From Candidatus Rikenella faecigallinarum (lineage in GTDB: Bacteria; Bacteroidota; Bacteroidia; Bacteroidales; Rikenellaceae), in contig DXHL01000019.1 of assembly GCA_019113395.1 (NCBI GenBank), positions 1 to 64,000 on the forward strand: 64,000 nucleotides of DNA, written 5' to 3'. The notes under the pieces were generated by a model that made no database searches, was not told where the DNA came from, and was given only the letters and a program-made list of their open reading frames with translations. Below, in pieces: positions 1-64,000 of this stretch; the first letter of the stretch is position 1, and every line of letters begins with the position of its first letter. Position numbers and translations under genes: made by a program.

Positions 1-657
1 GCGCAAAGAGCAGATAAACCCCAAGCGAGGAAACCCGGACCCGAGCAATACACTAGGACGGAGCCAGTGGAGGGCGCGCGATATAGCGCAGGCCTCCGCA
101 GCCCCATGGCTCCGGCCTGACACGGTTGCTGTGCAACCGCATTCTATTGCGGACACGAATCGGCTCGCGTGCCAGGTGGTTACGAACCGCAACAGCTTTT
201 GCCGAATATTAATTAATTGGATGTGTGAAACTAACACCTCAGGTTGAAGCCGGCGGAGCATGCTCACCTCAGAGCAGGCCTCCGCATGCGGCGGCTTCGG
301 CCTGACACGAATGGCAAGCAATTCGCATTCTATTGCGGACACAAGTCGGCTCGAGTGCCGAGCGGCACCTCGGGAGCAGCCAGCGAAGGGAAGAGAGGGC
401 ACGCCGTGGCGGGCACTCTTTCAGCCCTTCGCCGGGGGTGGCTGCGGGCTGACGGTTTCTGGCGAAACCGTTTTCTCGAACAATTTTATGGTCGAAGCCG
501 GCGGGGCATGCTCGTTTCAGAGCAGGCCTCCGCATACGGCGGTTTCGGCCTGACACAAATTGCAAGCAATTCGCATTCTATTGCGGACACGAGTCGGCTC
601 GCATGCCTAGCGGCACCGGTCGGCGCATATGCCCATCCCCTCTCGTCCTGACACCTT
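1..657. repeat. Patch of dispersed palindromic repeats, no gene
   Basis: No convincing gene lies here; short open frames cross repeats and match nothing. Bases 1-45 match 43035-43079 with a few changes. Bases 60-185 match 43684-43810 closely, sharing the words GGAGCCAGTGGAG, GATATAGCGCAGGCCTCC and CATGGCTCCGGCCTGACAC. Bases 244-372 and 489-617 are direct copies of one another, each starting GAAGCCGGCGG and carrying GAGCAGGCCTCCGCAT, then GGCTTCGGCCTGACA or a one-base variant. Bases 391-455 resemble 27275-27338. Within each copy the GAAGCC and GGCTTC words can pair, so the units are hairpin-forming. The function is unknown; a REP/BIME-like family is the closest analogy. Confidence 0.75.
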
Positions 658-1068
658 TCACAGATGCAAGACCTGGTTTCGATTGGCTCCTGCACGATAG
701 CTAATGTGTATCCAGCGGTAGTGAGACTCGTCGATAAGTTGGTCAAACGCGATGCGGCGTGTCTTTTGCATTTCGACAATCCTATCGAAAAGGCGCTTGT
801 TGTCTGCTGTTGAGCCGACGGTAATATCGGCCGCCTCGCCCTTTACGTGCTGGGATGTGGGGACACCGCCAACGGCACTGTTCAGAGCCGGGGAACGATA
901 GCCGCTATTAACCGTGATGGGAGAGCCCCACGCCGCCCGTATCGGGTCCAGCAGCTGGGTAACAAGAGTTTGCAAACGTTGGCATGCGGCAGCATCAGGG
1001 GTATTGTCAATGTTTCGGGCAGCAGCCGTCTCCGAGCGGCACAACTCTTCAAGGGTAAAGTATTTCAT
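658..1068 (-). CDS. Peptidase M15 family (D-Ala-D-Ala carboxypeptidase-like)
   Basis: A 136-residue single-domain protein of the M15_3 type, zinc peptidases that cut cell-wall peptide crosslinks. The family pattern is visible: NSGYRSPALN, then SQHVKGEAADI, which supplies the first zinc His and Asp, and WIHIS near the C-terminus, which supplies the last His. I start at the ATG at 1068, because MKYFTLEEL is the usual N-terminus of these proteins and the 23 codons upstream look non-coding. There is no signal peptide, so export would need another route. Stand-alone genes like this are common in Bacteroidetes chromosomes and in phages, where they act as lysins. It lies alone beside the repeat patch, so a phage or mobile-element remnant is possible but unproven. 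Confidence 0.8.
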   Translation of the reverse strand: MKYFTLEELCRSETAAARNIDNTPDAAACQRLQTLVTQLLDPIRAAWGSPITVNSGYRSPALNSAVGGVPTSQHVKGEAADITVGSTADNKRLFDRIVEMQKTRRIAFDQLIDESHYRWIHISYRAGANRNQVLHL

Positions 1069-1183
1069 ATGGATTTCGGATAAAGATTCGCAGTCGAAGA
1101 ACGCGGATTGTCCGGAAAGGAGGAAATGGAGTGCCATGGTTTTTCATAAAAACAAGAGAGCGTGTAATCCCATGTAAAATCGT

Positions 1184-1191
1184 TATCTTTG
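1184..1191 (+). promoter_or_regulatory. Bacteroidetes -7 box for the wzz-like gene
   Basis: TATCTTTG matches the TAnnTTTG consensus exactly. Transcription would start near 1198, leaving a leader of about 20 nt before the ATG at 1221. No clear -33 element is visible. Confidence 0.6.
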
Positions 1192-1220
1192 TCCAATAAC
1201 CATTCAGACAGCGGATAACC

Positions 1221-2375
1221 ATGGCTCAGGAACGACCCGTTATGGATACGGATAAGGAAAAAGAGATAGACCTGTTGGAGTTGCTTCGAACAGTGTGGGG
1301 TGCTCGTCGGCGGGTGATTAAATATGCGATAGTGGGTGCAGTGATTGGACTGGTAATAGGGTTCAGTATTCCGAAGACCTATGTGACCACCATCAAACTG
1401 GCTCCCGAGAGCAAGAGCACCAATGCCGGAGGGAGCATGGCAGGTTTGGCTGCGATGGCCGGGATTAATTTGAACGCGGGGAGCGGAACTGAGGGTATCA
1501 CGGCCGATTTTTTCCCGGATATTGTCAAGAGCACTCCGTTTTTGCTGGAGTTTGCAGAGATTCCGGTAACCCTGCAACCGAAGAATGCCGATGAGCCTCC
1601 GGTACAGATGACCTTGTTCGAATATGTGACCGAGCATCAGAAACGGGCCTGGTGGAAACATGTATTGGGGTTTCCGGGGAAGGCCGTGGGTTGGGTGATG
1701 TCCTTGGGTCGTGACCGTCAGGAGAAAGCATTGCCACCGGTCGATTCGGTTGATGTATTTCACCTGCCGGAAGCCTATAAAGGTTTCGTCGGAGCCTTGG
1801 GGAGTATGTTGGCCGTGCAAGCCGACAAAAAATCATCGATGTTGGAGGCCGAGGTAACGATGCAGGACCCGTTAGTGTCGGCCATGGTGGCCGATTCGAT
1901 GGTGGCGAAGCTGCAGAAGTACATGACCGTCTATCGGACTCAAAAGACGCGCCACGACCTGGAGCAGAACATTCGCCAGAATGCCGAGGCTCAGGCTCGA
2001 TATTATGAGGCGGAGGACCGTTTGGCCGAAGCGATAGACCAAAACCGCAACATTACCTCCGAGGCATTGCGGGTGCGTATCGAGCGGTTGCGGAACGAGC
2101 GGAATCTGGCCTATAATGTATGGAATCAGACGGCATCTCAGGTGGAGATGGCCAAGATAAAGTTACAGGAGGAGACTCCGATAGCCACGGTCGTCGAGCC
2201 GGCCATTGTGCCCAATCGTCCGGCTGCACCGCGCAAGATGATGATTTTCGTAGCCTTCGCCTTTTTGGGAGGTTTTGTGGCGGTGGGGATTGTGGCGGTG
2301 AAGTTTTTATTGGGCAATACGCCTGGCTCTGAGGAGAAGAAGCCAGAGAGCGAAGAAGCGGTTGCAGAGGCATAG
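1221..2375 (+). CDS. Wzz-type polysaccharide chain-length determinant protein
   Basis: A 384-residue inner-membrane protein of the Wzz/polysaccharide co-polymerase family, which sets O-antigen or capsule chain length. It has the standard topology: a short cytoplasmic start, TM1 at about residues 32-50, a large periplasmic region with a coiled-coil stretch at about 235-320, and TM2 at about 343-363 after a proline-rich approach (PNRPAAPRK). An acidic cytoplasmic tail of about 20 residues follows, with no tyrosine-kinase domain. The ATG at 1221 is used; the Met at 1242 is an alternative. It has its own promoter and stands alone, away from any glycosyltransferase cluster in this window. Confidence 0.85.
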   Translation: MAQERPVMDTDKEKEIDLLELLRTVWGARRRVIKYAIVGAVIGLVIGFSIPKTYVTTIKLAPESKSTNAGGSMAGLAAMAGINLNAGSGTEGITADFFPDIVKSTPFLLEFAEIPVTLQPKNADEPPVQMTLFEYVTEHQKRAWWKHVLGFPGKAVGWVMSLGRDRQEKALPPVDSVDVFHLPEAYKGFVGALGSMLAVQADKKSSMLEAEVTMQDPLVSAMVADSMVAKLQKYMTVYRTQKTRHDLEQNIRQNAEAQARYYEAEDRLAEAIDQNRNITSEALRVRIERLRNERNLAYNVWNQTASQVEMAKIKLQEETPIATVVEPAIVPNRPAAPRKMMIFVAFAFLGGFVAVGIVAVKFLLGNTPGSEEKKPESEEAVAEA

Positions 2376-2554
2376 TGTTTCAATCGTTTCCGCGGGCGGG
2401 ATGTCTGTTGGCAGGAGGGTTTGGCTATATCAACCCATGCGGGATACAACGTCGCACGATTTTTGCTGCAGAGGGTATCGTGGCAGGGAGAACCGTGACC
2501 TGCTTTCTGTCCCGTTGCCTCCTCAAGCATATAAACCTTTAATTTCCAGAACCC

Positions 2555-3958
2555 ATGCCTGACTGGACTCCTTATTCGGCCGTGGAACACCTCTTGGAAC
2601 CCGACAGTGCGCACATGAGTGCTGTTGCGCACGACAGCCTTGCTACGCATTTTCATACAGCCGTCGAGGCTTCTCATACAAAATTTTGGGTGGTGGAGCG
2701 GTTTTGGCAGTGGCTCGGGCAGCAGGGACTGAGCGATGCCTGGTGTACCGCCATCTCATTTGCCGCCGTGTGTGCCGCCCTGGCGCTGGCAGTGTGGGTG
2801 GTGGATTTCCTCATTGCCAATGTGCTGATGCGGTTTATCCGACACCGTGCGCACCGCAGCAAAAACCACATCAGCGAAGCCCTTTACAACCGTAAATTCT
2901 TTACCCGGCTGTTCTATCTGATACCCCTCGGGGTGATTATGATAGGACTGGAGACCTTTTTTCGCGGATTTACTCCTGAGCTGAACATAGCCGCACGAAT
3001 AACGACCCAGTGTGTGATTCTCTTCACGCTGTTGCTGACCAGTTTTTCGCTGCTCGATGCCCTGAACGACCTCTACCAGCGTTCGGTCGAAGCACAGCGA
3101 CGCTCGATTAAAGGGTACATCCAGATTGCGAAAATCATTCTCGGGTTTTTCACCGTCATATTGATTGTGGCCGACCTGCTGCAGAAAAACCCCACCTCGC
3201 TGCTGGTGGGATTGGGAGCGGCTGCGGCCGTGTTGTCACTGGTTTTTCGGGACACGCTGCTGGGTTTTGTGGCTTCGATTCAGCTCTCGGCACAGGACAT
3301 GGTTCGTCCGGGCGACTGGATAGAGATGCCCAGCAAACACGCCGACGGGATTGTGCAGGACATCAACCTGACCTCAGTCAAGGTGCAGAACTGGGACAAC
3401 ACGGTGACCATGATACCCATCTATTCGATGGTCTCGGAGGCCTTTATCAACTGGCGGGGGATGGAGAGCAGCGGCGGACGGCGTTTCATCTGCCGTTTTC
3501 CGTTGGACGTGACGAGTGTACGGGAGGCCAATGCGGCCCTGATGCAGTGGCTGGAGAGCGACCCCGAGACGGCTCCCCTGGCCCATGCCACCGAGGAGCT
3601 GGCCCGCTCGAGCAGCCCGCAGCGGCTGACCAACCTGGCGCTGTTCCGTGCCTATATGGAGGTGTGGTTGTTCCACCATCCGCAACTCAATCCCAAGATG
3701 CTGACCTTTGCCCGGTATACGCATGAAATGACCGACAGCGGCATCGGGTTCGAGGTCTATGCCTTCACCAAAAATACCGAAAGCGAATACGTGTACGACG
3801 CCGTGAAACGGGCCGTAGTGGAACAGGTGGTGACCCATGCGCCGTTGTTCGGGTTACGCTTCTTTCAGCGTCCTTCGGGTGAGGATATGCGGGCTTTAGA
3901 GGGGCAGCAGGCGGAAAAAGCTGCGTCGGCCGCGGAACTGTTACAGAAAAAACAGTAA
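2555..3958 (+). CDS. MscS-family mechanosensitive channel, YbdG-like
   Basis: A 467-residue channel of the small-conductance mechanosensitive family. Five hydrophobic segments can be seen at about 65-92, 117-133, 148-170, 189-209 and 215-245. The last is the Gly/Ala-rich pore helix ([20 protein letters not shown]), followed by the MscS beta domain with VRPGDWIE and GIVQDINL. The insertion after [20 protein letters not shown] and the long C-terminal part point to the YbdG branch, linked in E. coli to osmotic adaptation. The stop codon overlaps the promoter of the next gene. A 179 bp gap separates it from the wzz-like gene; I see no terminator there. Confidence 0.88.
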
Positions 3959-3963
3959 CTTTG
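3956..3963 (+). promoter_or_regulatory. -7 box for the fumarase gene, overlapping the mscS stop
   Basis: TAACTTTG matches TAnnTTTG, and its TAA is the stop codon of the channel gene. The predicted leader before the ATG at 3993 is about 20-25 nt. Confidence 0.6.
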
Positions 3964-3992
3964 CCTCAGCTTACAAAATAAATCATCCAACC

Positions 3993-5603
3993 ATGTCAGA
4001 ATTCAAATACCAGGAGCCGTTTCCGATGTCGGAAGACACGACCGAATACCGTCTCCTGACGAAAGATTATGTTTCGGTGGTCGAATGCGACGGCCGCCGC
4101 ATCCTGAAAGTGGCTCCCGAGGGGCTGAACCTGCTGGCACGCGAAGCGTTCCACGATGTATCGTTCTACCTGCGTGCGTCACACCTGCAGATGCTGGCCA
4201 ACATTCTGGAAGACCCGGAAGCCAGCGACAACGACAAATTTGTGGCCTACACGATGTTGTTGAACCAGGCGGTGGCAGCCGACGGCGAGTTGCCCACGTG
4301 TCAGGATACCGGTACGGCGATTGTGATTGGGAAGAAAGGGGAGGATGTCTATACCGGGGCTAACGATGCCGAATGGCTGTCGAAGGGGGTTTACGAGACC
4401 TATCGCGACTGCAACCTGCGCTACTCGCAGGTGGTGCCGTTCACGATGACCGACGAGAAGAACAGCGCCACGAACCTGCCGGCACAAATCGACCTGTATG
4501 CTACCCAAGGGAACAAGTATGAGTTTCTGTTCCTGACCAAGGGGGGCGGTTCGGCCAACAAAACGTTCCTTTATCAGCAGACCAAAGCGCTGCTGAACGA
4601 AGAGTCGCTGACCAAATTCATCACCGAAAAGATTAAGGACCTCGGCACTTCGGCCTGCCCGCCGTACCACCTGGCGGTGGTGATTGGGGGTACCTCGGCG
4701 GAAGCGAACCTCACGACGGTGAAAAAGGCTTCGGCTCACTACTACGACCACCTGCCCACGAGCGGGAACGAGGGGGGACGTGCCTTCCGCGACCTCGAAT
4801 GGGAAGAAAAAATCAAACAGATTTGCCAGAAGAGCGGCGTAGGGGCTCAGTTCGGAGGGAAATACCTGGTGCATGACGTACGGGTAATTCGCCTGCCTCG
4901 CCACGCGGCCAGCTGCCCGGTGGGGATTGGCGTGAGCTGCTCGGCCGACCGCAACATCAAAGCCAAGATTACGGAAGAGGGTATCTTCCTCGAACAGCTC
5001 GAAAAGAATCCGGCGCGTTTCCTGCCTGCCCAGGCTCCGGGGCTGGCTCCCGCCGTGGAAATCGACCTCGACAAGGGGATGGATGCCGTGCGTGCCGAGC
5101 TGACCAAATATCCGATTAAGACCCGCCTGAATATCAAGGGTACGCTGATTGTGGCTCGCGACATTGCCCATGCTCAAATCAAGAAGATGCTGGACGAAGG
5201 CAAACCGATGCCCGACTACTTCAAGAACCACCCGATATACTATGCCGGTCCGGCGAAGACTCCGCAGGGGATGGCTTCGGGTTCGTTCGGTCCGACGACG
5301 GCCGGGCGTATGGACCCCTATGTGGACCTGTTCCAGTCCCACGGCGGTTCGATGATTATGGTCGCCAAGGGGAACCGCAGCAAGGCGGTGACCGATGCCT
5401 GCCAGAAACACGGCGGTTTCTACCTCGGGTCGATTGGCGGTCCGGCGGCCGTGCTGGCCAAAAACAGCATCAAGTCGGTCGAAGTGGTCGACTTCCCGGA
5501 ACTGGGCATGGAGGCCGTGCGGAAAATTTACGTAGAGAACTTCCCTGCCTTTATCATTGTGGATGACAAGGGGAATGACTTTTTTGCCGATTTTGCGCAT
5601 TAG
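3993..5603 (+). CDS. fumA: Fumarate hydratase, class I (4Fe-4S)
   Basis: A 536-residue oxygen-sensitive class I fumarase that interconverts fumarate and malate in the reductive or oxidative TCA branch. The length is that of single-chain FumA/FumB enzymes. The three cluster cysteines sit where expected: C103 in [10 protein letters not shown]222 in SACPPY and C316 in GVSCSADRN. The C-terminal beta domain contains YYAGPAKTP and [10 protein letters not shown]. In anaerobic Bacteroidales this enzyme feeds the succinate pathway. It has its own promoter and terminator, so it forms a single-gene unit. Confidence 0.95.
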
Positions 5604-5634
5604 GAGGCTGTACAACGTAATACTCTTATATGCG

Positions 5635-5675
5635 ACAGGGGCGCTCTTCCTATGGGAGCGCCCCTGTTTTCTTTC
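5635..5675 (+). terminator. Intrinsic terminator after fumarase
   Basis: Bases 5635-5646 (ACAGGGGCGCTC) pair perfectly with 5656-5667, with a 9-nt loop, followed by TTTTCTTTC. Confidence 0.85.
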
Positions 5676-5735
5676 GGCAAGGTGAGAGGCTCCACCGACG
5701 CCCCTCCGATGCCCCGGGGTCTGCGACATTTTCAC

Positions 5736-5743
5736 TACCTTTG
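5736..5743 (+). promoter_or_regulatory. -7 box for rimO
   Basis: TACCTTTG matches TAnnTTTG. Predicted start of transcription is near 5750, 35 nt before the ATG. Confidence 0.6.
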
Positions 5744-5784
5744 TCCCCGATAACGGCTCCTCAGAGGGGGCATAGACCGCACGT

Positions 5785-7089
5785 ATGAAACGAAAGAAAA
5801 TCAATATCGTCACCCTCGGGTGCGCCAAAAATATTGTCGATTCGGAGCACCTGGCCGGGCAGCTCGGCGAGCAGTGGGAGGTGGTGTACGACAGCGACCA
5901 GACCGATGCCAAGGTGGTCATTATCAACACCTGCGGATTTATCGGCGACGCCAAGGAGGAGTCCATCAACACCATTCTGCGTTTTGCGGCGGCTCGCGAG
6001 GCCGGCGATATCGACCACCTGTTTGTCATGGGGTGTCTCAGTGAACGTTACCGCGACGAACTGCGGGAGGAGATTCCCGAGGTGGACGAGTTTTTCGGGG
6101 TGAACAACCTGGAGGAGATTCTGCGCACGGTAGGTGAGCGCTACCGCGACGAACTGCGCGGCGAACGTCGTCTGACGACGCCGCGCCACTACGCCTACCT
6201 GAAGATTTCGGAGGGGTGCAACTGGGGTTGCGGTTACTGCGCCATTCCGCTTATCCGCGGCAAACACCTGTCGGTGCCGTTCGAGGATATTCTCGCCGAA
6301 GCAGAAACGCTGGCCGCGCGAGGGGTCAAGGAACTGATGGTCATCGCCCAGGATACCACCTACTATGGGATGGACCTCTACGGTCATCGTCGGTTAGGCG
6401 AACTGCTGCGGGCCCTCTGCCGCATCGAGGGCATCGAGTGGATACGGCTCCACTACGCCTACCCCGCTCATTTTCCGCAGGACGTGATAGAGGCGATGCG
6501 CGACGAGCCGAAGATTTGCAAATACCTCGACATCCCGCTCCAGCACATCAGCGACCGCATGCTGCGCTCGATGCGTCGGGGGTTGGACAAGGCTGAAACC
6601 GAAACGCTTATCGCCACCCTGCGGCGAGAGATACCCGACATTGCCCTTCGCACGACGCTGCTGGTGGGTTACCCGGGCGAAACGGAGGCCGACTTTCAGG
6701 AGCTGCTCGACTTTGTCGCCGCAACCCGCTTCGACCGTTTGGGGGTCTTCCCCTACTCCGAAGAGGAGGGGACCTATTCGGCCACCGAGCTGACCGATGA
6801 TGTCCCCGCCGAGGTAAAAGAGGCTCGTGCAGAGGCTGTCATGTCGTTGCAGCGCGACATCTCCCGCGACTCCAACCAACGCCTTGTGGAGAGCCTGCAA
6901 CGGGTCATTGTCGACCGCCGCGAAGGGGATTTCTGGGTGGGCCGCACCCAGTACGACTCCCCCGAGGTAGACCAGGAGGTGTTCTTCCCGGCCACGATGG
7001 AGCTCACCCCGGGCGATTTTGTCACCGTCCGCATCGCGGCTGCCGATGACTATGACCTGCAGGGCGAGGTGGTCACGGCTGAGGCATAA
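5785..7089 (+). CDS. rimO: Ribosomal protein S12 methylthiotransferase RimO
   Basis: A 434-residue radical-SAM enzyme that methylthiolates a conserved aspartate of ribosomal protein S12. Domain order is the standard one: an N-terminal MTTase domain opening with VTLGCAKNIVDSE, the radical-SAM cluster motif with C145, C149 and C152 (SEGCNWGCGYCAIP), a TIM-barrel core with LLVGYPGETEADF, and a C-terminal TRAM domain from about residue 370. TLGCAKN with this spacing favours RimO over MiaB. It is monocistronic or read through into the next small gene, which has its own promoter. Confidence 0.95.
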   Translation: MKRKKINIVTLGCAKNIVDSEHLAGQLGEQWEVVYDSDQTDAKVVIINTCGFIGDAKEESINTILRFAAAREAGDIDHLFVMGCLSERYRDELREEIPEVDEFFGVNNLEEILRTVGERYRDELRGERRLTTPRHYAYLKISEGCNWGCGYCAIPLIRGKHLSVPFEDILAEAETLAARGVKELMVIAQDTTYYGMDLYGHRRLGELLRALCRIEGIEWIRLHYAYPAHFPQDVIEAMRDEPKICKYLDIPLQHISDRMLRSMRRGLDKAETETLIATLRREIPDIALRTTLLVGYPGETEADFQELLDFVAATRFDRLGVFPYSEEEGTYSATELTDDVPAEVKEARAEAVMSLQRDISRDSNQRLVESLQRVIVDRREGDFWVGRTQYDSPEVDQEVFFPATMELTPGDFVTVRIAAADDYDLQGEVVTAEA

Positions 7090-7115
7090 GATTTGCAAAA
7101 CCGCACCAGAAGCCT

Positions 7116-7123
7116 TAACTTTG
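7116..7123 (+). promoter_or_regulatory. -7 box before the coiled-coil gene and zapA
   Basis: TAACTTTG matches TAnnTTTG. A start near 7130 leaves about 18 nt before the ATG at 7148, which is one reason to prefer that ATG over the GTG at 7136. Confidence 0.55.
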
Positions 7124-7147
7124 TAGGACAGATAGGTGGATACAGCC

Positions 7148-7444
7148 ATGACGGAAATCTCGGAACTGCACCTGGTCGAACGGGTCGAACGCAATGTGGC
7201 ACGAGTGTTGGCGCAGAATGCCGAGTTGCGTGAAGCCAATGCCGCACTGGCGGCCGAGAATGCCCGTCTGGAGGCGCTGACAACGGCTCAGGCCGCTGAA
7301 ATGGCCCAGTTGCGACACCAAATGGACCAACTCCTGTTGCGAAAGTCGGTGACGGAGGTGTCGGGCGGTGTACGAGCCGCCAAATTGCGTATCAACCGTC
7401 TGCTGAAAGATATTGACCGTTGCATCGCACTGATGAACAAATAG
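7148..7444 (+). CDS. Small coiled-coil protein upstream of zapA
   Basis: A 98-residue soluble protein, almost entirely heptad-repeat helix: residues 5-60 are rich in Ala, Leu and Glu with the pattern AQNAELREANAALAAENARL, and a basic helical tail follows (AAKLRINRLLKDIDR). No enzymatic motif is visible. A short coiled-coil gene directly before zapA is a recurrent Bacteroidetes arrangement, which suggests a role at the division ring like that of ZapB; this is inference from context. The start is ATG 7148; a GTG at 7136 would add four residues. Confidence 0.75.
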   Translation: MTEISELHLVERVERNVARVLAQNAELREANAALAAENARLEALTTAQAAEMAQLRHQMDQLLLRKSVTEVSGGVRAAKLRINRLLKDIDRCIALMNK

Positions 7445-7451
7445 CAGCAAT

Positions 7452-7484
7452 CGACCTCCTGTGAATCCGACAGGTCGTTGTTTT
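7452..7484 (+). terminator. Possible weak terminator or attenuator before zapA
   Basis: CGACCT at 7452-7457 pairs with AGGTCG at 7472-7477, followed by TTGTTTT. The stem is short and lies inside a likely operon, so it may only reduce read-through. Confidence 0.35.
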
Positions 7485-7569
7485 GTAGAGGCCGACTCCG
7501 TCGAGGAGCGACAACGCCGGCGGGCAGACAAAACAACCGTTCGATTGCCGTGTGACTACGATACGAGGT

Positions 7570-7986
7570 ATGGAAAGGAAGAAGATGACGATACGGGTGG
7601 AGGTGGCTGAACAGTTCTACCGCCTGACCATACCAGCCGAAGAAGAAGAACGGGTACGACGTGCCGCCAAGCACATCCGAACGGAGATAGAGGCTCTCAA
7701 ACACCGTTATGAAGCCTCCTTGATGGAATATCTGGCCATGGCCGCGATACGCATCTCCATCGAGAACGAGGAGAACAAAGAGCGATTGACGATGGCACCG
7801 GAGGCCTTGAAGTTGAAGGCATTGGCAGCCCAGTTGGAAGAGTGGGTGGGAGAGACCGAGGGGGGAAGTGCCGGACAGGGGAAAGACGTTGGAACGGATG
7901 TGGCAGGAGCTGAAGGGAGGGGTGAGATAGTGAAGCCCAAGGCGAAGCGGGGCCGTCCGCGAAAAGTACCGCAGAACGGGCAGTAA
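7570..7986 (+). CDS. zapA: Cell division protein ZapA
   Basis: A 138-residue protein with the ZapA fold in its first 95 residues: a beta start (MTIRVEVAEQFYRLTI), the EEEERVRRAAKHI helix, and a long C-terminal coiled helix (YLAMAAIRISIENEENK). ZapA binds FtsZ and bundles protofilaments at midcell. The last 40 residues are a low-complexity Gly/Glu tail ending in a basic KPKAKRGRPRK patch, an AT-hook-like sequence. Starts at ATG 7570 or 7585 are both possible. The GTG at 7552 is less likely. The gene order coiled-coil, zapA, 6S RNA, rny supports the call. Confidence 0.85.
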   Translation: MERKKMTIRVEVAEQFYRLTIPAEEEERVRRAAKHIRTEIEALKHRYEASLMEYLAMAAIRISIENEENKERLTMAPEALKLKALAAQLEEWVGETEGGSAGQGKDVGTDVAGAEGRGEIVKPKAKRGRPRKVPQNGQ

Positions 7987-8047
7987 CGGCGCGCCAAGCA
8001 CGGAGCGAGGCGGGGTTCTGTGGTGTGGGGGCTTTGGGTGACGCCGA

Positions 8048-8074
8048 GGGAGAGAGGGAGAGAGGGAGAGAGGG
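8048..8074 (+). repeat. Short tandem repeat, unit GGGAGAGA
   Basis: Three exact 8-bp units at 8048-8055, 8056-8063 and 8064-8071, plus GGG. It lies 60 bp after zapA in non-coding DNA. Such repeats can change copy number by slippage. Confidence 0.8.
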
Positions 8075-8119
8075 TATGAAGTGCGTGGATAAGCGAGAGT
8101 ATTCTTCGAAGGATATTGG

Positions 8120-8290
8120 ATTACAGACCAACGAACGTTCTTTTCGGGATGGGGGATTTACGGAGGAGGGACATAAATGGGTTGAGCATAGACCCGCTGC
8201 CCTTCTCGGCTGAATACCGTTCGGCGCCCGGCGCCGCATCCCGCGACATACCAAAAGAACCAGCAAGCCCGCATGGTTTCCTTTTGCTTT
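8120..8290 (+). ncRNA. Candidate structured RNA upstream of the 6S-like gene
   Basis: A long helix is visible: GTTCTTTT (8137-8144) pairs exactly with AAAAGAAC (8253-8260), and CGGGATG (8145-8151) pairs exactly with CATCCCG (8237-8243), leaving a one-sided 9-nt bulge at 8244-8252. Inside are a GGCGC/GCGCC hairpin near 8223-8235 and a GGGTT/GACCC hairpin near 8179-8195. No reading frame covers it. It could be an independent small RNA, part of the zapA 3' region, or part of a longer 6S precursor. Boundaries are approximate and the strand is chosen from the flanking genes. Confidence 0.45.
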
Positions 8291-8319
8291 GCGATACTCA
8301 ACACTAACTACTTGGAGCC

Positions 8320-8490
8320 AATCACTCTATGGACGTAGGGCAGGCCTCAGCCCCTTTCGGGGGGTTCCCGCACTCCAAACGTCGCCCGGTGCGACGGCGG
8401 GACGTTGGAAGCCCCAAATTCACAGGCAGCTCCACCCATGATTTGACCGGAGTTTTCGTCAAACCATCCAAAGGAGACCATGCTTTTTTT
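8320..8490 (+). ncRNA. ssrS: Candidate 6S RNA
   Basis: 6S RNA binds the housekeeping RNA polymerase by mimicking an open promoter. The expected architecture can be drawn. A closing stem joins CTCTATGG (8325-8332) with CCAT (8464-8467) and GGAG (8473-8476). A terminal arm joins TCC-AACGTC (8374-8383) with GACGTT-GGA (8401-8409). On the 3' side of the central region there is a small hairpin, TTTGAC (8442-8447) with GTCAAA (8458-8463), the position where 6S RNAs carry one. Seven T residues at 8484-8490 could end the transcript. A position between zapA and rny is, as I recall, usual for Bacteroidetes 6S genes. A covariance-model search against the Rfam 6S families would decide. Confidence 0.6.
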
Positions 8491-8588
8491 GTGCCCTGTC
8501 GCAGCGACCGCCCGAAAGCCCCGACAGCGCCCACAACCGAACAAACCACAAAAACTGAATATAAACCAAATACTTAACTAACACACGA

Positions 8589-10130
8589 ATGGACATTCTG
8601 ATTATAGTGTTAAGTGCCGTAATCGCCGCAGCCGTGGTGGGTTATGCCACTTACATGTTTACCTACAAATCGACCGAGAAGCGCCGCACGGCTATCCTTC
8701 GGGAGGCTGAGCAGGACAGCGAGATGCTGAAAAAGGAGAAGATTCTGCAAGCGAAGGAGAAGTTCCTGCAGATGAAGGCCGAACACGAGAAACAGGTGGC
8801 TGACCGTACAGCCCGCCTGCAACAGATTGAGTCGAAGATGAAGCAGCGCGAGACGCAGCTGAATCAGGAGAGCGACCAGCTGAACAAACGAATCAAGGAG
8901 TTCGAGGGGACACGGGCGAAGGTTGAGAGCGAATTGCAGTCACTGGCCGGACGTAAAGAGGAGCTCGACCGCCTGACCAAAGAGCAGATAACCAAACTGG
9001 AACAGATTAGCGGTCTTTCGGTCGAAGAGGCTAAGGCCCAGCTGATTGAACAGTTGAAGTCCGAGGCGAAGACCGAGGCGATGAGCTACATCAACGACAT
9101 CATCGACGAAGCCAAGATGACCGCCAACAAAGAGGCCAAGAAGATTGTGGTGCAGAGCATCCAGCGCGTAGCGACCGAGACGGCCATCGAAAACTCCGTG
9201 ACGGTATTCAACATCGATTCGGACGAGGTGAAGGGGCGTATTATCGGGCGCGAAGGGCGCAATATCCGCGCCCTGGAGGCGGTTACCGGGGTGGAAATTA
9301 TTGTGGATGACACGCCTGAGGCCATTATTTTGTCAGGGTTTGACCCCGTGCGGCGTGAGATAGCGCGCCTGGCGCTCCATCAACTGGTGACCGACGGACG
9401 TATCCACCCGGCCCGCATCGAAGAGGTGGTGGCCAAAGTGCAGAAGCAAATCGAAGAGGAGATTGTCGAAGTGGGGAAACGCACGGCCATCGACCTGGGG
9501 ATTCACGGTCTCAACTCGGAACTTATCCGTCTGATTGGGAAGATGAAATACCGTTCGTCTTACGGCCAGAACCTCTTGCAACACTCCCGCGAAGTGGCCA
9601 ACCTCTCCGGGATTATGGCGGCCGAACTGGGTCTGAACCCGCAGTTGGCGCGTCGGGCAGGGTTGCTGCATGACATCGGGAAAGTGCCCGATGACGAACC
9701 CGAACTGCCGCACGCCATTATCGGGATGAAACTGGCCGAGAAATTCAAGGAAAAACCCGAGGTAGTGAATGCTATCGGTGCTCACCACGACGAAATCGAA
9801 ATGACGACGCTGATTGCCCCGATTGTACAGGTGTGCGACGCCATTTCGGGGGCTCGTCCGGGTGCACGACGCGAAGTGGTCGAAAGTTACATCAAACGTC
9901 TCAAGGAGATGGAAGAGCTGGCCATGGCTCACCCGGGTGTGCTGAAGACCTATGCCATTCAGGCGGGTCGCGAGTTGCGTGTGATTGTCGGCAGCGAAAA
10001 GATTAGCGACCAACAGGCCGAAATCCTCTCGCACGACATTGCCAAGAAGATTCAGGACGAAATGACCTACCCGGGTCAGGTGAAGATTACCGTAATTCGG
10101 GAAACGCGTTCAATCAGCTACGCGAAATAG
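8589..10130 (+). CDS. rny: Ribonuclease Y
   Basis: A 513-residue membrane-anchored endoribonuclease that starts mRNA decay. The order is standard: one N-terminal TM helix (about residues 3-25), a long charged coiled coil to about 195, a KH RNA-binding domain with [15 protein letters not shown], and an HD hydrolase domain whose metal pair is H361-D362 (LLHDIGK). The C-terminus ends in the usual [12 protein letters not shown]. Length and domain spacing match the family. Its nearest upstream feature is the 6S-like RNA; a long terminator follows. Confidence 0.96.
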
Positions 10131-10189
10131 GTTCCTGCAGGGAGTTTATGGGTGGGGATGGTGTAGCCTCCCCGTCCTCCCGATATAGC

Positions 10190-10233
10190 GCAGGGGTTGG
10201 AATACGACGGTATTCCAACCCCTGCTGTTTTTG
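10190..10233 (+). terminator. Intrinsic terminator after rny
   Basis: A perfect 16-bp stem (10190-10205 with 10210-10225), a 4-nt loop, then TGTTTTT. The preceding CGATATAGCGCAGG at 10181-10194 is identical to a word in the dispersed repeats at 79-92 and near 43703. Confidence 0.9.
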
Positions 10234-10249
10234 CGATATGTTCCGCCCA

Positions 10250-10900
10250 CTACTCAAAAAGGTCCAACACCGTCAGCGGAGAGGCCAGATGCACCGTTCG
10301 TATCCCCAGCCGTTCTGCGCCCTCTGTATTGGGACGGTTGTCGTCAATAAAGAGGGTATGCGCGGGGTCTATCTCCGCCTGCTCCAACACCGCCCGATAG
10401 ATAGCCTCATCGGGTTTGCGCAGGTGCATCGCATCGGAGTAGAAACAGGCCTCGAAATAGCTTTCAAAGGTTCGTCCCGTCGGATTTTCCCGATTAAACC
10501 GCTCCACAAAGCACTCCCGATGGGGCAGATTGGTATTGCTCAGCAGAAAGAGCCGATAGCCGCTCCGCTTGAGATTGTCGAGCAACTCAAAGCGCCGCCA
10601 GTCGTAATCCAGCAGGAGGGCGTTCCACGCAGCCAACAACTCTTCGGCCGAGGGTTTTCGCCATCCGTTGGGAACGCACTGCTGCAACCGTTCGACAAAC
10701 TCCGCTGTCGTCAGCTGGCCCAACTCCAGCTCCAAAAAGATTCCGCTGTTATGGGGGTGAATCTCCTTATCCTGGAGCCCCGTCAGCCCCAAAAGCTGAA
10801 AAGCGCGAACGGTGCGCTGAATGTCAATGTCCAGCAGCACCCCGCCAAAATCGAAAATCAGGTTCTGAATATCCGTTGCAAAAATGGGTTTCAGTTGCAT
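10250..10900 (-). CDS. HAD-family phosphatase, YihX-like
   Basis: A 216-residue soluble HAD-superfamily hydrolase. Motif I is in IFDFGGVLLDID, where the first Asp is the nucleophile. Motif II is in FLLSNTN, and the acidic motif IV is LFIDDNRPN, followed by a helix with GAERLGIRTVHL. The helical cap and overall length match the YihX group of sugar-phosphate phosphatases such as alpha-glucose-1-phosphatase; the substrate cannot be told from sequence. The start is the ATG at 10900, because the 20 codons upstream are not family-like. It faces rny and can share the terminator between them. Confidence 0.85.
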   Translation of the reverse strand: MQLKPIFATDIQNLIFDFGGVLLDIDIQRTVRAFQLLGLTGLQDKEIHPHNSGIFLELELGQLTTAEFVERLQQCVPNGWRKPSAEELLAAWNALLLDYDWRRFELLDNLKRSGYRLFLLSNTNLPHRECFVERFNRENPTGRTFESYFEACFYSDAMHLRKPDEAIYRAVLEQAEIDPAHTLFIDDNRPNTEGAERLGIRTVHLASPLTVLDLFE

Positions 10901-10991
10901 TGTTTCATTCTTTTGAATCCGAATCCTTCCGTTGCGGCCCCCGACACGCACGCCCGTCATACGGACACTCTCTCCCCGTCCCGCAGCCTGA

Positions 10992-11023
10992 TTTGGAATT
11001 TAGGAGGTAAAAATATATTTTTG
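10992..11023 (+). promoter_or_regulatory. Promoter of the tRNA gene
   Basis: TTTG at 10992-10995 and TATTTTTG at 11016-11023 fit the -33 and -7 boxes with 20 nt between them. The start would be near 11030, about 35 nt before the mature tRNA. Confidence 0.65.
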
Positions 11024-11065
11024 CAAACACATTCTCAAATCCTGCACCGTCAGGAGCGCGAGAAA

Positions 11066-11140
11066 GGGCCTATAGCTCAGTTGGTTAGTAGCACCTGACT
11101 CATAATCAGGGGGTCGCTGGTTCAAGCCCAGCTGGGCCCA
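11066..11140 (+). tRNA. tRNA with CAU anticodon (Ile2 or elongator Met)
   Basis: A full cloverleaf: the acceptor GGGCCTA pairs with TGGGCCC (11133-11139), the anticodon arm is CCTGA-CTCATAA-TCAGG, and the T arm is GCTGG-TTCAAGC-CCAGC. The T arm resembles the lysidine-modified tRNA-Ile(CAU) of E. coli, but an elongator Met identity cannot be excluded. CCA is not encoded. Odd feature: the D arm reads GTTAGTAGC where such tRNAs normally have GTTAGAGC. The extra base leaves only three pairs in the D stem. Confidence 0.9.
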
Positions 11141-11147
11141 CAAACGC

Positions 11148-11191
11148 CAGTCGGGGTGGCAGATTGCAATCTGCCACCCCGACTGTTTTTT
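11148..11191 (+). terminator. Intrinsic terminator after the tRNA
   Basis: A perfect 38-bp palindrome (11148-11166 with 11167-11185) followed by six T residues. Confidence 0.92.
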
Positions 11192-11259
11192 CCTCCGGCC
11201 ACAAAGCTCTCAAACACATTTTACCATTTTTCGCAGTCCGGATAACCGGATTAATTTAT

Positions 11260-11267
11260 TACCTTTG
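11260..11267 (+). promoter_or_regulatory. -7 box of the structured leader RNA
   Basis: TACCTTTG is an exact TAnnTTTG match, lying 500 bp before the first coding gene of the cluster. A start near 11274 is expected. Confidence 0.65.
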
Positions 11268-11273
11268 AAAGCA

Positions 11274-11650
11274 CATACAGACATAGCATAGCGTTTTTGA
11301 TGTACGTTCTCCGGTTCGTGTAAATCTGGACAATTTACCCGTTTGTAATTGCGGAGAGTGTGCGTAAGCGCTCACGTCTTGGTATATCTTCAATTCGTCT
11401 CTTCGGCGCCCTCTGCGCCCCCCGGTGACGTGTACCCCGGAGATAGAAATAGGCGTGGGCTGTTTACGCTTACTTGGCAATTACAAGGCAGTCCAGAGCC
11501 ACACAAACCCGGGTAAGCAAGATAAACAGCCTCACGCTTTTTTCATTGTACACGGCAATATTACAGGTTTTCATACGAGTGGACAACATCTCCCGTCGCA
11601 CACTTTACCAATGTGTGACCAGAGTTGTATTTGGTACAGAAAACCTATCC
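11274..11650 (+). ncRNA. Candidate structured RNA or leader, family unknown
   Basis: No gene is visible between 11192 and 11767, but several helices are. (1) CTCCG 11309-11313 with CGGAG 11352-11356, enclosing GTAAAT/ATTTAC (11320-11325, 11333-11338). (2) An 11358-11375 hairpin. (3) GGCGC/GCGCC at 11405-11419. (4) A long stem of GCGTG plus GGCTGTTTA (11453-11466) with TAAACAGCC plus CACGC (11523-11537), one bulged base, with GCTTAC/GTAAGC nested inside, followed by six T residues (11538-11543). (5) After the T run, AGGTTTTC (11565-11572) with GAAAACCT (11639-11646), enclosing ACAAC/GTTGT and CACAC/GTGTG. The T run may end a 270-nt RNA or act as an attenuator for the operon. It does not look like tmRNA, RNase P, SRP RNA or a riboswitch known to me. 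Confidence 0.55.
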
Positions 11651-11767
11651 GTTCATATAGTTCGGCCTGTTTTATGATTCACGCCGAGACAAAACAAGTT
11701 ACTTCGCATAACGAATGCTTGGGGAGCGCCCGAAATCATCCATCAAACCACATAGAATATCGAGCCC

Positions 11768-12988
11768 ATGAAACAACGTTCACTTCTAATCGTTTTGGCC
11801 TGTCTGGGGGCAATAGTCATCCTTTTCCTGCTGTTTGCGGGCGGTGGCAACAATCAAGTTGTCATCCAGTGGGAGGCAGCCTCTCCCGCCCCGTCTCAGG
11901 AGTCTCCGTGTACCCTGAAGGTGTATGTCGAAAACTCGGGAAGCATGAATGGTTACATGCATGCCGGGACACAACTGACCGACGTGCTGTATGACTACGT
12001 GAGTTTGTTGGGGACAAGCGTCGATACCGTCGAGCTCAACTACCTGAACACCGAGGTGGTCGAGTACCCCCAGGACCTGAAACACTTTATCGGGACCCTG
12101 ACACCGACGGCGTTTCGAGCCGTGAAGGGGAACAAAAGCAACTCGGACATCGCCCAAATGTTGGAGACGATTCTCGCACGCACCGATGCCAACACCCTCT
12201 CGCTGTTTGTTTCCGACTGCATTTTGGATGTGAAGCAGGGCGCTACGGCCAACTACCTGGTCAATCGTCAGATAGACATCCGCAACGCCTTCAGCCGCAA
12301 GTTGCACCAGCAGCCCGACCTGGCGACAGTGGTGCTGCCACTGATGTCGGACTTCACGGGCTACTACTATTACGACCGCGGGAGTGAATACCTCCAATCG
12401 GCCGAGCGTCCCTACTATTTATGGCTTATCGGTCCGCAATCGCTGTTGGCACGCTGCAATCGGCTTCATCCGTGGAGCAACCTGCTGACCGACAAGCAAC
12501 GGCTGCTGACCTTCTCGACTCCGGTAGCCGCGATTCCCTTTACCATCACCAACCAGTTTGGCAAAAACAGGGAGGGACACTGTGTATGCCGTCCCGACCG
12601 CCGGGGACGTTACCAGTTTCAGGTGCATGCCGACCTGTCGGGCACCCTGCAGGAGGAAAGTTTGCTGCTCAATCCGGCATATTATCGGAAAACCGGTCAG
12701 TTGTTGCAAATAGAGGCCGTCCGTCCCATTCAGGACAGCCGTTCACCCTATACCCATATCCTGACAATGTCGCTCGCTGAGACGGTCACGCCATATGGTG
12801 AAAAAATCGAACTGGGGGCAGCCCCATTCCCCGCCTGGGTCGAACAGATGAATGACGACAGCGGTGCCGACATCCAGTCCAACATGGGCAAAACCACCGG
12901 TATCAAATACATTCTGCAGGGGGTTGGCGAGGCCTACAAGGGCTATACCACCATGGGTTCCATCCCCTTTACCATCAACAAGCAATAA
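11768..12988 (+). CDS. Membrane-anchored vWA-like protein, first gene of the cluster
   Basis: A 406-residue protein with an uncleaved-looking N-terminal membrane helix (about residues 5-24), so most of it would be periplasmic. Residues 48-160 look like a von Willebrand A fold: a beta strand leading into ENSGSM (55-60), a helix, a strand, an SNSDIAQML helix, then SLFVSD ending in D150. In a normal MIDAS site the first motif is DxSxS; here Glu replaces the Asp, so metal binding may be altered. The C-terminal half (about 220-400) is beta-rich and unknown. I cannot name a closer family. It opens an eight-gene run; the next gene starts 30 bp downstream. Confidence 0.75.
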   Translation: MKQRSLLIVLACLGAIVILFLLFAGGGNNQVVIQWEAASPAPSQESPCTLKVYVENSGSMNGYMHAGTQLTDVLYDYVSLLGTSVDTVELNYLNTEVVEYPQDLKHFIGTLTPTAFRAVKGNKSNSDIAQMLETILARTDANTLSLFVSDCILDVKQGATANYLVNRQIDIRNAFSRKLHQQPDLATVVLPLMSDFTGYYYYDRGSEYLQSAERPYYLWLIGPQSLLARCNRLHPWSNLLTDKQRLLTFSTPVAAIPFTITNQFGKNREGHCVCRPDRRGRYQFQVHADLSGTLQEESLLLNPAYYRKTGQLLQIEAVRPIQDSRSPYTHILTMSLAETVTPYGEKIELGAAPFPAWVEQMNDDSGADIQSNMGKTTGIKYILQGVGEAYKGYTTMGSIPFTINKQ

Positions 12989-13018
12989 GTCTCATTCCAC
13001 TAATAAATTCAACGTCTT

Positions 13019-13486
13019 ATGGGAGATATCTTTGGCAGCCTTTACTGTTCGCTGTTCGAAAACCTGTTCGGTCTGGACCTGGCCGATTATCTGTGGGGGT
13101 TGTCTTCCCCCTACCAAACCACAAACATGTACCTGGGAATTGGTCTTACGATGACAGGTATCAGTTTGGCGATGGTTCTGCTATACTACTACTTCATAAA
13201 CCCGGCCCATCCGCGTTGGAGCAGCTGGTTCGGGTGGCTGGTCTATCTGGTTGTGAATGCGGGGCTGAACTTTCTCGTCGGGTGGCAATGGACGCTGAAC
13301 CACTACTATGCCGGCAAAATGGTTGCCCCCGATGCCACCACCGGCATGGAGGTGGCCCTGAACATCGAGCCGAGTGACTGCGTCGCATTCGGAGTCGCGA
13401 ACATGTTGCTCTCCATCCTCTTCTTTTTTGTGCTCTCGATGCTGCTGAAGTGGAAAAGCTCCAACAACTTCCACTCGCCGTTTTAA
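13019..13486 (+). CDS. Small three-helix membrane protein
   Basis: A 155-residue integral membrane protein of no family I recognise. Hydrophobic segments lie at about 37-60, 68-92 and 121-143; the stretch between the second and third carries HYYAGKMVAPDA and an acidic NIEPSD. The N-terminal 30 residues are amphipathic with several aromatic residues. It sits between the vWA-like and tubulin-like genes with 30 and 45 bp gaps, so it is probably a membrane subunit of the same assembly. Confidence 0.7.
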   Translation: MGDIFGSLYCSLFENLFGLDLADYLWGLSSPYQTTNMYLGIGLTMTGISLAMVLLYYYFINPAHPRWSSWFGWLVYLVVNAGLNFLVGWQWTLNHYYAGKMVAPDATTGMEVALNIEPSDCVAFGVANMLLSILFFFVLSMLLKWKSSNNFHSPF

Positions 13487-13531
13487 TCGATTCACCACCT
13501 CATCTCACCTGAAAAATTTACTGTTATAAGT

Positions 13532-14917
13532 ATGTCTAAACTATACATTTTCGGGATTGGCGGCACCGGTTCCCGGGTGCTGCGTTCACTGACCATGATG
13601 CTGGCCGCCGGGGTGCGTGTCGAGGCTTCGTCCATCGTGCCGATTATCATCGACCCGGATGCCAGTAATGCCGATATGACCCGCGCGGTCTCGCTGCTGA
13701 ACCTCTACCGCGACCTTCGGGGAGCGTGCGGTCCGCAGGGCTTTTTCCAGCAGGAGGTGGAGGCGGCTCTGCCGGGATACCGGTTGCCGATTCAGGATAC
13801 GGACAACAAACGGTTCTCGCAATTTATCGATGCCGGTACGATGAGTCCGGCGAATCAGGCGTTGGTGCGGTTACTCTTTTCGGAGCACAACCTGAAGGCT
13901 CAGATGGAGGTGGGTTTCAAGGGGAATCCCAATATCGGCAGCGTCGTGCTGAGCCAGCTGGTCCACTCTCCGGAGTTCGAACAGTTTGCCAACTCCTTTG
14001 CCCAGGGCGACCGCATCTTTATCATCAGTTCGATTTTCGGAGGAACGGGTGCCAGCGGTTTCCCGCTGTTGCTGAAGACACTGCGAACAGGCAACGATTT
14101 TCCCAACTACAATCTGGTGAATCAGGCTCCTGTTGGTGCCGTCACCGTCCTCCCCTACTTCAAGGTGCAGCCCGACGAGGAGAGCGAAATCGACTCTTCG
14201 ACCTTTATCTCCAAGGCCAAATCGGCGCTGGCCTACTACGAAGACAACGTCCGCAACCAGGTCAATGCCCTCTATTTCCTGGCCGACGACATGACCAACA
14301 CGTACGACAACCACGAAGGGGGCACCACCCAAAAGAACGATGCCCACCTGATTGAGTTGCTGGCGGCCAACGCCATCGTGGACTTTTGTGAGGGCGACTA
14401 CCCGGTGGGACAGACCGCCTACAAAGAGTTCGGCATCGACGACAAACAGACCTCTCCGGTGACCTTCTCGTCGTTCTATTCGGGCACTGCCCGGACCCTG
14501 CAGCAACCGCTGACCCAGTTTCTGCTTACGGCCAACTGTTTCGAACAGCAGTTCGACCACATCACCTCGCAGGGACTGAGCGCCAATGCCAAACTCCATC
14601 TGGATGCCAATTTCTACCGGAGTCCCTTTGTCAGCAACCTGCAACAGATGCTCACGGAGTATCGGGAGTGGCTGCGCGAGATGAAGGAGAACACCCGTTC
14701 GCTCGACTTGTTCAACCTGGAGACGGACAAGCCGTTCGAGGTGGTCACGGGTGTCCAGGCCAGCCGCGTCATGAGCCTCAAGTCGAACTATACCCTCATA
14801 TTCGACCGCCTAAACTCGGCCGCATGCAAAATTCGCACCGAGAGCCAGGCCTCATCCCTGGTGGCACTCTACTACCAGGCCACCCAAAAATTGGTTCACG
14901 AAAAATTTAAGCTTTAG
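13532..14917 (+). CDS. Tubulin/FtsZ-superfamily GTPase-like protein
   Basis: A 461-residue soluble protein. The N-terminus has a Gly-rich nucleotide loop, FGIGGTGSRVLRSL (7-20), and an acidic strand end, IIIDPDASN (38-46). The tubulin signature is clear at 170-176: FGGTGASGFP fits the GGGTG[SA]G loop that contacts the GTP phosphates. The C-terminal half is unlike FtsZ and lacks its NKxDxxxL catalytic loop in recognisable form. It may therefore bind GTP without forming ordinary FtsZ filaments. It resembles the bacterial tubulin-like proteins found outside cell division. It is followed after 5 bp by the actin-fold gene, implying translational coupling. Confidence 0.75.
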   Translation: MSKLYIFGIGGTGSRVLRSLTMMLAAGVRVEASSIVPIIIDPDASNADMTRAVSLLNLYRDLRGACGPQGFFQQEVEAALPGYRLPIQDTDNKRFSQFIDAGTMSPANQALVRLLFSEHNLKAQMEVGFKGNPNIGSVVLSQLVHSPEFEQFANSFAQGDRIFIISSIFGGTGASGFPLLLKTLRTGNDFPNYNLVNQAPVGAVTVLPYFKVQPDEESEIDSSTFISKAKSALAYYEDNVRNQVNALYFLADDMTNTYDNHEGGTTQKNDAHLIELLAANAIVDFCEGDYPVGQTAYKEFGIDDKQTSPVTFSSFYSGTARTLQQPLTQFLLTANCFEQQFDHITSQGLSANAKLHLDANFYRSPFVSNLQQMLTEYREWLREMKENTRSLDLFNLETDKPFEVVTGVQASRVMSLKSNYTLIFDRLNSAACKIRTESQASSLVALYYQATQKLVHEKFKL

Positions 14918-14922
14918 CCCCT

Positions 14923-17900
14923 ATGTCCAAGATATTTCGCCTCTACCCCAACGGCACCAATACATACCGTGACTGGCAATCCACCGCTCAGTTTCCCTAC
15001 AACTCCACCGCCCGCGACCAGATAGAGAATCCCGACGGCGCCGCCGCCCGGACGGAAATCACCTCCATACCCTCGCCTTTTGCCCGCATTGCGTTGGTGA
15101 AGACGGCCTTTCAGGAGGTCTGCAAGTCGGGCTTGGAGGGCCATACGATTTTTCATAAGATGGTCTCCCACTCACTGGATGTCGGGGAGTTGTTTTTCAA
15201 TTTCGACAAGTACAGCCACGATTTCGAGATTATCGCCTGGGATACTCATGCGCGGATTGAGGAGTTGTGCCGTTCACCCCATCCGGGACATACGTATTTG
15301 GGGAATGTATTGAAAACCTACCTGGCTGCCGACAGTCGCACCTTTAACTTCGAAAAGCTAAGAACCATCTACCTGCTGAACGACAAACGAGGCGAGGATA
15401 TGATGAATATTGTCGGAGCGACCTCTCCGGCGACGCTGTTTGTCAGCACGGCCAACGATTTCAGCGCCGTGGGTCATCGTCCCTGTTTCGGACAGCACAA
15501 ACCGTTCGGACAGAGCGACTTTTTGCCCCTCTACAAGCGTGACTTCGAGTATGTGAAATATTGGTTCTACCTGCGTAACCGGCACGCCAGTTTCGCTACG
15601 CATTTTCCCGAGGTGAACGAGTATCTGGATGTGACTTTCCAGAAAATCACCGATTCGCAACGTGAGGAGCTCCGCAGTTTTCTGCAGGAGAGCAACACCC
15701 TGCCGCAACAGTATGCTGCGATTCAGTTCGGGTTTGACGGGGGTTCGTATCAGGTTGAGGTGCTGGGGGAACTGCTCTACAAGACGGCCCCGAAGCCCAT
15801 TACGCAAAGTGACTTCTTTATTCAGCCTACGCGTCCGCAGGCTCCGGGGAGTCGGTTGCCCTTGGTGCTTCCGGTGGAGGACGGGAATACCTATGCCCGT
15901 CTGCAATACACCTATGGCACATGGGGCGACAAGCAGAAGGCGCCCTATGTGGACCGGGAGTCGGACCTCAACAAGCGATTGTTGCCATTCGACAACACGC
16001 CTCACCCTTACCTGACCATTTCGGATTTTCTGGAAGATACGCTGATAGAGCGCGACCGGGTATGGGAGCGCGACGCCTTTTTCGACGGCAACCTCACCGA
16101 CATGAACGAGGGGAAGGCCTATTTGCTTCCCTTGAAGCCGCTCTATTTCGACTATTTCACGCCGGAGACCCTGACCGAAGGGTTCCCCGGCGGGGTGAAG
16201 GCCATCGAGATGGAGTGGTTGGCGGGCGGCAGCGGCGTGACCGTAACCCTGCGGATACCCATCCACGGAAACGGACAGGTGCGGTACATGGAGTATTCGC
16301 GCAAGTACTACAAAAACAGACCGGCCGACATCAGCGCCCAGAAAAACGAGGGGGATATACAGACCTGTGATTTCTCGGGGTTTCTGATGCCCAACCTGCG
16401 TTTTGCGGACCCCTCGCAGGCCGTATACCGCATCGGTTGCCTGTACGAAAAGGCCAATACGGTGGAGATGACCTTCTACAACGGTCGTCAGGCTTTGACG
16501 GAGGTGGCCGTAGACCATCGGAACACCATTCAATCCGAAGCATACCTGATTAAGACCTACTCTCTCGAAAAACAGAATTTTGAATATATACAGGTTCGTC
16601 TGCCCCACACGCTGGCCACGGGGGTGATTCTGCCCCGTTTCCGCCAACAACAGTCCATCGATTCGTATGATTTTGCCGTCGACCTCGGGACTACCAATAC
16701 CCATATCGAGTACCGCAAGAATGGCAAAGCCGAAAGCCAGCCTTTCGATTACTCCTCTACAGACTCGCCCATTAGCCATTTTTTCCGCATAGCTGTAAAA
16801 ATAACCGGAGAGGGGAATTCAATTCTAGAATTTACGGATAGTCTGGTTCGCGAACGTATTCAGCAGGATTTTCTGCCCGACACGGTAGGAGAAGGTGATT
16901 TTCGATTCCCCATGCGGACTGTATTGGCACATGATAAAACCATGGACTGGACCAAGGCCTACCGTCCGTTGGCAACGGGCAACATTCCGATGACCTACAA
17001 CAAATTACATAAGCCTGAGTATGACCAAACCGATTACAACATCAAATGGGGAGATACGGCACAGACCCGCATGATGGAGGCCTATATCGATACCCTGATG
17101 TTGATGTTGCGCAACAAGGTGGTGATGAACAACGGCAATTTGGCCGGAAGTACCGTGCGGTGGTTCTATCCGCTCAGCATGACCCCCCACCAGCGTTCAC
17201 GGATGCGCCAGGCTTGGGACAGTGCCTTCCAACACTATTTCACCGACCGAGCCTCGACCCTGGAGATGACCGAATCGGAGGCCCCGATTCAGTATTACTT
17301 CCACACGAACGCCACGGCCAAAGAGATTGTCAATGTCGATATCGGGGGCGGCACGACCGACATCGCTTTTGCCAACGGGCAGGAGATTACGCAGGTCACT
17401 TCGTTCCGATTCGCCTCGAATGCCCTCTTCTCCGATGCCTTCACAACCACCCAGCTCTACAACGGGATTGTCAACCGTTACAGCAATAAACTGAGACAAG
17501 TTGCAGTGAAAGCAAACCCGGAGATGCAGTCAGTCTTTGCCGATGGCGACAACCGGGATACGGCCAATATGGCCTCACTGCTCTTCTCGCTGAAAGAGCT
17601 CTCCACACTCCGCGCCAGACTAAATCCGAAAGAAATCGACTTCCACGAGCTGCTGGCTCAAGATGCCCACTTCAAGATTGTCTTTGTACTCTTCTACACG
17701 GCGATTATCTACCACATTGCCCAAATCATTCGGGTGACCGACACTCCCCTGCCCCGTCACATCTCGTTTAGTGGAAACGGGAGCAAAGTGGTCACCATTT
17801 TGACCGGTGACGTGCATATCCTCGCGGAATACACGAAACTGATACTCCAAACCGTGTCAGGCAAAACGTACGGTCCCAATGAGAGTCTGGAGCTGCTCGG

Positions 17901-18366
17901 GCTCGACGCCAAAGCGCAACCCAAAGAGTCTACCTGCAAGGGGGGACTTCTGGCTGCTGCCGATGTACAGAGCAAGAGCATTCACGGAAAAAACATTATT
18001 CTGAAGAGCTCGGGCGATGCGTTGATTGACCGGAATGACACCTTTGCGAAAATCAAGGACAACCCAGCCTACATGGAGCAATCCATCGCGGCGGTCGAAC
18101 ACTTCCTGGACGTAACGTTCGACACCTTCAACAGCGAGTTTTCATTCCATAACGCTTTCGGATGCAGCCGCGAGTCCATCGACATCGCCAGGGCACTCTG
18201 CAAAAAGGACCTGCGGACCTATCTCACCAAAGGGTTAGAACAGTTGTGCCAGCAATCGGGCGACAACGAGACCGTCAACGAAACCCTCTTTTTCTATCCC
18301 ATCAAGGGGGTTCTGCAGGCTGTTTCTACGGAAATCGACAAATCATTATCTCCATCCGCTGAATAA
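14923..18366 (+). CDS. Giant protein with C-terminal actin/Hsp70-fold ATPase domain
   Basis: A 1147-residue protein. Residues 1-570 form an unrecognised mixed domain. From about 580 an ASKHA (actin/Hsp70) ATPase fold follows: phosphate-1 motif DLGTTNTH at 587-594, phosphate-2 motif IGGGTTD at 807-813, and an adenosine-binding motif SFSGNGSK at 948-955. The final 150 residues are helical. There is no signal peptide or TM helix, so it is cytoplasmic. Large proteins of this shape are sometimes annotated as SrfB-like; I see a resemblance in plan but cannot establish homology. Its neighbours suggest a filament or ATP-switch component acting with the tubulin-like protein. Confidence 0.78.
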   Translation: MSKIFRLYPNGTNTYRDWQSTAQFPYNSTARDQIENPDGAAARTEITSIPSPFARIALVKTAFQEVCKSGLEGHTIFHKMVSHSLDVGELFFNFDKYSHDFEIIAWDTHARIEELCRSPHPGHTYLGNVLKTYLAADSRTFNFEKLRTIYLLNDKRGEDMMNIVGATSPATLFVSTANDFSAVGHRPCFGQHKPFGQSDFLPLYKRDFEYVKYWFYLRNRHASFATHFPEVNEYLDVTFQKITDSQREELRSFLQESNTLPQQYAAIQFGFDGGSYQVEVLGELLYKTAPKPITQSDFFIQPTRPQAPGSRLPLVLPVEDGNTYARLQYTYGTWGDKQKAPYVDRESDLNKRLLPFDNTPHPYLTISDFLEDTLIERDRVWERDAFFDGNLTDMNEGKAYLLPLKPLYFDYFTPETLTEGFPGGVKAIEMEWLAGGSGVTVTLRIPIHGNGQVRYMEYSRKYYKNRPADISAQKNEGDIQTCDFSGFLMPNLRFADPSQAVYRIGCLYEKANTVEMTFYNGRQALTEVAVDHRNTIQSEAYLIKTYSLEKQNFEYIQVRLPHTLATGVILPRFRQQQSIDSYDFAVDLGTTNTHIEYRKNGKAESQPFDYSSTDSPISHFFRIAVKITGEGNSILEFTDSLVRERIQQDFLPDTVGEGDFRFPMRTVLAHDKTMDWTKAYRPLATGNIPMTYNKLHKPEYDQTDYNIKWGDTAQTRMMEAYIDTLMLMLRNKVVMNNGNLAGSTVRWFYPLSMTPHQRSRMRQAWDSAFQHYFTDRASTLEMTESEAPIQYYFHTNATAKEIVNVDIGGGTTDIAFANGQEITQVTSFRFASNALFSDAFTTTQLYNGIVNRYSNKLRQVAVKANPEMQSVFADGDNRDTANMASLLFSLKELSTLRARLNPKEIDFHELLAQDAHFKIVFVLFYTAIIYHIAQIIRVTDTPLPRHISFSGNGSKVVTILTGDVHILAEYTKLILQTVSGKTYGPNESLELLGLDAKAQPKESTCKGGLLAAADVQSKSIHGKNIILKSSGDALIDRNDTFAKIKDNPAYMEQSIAAVEHFLDVTFDTFNSEFSFHNAFGCSRESIDIARALCKKDLRTYLTKGLEQLCQQSGDNETVNETLFFYPIKGVLQAVSTEIDKSLSPSAE

Positions 18367-18379
18367 TTCCCTGAACGCC

Positions 18380-19216
18380 ATGAAAAAAATCATATATCAC
18401 AGTTTTCTGTTGTTGTGGGTGTTGTGGGTCGGAACGGGTGCTGGCGACGCAAAAGAGCGTCCGTCAACCCCACTCCCCGACACCACCGCCGAACAGCCCC
18501 AAACCTCCGCAGCAGAGACCGTCCGGCCCGATTCCGCATCCACTGCCATCGCACCGACAGCCCTCGTTTCGCCCGCTCCATCTGCCGAAAGAGCCACGTC
18601 TCGGCCATTGGCAGCCTGGGTTATACCGGCCGTTGCCTGCGTACTGTTTTTGCTGTTGTTGCTCATCATTGTCAGTCTCTCCAAGATTCGCACGCTGAAA
18701 CAACGCCTGCGCAAACTGGAACATTCCAGAGAGGCTCCCCTGAGAAAATGGGAAGAGAGCCGACAACAGATAGAGGGTAAACTGCGGCTGCAAGAGGAGC
18801 AACTTCGAAGGTTGCAACTCGAACAACAATCCTTACACAGCAAGCTGGAGACTCTCTCAACGACAGCGCCACCGCAGGCTGAGTTGCAAACGCCCCCGGT
18901 ACCCACCCCTCCTCCTGTTTCCCGGGAGGCCTACTTCGGCCGCAATGTACAACAGTATTTCACCTCCGTATCCAATAAGTACGAGAACACCAGCGTCTTC
19001 AAAGTGACCTTCCAATCCGAAAACGAGGGGACATTCGTACTGGTGGACTTGAAACAACTGGCCTACGTTGCCGAAATCAGCGAAGTCATCCAATACGACG
19101 GGAACTGCGACATCAGACAGGCCCGTCAATTCACCCTTATCGAGCCCGGACACGTGGTTCGCTCGGGCGAGTGCTGGAGAATCGACCGACCGCTTCGCAT
19201 ACACGTATCCATCTAA
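18380..19216 (+). CDS. Single-span coiled-coil membrane protein
   Basis: A 278-residue protein with a visible modular plan: a signal-like hydrophobic start (1-24), a Pro/Thr/Ser-rich linker (28-75), a TM helix (77-100), a charged coiled coil (102-158), a proline-rich spacer (163-181), and a compact 95-residue C-terminal domain with NEGTFVLVDL and a GECWRI ending. The linker would be periplasmic and the coil cytoplasmic. No family is recognised. It may couple the membrane complex to the cytoplasmic actin-like or tubulin-like partners; that is inference from topology and from its position between them and the motor genes. Confidence 0.7.
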   Translation: MKKIIYHSFLLLWVLWVGTGAGDAKERPSTPLPDTTAEQPQTSAAETVRPDSASTAIAPTALVSPAPSAERATSRPLAAWVIPAVACVLFLLLLLIIVSLSKIRTLKQRLRKLEHSREAPLRKWEESRQQIEGKLRLQEEQLRRLQLEQQSLHSKLETLSTTAPPQAELQTPPVPTPPPVSREAYFGRNVQQYFTSVSNKYENTSVFKVTFQSENEGTFVLVDLKQLAYVAEISEVIQYDGNCDIRQARQFTLIEPGHVVRSGECWRIDRPLRIHVSI

Positions 19217-19235
19217 CCTATTCTTACACGCCGCT

Positions 19236-20819
19236 ATGTCAACACAGGCACAAACACTTTTGATTATTGCCGCCGTAGGCGCTCTGCAGTTGTGGGTTTT
19301 TGTCCGCAACTGGTTCCGCATGGCCACCCTGAGGAATATTTTTCGTCGAGCCGACTCCTGGCGGGTCCTCAAGGACGCCAACGGTCTGGTTAGCGGTATT
19401 GAGGGTGAGGGCAACCGCGTCTATCAGGAGATACAACACGCCATCAACCAGTACCTCTCCAACAACCGCGGGTCGGTCATAGACTTTCAGTTGCTGAAGG
19501 ATGCCGTGGACCGGCACTTCAACTCCATCGAGGAGGATATCAATGCCCAAAGTCCCGTACCGATTGTCTTCGGGCTTGGGGGCACGATGCTGGGGGTTAT
19601 CGTGGGTCTTTCGACCTTCGACATCAACACCATCCTCAGTTCACAACCCGCCACTGCGGAAGCCTCCATTCAGATGGATGAAGCCGTTCACAACGTGGAT
19701 AATCTGCTGGGGGGGATAGCCATTGCCATGGGGACCAGCATTTGCGGGATTGTGCTGACCCTGATGGGGTCACTGCTCTACAAACATACCAAGCAGCGGG
19801 CCGAGCAGGGTAAGAACCGTTTTTTGGCATGGATGCAGGCCGAGTTGTTGCCGGCACTGCCGACGGATACGTCGAAAGCGCTGGTTCAACTGGTTCACAA
19901 CCTCAACGCGTTCAACACGACCTTTCAGGAGAACACGGCCCATTTGGGCAGCACACTGGGACAAATCAACGAGGCGTATGCGGTTCAGGCCGACATTGTG
20001 CGGACCATCAAGGAGATGGACATCAACAAAATGGCAACGGCCAACGTAAAGGTTCTCAAGGAGTTGTCGGCCAGCACCGAAAAGTTGGAGCAGTTCAACA
20101 CCTATCTGAGCAGTGTACGGGGGTATACAGATGCCATTTTGCAGTTCCACAGTCAGTTTAACAAGGAGAGCGAGCGGCTGCACCTTTTAGAGGAGCAGGT
20201 GAGTACCCTGCAGTGGATACGTGATTTCTTCCAGGCCGAATTGACCCAAATCAACCAGCGCAAAGGCGCCATCAGCAAGAGCACTGCCGATATTGACGAT
20301 ACGCTGCAAAAAGCTTTGGGTGGGTTACAGAAGCACAGCGAGACGCAGTTGCAGGAGATTCAGACCATGGTGGTGGACCAGGTGGATGGCATTCAGCGGT
20401 TGATACGCGCTCAGGCCGAGAGTTTTGAGGAGGCGAGTCGCCGCATGATGGTTGCTTTCAACGAGCAGATGCAGCAGATGCCGCGCTTGGCAGACCACAT
20501 CGAGGCCATCAGTCGGATACCCGAAGCCCTCACCCGTTTGCAGCAATCCATCCACGACTCGCAGGCCGAGCTCCATCATCAGCTGTTGGGCGGCATGCAG
20601 CAATTGATGCAGCAACAGTCCCAGTTCCTGCAACAACAGGTGCACCACATGCAGCAGGCTCAGACCAAAGCCGTCGAGGCTGTCGCTCCCCGCCTTGTCC
20701 TGCCCCGATGGATGAAGTGGGCCTTTGCAGCCGTGGGAGTGATTGTGACAGGGAAAATCGTTTTGGATGTGGTTTTGCTGTTAGTCACGCCTGGGGAGGC
20801 TGCTGCGGGCATGCCTTAA
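19236..20819 (+). CDS. MotA/TolQ/ExbB-like channel protein with long coiled tail
   Basis: A 527-residue membrane protein. TM1 lies at about 6-26. The MotA/TolQ/ExbB signature pair follows: TM2 at 108-128 (IVFGLGGTMLGVIVGLSTF) and TM3 at 157-182 (GGIAIAMGTSICGIVLTLM). Residues 190-480 are a long helical, Gln-rich coiled region predicted to project into the cytoplasm, and a last hydrophobic segment lies at about 494-516. ZorA of the Zorya defence system has the same idea of a MotA core plus long tail, but not, as far as I know, the extra C-terminal helix. The true start is ATG 19236; an upstream in-frame extension overlaps the previous gene and is not protein-like. Confidence 0.82.
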   Translation: MSTQAQTLLIIAAVGALQLWVFVRNWFRMATLRNIFRRADSWRVLKDANGLVSGIEGEGNRVYQEIQHAINQYLSNNRGSVIDFQLLKDAVDRHFNSIEEDINAQSPVPIVFGLGGTMLGVIVGLSTFDINTILSSQPATAEASIQMDEAVHNVDNLLGGIAIAMGTSICGIVLTLMGSLLYKHTKQRAEQGKNRFLAWMQAELLPALPTDTSKALVQLVHNLNAFNTTFQENTAHLGSTLGQINEAYAVQADIVRTIKEMDINKMATANVKVLKELSASTEKLEQFNTYLSSVRGYTDAILQFHSQFNKESERLHLLEEQVSTLQWIRDFFQAELTQINQRKGAISKSTADIDDTLQKALGGLQKHSETQLQEIQTMVVDQVDGIQRLIRAQAESFEEASRRMMVAFNEQMQQMPRLADHIEAISRIPEALTRLQQSIHDSQAELHHQLLGGMQQLMQQQSQFLQQQVHHMQQAQTKAVEAVAPRLVLPRWMKWAFAAVGVIVTGKIVLDVVLLLVTPGEAAAGMP

Positions 20820-20870
20820 CGAGGGGAACCGTACCGAAAGACTCCACGACGGCAAATATTGATTCACCTT

Positions 20871-21533
20871 ATGGAAAACAACACCAAAGGCTCCTATTTC
20901 TGGACCAGTTATTCCGACCTGATGACCAGCCTGTTTTTCATCATGCTGGTTCTGTTTGTGCTGATGATAGCGCTCCTGTACCAGCAGGTCCGCATCACCC
21001 AGCGCGAACGCGACCTGATAAGGAACCGGCTGCGGGAGATTGAGCAAATCATCGAATCGACCAAAAATCTGGACAAGAAATACTTTCGCTATGAGGCAGC
21101 CTACAAAAAATACGTACTGAACATTGCCGTGTCGTTCCCGACCGGGGAGAGCCGTATCGACAGGCTGCAAGACCCGGAGAGCCTGGGCAGACTGCGGGAG
21201 GCCGGACATGCCATTCAGCAGTTTCTGGCACAGAACGACACGACCCAATACCTGTTAATCATTGAAGGTCAGGCCTCTCGTGACCGTTATCTGCGCAATT
21301 ATGAGTTGAGCTACGAGCGAGCGTTAGGGTTATTGCGCTACTGGGCCGAGGAGAGTCCTCTGGAGGGGAATCCGCTGGGTCGTAATTGCGAAATTCTGAT
21401 TGCGGGCAGCGGCGACAATACCATTGAGACCGGGGCCTGGCGGGAACAGGGTGACGAGGCCAAGAACCAACGTTTTCTGATATACCTGCTGCCCAAAAAC
21501 ATTATCCCCGAGAAAGACCATGACTTCCACTAA
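20871..21533 (+). CDS. MotB/OmpA-like stator protein
   Basis: A 220-residue protein with one TM helix at about 14-38 that begins SYSDLMTSLFFIML. D16 corresponds to the proton-carrying Asp of MotB (motif YADLMT) and to its ZorB counterpart. A coiled linker (40-75) leads to an OmpA-like domain with LLIIEGQASRD and a YELSYERALGLLRYW helix, which normally binds peptidoglycan. With the preceding MotA-like protein it should form a 5:2 ion-driven rotary unit. The start is ATG 20871; a TTG at 20859 is weaker. It overlaps the next gene by 14 bp. Confidence 0.85.
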   Translation: MENNTKGSYFWTSYSDLMTSLFFIMLVLFVLMIALLYQQVRITQRERDLIRNRLREIEQIIESTKNLDKKYFRYEAAYKKYVLNIAVSFPTGESRIDRLQDPESLGRLREAGHAIQQFLAQNDTTQYLLIIEGQASRDRYLRNYELSYERALGLLRYWAEESPLEGNPLGRNCEILIAGSGDNTIETGAWREQGDEAKNQRFLIYLLPKNIIPEKDHDFH

Positions 21534-22281
21534 CCGCCGCTGGAGCTGCGGGCTTCTTTTGGCCGCTCTGTTGCTGGTCAGTTGCGCCCACCGTTCGGGT
21601 AAGGTGCGCACGTCGCGCAGCATACGTTCTGCCGCACCGGCACAGGTTGCCCCGCCCCGCACTCCGACGGCCACACGCACGGCAACCATACAGACCGAAC
21701 CGGCCGTCTCCTCCTCCCGTACCCGGTTGCAGGGGCATGAGGTGTTCCAACGCTACAACCAGGCGGTGTTTGTCGTGTACTCGACGGACGGAACGGCAGC
21801 GTATCAGGGGTCTGGCTTTTTTATTGACAACAGCGGGCTGGCCGTGAGCAACGAGCATGTCTTTCACGGTACCCTGCAGGATACACGCATCAAACTGGTC
21901 GGCCAGCAACAGACTTTCCCGGTGACCGAGATTATTGCCCGCAGTGCCGAACAGGATTTCATTCTTTTCCGCGTGGGTTATGCGAGCCGCTGCTACCTTC
22001 CGTTGGCTCAGCAGAAACCGAAAATCGGCGAACGGGTGTATGCCATCGGCAGCCCGCGAGGGTTGGAGAATACCTTTTCGTCGGGTGAGGTGTCGCAGTG
22101 GCGGGACGACTGTCTGATGCAAATCAGCGTCTTGATTGACCATGGCAGCAGCGGAGGGGCCCTGATTAACGAATATGGCGAGGCGGTTGGCATTACTTCC
22201 GGGACGTTTTACGACGGCTCACAGGCCAACCTCAACTACGCCTGGAGCATCGAGGTACTCCGCCCCTACCTCTCCTTTTGA
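21520..22281 (+). CDS. Lipoprotein trypsin-like serine protease
   Basis: A 253-residue protein with a lipoprotein signal peptide (lipobox LVSC, C22), then a Pro/Thr/Arg-rich linker to about residue 70 and a chymotrypsin-fold domain. The catalytic triad is intact: H113 in SNEHVF, D146 in EQDFIL, S211 in HGSSGGAL. It looks like the protease core of HtrA/DegS but has no PDZ domain. It should sit on the periplasmic side of a membrane. The overlap with the MotB-like gene argues that it belongs to the same operon, perhaps processing a partner. No terminator is visible after it. Confidence 0.82.
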   Translation: MTSTNRRWSCGLLLAALLLVSCAHRSGKVRTSRSIRSAAPAQVAPPRTPTATRTATIQTEPAVSSSRTRLQGHEVFQRYNQAVFVVYSTDGTAAYQGSGFFIDNSGLAVSNEHVFHGTLQDTRIKLVGQQQTFPVTEIIARSAEQDFILFRVGYASRCYLPLAQQKPKIGERVYAIGSPRGLENTFSSGEVSQWRDDCLMQISVLIDHGSSGGALINEYGEAVGITSGTFYDGSQANLNYAWSIEVLRPYLSF

Positions 22282-22422
22282 TTGGCGTGTCATAGAGCAT
22301 ATCGCGTGCAAAGATGCCTTGATTCATCCCCTAAACCGCGTGCTGCCCTGCATTTCATACACACCAGCCGACAATTCATACATTCTGCCGTCAAAACCCT
22401 TCTCATTCCGATACATTCCCGT

Positions 22423-22430
22423 TATCTTTG
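22423..22430 (+). promoter_or_regulatory. -7 box for the LytTR gene
   Basis: TATCTTTG, an exact TAnnTTTG match, with the ATG at 22451. It separates this pair of genes from the upstream cluster. Confidence 0.6.
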
Positions 22431-22450
22431 CTTGCAGAGAGCAACCCCCA

Positions 22451-22813
22451 ATGGATAAACATCTAATCATAGCCACCGCAAACGACCTGGTTCGGATAGC
22501 ACCGGACCGTGTGGTCTATATTTCGTCGGACGGGAACTATTCGACCCTGATTCAAGCCGACGGCGAGACGCGGCTGCTCACCTTCCAGCTCGGTCAAATC
22601 GAACGGATGATTGCCGACCAGTTGGGTTCCGTCGGGAACTGTTTTATCCGCATCGGGAAATGCCTGATTATCAATCGAAGCTACATCTATTACATCAACA
22701 TTCCGAAGCAGCGGCTCACCTTGTCGGACTGCCGCAGCGTGAACTTCACGGTTTCCGCCTCGCGTGAGGCGTTGAAGCAGCTCAAGGAGTTGATGGAGAA
22801 GGAGGGCCAATGA
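22451..22813 (+). CDS. Stand-alone LytTR DNA-binding protein
   Basis: A 120-residue protein that is only a LytTR domain: DRVVYISSDGNYSTL, then the strand-turn FIRIGKCLIINRSYIYYI, the recognisable LytTR pattern of a conserved Arg/His, an Asn-Arg and a Tyr. LytTR domains bind promoter direct repeats. There is no receiver domain, so its activity must be controlled by level or by a partner. The next gene starts one base after its stop, and that gene encodes a membrane protein. One-component LytTR-membrane pairs are often regulator and inhibitor; whether that holds here is a guess. Confidence 0.85.
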   Translation: MDKHLIIATANDLVRIAPDRVVYISSDGNYSTLIQADGETRLLTFQLGQIERMIADQLGSVGNCFIRIGKCLIINRSYIYYINIPKQRLTLSDCRSVNFTVSASREALKQLKELMEKEGQ

Positions 22814-22814
22814 C

Positions 22815-23711
22815 ATGAAATCGGAAAAAGAGATACAGGATGACGAAATCCGCGTTATCGGGAACAGCGACGGGAAGAGGGTTTCAGAGGCGCCGGGCCA
22901 GCGTTTTCGTTGGTGGATGATAACCGCGGCGGGGGTAGTCATCGCGTTAGGGATAGCCGTAGCGAGCTACTTCATGGGACGTTCGGAGGGGGAGGCTGAG
23001 GAGTACGACTATACGACGGTGCTCGAGCTGCAGCAGGAGGCCGCGAACCGACAGGCAGCGGCACAAACTGCCACCGACGGGCGTACGGCGGACAGTGCGG
23101 CCTATGTGACCATTACCGAGGAGACGGTGAACGACGTGCCGCTATACCTTTATACCCCTCATCACGCCCGCCCCAGCCTGGCGTTGGGGCTGCCCGACAA
23201 GCTGGATTCAACGATTGTTTTTGTGGCTCAGGCAGCCGACATCGGCGGCAACGGTGAGATTATCGGAGCTTTTGTCTATCGGGGCGAGATTATGGCACGG
23301 GCACTCTCCAAAAAGGGGTATTGTGCGATTTTGGGCGACCGGATTGAGATTGGTGTCAGCCCCGACACGCCGCTGTTCAACGATGCGGTACGGCAGAAAG
23401 GGTACTTCTTCCGCCAATATCCGCTGGTGGACAAAGGGCGCCCCATCGACAACAAACCCAAAGGCAAAGCCATTCGCCGCGCCATTGGTCAGCGAAACGG
23501 CAGGACAGTAATGGTTGAGAGCCGCTCGGCAGAGTCGTTCCACGACTTTGCCGAGGCGCTGGCCGACCTTGGTTTTTCGGATGCCATCTATCTGGTGGGC
23601 AGCACCGCCTACGGTTGGGCTGTGGATAACAGAGGGGTGCGGCATGAATTCGGCGTCGAAGACCCCGGCCTCCCACCGACAACCAGCTATATCGTCTGGC
23701 GAGGTAGATAA
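22815..23711 (+). CDS. Membrane protein with phosphodiester-glycosidase-like domain
   Basis: A 298-residue protein with a cytoplasmic start, a TM helix at about 33-54 and an extracytoplasmic domain from about 100. The C-terminal part follows the NAGPA/DUF2233 pattern: GYFFRQYPLV, then RRAIGQRNGRTVMVESR and a helix FAEALADLGFSDAIYL ending where the family normally has its LDGG motif. Here that reads LVGSTAYG, so the active site may be changed. Coupling to the LytTR gene (1 bp gap) is the main functional hint. The family assignment is moderate. Confidence 0.6.
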   Translation: MKSEKEIQDDEIRVIGNSDGKRVSEAPGQRFRWWMITAAGVVIALGIAVASYFMGRSEGEAEEYDYTTVLELQQEAANRQAAAQTATDGRTADSAAYVTITEETVNDVPLYLYTPHHARPSLALGLPDKLDSTIVFVAQAADIGGNGEIIGAFVYRGEIMARALSKKGYCAILGDRIEIGVSPDTPLFNDAVRQKGYFFRQYPLVDKGRPIDNKPKGKAIRRAIGQRNGRTVMVESRSAESFHDFAEALADLGFSDAIYLVGSTAYGWAVDNRGVRHEFGVEDPGLPPTTSYIVWRGR

Positions 23712-23835
23712 TCACACCTCACACATCATTTCATACCCCGAAACGGGCAGTTGATACAACCGCACTCGCTGGGTGCGGCTGGGTCGGGATTTATTATTCT
23801 CTTTGTTCTGCATAACCCCCTTAACTCCCATCGTC

Positions 23836-24924
23836 ATGAAACATCTCTGTTGTTTGTTTGCGTTGTGGCTGTTGGTAGGCTGCGGTTCGTCCGCCTCGCA
23901 GTCCGACACCGCACGTGCCGCAACCGACACGCTGGCTCCGGCGGACTCTTCGACCTTCGTTCCCCGTCCGGCCCATGCCCTCTACCATTGGAAAACGGTC
24001 TTCGACCCGACCCCCGAAGAGTGGGATTTTCTCCGCAAACACCAGGTGGAACGGCTTTATATTCGTTTTTTCGATGTGGATATCAATTTCGAACAACCCG
24101 TTGAGGAGGGTTATCCAGTGATACCGATAGCCACCGCCATCTTCCACCAACGGCCCGACTCCACGATGGAGGTGGTGCCGACGGTCTACATCACCCTCGA
24201 AGCCCTGCGCAAGATAAAAGAGGTCGATAAAATCATCCCCTATGCGAATGCCATGGTGGAGCGTATTCGGCGTATGGCTGCCGCCAACAAAATTGGCAAC
24301 ATACAACAGGTACAAATCGACTGCGACTGGACCCCTTCAACCGAGGCCGATTACTTTGCCCTGTTACGGCAGATGCGGTCGCAACTGCGGAAACAGGGCA
24401 TCGCTCTTTCGTCCACCATTCGGCTGTGGCAGCTGGCACGGCCGACACCTCCGGTCGATTGCGGGGTGCTGATGTGCTACAACTCGGGCAGCATCACACA
24501 ACCCGATGTCTACAACTCGATTCTCGACCCGAACGACATGCTGCCCTATCTCCCGCGCCTGGCCGACTATTCCCTGCCGTTGGACTATGCGTATCCCGTG
24601 TTCGGATGGTCGGTGTGGTTTCGGGACGGGAAGTTCAAGGCCCTCATTCGGGAGACCGACTGCAGCGACCCCGACCGATACACTCCGTTGAAGGAGAACA
24701 ATTACCGCGTCCGCACGGAACACTACATTGTGGAAAAGCAGCTCAAACCGGGCGATGTGGTGCGCGTCGAGCTGCCCTCTTTTGAAGCGATTCGGGAGGT
24801 ACAGCAGGCCGTGGAAAAATATGCTCCGCGCGACTCCTCATCCGTTATTCTTTACCACCTCGACCAAAACAACCTGAAAAAATACTCCTCCGATGAAATC
24901 GATTCGCTCTATTCTGCTCGTTAG
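23836..24924 (+). CDS. Lipoprotein of a conserved Bacteroidetes family, barrel-like
   Basis: A 362-residue lipoprotein (signal with LVGC lipobox). The motifs YHWKTVFDPTPEEWDFLRKH, RLYIRFFDVDIN, VVPTVYIT and QIDCDWT, then VLMCYNSG, give the strand spacing of a TIM barrel like glycoside hydrolase 18-type folds, with acidic residues at strand ends. I recall widespread unnamed Bacteroidetes proteins with the same opening; their function is not known to me. The next gene, also a lipoprotein, starts 32 bp before this one stops, so the two are translated as a unit. The start is ATG 23836, the first with a signal peptide. Confidence 0.75.
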   Translation: MKHLCCLFALWLLVGCGSSASQSDTARAATDTLAPADSSTFVPRPAHALYHWKTVFDPTPEEWDFLRKHQVERLYIRFFDVDINFEQPVEEGYPVIPIATAIFHQRPDSTMEVVPTVYITLEALRKIKEVDKIIPYANAMVERIRRMAAANKIGNIQQVQIDCDWTPSTEADYFALLRQMRSQLRKQGIALSSTIRLWQLARPTPPVDCGVLMCYNSGSITQPDVYNSILDPNDMLPYLPRLADYSLPLDYAYPVFGWSVWFRDGKFKALIRETDCSDPDRYTPLKENNYRVRTEHYIVEKQLKPGDVVRVELPSFEAIREVQQAVEKYAPRDSSSVILYHLDQNNLKKYSSDEIDSLYSAR

Positions 24925-27205
24925 CCTGCTGTGTGTGGCAGGCTGCGGCACGGTCTCGGCCTGTATCGGACCGCGATACTACCCCAAAGCATACCTGATG
25001 TTCCGTCTGAGGCCCTTCGGCGACGACCCTACGATAACGGGAGAGCGTTGGAACCGACGGCTCAAAAACGTCAATGACTACAACTGCGAGTTGTGGCAGC
25101 GGCAGACCTCGTTGTCCATTCCGTTGGACTCCATTGCCTCGGTTGTGCTGCACTACTCCGTGGAGCAGATGCAGGCTCTGCGGTCGCGTGCCGCGGCCGG
25201 AGGAAAGGCTCTCGCCGACACCAATCCGTTTGCCGACTGGCTTGTCCGACACCGGGATACCGACGCCATCGACCTGCTGATACTGGCCAAGGAGTGCGAA
25301 GCCATCCGCACCGCGATGCAGGACCCGTGGTACTATCCCGACAGCAGCGACGAACTGCACGGTTCGCTGGACAGCATCTACCGGGCGGCGATGGCACCCC
25401 GCAAGACCCGTTTTGAGGACCGTTACCAGTTGCAGGCCATGCGGGCTCTCTTTTCCATGGGGCGTTACGAGGAGTGCGTCACGCTCTGGAACAACATCAA
25501 GGTTTCCATGCCCCAGACCATCATTCGCCACATGACGGGCCGTTATGCGGCAGGGGCCCTGTTTCGGATGCGGGAGACTGACCGTGCGGTGGCTCTCTAT
25601 GCCGAGTGTGACGATATCGAGCACGTGGCGTGGTGTCTGAGCGACCGCTATCCGAAGAACGATGTGGCGGCACGCATGGAGTGCATCTACGACTACTATC
25701 CTCAGGCGGCGGAGCTCACCCGTCAGCTGCAAAAAAACATCACGGCCTGGGAGTCGACTTTGGAGTATCGCGATGCGCTGGAGCCCAAAGCACAGGCACA
25801 GTGTGAGCGGTTGCGGACCCTGGCGCTTCGGGCTGCGGCCGAACGCAAGGTGGCCGAGCCTGCCGCCTGGCAGTATGCCGCGGCCTATATGTCCGTGTTA
25901 CTGAACGACCCTTACACGGCCAAACAGCAGAATCAGCAGGCTGCCCAAATGAAAGGGTCGGCCCTGGTGAAGGAGAGCATTCGGTTTTTGGACATTTATC
26001 TGGATGCCGTCACGACTCCTGCCTACAACAGCGCCTACCAGCAACGTCTCCAGAGCCAGTTACGCTGGATGGAGCAGCGCATACAGGCCGCACTGAAGAA
26101 CGGAGTCAATCCGTCCGACCTCTTTTGGAATACCCGCATCAACCAGACGTTTCTCTACCCGAACGACATGCTTCGGAAGACGCTTCTCGGGGTCGTTGTT
26201 CCGCGCAGTCTGGAGCAGGGTCGTCCCGTGCTGGCGCTGTTGGCAGCCAACTATGCCGACAACCGCATTTATGAGTTGATGGGATTGCGCAAAAAAAGAG
26301 GAGCAGAATGGTTTGGCGCGGACCGACAGGCCGCCTTATCGGAGGATGCTTACTCGGTAGAGGAGCGTACGGACAACTATTATGATTTCTCGAATGCCTA
26401 TTTCCAGCTGATGGATACGATTTCGACCAAGACACTGGTGGAGTATGGTGCGGTGATGAGCGGCGGTCGTACGGCCTCTTCGCTGGAGCGTTTCTTCCGT
26501 TCGCGCGGCTACCGGGACGCCGACTACCTGAACGACATTATCGGAACCCGTTTCCTGCGTGCTTTCGACTATCCTCAGGCCGTGCGCTACCTGGCCAAAG
26601 TTTCTCCGGCCTATCAGGGTCGTCTCAACACGGCACCCTATATGCAGTACGACCCGTTTGCGGATGCGTGGCGCTGTCGTCAGCAACCCGTGAACAGTCG
26701 ATGGAATTACAAGCTGTCGTTTGCCCGTCAGATGTGCTCGTGGCAGAAGCAGATGCACAGTTCCGATGCCAAGCGACGGGCCGAGGCCACCATCCGTTAT
26801 GCCATGGGGCTCTACAATTCGCACCATGCCTGCTGGGCGCTGACTCGTTACAGTGACGGGATGGTATACAGCGACACGTTCGATGCCACGGAGGTACAGC
26901 AACAGGCCTTGCAGCGAAGTACGGAGATATTCCAGAAGCTGCTCTCCGCGACACATGACACCGAGGTACAGACCTACTGCCACCTGGCTCTGGCAACCCT
27001 GGGTGACCGTCCGCTGTTCGGTACGCAAACCGACGGTGAGACTTTTGTAGTCCATTTGCAGGCTTCTGCTCCTCAGGCCGACCATCTCAAAGCACTTCAA
27101 TCGGTCCGTGGCAACAGCTCCGTTGAGCGTGAGTTTGCGGGTCACTGCGATTACTATCGCCTGTATATCGAGCAGGAGAGCAGCTCTGGCGGGGAGACGG
27201 AGTAG
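24893..27205 (+). CDS. Large lipoprotein of unknown function, helical-repeat type
   Basis: A 770-residue protein with a signal peptide and a lipobox-like VAGC at 15-18. The rest is mostly alpha-helical, with many Tyr/Arg/Ala-rich segments that look like degenerate TPR or SEL1 hairpins (for example ALFSMGRYEECVTLWNNI and ALFRMRETDRAVALYAEC). No catalytic motif is seen. It overlaps the preceding lipoprotein gene by 32 bp and is probably its surface or periplasmic partner. Confidence 0.72.
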   Translation: MKSIRSILLVSLLCVAGCGTVSACIGPRYYPKAYLMFRLRPFGDDPTITGERWNRRLKNVNDYNCELWQRQTSLSIPLDSIASVVLHYSVEQMQALRSRAAAGGKALADTNPFADWLVRHRDTDAIDLLILAKECEAIRTAMQDPWYYPDSSDELHGSLDSIYRAAMAPRKTRFEDRYQLQAMRALFSMGRYEECVTLWNNIKVSMPQTIIRHMTGRYAAGALFRMRETDRAVALYAECDDIEHVAWCLSDRYPKNDVAARMECIYDYYPQAAELTRQLQKNITAWESTLEYRDALEPKAQAQCERLRTLALRAAAERKVAEPAAWQYAAAYMSVLLNDPYTAKQQNQQAAQMKGSALVKESIRFLDIYLDAVTTPAYNSAYQQRLQSQLRWMEQRIQAALKNGVNPSDLFWNTRINQTFLYPNDMLRKTLLGVVVPRSLEQGRPVLALLAANYADNRIYELMGLRKKRGAEWFGADRQAALSEDAYSVEERTDNYYDFSNAYFQLMDTISTKTLVEYGAVMSGGRTASSLERFFRSRGYRDADYLNDIIGTRFLRAFDYPQAVRYLAKVSPAYQGRLNTAPYMQYDPFADAWRCRQQPVNSRWNYKLSFARQMCSWQKQMHSSDAKRRAEATIRYAMGLYNSHHACWALTRYSDGMVYSDTFDATEVQQQALQRSTEIFQKLLSATHDTEVQTYCHLALATLGDRPLFGTQTDGETFVVHLQASAPQADHLKALQSVRGNSSVEREFAGHCDYYRLYIEQESSSGGETE

Positions 27206-27480
27206 GCGGAACACCGAAGTGGAGCACCGTTACGGTTTCGTCAGAAACTCTCCTCACGCAGCCGGCGGAGGATGTAAAGAGGCACGTTGTGACGGGACTC
27301 TTTCAGCCCTCCGCTTCCGGGCGGCTGCGGGCTGACGACTGCTTGCGCAGTCGGGAGCTGCCGGGCACTCCATCCGAGCATGTCTGAGAAATATCGGGTT
27401 TGAGAGAACCCGTCAGTCAAGCACCGGACGGCTTTCAGCCGTCGGAGGCCTGACTGAGGACGGTATCTGACGTTTTTCGA
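27206..27480. repeat. Dispersed repeat patch between genes
   Basis: Bases 27275-27338 resemble 391-455, sharing CTCTTTCAGCCCT and GGCTGCGGGCTGACG. Bases 27329-27354 match 43442-43468, sharing GGGCTGACGACTGCTT and GCAGTCGGG, with a palindromic centre in each copy. No gene is supported. Confidence 0.65.
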
Positions 27481-27530
27481 GAACGCCCAACATTTCTTGC
27501 CGGCCCCTATCTCTTTTCATCCATATTTTA

Positions 27531-27538
27531 TAACTTAG
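27531..27538 (+). promoter_or_regulatory. Possible -7 box for the beta-helix gene
   Basis: TAACTTAG matches TAnnTTTG at seven of eight positions, about 53 bp before the ATG. Confidence 0.4.
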
Positions 27539-27590
27539 GGCTGCAAAAACACGGGGAATGTCCCGACAAAACCCAAACTCACCAAACCTT

Positions 27591-29720
27591 ATGAATCGAT
27601 TTCTTTTAAGCAGCCTGGCTCTGATGAGCGCCTTGTGGTCCTTGAGTGCCGAGGCTCAGAAAAACTGGGTGGTCTCTCCCCGGGGGAGCGACCGTGCTGA
27701 CGGCACTCTGCAACGACCGTTCCAAACCATTGACCGCGCTCTGGAGGAGGCGGCTCGTTATCCTCAGGAGACGAAACACATCCTGTTGCGTGGCGGGCAG
27801 TATACGGTCACCCAATCCATTGATGTCAAGGGTCTTCAGAACCTGACCATAGCGGCCTACGGAGAGGAGGCGGTCTCGGTGACCGGTTCGTATCGGGTTT
27901 CGCCGCGGCAGTTGCGTCCTGTGCGGGATGCCGCGGTGCGGGCACGGTTGCAGGAGGGGGTTGGGGACCGCGTGCGCGAGATAGACACCCGTGCCCTGGG
28001 GATTCCCCTCAGCGGCATCACCGCCAAAGGCTTCGGCCGCGCCTCCCTGCCCGGCTGGAGCGAACTCTTTATTGACGGGACCCCGCTCACCATCGCCCGC
28101 TGGCCCAACGACAGCATGGTACCCATCGGGAAAGTGCACTGCACGGGCGACATCCCGCGGGAGAACAAATCCGGCATCGGCGACCCTGTTTTTGAGTATG
28201 CCGGCGACCGCCCGAGCCGTTGGAAATCGACCGACGGAATGTGGATAGGAGGCTATTTTGCCCACGGTTATGCCGACGACATGATACCCGTCCGCAGCAT
28301 CGACACCCTTCAACACACCATCACGGCCGCCATGCCCACCCTCTACGGCTTTATGAGCGGCGCACCGTGGCGCGAGTGGTATGCCCTGAACCTGGTTGAA
28401 GAGATTGACCTCCCGGGCGAATATGTGCTGGACAGCCTGAACGGGAAGATATACCTGCTGCCCCCGACGGACAACACCCCGCGAGAGATTTACATCTCCA
28501 CGCTCGAGAGTCCTCTGTTTCAGTTTTCGCAGTGCCGCAACGTCACCCTGCGTGGCGTTACCCTCGAATACTCGCGCGGAATGGGGGTCTATATCGAACA
28601 GTCAGACTCGGTGCGGGTAGACAGCTGCACGATTCGGAATTTGGGGTATGTGGGGGTCTGCATCGGCCGCGGCGACCTGGGGTCGAACCAGGAGGATGCC
28701 GGCAGCACGGATACGCCCGAAGGGGTGCCGGCTCTTGTCGGCACACTCCAAAACCGCACTTATAACGATGTGCTGTTCAATCGGTCGGCCGGGTCAGGCA
28801 ACGGGGTGAGCAACTGCTACATCTATCAGGTAGGAGCCGGAGGGGTCAATCTGAGCGGCGGCGACCGCAAGACACTCACGCCGGCAGGCAACTACGTGGA
28901 GAATTGCCGTATCCATGCCTTCAACCGCCTCGAAAAGTCCTATCGTCCCGGCATATGGATAGAGGGGGTAGGCAACCGCATCTCGAACTGCGAGATTTTC
29001 GATGCGCCGAGCATGGCCATTCTGCTCCATGGCAATGACCACACGGTCGAGTACTGCGACATCCACCATGTGTGCCAGGAGGTGGACGACCAGGGGGCGT
29101 TTTACTACGGCCGCGACCCTTCGGAGCAGGGCAATCGGGTACAATACTGCTATTTCCATGACTTTTCGTCGGCTCACCGCGTCTCGGCCACCTACCACGA
29201 CGACGGGGCCTGCGGCATGGAGGTGTTCGGGTGTGTCTATTTCCGCGCCGGGACCATTCCCGTACTGATTGGCGGCGGACACGACAACATCTACCGCAAC
29301 AACCTGTTCCTCGACCTGCCGATGGCCATCCACATCGACAATCGGATGGAGGGCTGGGGACGGAGTATGCTTGACAAGGGGGGTATTGTGGACCGTCGGC
29401 TGCAGACGGTGCGATACACGGAAGCTCCTTATGCGACGGCCTACCCGCGTCTGGCCAAATATTGGGAGGGGACGCCGCGTGTGCCGCGGGGCAATGTGAT
29501 TGCGGGCAATCTGTTTTGGCGTGTGGACAGGATTCTGAACGGAGCGACAGCCTGGGCCGACTGGAGCGACAACTGGGTGACCATTGCCGACCCGGGATTT
29601 GTCAATGCCGAGCAACCGCTGAAGGGCTTTGTGCCCGATGCGGCCATTTACCGCATGATAGAGCATTTCACGCCGATACCGTTCGAGCGCATCGGCTGCA
29701 AACTTCCGGCGATGGAATAG
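27591..29720 (+). CDS. Secreted right-handed parallel beta-helix protein
   Basis: A 709-residue secreted protein. The signal peptide covers about 1-22 (ending SAEAQ). Residues 25-75 show the start typical of pectate-lyase-like helices (WVVSPRGSDRADGTLQRPFQTIDRAL). The middle carries short rungs rich in Asn, Cys and Gly: CRNVTLRGVTLEYS, VDSCTIRNLGYVGV, VENCRIHAFN, ISNCEIFDAP and VEYCDIHHV. The likely role is polysaccharide cleavage or binding in the periplasm or at the surface, but the substrate is not evident. It has no SusC/SusD neighbours, so it is not part of a typical utilisation locus. The start is ATG 27591. Confidence 0.85.
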   Translation: MNRFLLSSLALMSALWSLSAEAQKNWVVSPRGSDRADGTLQRPFQTIDRALEEAARYPQETKHILLRGGQYTVTQSIDVKGLQNLTIAAYGEEAVSVTGSYRVSPRQLRPVRDAAVRARLQEGVGDRVREIDTRALGIPLSGITAKGFGRASLPGWSELFIDGTPLTIARWPNDSMVPIGKVHCTGDIPRENKSGIGDPVFEYAGDRPSRWKSTDGMWIGGYFAHGYADDMIPVRSIDTLQHTITAAMPTLYGFMSGAPWREWYALNLVEEIDLPGEYVLDSLNGKIYLLPPTDNTPREIYISTLESPLFQFSQCRNVTLRGVTLEYSRGMGVYIEQSDSVRVDSCTIRNLGYVGVCIGRGDLGSNQEDAGSTDTPEGVPALVGTLQNRTYNDVLFNRSAGSGNGVSNCYIYQVGAGGVNLSGGDRKTLTPAGNYVENCRIHAFNRLEKSYRPGIWIEGVGNRISNCEIFDAPSMAILLHGNDHTVEYCDIHHVCQEVDDQGAFYYGRDPSEQGNRVQYCYFHDFSSAHRVSATYHDDGACGMEVFGCVYFRAGTIPVLIGGGHDNIYRNNLFLDLPMAIHIDNRMEGWGRSMLDKGGIVDRRLQTVRYTEAPYATAYPRLAKYWEGTPRVPRGNVIAGNLFWRVDRILNGATAWADWSDNWVTIADPGFVNAEQPLKGFVPDAAIYRMIEHFTPIPFERIGCKLPAME

Positions 29721-29747
29721 AACCACTGCCTGCTGAATAGCTAAACA

Positions 29748-29790
29748 AGGGGGGCGCTTCAGGATTTCCTGAAGCGCCCCCCTGTTTATT
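29748..29790 (+). terminator. Bidirectional terminator between beta-helix gene and tetR
   Basis: A perfect 16-bp stem (29748-29763 with 29768-29783), a 4-nt loop, GTTTATT on the + side and a TTGTTTAG tract on the - side. Confidence 0.88.
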
Positions 29791-29832
29791 CAGACGGAAA
29801 ATAACAGACCGCCGATAAAAAAGAACTACAGA

Positions 29833-30480
29833 CTACGCTATTCCGCGCTCCGTATCGACTGCCAGCAACTCGTCGATGTATCCAATCTTCTCCCTCCGAA
29901 AAAATCCCCGCAACACCACACGACACATCAACTGTTGTTCGCCGAAATCCACCCCCTGCCGACACTGTTCGAAAATCGTGTGAAACAGGTTGTCCGCAAT
30001 CACCTGAGGGGTAGGCTCTTTCAGCAGCCACCCGTAGGCATGGCACTGTTCCAGCGCCTCCACGATATGGCGATACCAGAAGTCCTTTTCACTTTCGATA
30101 AAGGGTTCGTAGTCGGCATCGGGAGCCATATCGGTCAGCAGCACACTACCGTAGGTATGCAGCAGCGAGACATAGGCATCGAGGAGTTCGAAAAGGCGTT
30201 GCATGGCCTTTTCGGCCGACGGTGGCGGTTCAACCGCTACGCTTTGGCGTGCTTCCCGTGCAATTTCGTCGAGCGAGAGCCGAATCAGGGAGGTTTTCTG
30301 CGGGAAGAGCTGGTAGAGGGTCCTTTTGGAGACCCTCATCCCGCGAGCAATGCCATCCATGGTCAGGCGATGAATCCCATAACGGCATATCTCGTGCCGC
30401 ACGTAGTCCACCACCTGTTGGCGCACCTGTTCCGAAGCGCTGCGTTCGGAACGGTGGCGTGTACTACATTCGGCCACCAC
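29833..30480 (-). CDS. TetR-family transcriptional regulator
   Basis: A 215-residue regulator. The N-terminal HTH is clear: IHRLTMDGIARGMRVSKRTLYQLFPQKTSL, with the TetR Tyr-x-x-Phe signature. The C-terminal ligand domain is helical and aromatic-rich. There is no ATG; the best starts are GTG 30480 or GTG 30477, which lie inside the last codons of the TolC-type gene, so the four genes form one operon. A repressor as last gene of the efflux operon would give feedback control; its ligand is unknown. Confidence 0.82.
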   Translation of the reverse strand: MVAECSTRHRSERSASEQVRQQVVDYVRHEICRYGIHRLTMDGIARGMRVSKRTLYQLFPQKTSLIRLSLDEIAREARQSVAVEPPPSAEKAMQRLFELLDAYVSLLHTYGSVLLTDMAPDADYEPFIESEKDFWYRHIVEALEQCHAYGWLLKEPTPQVIADNLFHTIFEQCRQGVDFGEQQLMCRVVLRGFFRREKIGYIDELLAVDTERGIA

Positions 30481-31828
30481 CCAATGCCTGGTAAAGCGTG
30501 ATGACGCTCTGAATTTCCGCCACACGGTTGGCCACTTGGGTCAGTTGGGCGTTGAGCAGGGTTTGCTGCGCCGTGAGGACCTCGAGATAGGTGGTGCTGC
30601 CGTGTTTCATCAGCAGTTGCGTACTGGAGGCCGCCGTCTGAAGCGAAGCCACCTGTTGGGTATAGAACTCGGCTTTTTCGCGAGCCGTCTGGTACTGTTC
30701 GAGCGCCTCGTTCACCTCCACCCCGGCATTGAGCAGTGTTTGTTGGAAGGCCAGCTGAGCCTCTTCCTGTTGTGCTTTGGCAATGCGCAGTTGGGCAATA
30801 TTCGCAGCCCGATTGAAGAGCGGTTGCGTGAGCGATGCTACTGCCGAGAAGAGGAATTTCCCGGGATTGACAATCATCGCACCGGCGCTGTTTGTCCATC
30901 CGCCGCTGCCGCTGAGGGTGATGGTCGGATAGAAGGCCGCCCGTGCCGCATTCGTGCCGTAGAATGCCTGCGCCAGGCTCATTTCGGCACTCCGCACATC
31001 GGGACGGTTCGAGAGCATCTGCAGCGGGATACCCACCGAGAAGTTTTCAGGCATTTGCTGTCCTTCGAGGGTGCCGCGTTTGATTTCGTGCGGGACATCG
31101 GCCAACAGCAGACACAACGTATTCTGTGTGGTATTGATTTGTTCGCGCAGGTCGAGCACCGTGGTGCGAATGCTGAAGTAGGTCGCTTCGGTTTGTGCCA
31201 GCGCCGCTTCGGTCACCATCCCGGCCTCTTTCATGGCCCGCGTCACATCGACACTCTCTTTCCAGGCCTGTTCCGTTTCCACGGCAATGGCATACTGGGC
31301 ATCGAGCATCAGGAGCGTGTAGTAGGTATTTGCCACACCCGCCACCAGCTGCGTCTTCACGGCCTGAGCATACTCTTTCGTCTGCTCATAGCCGGCTTTG
31401 GCCTGGCGTTTGGCATTGGTCAGTTTGCCGAAGATGTCGATTTCCCAGCTGGCGGCCACCGGGATGGAGTAGGTTTTCGAGGCCTTGGCTCCGTCAAAGC
31501 TGCTGAGTGTCCCCTGCGGGGTGAAGTTGAACGAGGGCAGATAGGACAACCGTGCCGACATCAGTGCCGCTTCGGCCTCCTGGACCTTGAGGTATGCCGT
31601 CTGCATGTCGGTGTTTCGCACCAGCGCCGAGTCAATCAGGGTCTGGAGACAGGGGTCCGTAAAGACCTCTTTCCAGGACATGTTCCCGAAGTTGGTCGTA
31701 TCGGTCCCCGCCGAGAGTTCCTCACCGTAAAGGTTATCGGGAACCGTCGTGGCGGGTTGATATTTTTTGTAGATGCCGCAGCTGCTCAGGGTGATTGCAG
31801 CTGCCGACATCAGAATTATTTTCTTCAT
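30464..31828 (-). CDS. RND efflux outer-membrane lipoprotein (NodT/OprM type)
   Basis: A 454-residue TolC-superfamily outer-membrane channel with a lipoprotein signal (LSSC lipobox). It shows the two internal repeats of the family, each with long helices and DLREQINTTQN- or VNEALEQYQTA-type segments, and IPLQMLSNRPDVRSAEM, the typical NodT-family joint. Together with the permease and adaptor upstream it forms a tripartite pump. ATG 31828 is chosen since MKK then starts the signal peptide; ATG 31843 adds five residues. Its end overlaps the tetR start. Confidence 0.9.
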   Translation of the reverse strand: MKKIILMSAAAITLSSCGIYKKYQPATTVPDNLYGEELSAGTDTTNFGNMSWKEVFTDPCLQTLIDSALVRNTDMQTAYLKVQEAEAALMSARLSYLPSFNFTPQGTLSSFDGAKASKTYSIPVAASWEIDIFGKLTNAKRQAKAGYEQTKEYAQAVKTQLVAGVANTYYTLLMLDAQYAIAVETEQAWKESVDVTRAMKEAGMVTEAALAQTEATYFSIRTTVLDLREQINTTQNTLCLLLADVPHEIKRGTLEGQQMPENFSVGIPLQMLSNRPDVRSAEMSLAQAFYGTNAARAAFYPTITLSGSGGWTNSAGAMIVNPGKFLFSAVASLTQPLFNRAANIAQLRIAKAQQEEAQLAFQQTLLNAGVEVNEALEQYQTAREKAEFYTQQVASLQTAASSTQLLMKHGSTTYLEVLTAQQTLLNAQLTQVANRVAEIQSVITLYQALGGGRM

Positions 31829-31864
31829 ATTTCGATATTTCATGGATTTGAGAACGACCTTACT

Positions 31865-34800
31865 CTACTTGATACCGGCTTCGTCGAGCTCTTTTTGGGT
31901 TTGTTTCATCTCTTCCTGGATTTCCCAGTCTTCGGTAGGTTCGGTTTGGAGGGGTTTGATTTTCTCCTGGAGCCATTGGAAGGCGATGAAGAGCGACGGC
32001 ACGATAAAGAGGAGTGCCAGCGTACCGATAAACATACCGCCGATAACCCCGGAACCGAGCGAACGGTTCCCGTTAGCGCCGACTCCACTGGCCACCATCA
32101 GGGGGAAGAGGCCGACAATCATGGTGAGGACGGTCATCAGGATAGGCCGCAGACGGGCTTTGGCGGCACTGACAGCAGCCGCAGTGAGGCTCATGCCGGC
32201 ATGACGTCGTTCGGTAGCGTACTCGGTCAGGAGGATAGCCGTTTTGGCCAGCAGCCCGATAAGCATGATAAGCCCTACCTGGAGGTAGATATTGTTTTCG
32301 AGTCCCATCATTTTGGCGAAGAGGAAGGTCCCCATAAGACCGCAGGGGACAGCCAGCAGCACCGCGAAGGGAATCACGAAGCTTTCGTAGAGGGCGCAGA
32401 GGATGAGGTAAATCATCAGGAAGCAGATACCGAAGATAATGACGGTTGTACCGCTCTGCTGGCTCTCTTCACGGGTAATCCCGCCGAAGTCGTATCCGAA
32501 GCCGATGGGGAGTGCGGTTTCGGCCGTTTCTTCCACGGCACGGATAGCGTCCCCGGTACTATACCCTTCGGCCGGCATGGCGCTCACCGAGATGGAGTTG
32601 TACATGTTGAATCGGCTGAGGGTTTCGGTACCGTAGGTACGTGTGAGGGTGATGAACTGGCTGAGGGGTGCCATTTCACCGCTCGAGAGGCGCACAAAGG
32701 TATTATTGAGCGACTCTTCGTCGAGACGGTATTTGGGGTCGGCCTGAATCATCACGCGGTACACCTTCGAGAAGCGGTTGAAGTTCGAGACGTACTGACC
32801 GCCGTAGTATCCCGAGAGGGTGCTGAGCACTTCGCTGGGAGAGATTCCGGCCCGTTTGCACTTGGCGGCATCGATGTCCACCATCCACTGCGGGTAGCGC
32901 ACGTCGAAGGTGGAGTATGCCCGTGCAATTTCAGGTCGTTGGTTGAGGGCAGCCAGATAGGTCTGGACATTGGCGAAGAAGGTATTGACGTCTCCGCCCG
33001 TTTTGTCCTGCATCTGGATGTCGAGCGAGTTACCCATCCCGTAACCGGGAATCATCCCCGGCGCCATGGCAAAGATTTGGGCATCCTTGATATCCGCCGT
33101 GCGTCCGTAGATTTGAGCAATAACGGACTGCACATTATCGGATTTTTCGGGTCGTTCGTCCCAGGGCTTGAGTTTGAGGATAAACATCCCGAATGCGCTC
33201 CCCTGGCCCGAGAGCATACCGTAGCCGGATACTTTCTGGAGGTAGAGCACCTGGGGGATTCCTTCGAGCCGTTTTTCAATTCGGTTCATGATGTCGTCCG
33301 TGGTCTGGAGGGAGTTCCCGGCCGCCGTGCTGACACTCACGAAGAGCACCCCTTGGTCCTCTTCAGGGACCAGACTGGTTTTGGTACTGCGCATCAGGAA
33401 GACGAGCAGGACGATGGAGCAGGCCAGCAGAGCCCAGGTGAGCCAGCGGTTTTTGACGAAGAGGAGGACGATTTTCTTGTATTTTTCGCTCAGTGCCCCG
33501 AAGGCTGCATTAAAGGCTTTGCGGAATTTGGCCGCGAAGTTGTTTTTCTGCGTACCGTCTTCGTTCATGTAGGGTTTGAGGAGGATGGCGCAGAGTGCGG
33601 GGCTGAGGGTCAAGGCGTTGAGTGCCGAGATACCGACAGCGACAGCCATGGTAAGCCCGAACTGGGTATAGAATGTCCCGGAGGTACCGCCCATGAACGA
33701 CACCGGAATGAACACCGCCATAAAGACGAGCGACGAGGTGATAACGGCGCTGCTAATCCCTTTCATGGCGTCAATGGTTGCCATGTATGACGAGCGGTAA
33801 CCGACGTCGAAGCGCGCCTGAACGGCTTCGACCACGATAATGGAGTCGTCCACGACGGTCCCGATGACGAGCACCAGGGCGAAGAGGGTAATCAGGTTGA
33901 TACTGAAGCCGGCAATCGACATAAAGGCGAAAGTACCGATAAGCGAGACGATAATACCGACCAGAGGTACGAGTGTTGAGCGGAGGTCCTGCAGGAAGAC
34001 ATACACCACGAGAATCACGAGGATAACGGCTTCGAAGAGGGTTTTAATCACCTCGTGAATGGAGGCGAAGAGGAAGTCGTTGGCACTCATGATTTGGGTC
34101 AGTGCGACGCCTTTGGGGAGGCTTTTGGCGGCTTCGGCCAGGAATTCGTCGATGTGTTGGTTTACCTCCGTGGCGTTGGAGCCTGCGGTCTGGAAAATCA
34201 TACACGACACCCCGGGATGTCCGTTGAGTGAGCCGTGATAGGCATAACTTTCCTGCCCGAGTTCAACGTCGGCAATGTCTTTGAGTTTGAGCACCTCACC
34301 GTCTTCGGTGGAGCGGATGACGATTTCGCCGAACTCTTCGGGGGTAATCAACCGCCCGCGGTATTTCATGGTGTACTGGTAGGTTTCATCGGAGTTTTCA
34401 CCGAACGACCCGGTAGCCGATTCGATGTTTTGTTCCGCCAGTACGGCCGTAATGTCGGAGGGAATCAGGTTGTACTGCGCCATGATGTCGGGTTTCATCC
34501 AGACACGCATACTGTAGTCCCCCCCCATGATGTTCATGTCGCCGACCCCGGTGATACGGAGGATTTCGGGTTTGAGGTTGATGCTGATGTAGTTTGCAAG
34601 GAATGTTTCGTCGTACGAGTCATCGGGGCTGTAGAGCGAGAACATCTGCAGGATACTGGTTTGTCGTTTGGAGGTGGTCACCCCGACCTGCGTCACCTCG
34701 GCCGGCAGCTGACCAGTGGCTTTGGAGACGCGGTTCTGGACATTGACCGCCGCCATATCGGGGTCGGTACCCTGTTTGAAGTAGACCGAGATGGAGACCG

Positions 34801-35062
34801 AGCCGGCATTGGTAGCGGTCGAGGTCATGTAGGTCATGTTTTCGACCCCGTTGATAGCCTCTTCGAGGGGAGCGATAACACTCTTTTGGAGGGTTTCGGC
34901 ACTGGCCCCGAAGTAGGTTGTGCTGACCTGCACGGTAGGCGGCGCAATATCGGGGTATTGCTCAACGGGCAGGGTGAAGAGCCCGATAATCCCGACCACG
35001 ACAATGGCAATCGAGATAACGGCCGAGAAGACGGGCCGTTCAATAAAATGTCTGAGATTCAT
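31865..35062 (-). CDS. RND multidrug efflux permease (HAE1, AcrB-like)
   Basis: A 1065-residue inner-membrane proton-drug antiporter with the AcrB length and order: TM1 at the start (FIERPVFSAVISIAIVVVG), porter domain, TM2-7 with the proton-relay aspartates in TVVDDSIIVVEAV, a second porter domain, and TM8-12 with GLLAKTAILLTEYA. The PAEVTQVGV and GTVVDDSI motifs are those of the HAE1 group. Substrates are probably hydrophobic drugs or bile salts, which cannot be read from sequence. Gaps to the neighbours are 18 bp and about 36 bp. Confidence 0.95.
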   Translation of the reverse strand: MNLRHFIERPVFSAVISIAIVVVGIIGLFTLPVEQYPDIAPPTVQVSTTYFGASAETLQKSVIAPLEEAINGVENMTYMTSTATNAGSVSISVYFKQGTDPDMAAVNVQNRVSKATGQLPAEVTQVGVTTSKRQTSILQMFSLYSPDDSYDETFLANYISINLKPEILRITGVGDMNIMGGDYSMRVWMKPDIMAQYNLIPSDITAVLAEQNIESATGSFGENSDETYQYTMKYRGRLITPEEFGEIVIRSTEDGEVLKLKDIADVELGQESYAYHGSLNGHPGVSCMIFQTAGSNATEVNQHIDEFLAEAAKSLPKGVALTQIMSANDFLFASIHEVIKTLFEAVILVILVVYVFLQDLRSTLVPLVGIIVSLIGTFAFMSIAGFSINLITLFALVLVIGTVVDDSIIVVEAVQARFDVGYRSSYMATIDAMKGISSAVITSSLVFMAVFIPVSFMGGTSGTFYTQFGLTMAVAVGISALNALTLSPALCAILLKPYMNEDGTQKNNFAAKFRKAFNAAFGALSEKYKKIVLLFVKNRWLTWALLACSIVLLVFLMRSTKTSLVPEEDQGVLFVSVSTAAGNSLQTTDDIMNRIEKRLEGIPQVLYLQKVSGYGMLSGQGSAFGMFILKLKPWDERPEKSDNVQSVIAQIYGRTADIKDAQIFAMAPGMIPGYGMGNSLDIQMQDKTGGDVNTFFANVQTYLAALNQRPEIARAYSTFDVRYPQWMVDIDAAKCKRAGISPSEVLSTLSGYYGGQYVSNFNRFSKVYRVMIQADPKYRLDEESLNNTFVRLSSGEMAPLSQFITLTRTYGTETLSRFNMYNSISVSAMPAEGYSTGDAIRAVEETAETALPIGFGYDFGGITREESQQSGTTVIIFGICFLMIYLILCALYESFVIPFAVLLAVPCGLMGTFLFAKMMGLENNIYLQVGLIMLIGLLAKTAILLTEYATERRHAGMSLTAAAVSAAKARLRPILMTVLTMIVGLFPLMVASGVGANGNRSLGSGVIGGMFIGTLALLFIVPSLFIAFQWLQEKIKPLQTEPTEDWEIQEEMKQTQKELDEAGIK

Positions 35063-35080
35063 GAATGGTTCCTCCTCGGT

Positions 35081-36247
35081 TTAGTTAGCAGCGGCCACGG
35101 TAGCCGTTGAGTCAGCGGCAGGGGTTTGGTTTTGAGCCTTTTTGGGAGTGATGGGTGTTCCTTCACGCATCAGCCCTACCCCTTCGGTCACAATCACATC
35201 ACCGGCCGTCAGCCCTTCATCCACAATAAATTCCTGTCCACCGTTCACCCGGGTCACCACCACGGGCGACGATTTGGCCACACCGTCCACCACTTTGTAG
35301 ACAAAGCGTTTATCCTGGATTTCGAACGTAGCCCCCTGGGGAATCACCAGTACGTCCGATTTTTCGACGGGAATCACCACATTACCAGTTCCGCCGCTGT
35401 GCAGGAGTCCTTCCTGGTTGGGGAAGACGGCTCTGAGACTCACCGTACCGGTCGAGCGGTCAATGACCCCGCTGATGGTTTCGATTTTCCCTTTGTGGGG
35501 GTAGGTCGACTGGTCGCTGAGGGTGAGTTCGATTTCGGGCATTTTTTCGAGGGCCGCGTCTTTGGAGCCGTACTGACGAATCATGTTCAGCAGTTGGCTT
35601 TCGTTCATCGAGAAGTAGACATACATGTTGGAGTTGTCCGAGACGGTGGTCAGCGGTTGGGGGATAGCCGAGCTGACGAGCGCTCCCACGCGGTAGGGCA
35701 GCGTTCCCACCACGCCATCCGACGGGCTTTTCACCACCGTGTAAGAGAGGTTGTTGCGGGCATTGACCTCTTGCGCTTTGCACTGAGCGAGTTGTGCTTC
35801 GGCAGCCATCATGGAGTTGCGTGCGGTACTGAGGTCGAATTCCGAGACGACGTTTTGTTTGTAGAGTTCCTGTTTGCTTTCGTAGGTCAGTTTTGCAGTG
35901 GCAAGCGAAGCCTCGGCGGCAGCCGTATTGGCTTCGGCCGTTTTGAGAGCAGCCCGATAAGGCACCTGGTCAATGATAAACAGCGTTTGTCCTTTCTTCA
36001 CGTGTTGGCCTTCGGTGACTGCCAGTTTGGTCAGTGTCCCGCTCACCTGGGGATAGATGTCGATATCCTGTCGTCCCCGGATGGTAGCGGAGTAGTTGCT
36101 GGAGAGGGTACGGTCTGTCGGAGCCAGGGTCATCACCTCATATTCCGAGGCCACTTGTGCGGTCGGAGCCTCTTTGCAGCTCGCCAGAGCCGCAGCACAA
36201 ACGACCACCCAAGCCGTCTGCTTCATTTTGCTTAGCATGTTTGTCAT
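35081..36247 (-). CDS. RND efflux periplasmic adaptor (AcrA/MexA-like)
   Basis: A 388-residue membrane-fusion protein, first gene of the operon. It has a lipoprotein signal with ALASC lipobox, a biotinyl-lipoyl half-motif (IYPQVSGTLTKLAVTEGQHVKKG), a helical hairpin (about 105-165), the second lipoyl half (VVKSPSDGVVGTLPYRVGALV) and a beta-barrel with GTVSLRAVFPN. It bridges the permease and the TolC-type channel. The first ATG, 36247, is used; ATG 36226 also leaves a good signal peptide. Confidence 0.92.
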   Translation of the reverse strand: MTNMLSKMKQTAWVVVCAAALASCKEAPTAQVASEYEVMTLAPTDRTLSSNYSATIRGRQDIDIYPQVSGTLTKLAVTEGQHVKKGQTLFIIDQVPYRAALKTAEANTAAAEASLATAKLTYESKQELYKQNVVSEFDLSTARNSMMAAEAQLAQCKAQEVNARNNLSYTVVKSPSDGVVGTLPYRVGALVSSAIPQPLTTVSDNSNMYVYFSMNESQLLNMIRQYGSKDAALEKMPEIELTLSDQSTYPHKGKIETISGVIDRSTGTVSLRAVFPNQEGLLHSGGTGNVVIPVEKSDVLVIPQGATFEIQDKRFVYKVVDGVAKSSPVVVTRVNGGQEFIVDEGLTAGDVIVTEGVGLMREGTPITPKKAQNQTPAADSTATVAAAN

Positions 36248-36292
36248 GGTTATGGATTTATATTAATTTTCTCAGTCAAAAACAGGAGAGAG

Positions 36293-36300
36293 CAAAGATA
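36293..36300 (-). promoter_or_regulatory. -7 box of the efflux operon
   Basis: On the - strand this reads TATCTTTG, an exact TAnnTTTG match, about 45 bp upstream of the adaptor ATG. Confidence 0.6.
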
Positions 36301-36341
36301 GGGTCTTTCGGCATTTGAAAACTATTCAGGGTGCACACAGT

Positions 36342-36362
36342 TTTGTTCATAATCGGAACAAA
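36342..36362. promoter_or_regulatory. Likely operator between efflux operon and araC
   Basis: TTTGTTC and GAACAAA form a perfect 7-bp inverted repeat with a 7-nt spacer. It lies between the two divergent promoters and is a plausible site for the TetR or AraC protein. Confidence 0.5.
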
Positions 36363-36391
36363 GCGTTCTTGGGAATTTACTGTAAATCATT

Positions 36392-36399
36392 AATTTTGC
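36392..36399 (+). promoter_or_regulatory. -7 box of the araC-type gene
   Basis: TAATTTTG, an exact TAnnTTTG match, with the ATG at 36421. Confidence 0.55.
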
Positions 36400-36420
36400 G
36401 GTATAATACGCAGTAGGGAT

Positions 36421-37272
36421 ATGGCACACAACACAACGGAACGGGTTTTGTTACAAAAATCGTTTATTGCGGGCACCTATCCCCTGACCCAAACCACCAA
36501 CCGTTTGTGGAAGCTGGAAGGGGGTGTATTTTTCATCTGCCGGCGCGGCCAGGCCAGTGTCACCATCGACCTGAAGGATTACACCCTGACTCCCGGCACC
36601 GAGGTTCTGCTGCTTCCGGGTTCGATTTTCCGCATCAAGAGCCTGGACGAGGACTTTACAATCAGCCTGTTCAGTTTTCCTCTGAACATGTTTCACGAGG
36701 CCTCTTTCCGGATGGAGCCGGGTTACTTCGGTTTTCTGAAGGAGCATCCGTGCTACGCCCGTCCCGACCACCCCAACACCATGGCCGAAGGTCTTTTGCA
36801 TGCACTGGAGGCGGTCTATGCCGACAAACGCAATCGTTATCGGACACTGATTGCCAAGAATCTGTTGCGATGCTGTCTGCTGGAGATATACGACAAGTCG
36901 TATCGTTTTTTCGGTCGCCAGCAGATTGAGGGAAGCAATCGTCAGGACGAGCTGTTCAAGAAGTTCATGACGTTGGTTCACGAGCATGCCGCACGCGAAC
37001 GCGAGGTGACGTTTTATGCCGACAAGCTTTGCATTTCGACGAAGTATCTGACCGGCATCTGCCGTCACGTCAGCGGTGCTGCGGCCAAAGTCATCATCGA
37101 CCGTTTTGCGATACTCGAGATAAAGGTCTTGCTTCAATCCACCGAATTGAGCATTCAGGAGATATCCGACCGTCTGCACTTCCCGGACCAGTCCTATTTG
37201 GGTCGTTATTTCAAACGGCATGAGGGCATCTCTCCCAAGGAGTACCGTGCGGGTAATCAAATGGAGGGATAG
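36421..37272 (+). CDS. AraC-family transcriptional regulator
   Basis: A 283-residue regulator. The N-terminal half is a cupin-like sensor domain (ASVTIDLKDYTLTPGTEVLLLPG), and the C-terminal 100 residues carry the double HTH: a first helix-turn-helix in FYADKLCISTKYLTGICR and a second in SIQEISDRLHFPDQSYLGRYFKRHEGISPKEYR, which matches the AraC signature. It is transcribed away from the RND operon across a 173 bp intergenic region that contains an inverted repeat, so control of the pump is likely. Confidence 0.88.
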   Translation: MAHNTTERVLLQKSFIAGTYPLTQTTNRLWKLEGGVFFICRRGQASVTIDLKDYTLTPGTEVLLLPGSIFRIKSLDEDFTISLFSFPLNMFHEASFRMEPGYFGFLKEHPCYARPDHPNTMAEGLLHALEAVYADKRNRYRTLIAKNLLRCCLLEIYDKSYRFFGRQQIEGSNRQDELFKKFMTLVHEHAAREREVTFYADKLCISTKYLTGICRHVSGAAAKVIIDRFAILEIKVLLQSTELSIQEISDRLHFPDQSYLGRYFKRHEGISPKEYRAGNQMEG

Positions 37273-37513
37273 CCGTCTCGATGCACATACGTATTTCCTG
37301 TATTCACCACAGAGAACGGAGTTTTTTGTGATTTTCTATAGGGAAGCCATTATTTTTTCTGTTTTTGCCGATTTTTTCGCAGCCTGGCAGGGAACGCGCT
37401 CTGAATAAGCGCGCGCCACCATAACCTTTTGTCTGGGAATCTCTCCGCTGCTCTGTATCGCATGCCACCGGCACTGCGAAAGCAGCCATACGCCAAACAA
37501 CCATCCTGCATAC

Positions 37514-37558
37514 AAAAGGAGTGGCCTTCGGGAAATTCTCCCGAAGGCCACTCCTTTT
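37514..37558. terminator. Bidirectional terminator after araC
   Basis: A perfect 20-bp stem (37514-37533 with 37539-37558) with a 5-nt loop whose arms end in AAAA and TTTT, so it can act on both strands. The stretch 37273-37513 shows no gene or other feature. Confidence 0.85.
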
Positions 37559-37579
37559 GCGTTCGCTAATTCCTGCGAA

Positions 37580-37611
37580 GCAAAACAGAGACTGCTGCCC
37601 TTATCGGCAGC
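37580..37611 (-). terminator. Possible weak terminator after the small lipoprotein gene
   Basis: On the - strand a 6-bp GCTGCC/GGCAGC hairpin (37594-37599, 37606-37611) is followed by a loose tract ending TGTTTTG. Confidence 0.35.
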
Positions 37612-37616
37612 GCGCA

Positions 37617-37811
37617 CTATTTTACTACAGCAGCAGAATCGCAAGCTACCGTGTCGCAAGCAGCAGTAGTATCCACAGCTGCGCTGTCTACAACGGTCAT
37701 TTCTACGACTGCCGTAGAGTCTGCGTTTTCAGAGGTAGCGGCGCTGTTGCCACAAGCAGCGAAACCGGCAGCGATAGCTGCTACGCATGCGAATTGGAAA
37801 AGTTTTTTCAT
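37617..37811 (-). CDS. Tiny Asp/Ala/Val-rich lipoprotein
   Basis: A 64-residue protein: a 20-residue signal peptide with lipobox FAAC, then a low-complexity mature part made of short acidic repeats (ADSTAVVEM, VDSAAVDTT, CDTVACDSAAV) with two further cysteines. It has no fold that I recognise and may be mostly disordered. Small lipoproteins of this composition are frequent in Bacteroidales and are often highly expressed, but their role is unknown. A near-consensus promoter lies 36 bp upstream. Confidence 0.72.
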   Translation of the reverse strand: MKKLFQFACVAAIAAGFAACGNSAATSENADSTAVVEMTVVDSAAVDTTAACDTVACDSAAVVK

Positions 37812-37846
37812 AGCGGTATGTTTTGAGTTATTGTTGAAAACCGCTG

Positions 37847-37854
37847 TAAAGATA
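37847..37854 (-). promoter_or_regulatory. Near-consensus -7 box of the small lipoprotein gene
   Basis: Reads TATCTTTA on the - strand, seven of eight positions of TAnnTTTG. Confidence 0.45.
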
Positions 37855-38039
37855 TACCTTTTTCCGCAATTTGATGCTCAATCGTGATTTTTTTACAAAA
37901 TTTAAGACCCTGAACCACAGCGATAAAACAGCCTGTGATTTAAGTCCTTGGAAAGAGAGATGCGCCAGCTGCCCCGAAGAGACCAAAAACAGGATTTTAT
38001 CAAATAATTCCACACAATACCCAAATCCTTCGTCAAAAA

Positions 38040-39065
38040 CTATCGCTGCGTGTAGTGTTGATACCAGGAACAGAAACGATTGATGCCCTCCTGTAACGGT
38101 GTCGAGGGGCGATAACCGAAGTCGCGTTCCAGAGCCGACGTATCCGCATAGGTACGATAGACGTCGCCCGGCTGCATGGGAAGGAACTCCTTAACCGCCT
38201 CACATCCGGCGGCACGTTCGATGGCACCGATAAAATCCATCAGGGCAACCGGTTCGCTGTTGCCGATGTTATAGACCGCCGCGCGCACGCCGTCGGCATT
38301 CGCCGCGGGAGCGCGGTCCACTACCGCACAGACTCCCGTCACAATATCATCGATGTAGGTGAAGTCGCGGTACATGTCGCCGTGGTTGAAGATACGGATG
38401 GGTCGTCCTTCGAGAATGGCACTCAGGAAGAGCGACGGAGACATGTCGGGGCGTCCCCAGGGTCCATAGACCGTAAAAAAACGCAATCCGGTGGCAGGAA
38501 TTCCGTACAGTTTCGAGTAGGCATGCGCCATCAGTTCGTTCGACTTTTTGGTTGCCGCATAGAGGCTCACCGGACGGTCCGTCATGTCGCTCTCGGCATA
38601 GGGTATCTTGTCATTTAACCCGTAGACGCTGCTCGAGCTGGCATAGACCAGATGCTGTACGGGATAGTGGCGACAAGCCTCCAGAATATTGAGAAAACCG
38701 TTGATGTTGCTTTGGATGTAGGCATAGGGATTTTCAATCGAGTAGCGCACCCCCGCCTGAGCTGCCAGGTTGATGACCGCATCGAATTCTTCGGCGGCAA
38801 ACAGCGCATCCAGAAAGGCCTTGTCCGTCAGGTCAGCCCGTACGAAACGGTATCCCGGCCAAACCCTGCTCTGCACCATGCGTTGAGGCTGCTGCGCCTC
38901 CTCCCGCGCAATCCCTGCCGCCTCCAAACGGGCATACTTCAGTTCGACGGCATAATAGTCGTTGATGTTGTCCAGCCCCACCACCTCATCGCTCCGCGCG
39001 GCCAAACGGTTAATGGTATGGAATCCGATAAAACCGGCAGCACCGGTCACCAATACTTTCATCAC
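38040..39065 (-). CDS. NAD-dependent epimerase, UDP-glucuronate 4-epimerase-like
   Basis: A 341-residue extended short-chain dehydrogenase. The Rossmann glycine motif is VTGAAGFIGFH. The catalytic Tyr-Lys is in SLYAATKKSNELMAHAYSKLYG, and NLAAQAGVRYSIENPYAYIQSN is characteristic of the UDP-glucuronate 4-epimerase group (UDP-GlcA to UDP-GalA). FFTVYGPWGRPDM fits the same group. It overlaps the preceding glycosyltransferase gene by four bases. Its product would supply a uronic acid for envelope glycans, although a UDP-glucose epimerase role cannot be excluded. Confidence 0.85.
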   Translation of the reverse strand: MMKVLVTGAAGFIGFHTINRLAARSDEVVGLDNINDYYAVELKYARLEAAGIAREEAQQPQRMVQSRVWPGYRFVRADLTDKAFLDALFAAEEFDAVINLAAQAGVRYSIENPYAYIQSNINGFLNILEACRHYPVQHLVYASSSSVYGLNDKIPYAESDMTDRPVSLYAATKKSNELMAHAYSKLYGIPATGLRFFTVYGPWGRPDMSPSLFLSAILEGRPIRIFNHGDMYRDFTYIDDIVTGVCAVVDRAPAANADGVRAAVYNIGNSEPVALMDFIGAIERAAGCEAVKEFLPMQPGDVYRTYADTSALERDFGYRPSTPLQEGINRFCSWYQHYTQR

Positions 39066-40669
39066 TCCTGATTTTTAAGGATAACCCCGAAGGCATAGTC
39101 ACCAACCCGATGCACCTCTTGACCGGCAAACGCACGGGTCAGGGCCTGGTCCGTTCCGATACGCTCCTTGAAGGTAATAATGATACCTTGTTGCACCGAA
39201 TCCAGGGCCTGAGGCGAATCGAGGAGTGTGACAGGCTGCCCCAGATAGACATCGATATTTTCAGCGCGGCCAATGTCGTAGGTATAATAGGTTTGAATCT
39301 CCGCCGCATCGCCCACCGCTTTTGCGGCACCGCAGACATCGCCCATGCCGAGGTATCCGTTGAAGAGGGGTACGGCAAACGAGACGGTAAAAAGGGTCAG
39401 CAGGATACCACCGCCGAGCGTTGTGGCAGCCGTATAGAGTCGGTCGCGTCCGAGCCAGACGAGAGTCGCGACGGAGGCTGCTGTCGTGAGGGCAGCTGCT
39501 ACGGGAACAAACGGAGAATCGAGGAGCGGGAAATCGACTCGGGGAGCCGCAATGAACAGCCCGGGCAGGGTCAGTGCCAGCACGGCGGCAGGAATACCCA
39601 GCAGCCATTTCATCCACCGTTTTACCCCCGTGCGTGCCATCCAAAGCACGGCAATATAGATAAAGAAGGGGAAGGCCGGCAGGAGGTAGATTTGTATTTT
39701 GGAGCTGACCATCGACAGCACGGCCAAGGTCGAGAGCGCCACCACGAGAAAGAGCCGTTCGAGGTCGGTGGGTTGTATTTTTTTCCATCGGCAGAGGCCC
39801 CAAATCAGCACTCCGACCACCAGCAGTGACCACGGTGCCAGCGAATACCATATCGAGACGGCATAGTACCATACGGGAGCCTTATGATGGAACGAATCGA
39901 CAGCACGCCCGGCGGTCTGTTTGATGAGGAGGTTGTCCAGATAGGGGGTTCCGCCTTCAGCATACACGGCTCCGAACCACACGGCACAAAGAACCAACAG
40001 CACGGCCCAGGTACGCCATCCCCAGTATGTGCCGATTTTGCGCCACTGACCCTGTACCGCCAGAAAGACAATCACGCTGACCAGCGGTACCAGGATTCCT
40101 ACCGGTCCCTTGGAAAAGATGGCCAGAAAGACCCACACCGGAAACAGCCACTTGTCGCGCCGGAGCCTGTTTTCCTCCTCCGAAGCACCACTGTATATCC
40201 GCCAGAAGGTATGCAGTGCCAGAACAATAAACATACACATCAGCATGTCCATCCGCAGCACCACGGCCGACCCGATGAAAAAGACGCTTGTATAGAGCAT
40301 CAGCTGTGCTGCTCTTCGCGCGGGTATGCTGGTGACCACAGGCCGTATCCAACGGTTCATCACCCACAGTATCACCAGAGCCGGCACCACCGAGAAGAGA
40401 CTCATAAAGGTCATGAAGCCGGACATATTGTCTCCGAAAAGTGCACGCCCCAGCATCACCAGCCACAGATAGAGCGGCGGTTTGTCGGCGTAAGCCGCCC
40501 CGTGGTTATAGAAAGCAAAGAGGTGTCCGTCACGAATGGCCTCATCGGCAATGCTCAGGTAGCGCAGTTCATTGTTGCGGGTCACATCGCGAAAGATGAA
40601 CAACGGAAGCACCGCGATGAACAGCAGAAGGTATCGCCCCCAGTCAATGGTTTGGAGATATTTTTTCAT
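39062..40669 (-). CDS. GT39/ArnT-like membrane glycosyltransferase
   Basis: A 535-residue polytopic membrane protein with about 11-12 hydrophobic segments. The first periplasmic loop carries FRDVTRNNELRYLSIADEAI and DKPPLYLWLVML, the pattern (acidic residue in the loop, DKPPL after it) of ArnT and related GT39 enzymes, which move sugars from polyprenyl phosphate onto lipid A or proteins. The start is ATG 40669, sharing ATGA with the stop of the upstream gene; an earlier frame start lies inside that gene. The C-terminal 100 residues form a small periplasmic domain. The sugar donor is probably made by the GT2 enzyme of the same operon. Confidence 0.88.
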   Translation of the reverse strand: MKKYLQTIDWGRYLLLFIAVLPLFIFRDVTRNNELRYLSIADEAIRDGHLFAFYNHGAAYADKPPLYLWLVMLGRALFGDNMSGFMTFMSLFSVVPALVILWVMNRWIRPVVTSIPARRAAQLMLYTSVFFIGSAVVLRMDMLMCMFIVLALHTFWRIYSGASEEENRLRRDKWLFPVWVFLAIFSKGPVGILVPLVSVIVFLAVQGQWRKIGTYWGWRTWAVLLVLCAVWFGAVYAEGGTPYLDNLLIKQTAGRAVDSFHHKAPVWYYAVSIWYSLAPWSLLVVGVLIWGLCRWKKIQPTDLERLFLVVALSTLAVLSMVSSKIQIYLLPAFPFFIYIAVLWMARTGVKRWMKWLLGIPAAVLALTLPGLFIAAPRVDFPLLDSPFVPVAAALTTAASVATLVWLGRDRLYTAATTLGGGILLTLFTVSFAVPLFNGYLGMGDVCGAAKAVGDAAEIQTYYTYDIGRAENIDVYLGQPVTLLDSPQALDSVQQGIIITFKERIGTDQALTRAFAGQEVHRVGDYAFGVILKNQE

Positions 40670-41331
40670 ATTTCGGTGTCTTGGTTGTCCCACTCCTCCA
40701 ATTCGGTTTTCCGTTGCGCAGTTCGTTCTTTTTTATAAATCAGGATGTTCCGCGTGTAGGCAATAAATCCGACCGATTGTCCGAGAATCAGTACGGGGTC
40801 ATGCCGCACAATCCCGTAAGCCACAATGGCTGCCGACCCGGTCAGGCTGATAATCCAAAATCCCACGGGGAGAATGGATTCTCCGCGCCGACGGGAGTAG
40901 AGGTACTGATAGACAAAGCGGAGCGTAAAGAGAATCTGACCCGCCGAGCCGAAGAGCAAGAGCCAGAGGGGCACTTTTTCGTTTCGGAAGAAGTCATGGA
41001 TAAAGGTGTCGGCATGGCTGACGGCGAATCCGATGGCCACGACGGGCGTCAGCAGGAGCAGATATCGTACCGGTGCAGGTATTTTGCGCCAAACCCCTTT
41101 TGCGCTGAGGTTCCAGATGTAGATGTAGTACGCAATCACCTGTCCGAGGATAATGGCAAAATCGTCCCGCATCCATCCGTAGATAAAAAGCAGGTAAGAC
41201 CCGGCCAGACTCAAGGCCCAGAACATGGCCGGCGAGACGACCCTTTTGGCTCGTTCGGATAGAATCCACTGGAGCAGAATGCGTGCCGAGAAGAAAATCT
41301 GCGCCAGAAAACCGATAACGTACAGCATCAT
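40666..41331 (-). CDS. Duplicated LAB_N-domain membrane protein
   Basis: A 221-residue, six-helix membrane protein made of two copies of the lipid-A-disaccharide-synthase N-terminal (LAB_N) domain. Copy 1 has IGFLAQIFFSARILLQWI and ILGQVIAYYIYIWNL. Copy 2 has FGSAGQILFTLRFVYQYLYS and ILGQSVGFIAYTRNILI. The repeated pattern Q-x-x-F-x-x-R and GQ-x-x-x-x-x-YxRN is plain. Such proteins accompany GT2 and GT39 genes in Bacteroidetes. A role in flipping or handling polyprenyl-linked sugars, like ArnE/F, is a reasonable inference. Confidence 0.85.
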   Translation of the reverse strand: MMLYVIGFLAQIFFSARILLQWILSERAKRVVSPAMFWALSLAGSYLLFIYGWMRDDFAIILGQVIAYYIYIWNLSAKGVWRKIPAPVRYLLLLTPVVAIGFAVSHADTFIHDFFRNEKVPLWLLLFGSAGQILFTLRFVYQYLYSRRRGESILPVGFWIISLTGSAAIVAYGIVRHDPVLILGQSVGFIAYTRNILIYKKERTAQRKTELEEWDNQDTEI

Positions 41332-41346
41332 AGGGATACGAAGAGC

Positions 41347-42087
41347 CTATTCGAGGTTATTTCCCGCAGTGCGGTAGTTGATATATCGTTTACGCATCCA
41401 GCGGTAGGCAAAGCAGTCCATAAAGGGACCCACCAGCCGATTCCAGAGGTGGTATTTGGATTTTCCGGCCACCCGGGGGAAATGCCGCACGGGCACCTGT
41501 TTGACTTGTGCACCCTGCAGCTGAATCAGGGCAGGCAGGAAACGGTGCATGCCGGTAAAGAAGGGTATCCGTTTGGCATAGTCCGTGCGCAGCACTTTGA
41601 GCGGGCATCCGGTATCCTCGACTCCGTCGTGGGTCATCATGCGTCGGAATCCGTTGGCGATTTTGGACGACATATTTTTGACAAAGGAGTCTTTTCGCCC
41701 GGTGCGAATCCCCATGGTCATTTCGTACTCCTGCATATGGGGCAGCAACAGGTTGAAATCTTCGGGTGTGGTCTGCAGGTCGGCATCCATATACCCCACA
41801 TAAGGCGAGCAGGCAGCGTCAATCCCGGCCTTCATGGCGGCACTCAGGCCGCTGTTTTGCGCAAGGTCGAGCCAGAAGAAGTGGTTGTTGCGGCCACATA
41901 TTTCGCGCAGTCGCTCGGGTGAAGCGTCTTTCGAGCCGTCATTGACGAACAGCACGCAGGCCGGGTTTCCGGCCTCGTGTACCGTCGGCAAATAGGCTTT
42001 CAATCGTTCTTCCAGAGCGTAGATATTGTCCTCTTCATTATATACGGGGACAATAATGGTCAGTTTATATTGTGCCGTTTTGTTCAT
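41347..42087 (-). CDS. GT2 glycosyltransferase, ArnC/DPM1-like
   Basis: A 246-residue GT-A fold enzyme: TIIVPVYNEEDNI at the start, VLFVNDGSKDASPERL, the DxD in YMDADLQTTPEDF, and a C-terminal RHFPRVAGKSKYHLWNRL. This is the arrangement of dolichol/undecaprenyl-phosphate sugar transferases without the C-terminal TM pair. First gene of a four-gene operon (GT2, LAB_N, GT39, epimerase) that looks built to make a lipid-linked sugar, move it across the inner membrane and transfer it. The start is ATG 42087; a TTG nine bases upstream is not favoured. Confidence 0.9.
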   Translation of the reverse strand: MNKTAQYKLTIIVPVYNEEDNIYALEERLKAYLPTVHEAGNPACVLFVNDGSKDASPERLREICGRNNHFFWLDLAQNSGLSAAMKAGIDAACSPYVGYMDADLQTTPEDFNLLLPHMQEYEMTMGIRTGRKDSFVKNMSSKIANGFRRMMTHDGVEDTGCPLKVLRTDYAKRIPFFTGMHRFLPALIQLQGAQVKQVPVRHFPRVAGKSKYHLWNRLVGPFMDCFAYRWMRKRYINYRTAGNNLE

Positions 42088-42147
42088 GTTGTCCAACTGA
42101 TTTGGGGTTAGGAGCAGGAGGGGTATTCTCCGAAGGCATTATCGGGA

Positions 42148-42155
42148 CAAAGGTA
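42148..42155 (-). promoter_or_regulatory. -7 box of the GT2-GT39 operon
   Basis: TACCTTTG on the - strand, an exact TAnnTTTG match. Predicted start near 42141 with a leader of about 54 nt. Confidence 0.6.
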
Positions 42156-42321
42156 GCATATTCCCGCGACAATCTGCCGTTTTGTGAGGTTCCAAAACGG
42201 GGATTTGCGCCACGGATTATTATCCGGAAGTCTGCAAAAGTATCCGTTATGTCGGATGTGCTTTTGTGTATCGCGTATCAAGGACGGTTTTCCGGGCGCC
42301 GACGGCAGCACGATACAACAA

Positions 42322-42921
42322 ATGGATGAAAGTAACGCTTTGTTGATAAAAATATATGGGGCTGATGGTAATCTTGTGTATGGAAATGACGATATGGGCT
42401 CTATGAAAAAAGAATTTAGTTCAGACATGTTAAATGGTTATAATACAATAGCATATACAGTAAAACACCCCATGATTCTTATTTATAACGGAATTGCAGC
42501 TCCATACGATTGGTTCACAAATAATCAGATTTATCAAAATAATTTACTGTGGGCTGATAATTTGCCTGGTAAAGGAGCATATGACCCATGTCCAAGAGAT
42601 TGGCGTATTGCAACAATGGATATGTGGAATGATTTTTCTACGACAACGTCCAATTATTACATTCAAGGAATTCAAACTGCAACTGATGAAAAACATTCAA
42701 CCAATGGATTGTTATATAATAATCTAGCATGGTACCCAGCATCTGGATATTTTTACAATGGGACGGGAACATTATGTCGTGTAGGTTCATACGGAGTGTA
42801 CTGGTCCTCTAAAACTCAAGATATATATGCAAGATATTTGGATTTTAATGACGATGGAGTACGCTTGTCTCAAGTCTATCGTCGTGCAGGCGGTTTTTCC
42901 GTTCGTTGCGTGCAGGAGTAG
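42322..42921 (+). pseudogene. AT-rich 3' fragment of a FISUMP/lectin-fold surface protein gene
   Basis: About 200 codons of clearly coding but strikingly AT-rich sequence, unlike the GC-rich neighbours. The motifs DPCPRDWRIATMDMWNDF, YNNLAWYPASGYFYNGTG and VYWSSKTQDIYARYLDF, then GGFSVRCVQE at the end, match the Bacteroidetes fib_succ_major (FISUMP) C-type-lectin-like domain that ends many surface and fimbrial proteins. Signal peptide and N-terminal domains are missing; upstream the open frame continues to 42184 but reads as unrelated sequence. I take it as a truncated, probably imported gene end. It could be expressed only if fused or started at ATG 42322. Confidence 0.65.
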
Positions 42922-42939
42922 CGTAAGGGGAATCGAAGG

Positions 42940-43860
42940 AGCGGGATAAGGGGGGAGTAATCCGCAGGGGTATCCGTGTAGGGGAAGAGGGGGAAGGCGC
43001 AGGGAGCAACTCAGCCTCTCCCGGAGGGAAGAGAGCGCAAAGAGAAGATAAACCCCAAGCGAGGGAACCCTGACACGAGAAGGGAGTTCCCACAGCATGA
43101 CCACTTCTATTTAACACCCAAGCGAAGCCGACTGCAGCAGCAGTCGTGCAGGCCGAAGCCGCCCCCAGCGGAGGCCTGCTCTGAGGCGAGCATGCCCCGT
43201 CGGCTTCGACCTGAGAACGCTTTGTGGCCTAACACAAGTCGGTTAGCCTTCCGAGCGGTACCAGGTTGCCCCGCAACCCGTCAGCCCGGAGCCGCAGGAT
43301 GCGGAGGACTGAAAAACTCACCCGTTCGGGTTCGCGTTTCCGCCTCCGCCGGCTCCGGTCTTCACGATGTCGCACTCTACTGACAGACACAAGTCCGCTC
43401 GCGTGCTGAGTGGCACCGGTTCTCCGCATTCGGGCGGTTCCGGGCTGACGACTGCTTAAGCAGTCGGGCTGCAATACGGCTCGTGAGCAGGTATTTATCC
43501 GAGACGATGCGAATGGCTTGCCGTTCGTGCGGGCCACAGCCTCGCCCCGCGAAGGCCCGCAACTAACGTTGCTCGCCTTCACAGGCTGCTGCCCGAAATA
43601 CAAACGCATTCCCCGTCAGCTTCGACCTGAGAATGCTTTATGGTATGACACAAGTCGGTTCGTGTGCATAGCAGTACCCAGCCGGAGCCAGTGGAGAGCG
43701 CGCGATATAGCGCAGGCCTCCGCAGCCCCATGGCTCCGGCCTGACACGGTTGCTCGCGCAACCGCATTCTATTGTGAACACGAATTGGCTCGCGTGCCGA
43801 GCGGCACCTCGGGAGCAACCGTCCAAAGAAAGCATAAAAACTCTGCGCACGTAGGGTATC
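42940..43860. repeat. Large patch of dispersed palindromic repeats
   Basis: No gene is supported here. Bases 43035-43079 match window bases 1-45, and 43684-43810 match 60-185. Bases 43150-43215 are an inverted version of the unit at 489-555 (GCCGAAGCC, GGAGGCCTGCTCTGAG, GAGCATGCCCCGTCGGCTTC). Bases 43442-43468 match 27329-27354. The copies diverge by small substitutions and indels, so they are old or evolve quickly. Confidence 0.72.
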
Positions 43861-43892
43861 CGACACAAAAAATCCGAACAGGGAAAGAACTG

Positions 43893-45746
43893 TTAATCGG
43901 AAGGACGAGAAGCGGTACGAGTGCGTAAAAAATCCAACAGAATACGCGCACGGGAAGCACCGATAAGTTCCGCCAATTCGGATTCAGGGGTACGGGCCAT
44001 ACGTGCCAGCGTGCGATATTTCTTGAGCAGACGGTCGATGGAGGTTTTTCCCAGCCCCGGGACACTCTCCAACTCCGATTTCAGGAAATTGATAGAGCGT
44101 TTCTGGCGGTGGAAAGTGATACCGAAACGGTGTGCTTCGTCGCGGATGTGCATCAGGATGCGGAGCGATTCACCGGTTTTGTCGAGGTAGTGCGGCAGCG
44201 GGTCACCCGGAAAGTAGACCTCCTCCATCCGTTTGGCCAGCCCTACGACCGAGACCTTGCCGCGCAATCCCAGTTTCTCGAGAGCCGAAAAAGCAAAGGA
44301 CAACTGCCCTTTTCCCCCATCAATCACAATCAGGTCAGGCAGGGATTGGCCTTCAGCCAGCAGACGACCGTAGCGACGGGTCAGCACCTCTTCCATCGAG
44401 GCAAAGTCGTTGGCTCCGACCACCGTTTTGATGTTGAAGTGGCGATACTCCTTACGGCTGGGGCGGCCGTCACGGAACACGACACACGAAGCCACAGGGT
44501 TGGTTCCCTGAATATTCGAGTTGTCGAAGCACTCGATGTAACGCGGTTCGACCGGCAGCGCGAGGTCCTTCTGCATCTTGGCCATGATGCGGTCGGTGTG
44601 TCGGTCGGGGTCGGTCCGCTCGATTTGCTTGAACTTCTCGAGGCGGGCGATTTTACAGTTTTTCTCGGCCAGCCGCAGCAACTCCAGTTTATCGCCCCGT
44701 TGGGGAACGGTAAAGGTCACGGTCGGGAAAAGTTCGGGGTCGGGCTGCATCGGGACAATCACCTCGCGCGGCTGCGGGATACCCTCCTCGCGCCCCTCCG
44801 AGAAGACCTGCCCAAGGGCAAAGGCCAGCAGTTCATCGGGCGATTCGTCGAGACGGTTGCGCATCTCGAAGGTAAAGGAGTGCACCACCGCCCCCCGCAC
44901 AATGCGCATATGGTTGCAGAACGAGGCACCCTCGTCGTTCAGCACATAGACCACCTCCAGGTTGGTGAGTGTGGCACTGACAATGACCGAGCGGCTGCTG
45001 TAGTTCGAGAGCATCTCGAGTTTATCCTTGACGTGGGCAGCCTGTTCGAATTGGAGCGCAGCCGCCAACCGTTGCATTTCGGCCGTAAAGTACTCTTCTG
45101 CGGGTCGAAGGTCGCCCCGCAGGATATTTTTCGCCCCGGCAATGCTCTCGGCATATTCGGCTTCGGTTTGCAGCCCCACGCAGGGCCCTTTACAGTTGCC
45201 GATATGGTACTCCAGACAGACCGAATAGGTCCCTCGGGCAATAGCCTGCTGCGAGAGATTCAGTTTGCAGGTTCGGAGCGGATAGAGGCCCCGTACCAGC
45301 TCCAACACGGCCCGTTGGAGGGTCACGGAGGAGTATGGGCCAAAGTATGCAGAGCCGTCCTTGACAAACTTGCGTGTGGAAAAAATTCGCGGGAAGGGTT
45401 CGTTCTTGACCACTATCCAGGGGTAGCTCTTGCTATCCTTCAGGAGAATATTGTAGCGGGGTTGAAGTTCCTTGATAAGGTTGTTTTCGAGCAGCAGGGC
45501 ATCGGCTTCGCTGCTCACGACGATGTGACGCAGGTCCACGATTTGGCGCACCATGACCTGCACCTTGCGGGTGTGGTCGGCACGCGACACGAAGTAGGAG
45601 CTGACCCGCCGTTTGAGGTTTTTGGCCTTGCCGACATAGATAATCACTCCCTCGGCATTCAGGAACTGATAGACGCCGGGGCTGTCGGGCAGCAGAGCCA
45701 CCTTTTGGCGGAGCTCTTCTCGGAGGGTATCGTCAGCGGACTTCAT
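43893..45746 (-). CDS. uvrC: Excinuclease ABC subunit C
   Basis: A 617-residue nucleotide-excision-repair nuclease that makes the two cuts around a lesion. Order: GIY-YIG domain at the N-terminus (GVYQFLNAEGVIIYVGKAKNLKRR), a cysteine-rich segment, the UVR domain (about 205-240), the RNase H-like endonuclease domain (IECFDNSNIQGTNPVASCVVF, DLIVIDGGKGQLSFA) and a C-terminal helix-hairpin-helix pair (SVPGLGKTSIDRLLKKY). The start is ATG 45746, typical of UvrC; the 20 in-frame codons upstream run through the promoter and terminator. The -7 box ends only 5 bp from the ATG, so the mRNA may have no leader. Confidence 0.96.
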   Translation of the reverse strand: MKSADDTLREELRQKVALLPDSPGVYQFLNAEGVIIYVGKAKNLKRRVSSYFVSRADHTRKVQVMVRQIVDLRHIVVSSEADALLLENNLIKELQPRYNILLKDSKSYPWIVVKNEPFPRIFSTRKFVKDGSAYFGPYSSVTLQRAVLELVRGLYPLRTCKLNLSQQAIARGTYSVCLEYHIGNCKGPCVGLQTEAEYAESIAGAKNILRGDLRPAEEYFTAEMQRLAAALQFEQAAHVKDKLEMLSNYSSRSVIVSATLTNLEVVYVLNDEGASFCNHMRIVRGAVVHSFTFEMRNRLDESPDELLAFALGQVFSEGREEGIPQPREVIVPMQPDPELFPTVTFTVPQRGDKLELLRLAEKNCKIARLEKFKQIERTDPDRHTDRIMAKMQKDLALPVEPRYIECFDNSNIQGTNPVASCVVFRDGRPSRKEYRHFNIKTVVGANDFASMEEVLTRRYGRLLAEGQSLPDLIVIDGGKGQLSFAFSALEKLGLRGKVSVVGLAKRMEEVYFPGDPLPHYLDKTGESLRILMHIRDEAHRFGITFHRQKRSINFLKSELESVPGLGKTSIDRLLKKYRTLARMARTPESELAELIGASRARILLDFLRTRTASRPSD

Positions 45747-45751
45747 GAACA

Positions 45752-45759
45752 CAAAGGTA
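45752..45759 (-). promoter_or_regulatory. -7 box of uvrC, directly at the start codon
   Basis: TACCTTTG on the - strand; the box ends 5 bases before the ATG, leaving no room for a ribosome binding site. Confidence 0.55.
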
Positions 45760-45811
45760 GAAAAAGAAATCGGCCGTGTCGGTTTTTGAGGTTCAAAAAC
45801 CGACACGGCCG
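45760..45811 (-). terminator. Intrinsic terminator after the beta-galactosidase gene
   Basis: A perfect 19-bp stem (45771-45789 with 45793-45811), a 3-nt loop, then ATTTCTTTTT on the - strand. It ends the upstream gene directly before the uvrC promoter. Confidence 0.88.
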
Positions 45812-45846
45812 AAAAGAGGCCGCGCCTTAGCGGTGGTGCGTCGTCC

Positions 45847-48800
45847 CTAACGACGCACCACCGGTTTCAGCACAAAGTTAAATTCATAATCCCCGTAAGG
45901 CATCAGATAGGGAGCCTGCGGCCATGCGCCCCAACTGTCTTCACACCCGAGCCCCATCTGACGCGAGGCGATGTTCAGGGTAACGAAATCGCGTTTGACG
46001 AGCGAACCCGAGTGGCGTTGTTCTTTGGCCACACCATCGTCGAGGTCCTCCATGGCATAGGGGAGAGCCGAGGCTTCGAACGGTGCGTCGGATTCCACCA
46101 GCAGGCCCACTCCGTCGGGGTTGGTCAGTTTCCACCACCGCAGGTCGCTCTTGTTGCCGCTCTCCTGCGGACGGATATAGCCCCAGTACTGGTCGTCCAC
46201 CGACTGCGTGTAGCGTCCCAGGCGGGCAGCGCCTTGACGGTCGATGTAATTCTCCATCGGCCCGCGACCGTAGAAGTCAATCGTGCGGAAAGCCTCGGGC
46301 AAGGTCAGTTCCATGCCGAAACGGAACAGATTCGGCATATCCTTTTTCGTCGGGTCGGTCGTGAGGCGTTGTTGCACGGCTATCTCACCCGCCCCGTTAA
46401 TCGTGTAGTCGATGGTCAGCGTGGCAAAAAGTTTCGGCAGTTCGAAGACGCTGCTCACCCGAATATTCCCATCCGCAAGGGTGGAATCCTTGAGCGAGAG
46501 GAGTTTCATTTCGGGGTTTTTCCACAGCGCAAAGCGGTTTTGCAGCCCCGCTCCCATATCGTTGTCAATCGGCGCGCGCCAGAACATCGGCCGCAGAGCA
46601 TAGCCCGTTTCGACCAGTTCGGTGCCGTCCAGCGTGTAGTCGGTCATAAGCCCCGTGGTACGGCTGAAATAGATGCGGTTGTCGCCGGCAGCCACCACAA
46701 CAGCTTTTGTATTGGGGATAAGGGTCGGGCGAAGGGCCGTCGGCTGCACGTCCGCATTCCAGGCCGCATAGGGTTGCACGCTCATCTGGTCATAGGCCAC
46801 CACCGTGCCGGCCGGCAGAATGCCGTCCTGCGCTTTCAGCAGGTATTCGACATTCAGCAGGAGTTCACCCCGAACGGTATTCAGAAGCGAGTAGCCGGGC
46901 AGCGTAATCTGAGCGCGTTGCTGCGGCGCCACATCGAGGTCCGTCACCACACCCTGACGCACCACCGCTCCGTTATCGAGCAACTGCCATACCATGTAGT
47001 AGCGCGACAGGTCGATAAAGAAGTTTTCGTTATAGACCTCAACCATACCTTTTTGCAGGTCTACCGGCGTGGTCAGAATCGACCGTTGCACGTAACCCGC
47101 TTCGTACATATGCGGATTGGGCTGGCGGTCGGGGTTCACCAGACCGTTGTTGTTGAAGTTGTTGTCCGAGACAGTGTATTTCCCGTAATCACCCCCGTAG
47201 GTGTAAATCATGTTCCCGTGCTTGTCGTACCCGCGCAACGCCTGGTCCACGAAGTCCCAGATAAAACCGCCCTGCAGGTTGGGGTATTGGCGAATCACAT
47301 CCCAATACTCACGGAATCCCCCGAGCGAGTTCCCCATGGCATGGGCATATTCGCACAAAATAACCGGCCGCCCGTCCACATTCGGGTTCTGGTTCTGTCC
47401 TAGCTGACGCATCTCGGCCACCCGCGTGTACATCGGACACCAGATATCGGTATAGTGCGGTGCCTTGTTGTCCCACACGGCCCGTTCGTACTGCACGGGA
47501 CGGGTCGTGTCGTAGGCCTTGAGCCATTCGTAGGCTTTACGGAAGTTGTGCCCGTCGCCCGACTCGTTACCCATCGACCAGAATATCACCGAGGGGTGGT
47601 TTTTGTCCCGAATGGCCATGCGCGAGTTGCGTTCGATGTGGGCCTTTTCGAAACGAAGGTCGCTCCCCAGGTTCTCGGCTCCATAGCCCATCCCGTGCGC
47701 CTCGATATTGGCCTCATCGACCAGGTAGATGCCGTAACGGTCGCACAACTCATACCAGTAAGGGTCGTTCGGATAGTGCGACGTCCGCACGGCGTTGAAG
47801 TTAAACTGTTTGAGCAGTTCGATGTCTCGGAGCATCGTTTCGCGCGGCACGTGGTAACCGTACGTGGGGTCAATTTCGTGGCGGTCGGCCCCTTTGAAGA
47901 GCACCGGCTGACCATTGACCAGCACCTGCGAATTTTTGACCTCGATTTTGCGGAACCCGACATTCACCGGAATATACTCGCTCGCCTCTGCAGCCCCATT
48001 GGCCTGGGAAACGGTCACCAGCAGGCGGTACAGGTTTGGCGTTTCGGCGCTCCATTTCAGCGGGTTGGCCACTGCCATTTCGAGCTTCACAGCCCCCTTG
48101 ACGGGTTTAAGTCCCTCTTCCGAGAAGACGGTTTTGCCCGAGGGGTCGGTCAGGGTGAAGCCGACACGCGTAGCCCCCGTGGCATTGGCCACCTCGGCAT
48201 CTACCTTCAGCACGGCATCCTGATAGGCCTCGTCCAGGTCGGTCACCACCCGAATGTCGCCCAAATGGGTCTTGGGGCGGGCATAGAGGTAGACATCGCG
48301 AGCCACGCCGCTCAACCGCCAAAAGTCCTGGTCTTCGAGCCAGCTGCCGTCGCTCCAGCGGAAGACCTGAAAGGCAATCTTGTTCTCCCGTCCGGGAATC
48401 AGGTATTTGGTCAGGTCAAATTCGGCGCCGAGTTTGCTGTCTTCGCTGTATCCCACAAAACGGCCGTTCACCCAAAGGTAGAGGTTCGAAGTGACACTTC
48501 CGAAGTGGATATAGAGCTCGTCGCCCTTCCAGTCGGCCGGGATGTTCACTTCACGGATGTAGGAGCCGACGTAGTTATCCTGCGAGGGTATCCCGACCGG
48601 TCGGGGTCGTTCGATGTTGCTCCACGGATAGCCTGGATTGATATAGACCGGGTCGCCGTAGCCGTTCACCTGCCAAATGCCCGGCACAGGGATACTCCCC
48701 CACCCCTTCGAATCGTAATCCATTTTATAGAAATCCGTCGGGCGCTGGTCGGCGTTCTCCACGAAGAAGAATTTCCACTTGCCGTTCAACGACAGGTACC

Positions 48801-48999
48801 GTTCCGACTGAAACGGGTCGCCCGCCTGTGCCTTTTCAGGAGTTTCGTAGGCGTAATAAGAGGCCCGCATGGGAGCCCGATTGATTTCGTTTACCGCCGG
48901 GTCCTGCCACTCGGTGAAGGTCTGCGCCACCGCGCTTCCCGTCGCCAGCACCAGCCCCGCTGCCAGAGCCGTCAGGCTCATCAGGAATTTTTTCATCAT
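45847..48999 (-). CDS. Glycoside hydrolase family 2 beta-galactosidase, secreted
   Basis: A 1050-residue enzyme with a signal peptide (1-25, ending AVAQ) and the five-domain LacZ layout: sugar-binding domain (about 55-220), Ig-like domain, TIM barrel with acid/base E479 in FWSMGNESGDG and nucleophile E550 in ILCEYAHAMGNS, a second Ig-like domain, and the C-terminal beta-galactosidase small-chain domain (from about 770, with FYGRGPMENYIDR). The signal peptide places it in the periplasm, as in many Bacteroidales glycan-degrading enzymes. No SusC/D or sensor gene is nearby. Linkage and substrate beyond a beta-galactoside are not predictable. Confidence 0.93.
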   Translation of the reverse strand: MMKKFLMSLTALAAGLVLATGSAVAQTFTEWQDPAVNEINRAPMRASYYAYETPEKAQAGDPFQSERYLSLNGKWKFFFVENADQRPTDFYKMDYDSKGWGSIPVPGIWQVNGYGDPVYINPGYPWSNIERPRPVGIPSQDNYVGSYIREVNIPADWKGDELYIHFGSVTSNLYLWVNGRFVGYSEDSKLGAEFDLTKYLIPGRENKIAFQVFRWSDGSWLEDQDFWRLSGVARDVYLYARPKTHLGDIRVVTDLDEAYQDAVLKVDAEVANATGATRVGFTLTDPSGKTVFSEEGLKPVKGAVKLEMAVANPLKWSAETPNLYRLLVTVSQANGAAEASEYIPVNVGFRKIEVKNSQVLVNGQPVLFKGADRHEIDPTYGYHVPRETMLRDIELLKQFNFNAVRTSHYPNDPYWYELCDRYGIYLVDEANIEAHGMGYGAENLGSDLRFEKAHIERNSRMAIRDKNHPSVIFWSMGNESGDGHNFRKAYEWLKAYDTTRPVQYERAVWDNKAPHYTDIWCPMYTRVAEMRQLGQNQNPNVDGRPVILCEYAHAMGNSLGGFREYWDVIRQYPNLQGGFIWDFVDQALRGYDKHGNMIYTYGGDYGKYTVSDNNFNNNGLVNPDRQPNPHMYEAGYVQRSILTTPVDLQKGMVEVYNENFFIDLSRYYMVWQLLDNGAVVRQGVVTDLDVAPQQRAQITLPGYSLLNTVRGELLLNVEYLLKAQDGILPAGTVVAYDQMSVQPYAAWNADVQPTALRPTLIPNTKAVVVAAGDNRIYFSRTTGLMTDYTLDGTELVETGYALRPMFWRAPIDNDMGAGLQNRFALWKNPEMKLLSLKDSTLADGNIRVSSVFELPKLFATLTIDYTINGAGEIAVQQRLTTDPTKKDMPNLFRFGMELTLPEAFRTIDFYGRGPMENYIDRQGAARLGRYTQSVDDQYWGYIRPQESGNKSDLRWWKLTNPDGVGLLVESDAPFEASALPYAMEDLDDGVAKEQRHSGSLVKRDFVTLNIASRQMGLGCEDSWGAWPQAPYLMPYGDYEFNFVLKPVVRR

Positions 49000-49034
49000 T
49001 ATCGTTGTTTGTTTGGGTTAGTCCATATACCGTG

Positions 49035-49796
49035 TTACCGCCCCTGGCATGCCCTCACCTTGCGGGCCATCGCCGAGGCGAAGATAAACTCTTCCAACTC
49101 CTTGTTGTCCGTGTCCAGAATATCATCCTTGGTACCCTCCCACCACTTGCGACCCTGGTAGATGAAGATAATCGTATCCCCTATCTCCATCACCGAGTTC
49201 ATGTCGTGGGTGTTGATGATGGTCGTAATGTTGTACTCCTGCGTAATCTCCTGAATCAGGTTGTCGATAACGACCGAGGTCTTCGGGTCGAGTCCCGAGT
49301 TGGGTTCGTCACAGAACAGATACTGCGGATTCATCACAATGGCCCGTGCAATGGCCACACGCTTAATCATCCCGCCGCTCAACTCCGAGGGGTAGAGGTT
49401 GTTGGCGTTGGTCAGGTTCACCCGCTGGAGACAGAAATTGGCCCGGTCGAGCTTCTCCTCGAGCGACATCTCGGTGAAGAGGTCCAGCGGGAACATCACA
49501 TTCTCAATCACGGTCGAGGAGTCAAGCAGCGCCCCTCCCTGAAAAATCATCCCCAGTTTCTGGCGTATCTCCCGTTTGACCTCGAGCGGCGCTCCGCTGA
49601 AACAGAGGTCGTCGTAGAGAATTTGACCGCTGTCGATGGGGTGCAGCCCCACGAGGCTCTTGAGCAGGACGGTTTTCCCCGAGCCGCTCTGTCCGATAAT
49701 CAGGTTGGTTTTGCCGGGCAGAAAGGTGGCCGTAATGTGGTCGAGAACCAAGGGTCGTTCGTCGAACGATTTGCAGACGTCTATGGCGCGTATCAT
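49035..49796 (-). CDS. mlaF: MlaF-type ABC transporter ATP-binding protein
   Basis: A 253-residue ABC ATPase: Walker A GQSGSGKT at 35-42, signature LSGGM, Walker B YLFCDEPNSGLDP, and the switch His in NTHDMNS. FQGGALLDSSTV and DEPNSGLDP are typical of the MlaF/Ttg2A group that powers phospholipid exchange between inner and outer membrane. It overlaps the permease gene by one base. The periplasmic MCE subunit (MlaD) is not next to it here. Confidence 0.92.
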   Translation of the reverse strand: MIRAIDVCKSFDERPLVLDHITATFLPGKTNLIIGQSGSGKTVLLKSLVGLHPIDSGQILYDDLCFSGAPLEVKREIRQKLGMIFQGGALLDSSTVIENVMFPLDLFTEMSLEEKLDRANFCLQRVNLTNANNLYPSELSGGMIKRVAIARAIVMNPQYLFCDEPNSGLDPKTSVVIDNLIQEITQEYNITTIINTHDMNSVMEIGDTIIFIYQGRKWWEGTKDDILDTDNKELEEFIFASAMARKVRACQGR

Positions 49797-50539
49797 CAGT
49801 CAATCAACATAATTTGAGTCAATACCAGGTCGAGCACCAGAATCACGATGCTGCTGACCACCACGGCACGCGTACTGGAGCGGCCCACTTCGAGCGAGTT
49901 GCCCTTGGCATAGTAGCCGTAGTAGGCTGAGATGGTCGAAATCATGATGCCGAAGACGCAGGCCTTGATAATGGAATAGGTGATATAGAAGGTATTGACC
50001 GCATAACGAATCCCCGACAGGTACTCGAACGGGGGGAAGATTTGGGTGATGTAGACCACCACATAGCCCCCTGCCACCCCGATAACCATACTCATGATGG
50101 TGAGCAGCGGAAAGAAAAAGGCCGAGGCCACCACTTTGGGCAGAATCAGATAGCTGGCCGAATTGACCCCCATGATTTCGAGGGCGTCGATTTGTTCGGT
50201 GATACGCATGGTTCCAATTTCGGAGGCGATGTTGGAGCCGACCTTCCCGGCCAAAATCAGAGCCACAATGGTGGAGCTGAACTCCAGCACCAGCGATTCA
50301 CGCGTAGCATACCCAATCATCATTTGGGGGATAAAGGGGCTTTCGAGGTTGTTGGCCATTTGGATGACCACCACGGCACCCATAAAGACCGAGATAATGG
50401 CGACAATACCGATGGAGTTGAGGCCGATGGCCTCCATTTCGAAAGTGGTTCGTTTGCGATAGATGGAGAACTTCTCGGGCCGCGAGAAGACCTTTTTCAT
50501 CAGCATCAGGTATTCGCCGAACTCTTTGAAGATGCGCAT
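49796..50539 (-). CDS. mlaE: MlaE-type lipid ABC transporter permease
   Basis: A 247-residue polytopic permease of the MlaE/YrbE family with about five hydrophobic segments. Family motifs: EMEAIGLNSIGIVAIISVFMG near the N-terminus, GKVGSNIASEIGTMRITEQIDALEIMGVN in the middle and TQIMLID at the end. It imports or exports phospholipids with MlaF. I start at ATG 50539 (MRIFKEFGEY); ATG 50575 is possible. The promoter box at 50644-50651 gives a leader of about 60-100 nt. Confidence 0.9.
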   Translation of the reverse strand: MRIFKEFGEYLMLMKKVFSRPEKFSIYRKRTTFEMEAIGLNSIGIVAIISVFMGAVVVIQMANNLESPFIPQMMIGYATRESLVLEFSSTIVALILAGKVGSNIASEIGTMRITEQIDALEIMGVNSASYLILPKVVASAFFFPLLTIMSMVIGVAGGYVVVYITQIFPPFEYLSGIRYAVNTFYITYSIIKACVFGIMISTISAYYGYYAKGNSLEVGRSSTRAVVVSSIVILVLDLVLTQIMLID

Positions 50540-50643
50540 AGCAATAGGGTTATATCCGATAAAGGGGGCCGCCATTCCGACAGGCCGTGCATTTCGCCCG
50601 CTCACCCACTGCCCACAACACCTTGGGGCCCTACCCTTCTGGG

Positions 50644-50651
50644 CAAAGGTA
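50644..50651 (-). promoter_or_regulatory. -7 box of the mlaEF operon
   Basis: TACCTTTG on the - strand, an exact TAnnTTTG match. Confidence 0.55.
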
Positions 50652-50694
50652 ATGAAAAAGCCGCAAAGGGTATGCCGAATGGGAAGAATGGCTT

Positions 50695-50702
50695 ATCTTT
50701 GA
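50695..50702 (+). promoter_or_regulatory. -7 box of manC-murF
   Basis: TATCTTTG, an exact TAnnTTTG match, with the ATG at 50731 and a short leader. It is divergent from the mlaEF promoter, about 45 bp away. Confidence 0.6.
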
Positions 50703-50730
50703 ACGAGATTAGCAACCATTTTCGTCTATC

Positions 50731-51828
50731 ATGACTATTCAGAACAACTACTGTGTGATTATGGCGGGCGGCATCGGCAGCCGTTTCTGGCCCCTCAGCA
50801 AGAACCGGAAACCCAAACAGTTTCTGGACATTCTGGGTACGGGCAAAAGCTTTATCCGCAGCACCTTCGAACGCATTCTGCCGGTCGTTCCGGTCGAAAA
50901 TATCCTGGTGGTGACCAGTGCCCAATATAAGGAGCAGGTGCTCGAGCACCTGCCGGAGTTGAAGCCCGGGCAGGTGCTGACCGAGCCGGTTCGGCGCAAC
51001 ACGGCTCCGTGCATCGCTTATGCGGCCTATCGCATTGCGGCAGTCAATCCGAATGCCAACATGATAGTGGCTCCGTCGGACCACCTGATAACGGGCGAGG
51101 CGGAGTTTCAGTCGATTGTTCGGGAGGGGCTGGCCTTTGTGGAGGGGAACAACCGACTGATGACCATCGGCATTAAGCCCTCACGTCCCGAAACCGGATA
51201 CGGGTATATTCAGGTGGACACCGCACCGCTGCCCGAGACTGCGGGAACGGCCATCTGCAAAGTGAAAACCTTTACCGAAAAACCCGACCTGGAGATGGCG
51301 AAGGTCTTTGTTGAGAGCGGCGAGTTTTTCTGGAACTCGGGTATTTTTATCTGGTCCGTGGGAGGGATTTTGCATGCGCTGGAGAGCCACCTGCCCGAAA
51401 TGGCGGCACGCTTTGCCGCGGGTCACTCCGATTACGGCACCGCTTCAGAACAGCCCTTTATCGATGCCATTTACCCCTCGTGCGAAAATATCTCGATTGA
51501 CTACGGGGTAATGGAGAAATCCCCCGATGTCTATGTCCGTTGCGGCGATTTCGGGTGGAGCGACATTGGGACATGGGGCTCCTTGTACCAGCACGCCGAG
51601 CAGAACGAAGAGCGCAATGTCATCGGCAGTGAAAACGTACTGACCTACGACACCCGCGGAACCATTGTCCGCATTCCGAAGGGGAAGGTAGCCGTGGTCG
51701 AAGGGCTCGAAGATTACCTGGTGGTCGATGAGGACAACGCCCTGTTGATATGCCGTCGGGAGAGCGAACAGAATATCCGTAATTACGTGGAAGATGTCAA
51801 ATACCGTTTTGGGGAAGAGTTTGTCTAA
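50731..51828 (+). CDS. manC: Mannose-1-phosphate guanylyltransferase
   Basis: A 365-residue nucleotidyltransferase making GDP-mannose from GTP and mannose-1-phosphate. The pyrophosphorylase signature is IMAGGIGSRFWPLSKNRKPKQFL; PSDHLI, GYGYIQ, VKTFTEKPDLE and NSGIFIW follow in the usual order. It lacks the C-terminal isomerase domain of bifunctional ManC/AlgA enzymes. GDP-mannose supplies GDP-fucose and mannose for surface glycans. Its 3' end overlaps murF by 35 bp. Confidence 0.93.
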   Translation: MTIQNNYCVIMAGGIGSRFWPLSKNRKPKQFLDILGTGKSFIRSTFERILPVVPVENILVVTSAQYKEQVLEHLPELKPGQVLTEPVRRNTAPCIAYAAYRIAAVNPNANMIVAPSDHLITGEAEFQSIVREGLAFVEGNNRLMTIGIKPSRPETGYGYIQVDTAPLPETAGTAICKVKTFTEKPDLEMAKVFVESGEFFWNSGIFIWSVGGILHALESHLPEMAARFAAGHSDYGTASEQPFIDAIYPSCENISIDYGVMEKSPDVYVRCGDFGWSDIGTWGSLYQHAEQNEERNVIGSENVLTYDTRGTIVRIPKGKVAVVEGLEDYLVVDEDNALLICRRESEQNIRNYVEDVKYRFGEEFV

Positions 51829-53251
51829 ACTCTACGAGTTGTATTGCGAGAATGGGGGTCGTGTAACGACCGACAGCCGCACGGTGCGTGCCGAGGCGGA
51901 ACGGCGTGAAGGGGTGGGGCCCGTGTTTTTTGCCCTGAAAGGGGAGCAGTTCGACGGGAACGATTATGCCGTGCAGGCAGTAGCTGACGGCGCCGTGGCT
52001 GCCGTGGTGCACGACAAACTGCCCAAAGGTGTAAAAGCCGATTCGGAAGAGGCTGCACGGTATATTGTCGTGAAGGATACGCTGGCTGCACTGCAGGAGT
52101 TGGCTGCGCACCATCGGGAGGTACTGGGACTGCCGGTGCTGGCCCTGACGGGCAGCAACGGCAAGACGACAACCAAGGAGTTGATTACCCGTGTCCTGAG
52201 GACGAAGTATCGAGTGGCCTGCACGCGGGGGAATTTGAACAATCACATCGGAGTGCCGCTGACCCTGCTCTCCATCACGGACGAAGATGATGTGGCGGTG
52301 GTGGAGATGGGAGCGAATCATCAGGGTGAAATTGCAGCCCTGTGTGCGATTGCACGGCCCGATATGGGACTTATCACCAACGTCGGACGGGCCCATTTGG
52401 AGGGTTTTGGCGGCCCCGAGGGGGTGCGACTGGGGAAAGGCGAGTTGTACGACTACCTGGCACAACATGGCGGGACAGCCTTTTACGCGGCTGATGACGG
52501 GGTGTTGTCGTCGATGGTGGCCGAGCGGTTTGGGGCGACAGCCACGGGGGTGGCTGTCGCCTATCGGGCGGAGTCGTTGGGCGTTTCGGCTGCAGCCGAA
52601 ACACCCAACGACCGCCTCTGCCTGCGTACCGACCGCGGCACGGTGGAGACGGGGATGACGGGGCGGTACAACTGGGCCAATGTGGCTGCGGCTTTGGCAG
52701 TGGGGGACTATTTTGGGGTCGATACGGAGGCAGCCGTAAAGGCAATAGCGGCGTATCATCCGGACAACAACCGTTCGCAGGTGGCTGTTTCGATTCGGGG
52801 AACGGGCAATGTACTCTACATGGATGCCTACAATGCCAACCCGTCGAGCATGTCGGCCGCGTTGGACAATTTTCTGGAGCTTCCGATGACGCCCGATGAG
52901 GAGAGCGGGAAAGTGGTGATTTTGGGCGATATGCGGGAATTGGGAGATTATGCGGGGCAAGAACACGAGGTGGTGATTACGCGCCTGCTTCACACACAAC
53001 AGACAAATACAGATGCCCTGCTAACCTGCTATCTGGTAGGCTCGGAGTTTGGGAAAGCGTGGGAAGCCGTACAAGCCAAAATGGAAGAAGAAGGAGATAC
53101 CGCTGCATCACACTCCTGCATAAAAACCTTTCCCGATGCCCAAAGTCTCCTGGAGGCGCTGCAAAACGGAGCGATTTCCATCCGTCAGGCTCAGGTCCTG
53201 ATTAAAGGGTCGCGGGGCATGGCTCTCGAAACGCTTTATTCCGCTTTGTAG
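51794..53251 (+). CDS. murF: UDP-N-acetylmuramoyl-tripeptide--D-alanyl-D-alanine ligase MurF
   Basis: A 485-residue Mur ligase that adds D-Ala-D-Ala in the cytoplasmic step of peptidoglycan synthesis. N-terminal substrate domain with TDSRTV and VFFALKGEQFDGNDY; ATP loop LALTGSNGKTTTKEL; central motifs NLNNHIGVPLTLL, VEMGANHQGEI and ITNVGRAHLEGFG; C-terminal domain with MDAYNANPSSM and ILGDMRELG. The start is ATG 51794, inside manC; a TTG at 51821 is a later option. The 3' ends of this gene and the convergent zinc-ribbon gene overlap by 16 bp. Confidence 0.95.
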   Translation: MSNTVLGKSLSKLYELYCENGGRVTTDSRTVRAEAERREGVGPVFFALKGEQFDGNDYAVQAVADGAVAAVVHDKLPKGVKADSEEAARYIVVKDTLAALQELAAHHREVLGLPVLALTGSNGKTTTKELITRVLRTKYRVACTRGNLNNHIGVPLTLLSITDEDDVAVVEMGANHQGEIAALCAIARPDMGLITNVGRAHLEGFGGPEGVRLGKGELYDYLAQHGGTAFYAADDGVLSSMVAERFGATATGVAVAYRAESLGVSAAAETPNDRLCLRTDRGTVETGMTGRYNWANVAAALAVGDYFGVDTEAAVKAIAAYHPDNNRSQVAVSIRGTGNVLYMDAYNANPSSMSAALDNFLELPMTPDEESGKVVILGDMRELGDYAGQEHEVVITRLLHTQQTNTDALLTCYLVGSEFGKAWEAVQAKMEEEGDTAASHSCIKTFPDAQSLLEALQNGAISIRQAQVLIKGSRGMALETLYSAL

Positions 53252-54132
53252 TCCGACGGCGAACGGAGCTGGCGGTCAATCAGAATCCCTTTGAAGAAAC
53301 GCTCGGCCACCAATAATCCCTCGGGTTTTGACCGCGGATAAGCCACCATGAAGTACCACACCGTGTGCCCGTACTGCGCCATCAGGGCCCGAAACTCAAA
53401 GGCTTCGACCCCCAACAGATAACTCCCCGAGAGGCTCCGCGCCTCGATATTGGGGATGGAGTAGTCGTTGCGGAAAAACTCGAACCCTTGCAGCCCGTTC
53501 TCCTGCAACATGGTTTGGAGAATCTGACGCGTCGCCATATCGCGGTCTACCCCGAAGTCGGGTTCATAATCGATGCGGCTGGCCGTGACGCTCACCGTCC
53601 CGGGCTCGGCCCACCGACGGCTCACCGCCCCCAGTACCACCTGTCGCTGGAGTGAATCGCCCGTCAGGCGGTCATTTTCGCGTTGCAGGGTATCGACTGT
53701 AAAGGCACTCTCCTTCTCCAGCGGAAACGGGAACTTCACGGTAGCCCCCAAGTCTTCGTAGTAGCTCACCTGCCACGCCTTGTTGAGCAGCGCCTTAATC
53801 GAGGCACTGCGGTTGTAGCGTTGCCAACCCCAGTAGCCGCCTATCCCCAGCACCGTCACCACCACGGCAATACCCAGTGCCACCAGGGCCCTCCGTGCCG
53901 CACGCCCCCGTACAATCGCCCGTCCGATGCGCCGCTGTTCGCGCACCCCTTTGAGCGCCGTCTCGCTCACCGCCACCTCGCTCAGGTAAGCCGCAAAATC
54001 CTGCCCCGGATGACGCTTGCTCCACTCGGGATAGCTGTTGGCCATCTTGCGCTTGCACTCCGGGCAGAAAACCATGTACTGCGACTTGATTTCCACCAGT
54101 TTCCCACACTGACTACACGAAATATAATGCAT
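53236..54132 (-). CDS. Zinc-ribbon single-span membrane protein
   Basis: A 298-residue protein of unknown function. The N-terminus is a zinc ribbon with C6, C9, C23 and C26. A basic Arg-rich helix leads to a TM segment at about 83-102, so the ribbon is cytoplasmic and residues 110-298 are outside. The outer domain is mixed alpha/beta (VKFPFPLEKESAF, VRQIL-like helix, YSIPNIEARSL, YFMVAYPRSKPEG) and resembles small lipid- or protein-binding domains only loosely. It lies just downstream of tsaB on the same strand. Confidence 0.75.
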   Translation of the reverse strand: MHYISCSQCGKLVEIKSQYMVFCPECKRKMANSYPEWSKRHPGQDFAAYLSEVAVSETALKGVREQRRIGRAIVRGRAARRALVALGIAVVVTVLGIGGYWGWQRYNRSASIKALLNKAWQVSYYEDLGATVKFPFPLEKESAFTVDTLQRENDRLTGDSLQRQVVLGAVSRRWAEPGTVSVTASRIDYEPDFGVDRDMATRQILQTMLQENGLQGFEFFRNDYSIPNIEARSLSGSYLLGVEAFEFRALMAQYGHTVWYFMVAYPRSKPEGLLVAERFFKGILIDRQLRSPSDYKAE

Positions 54133-54165
54133 GGTTTGAAAAGCTAAAACGTGGAGAGAGAGGAA

Positions 54166-54891
54166 TTACGCCTTGGGTGCAGCCGCCAGCGGATTGCGTT
54201 TGCTGCGGGTGACCACAAAGTCTTTCAGATAGAAAGGCTCATAGTAGGCCGTATCGACAAACTCACCGGCCTGATAAGCCGCTTCGGCCAGCGTCACCAG
54301 TCCTCGTGCCGACGAGGCGATACGCGCCAGTTTGGCCTGCGGCAGCAGGTCGGCGCACTTCTGGGCCCCGTTGCCGAAGACCAGCAGTTCCCGCCCCGCC
54401 GCAAAGACATCGGCAAAGCTGTCGGCGGTCAGGATATGTGCCTGCGTTTCGTTCACAGCCGTGAGTTTCGTGTCGAACAGCCGGGTGTAGACCTCCATCC
54501 GTCGTGCATCAATCATCGGTGCCAGCAGGGCCGTTTCGGGGTTGTCAAGGTCGATAATCCCGGCCTCGTACTCCTCCATCGCAATGTTGGCCAACGCCTT
54601 GAGCGAGTCCACCGCAATGAGCGGTTTGCCCAGCGCATAGCAAAGCCCCTTGGCCGTCGAGACCCCGATGCGCAGCCCCGTATAGGAGCCCGGTCCGCCA
54701 CCGACAGCCACCGCATCCAGTTCGTCGGCATCGAGGTCATTTTCGCGCAACACCTCGTCGATATAGACCCCGAGGTTGTTGGCATACGCGCGTCCGCCGC
54801 CGCTCTCGCGCAGCGAAATCATCACGCCGTCCTGCGCCAGTGCCACGGAGCAGACCTCCGTTCCCGTTTCGATGGATAGTATTCGTGCCAT
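54166..54891 (-). CDS. tsaB: tRNA threonylcarbamoyladenosine synthesis protein TsaB
   Basis: A 241-residue ASKHA-fold protein that partners TsaD and TsaE in making the t6A37 modification of ANN-decoding tRNAs. Family motifs: ILSIETGTEVCSVAL, GGGPGSYTGLRIGVSTAKGLCYALG and IDARRMEVYTRLFD. It lacks the metal-binding histidines of TsaD, as TsaB should. It sits downstream of the MacA-like adaptor gene and upstream of the zinc-ribbon gene on the same strand. Confidence 0.93.
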   Translation of the reverse strand: MARILSIETGTEVCSVALAQDGVMISLRESGGGRAYANNLGVYIDEVLRENDLDADELDAVAVGGGPGSYTGLRIGVSTAKGLCYALGKPLIAVDSLKALANIAMEEYEAGIIDLDNPETALLAPMIDARRMEVYTRLFDTKLTAVNETQAHILTADSFADVFAAGRELLVFGNGAQKCADLLPQAKLARIASSARGLVTLAEAAYQAGEFVDTAYYEPFYLKDFVVTRSKRNPLAAAPKA

Positions 54892-54957
54892 AGTCTTGTC
54901 TTCGTCTCTCTCTGCTAAAAAATCGTCATGGAATAAAAAAGAGGGGTACGCGCAGGA

Positions 54958-56235
54958 TTATTCCGCCTGCACAACCGCCTTGGTAAGCGATGCCACCGGC
55001 TCTACGCGCTGTCCGTTGGTGAGCCGTTTCGAAATCACCGTAAAGGGTGCCGTCACCACCTGAACCGTCGTATCCAGCCCCTCGCCCGACACCTCGATAT
55101 ACTGTTTGTCCTGAATACCGGTCTTCACGGGCAGCATCCGCACCATCGAGCTGTCGGTACGGTAGGCGAAGACCACCTCCTTGTTGGCCAGTCCCGGGCG
55201 GGTGGTGACAGCCTGTATCGGCACGGAGAGCGCCCGACGCGTATCGGTCTGGATGTCCACCGTGGCCGACATACCGGGTCGGAAGGGTGAGAAGCGGTTC
55301 CCTTCGGCATCATCCCGCACCAAATCGGCATACGACTCGGGCAGGATATAAATCCGTACTTCGAAATTGGTCACCTGGTCCGACGAAGTGGTCGTGGTGG
55401 TTCCCGTCGTTCCGCTGGCCGTGTTGGCAATGCGGGTCACCACCCCTCGGAACTGCCGCCCCAGGTAGGCATCCACCTCGATGGTGGCCGTGTCGCCCAG
55501 CTGCACCCGCACGATGTCATTCTCGTTCACATCGGCCCGTACCTCCATCTGCGAGAGGTCGGCAATGCGGAGCATCTCGGTCCCGGCCATCGTCGCCGTC
55601 CCCACAACGCGCTCGCCCAACTCCACGTCGAGTTTCGAGATAGTCCCCTCGCTCGGCGCATAGATGGTCGTTTTGTCGAGATTTTCCTCGGCCTCCTTGA
55701 GCGAAGCCTCGGCACTGCGAATATTGAACTCGGCCGTCCGCACCTGAGCCTGAAGGCTGTGGTACTGCGCCTCGGCACTCTGATAGTCGGCCTCCGAAAT
55801 GGCTTTCTGTTCAAAGAGCTGTTTCTGCCGCCGGTAGGTCTGCTCGGCCAGCACCAGTTGCGAACGGGTCTGCTCCAACTGGGCTTTCGACGAATTCAGC
55901 GTCGCCTCGGCCCGCTCCTGCATCGACTGATAGGTATCGGGCTTGATTTTGAGCAGCAGCATCCCCTTTTCGACCTGCTGTCCCTCTTCGATGTTCAACT
56001 CGACGATTTCGCCCGACACATCGGGTGAAATCTTCACCTCTGTGACCGGCTGCACCCGTCCGTTGGCCGACACCAATTCGACAATCGTCCGCACGGCAGG
56101 ACGCTCCAGGGTCACCTGTTCCAACGGTTCGGGCCACAGAATGCCTGTGCTTTTGCCCACCACCAGCAACACTATCACCAGCACCACACTGCCCCAAATC
56201 AACAGTCTGCGTCTCTTTTTATTCTTTTTAGCCAT
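54958..56235 (-). CDS. HlyD/MacA-like periplasmic adaptor
   Basis: A 425-residue membrane-fusion protein. A Lys/Arg-rich start, a TM anchor at about 11-30, a lipoyl half (VKISPDVSGEIVELNIEEGQQVEKG), a long helical hairpin (about 95-170), the second lipoyl half (TIYAPSEGTISKLDVELGERVVG) and beta-barrel domains with FRPGMSATVDI. This is the MacA plan. The TolC-type gene is directly upstream in the same operon, but no MacB-type ABC permease follows; tsaB does. The pump engine must be elsewhere. The start ATG 56235 is preferred because MAKKNKKRRR directly precedes the anchor. Confidence 0.88.
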   Translation of the reverse strand: MAKKNKKRRRLLIWGSVVLVIVLLVVGKSTGILWPEPLEQVTLERPAVRTIVELVSANGRVQPVTEVKISPDVSGEIVELNIEEGQQVEKGMLLLKIKPDTYQSMQERAEATLNSSKAQLEQTRSQLVLAEQTYRRQKQLFEQKAISEADYQSAEAQYHSLQAQVRTAEFNIRSAEASLKEAEENLDKTTIYAPSEGTISKLDVELGERVVGTATMAGTEMLRIADLSQMEVRADVNENDIVRVQLGDTATIEVDAYLGRQFRGVVTRIANTASGTTGTTTTTSSDQVTNFEVRIYILPESYADLVRDDAEGNRFSPFRPGMSATVDIQTDTRRALSVPIQAVTTRPGLANKEVVFAYRTDSSMVRMLPVKTGIQDKQYIEVSGEGLDTTVQVVTAPFTVISKRLTNGQRVEPVASLTKAVVQAE

Positions 56236-56298
56236 ATAGCGTAATCGGTTACAATTTGCTTCTTTCTGAGGTGCCTCACAGAGCGGCATCCCCCGTAC

Positions 56299-57678
56299 CT
56301 ACAACGTAATCTCCACCCCGCGGTAGAAATCCAGAATCTTCATCTTGAAGATATATTCATACCGTGCCTGCAACATCAGCGACTGAGCCGCCAGGAGGTT
56401 GTTTTTGGCCACATTGTAGTCCACGGCCGTTGCCCCGCCCGCATTGAATTTCTGTTCGGTGTTTCGGAACGACTCTTCGTTGGAGACCACACTGCTCTGT
56501 GCCGAGCGATAGCGTTCCCAGGCACCCGACGCATCGGTCCAAGCCTGTTGAATATCCTTGTAGAGTTGGTTTTCGGCCTGTTGGACATTGAGTGCGGCAT
56601 TGCGCAGCGCGATTTTGGCCTTGTGAACATCGTTACGGACCGACAATCCCCCGAAAATAGGTACCGAAAGGCTGAACTGTAACGCCGACGAGGCGTTGTC
56701 GTCTAACTGTTCGAAGAAGGGGTATTTCGTATAGTAGGGCAACCCGTCGGGGCCCAACTGAGGTTTCATGCGGGCATTCGACCAACTGCTGCCGTAGCTC
56801 GCTCCGAACGACAGGGTCGGATAGTATCGCGCCCGTGCCAGGGAGACATCCTGTTCAGCCACCTTCTGTTGCCACTTCACCACTTCGATACGGGGCATCC
56901 CGAGGGCTGCATCATAGATTTCACCCACGCTGGACAACTCATGGCCGTCGAGCGCCCCCGCCAGAGTGGCACTGTCCGGAACTTCGACCGCGAAATCCGG
57001 CACATCGCGCAATTCGAGCAGCTGGGTCAGGGTCAGCAGGGCGTTCATCTGCTGGTTGCGGTAATTGACCAGGTTGTACCGCTCCATGGCCAGCTGCGAC
57101 TCCAACTCCAGCCGGTCACCAATGGGCAATGACCCCGCCTCGACCAGTTTGGCGGTTCGTTCGATTTGACTTTCGAGGGTCGTGATTTGCGACTCCGAAA
57201 CGAGCAGTTGTTCCCGATTATACAACACCTGCAGATAGGCCCCTGCCACAGCCACCGCTATCTCATCCTTAATGCGCTCCACATCCTGCACCGAGGCCAG
57301 CAGGCTGAACTCCGTTCGCCGCAGCTGGTGCATCTTCTGCATCCCCGCAAAAAGAGTCGTGCTCAGCGAGACGCTTCCGCTGGCGTTGTGGACGCTTTCA
57401 CCCATGACGTAATTATAGGTCGTCGGGTCGAGCGAGCGGCCGAACGAGACGTTGTACCCCACTCCCGCATTGAGGTTCGGGAGGTAGTTCAATTTACTCT
57501 GTGTACTCTCGATACGGGCATTCTCGACCGTATTCAGGCCCTGTTTCACCTGGATATTGTGTTCGACAGCGTATCGGATACAGCGTTCGATGCTCCACGT
57601 TTCGTCTGCCTGCAACGGAGCGGTCGCCGCCACGCACAGCAGCGAGATACATCCGATAATCGAGGCTGGTTTCATCAT
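56299..57678 (-). CDS. TolC-family outer-membrane protein
   Basis: A 459-residue TolC-superfamily channel with a cleavable signal peptide (about 1-24) and no lipobox at the usual place. The helical and strand repeats show in IERCIRYAVEHNIQVKQGLNTVENARIES and its second copy (NVQQAENQLYKDIQQAWTDA), with SYGSSWSNARM-type beta segments. First gene of the TolC-adaptor pair; the weak box TACCTTGT upstream on the - strand may be its promoter. Confidence 0.88.
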   Translation of the reverse strand: MMKPASIIGCISLLCVAATAPLQADETWSIERCIRYAVEHNIQVKQGLNTVENARIESTQSKLNYLPNLNAGVGYNVSFGRSLDPTTYNYVMGESVHNASGSVSLSTTLFAGMQKMHQLRRTEFSLLASVQDVERIKDEIAVAVAGAYLQVLYNREQLLVSESQITTLESQIERTAKLVEAGSLPIGDRLELESQLAMERYNLVNYRNQQMNALLTLTQLLELRDVPDFAVEVPDSATLAGALDGHELSSVGEIYDAALGMPRIEVVKWQQKVAEQDVSLARARYYPTLSFGASYGSSWSNARMKPQLGPDGLPYYTKYPFFEQLDDNASSALQFSLSVPIFGGLSVRNDVHKAKIALRNAALNVQQAENQLYKDIQQAWTDASGAWERYRSAQSSVVSNEESFRNTEQKFNAGGATAVDYNVAKNNLLAAQSLMLQARYEYIFKMKILDFYRGVEITL

Positions 57679-57767
57679 ACTTTCGGATATAGAGGCCACA
57701 AGGTACGAAAATTATTCGGTTTGGGCATGGTTATCCTTGCGGAAAGGAGTTTTTCGGAGCGAGTATT

Positions 57768-58805
57768 TTACTGTCCGAGCATCTGCGCGATACTGCGTCC
57801 TGCGGGCCACCGTTTGCCGTACTGGAGCGCCCGCCACAGCAGCCAGGGAAGGGCCAGCCCCGCCGCCGCGCTGAGCGGCACCCCTATCCACGGGGAGAGG
57901 TGGCCGTAGTCATACATGACAACGCGCAGAGCCGACTGCGGGAACCACGAGAAGAGGAAAATGGCATACGTGGCCCCGTCCAGCGGAGCGAGGAAGGTTT
58001 TCCCGCTCTGCAGATAGGTGTGGCCGAGCGAGAGGGCAAAGAGAATCCCGCTCACGGCGATGAGCATACTCCACAAGGCGCCATGGGGCGCCATTCCAAA
58101 TCCGCCGGCCAACACCGAGGTAATGCCCCAGCCGAGCGTGGTCCAGGGGGCACCGAAGTAGAGGTTACGGTCAATTTCGTCCTGATAGGTGCAGTATGCC
58201 ATGCCGAGCACGAAATAGAAGGCGAACTTCACAACTCCGCCGAGGTTGAGCCACTGCACTCCGCCGAGGGGGTTCCACAGCGCCAGTACCGCAGCCGCCA
58301 CGACCCATCCCCACAGCGGGACACGTCCTCCGAGCCCCATGCGGGCCAACCCTTTGGCCAGCAACACCGTTCCAACCAACAGAATAAAGATTGTCGGCAG
58401 GAACCAGTAGTAGACAATAACGTTTCGGGCGGGCACCAGCAGCATCTCGAAGTAGGCTCCCCAGGAGAGGGCAACAGGTTTGACGGCCCAGTGGCTGAGC
58501 CACACTTTGGGCAGGAAGACGAGGGTGCTAATCAGCAGATAAGGGACCAGGAGGCGTCGAACTTTTGTATCCAGGAAACCGCTCTTTCCACCAAACCGAA
58601 TTTCGGCCAACGGGCAGACACCCTGCGGTGCCGGCGGAGCCGTATAGCGCAACAGGTAGCCCGAAAGAAAGACCCACAAGGGCATGTGGAAACTGTAAAT
58701 CCACTGATAGAGCAGGTTATGGTGTCCGTCGGTGGGAAAGGCGTGGCCGACCACGACCAGCACGATACCGAAGGCCTGAAGAAAACTGATATATGGGTTT
58801 CGCAT
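57768..58805 (-). CDS. Acyltransferase 3 family membrane protein
   Basis: A 345-residue polytopic protein with about ten TM helices. The N-terminus has the family motif: FLQAFGIVLVVVGHAFP, with the catalytic-type His, then YSFHMPLWVFLSGYL. Such enzymes O-acetylate or succinylate surface polysaccharides, using an acyl group delivered across the inner membrane. The target is not predictable. It is monocistronic with a near-consensus promoter. Confidence 0.88.
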   Translation of the reverse strand: MRNPYISFLQAFGIVLVVVGHAFPTDGHHNLLYQWIYSFHMPLWVFLSGYLLRYTAPPAPQGVCPLAEIRFGGKSGFLDTKVRRLLVPYLLISTLVFLPKVWLSHWAVKPVALSWGAYFEMLLVPARNVIVYYWFLPTIFILLVGTVLLAKGLARMGLGGRVPLWGWVVAAAVLALWNPLGGVQWLNLGGVVKFAFYFVLGMAYCTYQDEIDRNLYFGAPWTTLGWGITSVLAGGFGMAPHGALWSMLIAVSGILFALSLGHTYLQSGKTFLAPLDGATYAIFLFSWFPQSALRVVMYDYGHLSPWIGVPLSAAAGLALPWLLWRALQYGKRWPAGRSIAQMLGQ

Positions 58806-58845
58806 ACGTTGGACGGAAGGGCTTTGAAGTCAAATCATTCGGGTG

Positions 58846-58853
58846 TAAAGGTA
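58846..58853 (-). promoter_or_regulatory. Near-consensus -7 box of the acyltransferase gene
   Basis: TACCTTTA on the - strand, seven of eight positions. The 354 bp between this gene and the next (58806-59159) hold only this box and the + strand box at 59051. Confidence 0.45.
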
Positions 58854-59050
58854 CGATATTTTGGAGCGGGGACAAGGGCCTGCCGCTCCGCTTCGACATG
58901 GGCTTTTGCGGTGCCGGTCAGTGGCATGGAGAGGACCGCGAGACCGAAATAACCGGCAGAGCCTGCCATCTGCAATAAAAAACGCACCGAAAAGAGGTCG
59001 CTTTTCAGGGGTTGCCGGCCGCGAAAGTGGCCCGACCCGGAAAATATCCC

Positions 59051-59058
59051 TATCTTTG
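59051..59058 (+). promoter_or_regulatory. -7 box of the Ig-like lipoprotein gene
   Basis: TATCTTTG, an exact TAnnTTTG match, giving a leader of about 95 nt before ATG 59160. Confidence 0.55.
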
Positions 59059-59159
59059 TAATTTTAGGGGAGTGGCGTGCCTCTCCGCAGTCGGCGAACA
59101 CTCCAGGCGGCAACTGTGCACAGCGCAGCCTGCCCTAATCCCCAAAACCTGCCAAACCT

Positions 59160-61259
59160 ATGCAATCCGTTCAACTTCGATATTGGATTTTTGCGGTACT
59201 GGTCAGTGCCGTGTTCGTTCAGTGTGCCTCGATAGCCCAGCCTCAGGGCGGCCCGCGCGACTCGCTGCCCCCGCTGATTGTCAGCACCACGCCCCAGCAA
59301 CGAGCCACCGACTTCAAGGGGAAACGCATCGTACTGAACTTCAACGAATACATCACCCTGCAGGACCAGCAGAAAGAGTTTGTGGTATCGCCGCCCGCAG
59401 CGGACAACAGCAAACCGACCCTGACGGTCAAGGGGCGTTCCATTCAGGTCGATTTCCAGAATCAGCCCGACAGCGCCACGACTTATCGGCTCGACTTCGG
59501 CAATGCCATTGCCGACAACAACGAGGGGAACCGCCTGGGCAACTATGCCTTTATCTTCTCGACCGGACCCCAACTCGACACCCTGATGATGAGCGGTCTG
59601 GTACGCGATGCCCAGACGCGGGACTCGGTCATCGGTGCAATGCTCTTCTTTTTCGATGCACGTCTGGACTCGCTGCCCGACCAGGACTCCACCCTTTTCA
59701 ACGCCCGTCCCGACGCCATCTTCCGCACGGACAGTTCCGGTCTCTTTCTGGCCGACATCCTGAAAGACAAGGATTACCGCGTCTATGCCATTCTGGACAA
59801 AAACGGCAACCAACGCTACGAATCTGGTTCGGACTATGTGGCGATGCTCGACACGACCTACAACCCGACACGGATGCCCGATTTCGACATGTGGATAGAG
59901 CCGGCCAGCGGCAAACGCGGTCCCAGACGGCAAATCGACCCGCCGCAGCTGCTGTTCGACCTCTTCATGGAGGAGCCCATCCGCCGGCAGACCATTTTGG
60001 GGAGCAGCCGCCCCGAACGACAGAAACTGGAAATCGTTTTCAACTCGATAGAACAGGCTCAAATCGTGTCGTTTGCCCCTGTGGGGTTGGATTCGACGTG
60101 GTTTCGGCGCGAAAACGGCATCAAAGGCGATACCGTTTGGTACTGGATAGCTCCGCCGACGCAGGAAGAGGCGGCGGCGTTGCAGGATACCATTCGGGTG
60201 AACATCAGCTACATGACGCAGGACAGCCTGTGGCAGCCGCAGGTCAAGAGCGAGTTGCTGACCTTCACCCATCGGATAGTGGACCCGACGGCTCGTCGTC
60301 GGCCGACGACGGCCGCCGCCGACAGTATCCGACAGGCCAGGGAGGCCAAGCGGAAGGCCAAACGAGCCGCGCGATTGCAGAAAAAGTGGATTCGGATGGC
60401 GCGTAAAATCAGCCGTCGCCGCGGCGACCCCAAACGGACGGATGCGGAGTTGCTGGCCGACACAACGCTCTTCAAACAGGTAGACGTGGACACCACACAG
60501 ACCGAACGCCCCAATCGCGACGAATCGATACCTCAGAAAAATCCCTTCTCGTTTAACGTGAAGGCAGCCAACCCGCTGAACCCCGAGAACCACATTCGAC
60601 TGGAGTTCGACTACCCGTTGCGGTCGGTGGATGTGTCACGCATACAGCTGACGAAGGTTTCCGAGGGGCAGTCGGCGCTGCCGAGCCGCGACCGACAGAC
60701 GGTCACGGCGGCTGAGCCGAGCGAGAAGCTGCACACGCCGGAGCCCTTTACCGTCGAGGTGGACAGCATAACCCGTCGGGCGGTAACCATCCGCGCCAAC
60801 TGGAAGGCCGACGACGAGTACAACCTGTTGATTCCGGACAGCGTCTTTCGGAACATTGCCTTTCAAGCCAACGACACGTTGGAATCGACCTTCAAGGTGG
60901 CCGATTCGAGCAAGTTCGGCATTGTGATTTTGGATTTGCAGGCCGGGACGGGAAACTCCGACTATGAATACATTCTGGAGCTGCAAACCACCGGCGGGAA
61001 GACTGTCCAGCGCATCAAACACGCCGTGGCGGGAGAGAGCTATCGCCTGCGCTATCTGCCGGCAGGCACCTACTGGCTGCGGGTGACCGAAGACCGCAAC
61101 CGCAACGGAGAGTGGGACACCGGAGACCTGGTGAAACGCCGTCAGGCCGAGCGCATCCGCCTGTGGGAACACCCGCTGAACGGGCGTGACATTCTGGCCA
61201 AAGAGAACTGGGATGTGGGAGTGGTGGTGGACCTGACGGAGCTTTTCTCACAACCTTAA
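59160..61259 (+). CDS. Lipoprotein with N-terminal Ig-like (Big_5) domain
   Basis: A 699-residue exported protein with a lipobox-like FVQC at 19-22. Residues 30-140 form a bacterial Ig-like domain of the SbsA/Big_5 type (PPLIVSTTPQQRATDFKGKRIVLNFNEYI and YAFIFSTGP). A carboxypeptidase-regulatory-like segment follows (SGLVRDAQTRDSVIGAMLFFFD). The middle has a basic Arg/Lys-rich stretch at about 385-435, and the end repeats a fold with YWLRVTEDRNRNGEWDTGDL. Single-copy proteins of this plan are common in Bacteroidetes; their role is not established to my knowledge. The barrel gene follows after 25 bp. Confidence 0.8.
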   Translation: MQSVQLRYWIFAVLVSAVFVQCASIAQPQGGPRDSLPPLIVSTTPQQRATDFKGKRIVLNFNEYITLQDQQKEFVVSPPAADNSKPTLTVKGRSIQVDFQNQPDSATTYRLDFGNAIADNNEGNRLGNYAFIFSTGPQLDTLMMSGLVRDAQTRDSVIGAMLFFFDARLDSLPDQDSTLFNARPDAIFRTDSSGLFLADILKDKDYRVYAILDKNGNQRYESGSDYVAMLDTTYNPTRMPDFDMWIEPASGKRGPRRQIDPPQLLFDLFMEEPIRRQTILGSSRPERQKLEIVFNSIEQAQIVSFAPVGLDSTWFRRENGIKGDTVWYWIAPPTQEEAAALQDTIRVNISYMTQDSLWQPQVKSELLTFTHRIVDPTARRRPTTAAADSIRQAREAKRKAKRAARLQKKWIRMARKISRRRGDPKRTDAELLADTTLFKQVDVDTTQTERPNRDESIPQKNPFSFNVKAANPLNPENHIRLEFDYPLRSVDVSRIQLTKVSEGQSALPSRDRQTVTAAEPSEKLHTPEPFTVEVDSITRRAVTIRANWKADDEYNLLIPDSVFRNIAFQANDTLESTFKVADSSKFGIVILDLQAGTGNSDYEYILELQTTGGKTVQRIKHAVAGESYRLRYLPAGTYWLRVTEDRNRNGEWDTGDLVKRRQAERIRLWEHPLNGRDILAKENWDVGVVVDLTELFSQP

Positions 61260-61284
61260 CACCAACCTCAAACGCAACGTGACC

Positions 61285-62037
61285 ATGACGATACGACGGA
61301 TTTTTCAGGCGGCATTGGCTCTGACGGGATGTATCCTGTCGGCCGGGAGGGTTTGCGCCCAGGAGCGCGGTGTACCCTCGGCCACGCTCAGCGCGGCCTG
61401 GGCGCCCGTGAAGGTCGAACACTACATCGGGCTGAGGGGCGGTTATGCCATGGGGACGGCACGCTTCGAACCCACACGCCGAACAGCACTCAAACAGGGA
61501 CTGATGCTCGGCGGGCTGGTCTACAAGTTCGACGTTCCGGCACAGAAATATGTCGGCTGCATCGAGGCCGACATCAACTGGTCGCAGCGCGGATACCGCG
61601 TGTACGAATCGTTTGAGTCCGACAACGTCTACGAACGCAAGTGGAATACGATTGAGATACCGATACTCTGGCAGCCCTACCTGCCGCTGAGCAAGGGAGG
61701 GACGCGATTCTACCTGAGTGCCGGCCCCTACTTCAGCTATGCGTTCAGTTCCGACTACCGCGAATACAACGAGGCGACAGGGGAGGTCTACGGCCAGGGG
61801 AAGTATGAGTATGACCCCATGCGCGACAACCGCTGGGAGTACGGCATCACGTTCGGTGCTGGGATGCTGTTTGCCATCAAACGTTTCTCCGTCTCGGCCG
61901 AGTTCCGCTACAACATAGGCCTCTCGGATGTCTTCAAAGGGGTCACCAAATACGAAGGAAACCCCTTCCGTTCCCCGGCCGACCAGATGGCCATCACGCT
62001 CGGGGTGAACTACAAAATTCGGATGATTAAGGATTAA
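61285..62037 (+). CDS. PorT-family outer-membrane beta-barrel protein
   Basis: A 250-residue protein with a signal peptide (about 1-25, ending VCAQ) and an eight-strand-type barrel pattern of alternating hydrophobic residues: IGLRGGYAMGTARFEP, WNTIEIPILWQPYL, FYLSAGPYFSYAFSS and FSVSAEFRYNIGLSDVF, ending in ITLGVNYKIRMIKD. It is typical of PorT/outer-membrane-insertion barrel annotations in Bacteroidetes; function unknown. The start is ATG 61285, since the GTG at 61279 adds only two residues. Confidence 0.8.
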   Translation: MTIRRIFQAALALTGCILSAGRVCAQERGVPSATLSAAWAPVKVEHYIGLRGGYAMGTARFEPTRRTALKQGLMLGGLVYKFDVPAQKYVGCIEADINWSQRGYRVYESFESDNVYERKWNTIEIPILWQPYLPLSKGGTRFYLSAGPYFSYAFSSDYREYNEATGEVYGQGKYEYDPMRDNRWEYGITFGAGMLFAIKRFSVSAEFRYNIGLSDVFKGVTKYEGNPFRSPADQMAITLGVNYKIRMIKD

Positions 62038-62107
62038 CCTGCGCTTGGCGGGAGAGCGCATATCTTGCCCTCTTCGCCCCACCTCTTATTGCCCTCGCTT
62101 CGACCCT

Positions 62108-62809
62108 ATGCCGCATAAAAAGACCGAACACCGCTCCATCAAAGAGTGGGATGAAGCCGACCGACCCCGCGAAAAACTGATGCACTGCGGGGCAGCTGCC
62201 CTGACCGATGCCGAACTCCTGGCCGTGCTTATCGGGTCGGGGACGGTCGAACATTCGGCCGTCGAAATCGGTCATCTGCTGTTGGAGTCTGTGAACGGCA
62301 GCCTCGTAGAGTTGGGGCGCAAACCGCTGTCGGAGCTGCAGACGTTCAACGGCATCGGGTTGGCACGGGGCGTTAGCATTGCGGCGGCGCTCGAACTGGG
62401 TCGGCGCCGCCGCGCGGCCGACCTGCCCGTCCCCGAACACATCAGCGGCAGCACGGATATTGTCACGCTCTTTCAACCGCTCCTGGCCGACCTGCCCCAC
62501 GAAGAGGTATGGATACTGCTGCTGGCCCGTTCGAAACGGATTATCGAGCGGTTCCGCGTCAGCCAGGGAGGCATTGAAGCAACCGTCATCGACCCGCGCA
62601 TCATCATCCGCCGGGCGTTGGACCGCAATGCCTCGGGCATCGTGTTGGTGCACAACCACCCGTCGGGCGATGCCCGCCCCAGCGAGCAGGATATGCTGAA
62701 CACACAAAAGGTGCGGCTGGCGGCCTCCTATTTCGACATACGCCTGCTGGACCACGTGATAATTGCCGAGAGCGACACCTTCAGTTTTGCCGAGCACGGG
62801 CTGCTCTAA
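62108..62809 (+). CDS. radC: RadC-family JAMM-domain protein
   Basis: A 233-residue protein of the RadC family. The N-terminus has the UPF0758 helix-hairpin-helix-like part (IKEWDEADRPREKLMHCGAAALTDAELLAVLIGSG). The C-terminal JAB/JAMM domain has a full metal site: HNHPSGDARPSEQD. RadC was named for DNA repair, but that role is disputed and the substrate of the JAMM site is unknown. It is read from the same strand as the barrel gene 70 bp upstream. The start is ATG 62108; an earlier frame start overlaps non-coding sequence. Confidence 0.9.
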   Translation: MPHKKTEHRSIKEWDEADRPREKLMHCGAAALTDAELLAVLIGSGTVEHSAVEIGHLLLESVNGSLVELGRKPLSELQTFNGIGLARGVSIAAALELGRRRRAADLPVPEHISGSTDIVTLFQPLLADLPHEEVWILLLARSKRIIERFRVSQGGIEATVIDPRIIIRRALDRNASGIVLVHNHPSGDARPSEQDMLNTQKVRLAASYFDIRLLDHVIIAESDTFSFAEHGLL

Positions 62810-62874
62810 CACTTATCCTCAGGCCTCTCCCACGCGACTGACGTAGCTTTTCGGCTCCTTTCCGCCAAAAATCC

Positions 62875-62882
62875 TACCTTTG
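62875..62882 (+). promoter_or_regulatory. -7 box of rnhA, directly at the start codon
   Basis: TACCTTTG ends 8 bases before the ATG at 62891, which leaves almost no leader. Confidence 0.55.
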
Positions 62883-62890
62883 TACCCTCC

Positions 62891-63388
62891 ATGAACAACC
62901 AGGTCACGATATACACGGACGGCTCCTCGCTCGGCAATCCCGGCCCGGGCGGTTTCGGGGTCGTACTGTTGTGGGGTCCCCACCGACGCGAAATCGCACA
63001 GGGATACCGCCTCACCACCAACAACCGCATGGAGCTGCTGGCGGTTATCACGGCTCTGGAGGCGCTCAAGCGCGACGGGCTGGAGGTGACGCTCTTCTCC
63101 GATTCGAAATATGTGATAGATGCCGTGCAGAAAGGATGGGTCTTCGGCTGGATGCGCAAAGGGTTTGCCGGCAAAAAGAACGAAGACCTCTGGCGGCGTT
63201 TTCTGAAGGTCTACGCCCGCCATCAGGTACGCTTCGTGTGGGTCAAGGGGCACAACAACAACGTGGAGAACGAACGTTGCGACCTGCTGGCCACCACTGC
63301 GGCCCGTGGCGGGGAGTTGCTCGAAGATACGGGCTATCGGCCCGAGGTCCCGACTCCGGCAGGCCTGCCGCTCGTCGAATCCCGATAG
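62891..63388 (+). CDS. rnhA: Ribonuclease HI
   Basis: A 165-residue type 1 RNase H that cuts the RNA of RNA-DNA hybrids. The catalytic set is complete: D10 in IYTDGSSLGNPG, E48 in NNRMELLAVI, D71 in FSDSKYV and D131 in ENERCDLLA, with H121 in VKGHNNN. The basic handle region WMRKGFAGKKNEDLW is present. Length matches E. coli RnhA. The ATG lies at the predicted transcription start. Confidence 0.95.
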   Translation: MNNQVTIYTDGSSLGNPGPGGFGVVLLWGPHRREIAQGYRLTTNNRMELLAVITALEALKRDGLEVTLFSDSKYVIDAVQKGWVFGWMRKGFAGKKNEDLWRRFLKVYARHQVRFVWVKGHNNNVENERCDLLATTAARGGELLEDTGYRPEVPTPAGLPLVESR

Positions 63389-63417
63389 GCCCGTCTGCCT
63401 CAACCCCGTACAAAACA

Positions 63418-63462
63418 ATTCGGGTCGGATGAAGCGATGCTTCATCCGACCCGAATGTATTC
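63418..63462. terminator. Terminator shared by rnhA and efp
   Basis: A perfect 18-bp stem (63418-63435 with 63439-63456) with a 3-nt loop. The - strand side continues TGTTTTGT, the + side GTATTCTC, so it fits best as the efp terminator. Confidence 0.82.
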
Positions 63463-63527
63463 TCGGCAAACAGGTCCCGTAAGACCGGGGCACTCTGCCA
63501 TGCCTTCAGGCGAAAATCCCGCCCTAA

Positions 63528-64000
63528 CTATTTGATGCGTTCGTAATATTCACGCGTACGAGTATCGACACGGATGCGTTCGCCTGTATTGATAAAAAGC
63601 GGCACCTTAATCGTAGCACCTGTTTCCACGGTAGCCGGTTTCAGGGCATTCGACGAAGCAGTATCCCCCTTCAGCCCCGGTTCGGTATAGGTCACCTCCA
63701 TTTCGACCAACTGAGGCAACTCGGCCGACAACACCTGTTCGTTGTCCGTACGGAACATCACTTCGACAATCTCACCCTCTTTCATCAGGTCAGCATTGTC
63801 AATCAAGTTTTTGTCAATGACAATCTGTTCGAAGGTCTCGGTGTGCATGAAGTTGGCCCCCATGTCGTCTTCGTAGAGGAACTGGTATGGGCGGCGTTCC
63901 ACGCGAACCGGCTCAATCGGAGCACCTGCCGTAAAAGTATTGTCGATAGTGCGGCCGTTTTCGAGGTTTTTGAGTTTGGTGCGCACGAAAGCAGGACCTT
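63528..64000 (-). CDS. efp: Elongation factor P, 5' end cut by the window edge
   Basis: The visible part runs from the [16 protein letters not shown] segment to the C-terminal TREYYERIK, about 157 residues; roughly 30 N-terminal residues, including the modified loop residue, lie beyond 64000. The central OB domain ([21 protein letters not shown]) and the C-terminal OB domain ([29 protein letters not shown]) are typical. EF-P relieves ribosome stalling at polyproline stretches. No start codon is in the window. Confidence 0.95.

What the first reader, a model, noticed from the sequence alone, without database searches (positions are those of the whole stretch)
11768..22281. Eight-gene cluster joining a vWA-like anchor, tubulin-like and actin-like NTPases, a MotAB-like motor and a lipoprotein protease
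Seen: eight genes on one strand with gaps of 5-51 bp and one 14 bp overlap, each with readable motifs (tubulin GGTGASG loop, actin-fold DLGTTNTH / IGGGTTD / GNGSK, MotA/TolQ helix pair, MotB-type Asp, HDS protease triad). Known: MotA/MotB pairs couple ion flow to rotation and recur in Zorya defence (ZorAB) and flagella; vWA proteins often assemble complexes. Inferred: one envelope-spanning, energised machine with two cytoskeletal-type NTPases. I do not know a described system with this set. Possible jobs include phage defence, surface transport or envelope maintenance; nothing here decides among them.
Basis: partly seen in the sequence, partly recalled or inferred. Interest (0 to 1): 0.85.

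Follow-up and report, generated by a model that had tools for sequence, protein, structure and literature searches.

The report
Motor-bearing tubulin–actin envelope gene cluster
Eight neighbouring genes in this gut-type Bacteroidota genome encode a tubulin-like protein, an actin-like protein, a proton-motor pair and cell-surface partners that travel together between distant bacteria; the core was predicted by computer in 2010 but never tested, and this motor-and-protease version, probably an exchangeable stress or phage-defence machine, appears undescribed.

Summary
The eight genes are real and in the stated order, and they are not a chance group. The tubulin-like (C) and actin-like (D) genes are adjacent in 38 of 40 homologous loci, and every one of 21 Bacteroidia genomes with D also has C. 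The fixed core is A (periplasmic vWA protein), B (small membrane protein), C (Tubulin_2/FtsZ-like GTPase) and D (actin-fold ATPase); it also occurs on cyanobacterial plasmids. Downstream modules are swapped: a ZorAB-like motor pair (F, G always together, 17 loci), a lipoprotein protease (trypsin-type here, retropepsin-type elsewhere), TerD proteins, or DO-GTPase/GAP1. The core matches the in-silico FtsZl1-vWA-OmpA system (Makarova & Koonin 2010) and overlaps Kaur et al. 2020, so "no described system" is only partly right; I found no description of the motor + actin-like + protease form. The cluster alone fills an 11.3 kb lineage-specific segment between tRNA-Met and a LytTR gene; relatives place it beside integrases, relaxases and phage genes. 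Best reading: an envelope-spanning, proton-driven, exchangeable stress/conflict machine. Families are firm, the machine likely, the role unproven. It is not Zorya: ZorC/D/E are absent.

The parts
11066..11141 (+). tRNA-Met; left edge of the lineage-specific segment (homology of same-genus genomes stops at 11142)
11148..11185 (+). strong intrinsic terminator (17-pair stem + T run) after the tRNA; closes the upstream unit
11186..11767 (+). ~580 bp leader/intergenic region; one Bacteroidota-type TAnnTTTG match at 11260 (chance level over the region); no Rfam match
11768..12988 (+). gene A: N-terminal membrane anchor (lipobox Cys in most homologues, not here) + periplasmic vWA-like domain, metal motif variant ExSxS
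   Evidence: the listed VIA-align matches are vWA-fold proteins, best Z 8.0
13019..13486 (+). gene B: small inner-membrane protein (about 3 TM in homologues)
13532..14917 (+). gene C: tubulin/FtsZ-superfamily GTPase of the Tubulin_2 (FtsZ-like) kind; the cell has a separate canonical FtsZ
14923..18366 (+). gene D: 1147-aa protein; residues ~579-1021 have an actin/MreB/FtsA/Hsp70-type ATPase fold, N-terminal ~575 aa unassigned
18380..19216 (+). gene E: signal peptide, one TM (~73-95), coiled coil, conserved C-terminal domain, probably cytoplasmic
19236..20819 (+). gene F: MotA/TolQ/ZorA-like motor subunit with long coiled-coil tail and an extra C-terminal TM (ATG at 19236; upstream TTG 19068 would overlap E)
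20871..21533 (+). gene G: MotB/ZorB-like subunit: TM with invariant Asp, periplasmic OmpA-like peptidoglycan-binding domain (alternative TTG start 20859)
21520..22281 (+). gene H: lipoprotein trypsin/HtrA-like serine protease, triad intact, no PDZ domain found; retropepsin lipoproteins occur in this role in other loci
22423..22813 (+). TAnnTTTG promoter-like site and LytTR-domain gene; right edge of the lineage-specific segment (homology of four family genomes begins at 22445-22457)

Best explanation
A motor-bearing member of the vWA/FtsZ-like-1 (Tubulin_2) class of accessory systems. Inferred architecture: G anchors to peptidoglycan and, with F, forms a ZorAB/MotAB-type 5:2 proton motor. F's long tail, the conserved inner domain of E and the small membrane protein B link the motor to a cytoplasmic assembly of the tubulin-like GTPase C and the actin-like ATPase D. 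The vWA protein A and the protease H face the periplasm. Inferred mechanism: disturbance of the envelope (phage entry, membrane or wall damage) is sensed at the periplasmic face (A, G); proton-driven movement of F switches the C/D assembly at the inner membrane; the output is periplasmic proteolysis by H and/or reshaping or sealing of the membrane, protecting the cell or killing it. SHOWN: the families, the fixed core A-B-C-D, the obligatory F+G pairing, module swapping, mobility. INFERRED: that the proteins form one complex, the direction of signalling, the trigger and the output. Confidence by step: family assignments ~0.9; one trans-envelope machine ~0.7; conflict/stress rather than housekeeping ~0.55.
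For: Core co-occurrence and order: C-D adjacent in 38/40 loci, A-like gene upstream in 33/34; F and G together in 17 loci, never singly; all 21 D-bearing Bacteroidia genomes carry C. Fold/family: Tubulin_2 in 16/17 C members; D's ATPase domain matches MreB, Foldseek 8e-7, VIA Z 15 over 275 residues, with profile hits to MreB, Hsp70 and FtsA; A matches vWA folds; G's best solved relative is type I ZorB, 7.5e-20. Motor Asp, polar-ring and LSxxRA residues invariant. Proteolysis as a recurrent output: trypsin lipoprotein in 4 loci, retropepsin lipoprotein (FxxDTGAS) in 5, with similar C..(R/S)SGR lipoprotein N-termini. Accessory and mobile: ~6% of Bacteroidia, 0 of 7 other same-genus genomes; precise 11.3 kb segment; integrase, relaxase, terminase and tail-fibre genes beside copies; plasmid-borne cyanobacterial copies; one copy between PADLOC NERD+UvrD and PDC-S14 hits.
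Against: No physical interaction, trigger or phenotype is known. Most loci are not in obvious defence islands: 3 of 10 flanking genes tested hit PADLOC, and many flanks look like housekeeping genes. The IS-disrupted copy in G013 (L011) and the decaying copy in G490 (L032) show dispensability, not function. AlphaFold models were shallow (6-7 sequences, pLDDT 50-57). No catalytic T7-type residues were identified in C, so GTP hydrolysis is assumed. The motor is absent from about half of the loci, so it is not essential to the core's job.
Confidence: 0.5

Rival explanations
1. Envelope maintenance or membrane-remodelling/vesicle machine (the original FtsZl1 proposal): C and D polymerise at the inner membrane and, energised by F/G, shape or repair the envelope; A and H process periplasmic clients. 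Not a defence system.
For: Makarova & Koonin inferred membrane remodelling for the FtsZl1 set. Peptidoglycan-binding G, periplasmic A and H, a YkuD L,D-transpeptidase in one locus, HtrA/DegS-like protease.
Against: Sporadic distribution and mobile/plasmid/prophage placement are unusual for maintenance; the cell keeps its own FtsZ.
Confidence: 0.28
2. A Zorya-type anti-phage system in the strict sense.
For: G and F match ZorB/ZorA models (PADLOC ZorB1 5e-15, ZorA2 2e-6) and the type I ZorB structure.
Against: No ZorC, ZorD or ZorE among the nine genes scanned; effector side replaced by actin-like/tubulin-like proteins and a protease; the core exists without F/G.
Confidence: 0.03
3. Surface transport, secretion or motility apparatus (GldLM/AglRQS-like), with the cytoskeletal NTPases as moving or assembly elements.
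For: 5:2 motors power gliding and secretion; an actin-like ATPase (PilM) is part of type IV pilus machines and appears among D's fold matches.
Against: No outer-membrane pore, pilin, secretin or secreted substrate recognised in or near the clusters; motor lost in many copies while the core stays.
Confidence: 0.08
4. Maintenance/partition system of the mobile element (TubZ/ParM-like).
For: Tubulin-like and actin-like NTPases segregate plasmids (established knowledge); copies sit on plasmids and integrative elements.
Against: No centromere-binding adaptor gene recognised; membrane, peptidoglycan-binding and periplasmic parts have no role in partition; most copies are chromosomal.
Confidence: 0.03
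5. Chance neighbours with separate jobs.
For: None beyond the patchy distribution.
Against: Order and linkage kept across deep C-protein divergence and phyla.
Confidence: 0.01

Closest known systems
FtsZl1 (FtsZ-like 1, Pfam Tubulin_2 PF13809) system, Makarova & Koonin 2010 (PMC2875224)
   Same: Divergent FtsZ/tubulin GTPase next to a vWA protein, membrane proteins and an OmpA-family protein; patchy and wide distribution; Bacteroides and cyanobacteria among members
   Different: Here C is short (461 aa; most 2010 members carry a long coiled coil). No P-loop GTPase or Ser/Thr kinase. The paper's main text does not mention an actin-fold partner, a MotA/TolQ-type gene or a lipoprotein protease (its supplement could not be read)
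GTPase-centric (DO-GTPase/GAP1) conflict systems with tubulin and HSP70, Kaur et al. 2020 (PMC7159879)
   Same: Tubulin + HSP70/actin-fold + vWA logic. Loci L012/L013 carry the same A-B-C-D core with DO-GTPase2 and GAP1-N2, which unites the two literatures
   Different: The window has no DO-GTPase or GAP1; its energising module is a proton motor; no ZorAB mention in that paper (the one 'Zora' is an author name)
Zorya types I/II (ZorAB), PMC11890865
   Same: F/G are ZorA/ZorB-like: 5:2-motor residues, long cytoplasmic tail, peptidoglycan-binding ZorB-type domain
   Different: ZorC/D/E absent; F has an extra C-terminal TM in the window's clade; linked to tubulin/actin proteins
MreB/FtsA/Hsp70 actin-fold ATPases
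   Same: D residues 579-1021 share fold and phosphate/adenosine motifs
   Different: ~575-aa N-terminal region and C-terminal helices without assigned relatives
DegS/HtrA periplasmic proteases
   Same: H: trypsin-fold protease domain with intact triad
   Different: Lipoprotein, no PDZ found, encoded within the cluster

Membership tests
FtsZl1/Tubulin_2 system | Tubulin/FtsZ-superfamily GTPase of the Tubulin_2 family | tested here: met
   PF13809 in 16/17 members, best 2e-10; the window protein itself scores 19.8 bits, below the 27-bit cut-off; FtsZ profile match
FtsZl1/Tubulin_2 system | Adjacent vWA-domain protein | tested here: met
   vWA-fold matches (Z up to 8, shallow model); no Pfam vWA hit; gene upstream in 33/34 loci
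FtsZl1/Tubulin_2 system | OmpA-family peptidoglycan-binding protein (several genomes) | tested here: met
   gene G, OmpA/MotB matches
FtsZl1/Tubulin_2 system | Distinct P-loop GTPase and/or Ser/Thr kinase in the operon (frequent, not universal) | tested here: not met
   none among the eight genes; DO-GTPase2 present in relatives L012/L013
FtsZl1/Tubulin_2 system | C-terminal extended coiled coil after the FtsZ domain (majority of members) | tested here: inconclusive
   C is only 461 aa; no coiled-coil predictor was run
Kaur et al. GTPase-centric conflict system | DO-GTPase plus GAP1 genes | tested here: not met
   absent from the window; present with the same core in L012/L013
Zorya | ZorA-ZorB motor pair | tested here: met
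   ZorB1 5e-15, ZorA2 2.3e-6; ZorB structure 7.5e-20; ZorA structure weak, 3e-3
Zorya | ZorC+ZorD or ZorE effector genes | tested here: not met
   no hit among nine proteins
Zorya | Demonstrated anti-phage activity | not testable with these tools
   needs experiment
Actin/Hsp70/FtsA superfamily (gene D) | Phosphate-1, phosphate-2 and adenosine motifs in an actin fold | tested here: met
   motifs invariant in 17 members; MreB matches by Foldseek and VIA; outside the cluster the D profile hits FtsA-sized ORFs at D positions ~774-926
vWA (gene A) | MIDAS DxSxS...T...D | tested here: inconclusive
   ExSxS in most, Asp in distant members; Ser57 and Asp150 invariant; metal binding untested

The most novel reading that the evidence does not exclude
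A new class of anti-phage/conflict machine in which a Zorya-type proton motor drives a paired tubulin-like/actin-like NTPase assembly instead of ZorC/D/E, with a dedicated periplasmic protease as output; one member of a modular superfamily whose vWA-tubulin-actin core is plugged into motors, proteases, TerD or GTPase modules.
Probability: 0.33. Interest if true: 0.88.

Novelty: new variant of a known kind. Interest (0 to 1): 0.64.

Why it matters
It ties together three separately described things: the untested FtsZl1 operons (2010), the GTPase/HSP70/tubulin conflict systems (2020), and Zorya-like motors. The first two share one fixed four-gene core, and the third turns out to be one of its exchangeable modules. 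A system with both a tubulin-like and an actin-like NTPase coupled to a proton motor would be unusual in any cell. It is compact (11 kb), naturally delimited and can be moved, so the long-open question of what the FtsZl1 systems do becomes directly testable.

Tried and rejected
Zorya membership: rejected, no ZorC/D/E. Virulence factor SrfB for D: no SrfB family hit. Strict empty site: not obtained; same-genus genomes are rearranged between the tRNA-Met and the LytTR block, so the two edges come from different genomes. Foldseek on the A model gave nothing below 1e-3; only the second-look aligner showed vWA. D-profile hits in 384/395 genomes are, apart from the 21 cluster-bearing genomes, matches of the ATPase motif region in FtsA-sized ORFs and were not counted as homologues. 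One C hit (G760, E 5e-4, 51 positions) was judged spurious. Sigma-70 promoter scan and TAnnTTTG counts were at chance level. No phage record holds C. The search could not be centred on Cyanobacteria. The supplement of the 2010 paper (lists of associated families) could not be read, so it may already list D or F as an unannotated family. Defence-island statistics were not computed; only ten neighbours were scanned. A last PADLOC scan failed on a wrong coordinate and was not repeated.
Full report
OBSERVATION. I call them A-H. G+C (54.8%) is close to the window mean (56.2%), so composition gives no sign of recent arrival. The genome is 2.07 Mb in 38 contigs, 98.65% complete, with one copy of D and a canonical FtsZ elsewhere. 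The family contains an uncultured Alistipes (Rikenellaceae) record, L009/G092.

WHAT THE PROTEINS ARE. C: weak Tubulin_2 and Tubulin hits in the window protein, but 16 of 17 homologues hit Tubulin_2 (best 2e-10) and 13 hit Tubulin; the profile finds FtsZ structures (5.6e-4); T1- and T4-like glycine loops are invariant. D: the motifs DLGTTNT, DIGGGTTD and SGNGSK are conserved in 17 homologues including cyanobacterial ones. The profile finds MreB (1.4e-6), Hsp70 and FtsA structures. A shallow AlphaFold model (6 sequences, mean pLDDT 50) still gives MreB as the best Foldseek match (8e-7) and Z 15.1, rmsd 4.4, 275 aligned residues by VIA-align over residues 580-1015. The first ~575 residues remain unassigned. 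A: no Pfam vWA hit in 15 members. The model (pLDDT 57) has no significant Foldseek match, but the listed VIA-align matches (Z up to 8.0) are vWA-fold proteins such as pilus adhesin PitA, Rpn10, Ku, alpha-2/delta-1 and CMG2. The metal motif is ExSxS in most members. F and G: ZorA/ZorB-like (PADLOC 2e-6 and 5e-15). G's best solved relative is type I ZorB, PDB 8VVN (7.5e-20). The transmembrane Asp and LSxxRA residues of G and T117/S168 of F are invariant. H: trypsin-like, nearest HtrA/HhoA/DegS. E: signal peptide, one TM, coiled coil and a C-terminal domain conserved in 12 loci. B: small multi-TM protein.

CLUSTERING. With the C profile, 23 of 395 sampled Bacteroidia genomes hit, one of them spurious; with the single window sequence, 13 of 395 in a phylum sample. 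In the window's family 7 of 268 hit, and none of the 7 other same-genus genomes does. All 21 genomes with a D homologue are C-positive; the other D-profile matches cover only the ATPase motif region and fall in FtsA-sized ORFs. In 40 loci, C and D are adjacent in 38, an A-like gene lies upstream in 33 of 34 with room, and F and G occur together in 17 loci and never singly. Exceptions: G595 has C and D on different contigs, and L032 is a decaying copy without D. On plasmids of Picosynechococcus and Gloeothece the order A-B-C-D or B-C-D is kept.

MODULES. The fixed core is A-B-C-D. Downstream there is (i) E-F-G with or without a protease; (ii) E-Y (WG-repeat protein) with retropepsin (L031, L117) or with YkuD L,D-transpeptidase (L034); (iii) X plus TerD-type proteins (L036, L037, L045, L115; TerD confirmed for L037); (iv) X plus DO-GTPase2 and GAP1-N2 (L012, L013). 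A tree of 36 C proteins has two deep groups. The motor label needs 6 changes (3 forced by well-supported branches; shuffled mean 11.4), so modules are gained or lost repeatedly, though not at random. The protease slot holds two unrelated catalytic types: trypsin-like H in the window, L009, L010 and L011, and a retropepsin with FxxDTGAS in L031, L117, L118, L108 and (truncated) L032. Both stand behind similar lipoprotein N-termini (C..[RS]SGR[RK]). I read this as functional replacement, which makes proteolysis a real part of the system (inference).

LOCATION AND MOBILITY. Upstream, same-genus genomes share the HAD gene and tRNA-Met, and homology ends at 11142, the 3' end of the tRNA. Downstream, homology of four family genomes starts at 22445-22457, the LytTR gene. 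The segment between holds only the eight genes, their leader and the tRNA terminator. In L009 the cluster stands on the corresponding side of the same LytTR block and is preceded directly by a tyrosine integrase. In G038 an integrase, an AAA ATPase and a UvrD-type helicase stand there instead; in G027 and G009, what look like housekeeping genes. Elsewhere a relaxase and integrase precede the cluster (L045), terminase and resolvase genes stand near it (L046) and a tail-fibre gene stands near it (L047). In L048 the cluster lies between PADLOC NERD+UvrD and PDC-S14 hits. The G013 copy (L011) is broken by insertion-sequence-type genes.

WHAT IS KNOWN. Makarova & Koonin 2010 (PMC2875224) described the FtsZl1 family with vWA, GTPase and OmpA-type neighbours and proposed membrane remodelling; a Bacteroides caccae protein is in their alignment. 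Kaur et al. 2020 (PMC7159879) described GTPase-centric conflict systems with tubulin, HSP70 and vWA parts. Neither main text mentions ZorAB-like motors with this core. I found no experimental study of these systems in the library searched. L012/L013 show that the 2010 and 2020 systems share one core.

MECHANISM. Established for Zorya: ZorAB is a 5:2 ion-driven motor, and peptidoglycan binding, ion flow and the ZorA tail are all important for defence (PMC11890865). By analogy, F/G here should convert proton flow into movement of F's tail in response to the envelope, passed through E and B to a C/D assembly, with A and H acting in the periplasm. Patchy, mobile, modular distribution favours an exchangeable conflict or stress function over housekeeping. 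Envelope remodelling remains the main rival. Component identities and linkage are shown; complex formation, trigger and output are inferred.

VERDICT. Real, conserved and, as far as I could find, untested; a new variant (proton motor + actin-like ATPase + dedicated protease) of an in-silico-described kind. Not Zorya by membership, though its motor probably works like ZorAB.

Noticed in passing
window 29833-37272: RND-type efflux operon (outer-membrane, pump and adaptor proteins at 30464-36247, minus strand, recognised by eye) with a TetR-like gene (29833-30525); an AraC-like gene may lie at 36421-37272. In G007 this block directly follows the same tRNA-Met, inverted.
   Followed up: partly
L011 (G013), about 3500-8300 in reversed coordinates: The A and C genes of this copy are each interrupted by insertion-sequence-type (rve) genes while B and D-H look intact.
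   Followed up: partly
L045 (IMG/VR contig), 3935-18464: Relaxase, integrase and an A-B-C-D core followed by X and two TerD-like genes: an integrative/mobilisable element carrying the TerD version.
   Followed up: partly
L046, 16-18123: Phage-like contig with terminase and resolvase near a very divergent core whose D is 1504 aa; the place of this branch in the tree is unsure.
   Followed up: no
upstream of the LytTR gene (window 22445) in L009, L131 and the window: The spot looks like an insertion hotspot: integrase + this cluster (L009), this cluster (window), or integrase + AAA + UvrD-type helicase (G038).
   Followed up: partly
L031, L117, L118, L108, L032 compared with window 21520-22281: Retropepsin-type and trypsin-type lipoproteins share a lipobox followed by (R/S)SGR(R/K), as if protease domains were swapped behind one anchor.
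   Followed up: partly
window 11768-12988: The lipobox Cys of A, near-invariant in homologues, is replaced by Gly25 in the window; its anchor probably became a transmembrane helix.
   Followed up: no
L038 (G409): A distant family carries core + E + F, with the ZorB-like G upstream of A: a separate arrangement, possibly an independent recruitment of the motor.
   Followed up: no
window 7552-7986 and 8589-10130: ZapA-like small gene and ribonuclease Y (both by eye), an ordinary conserved stretch shared with same-genus genomes up to 10130.
   Followed up: no
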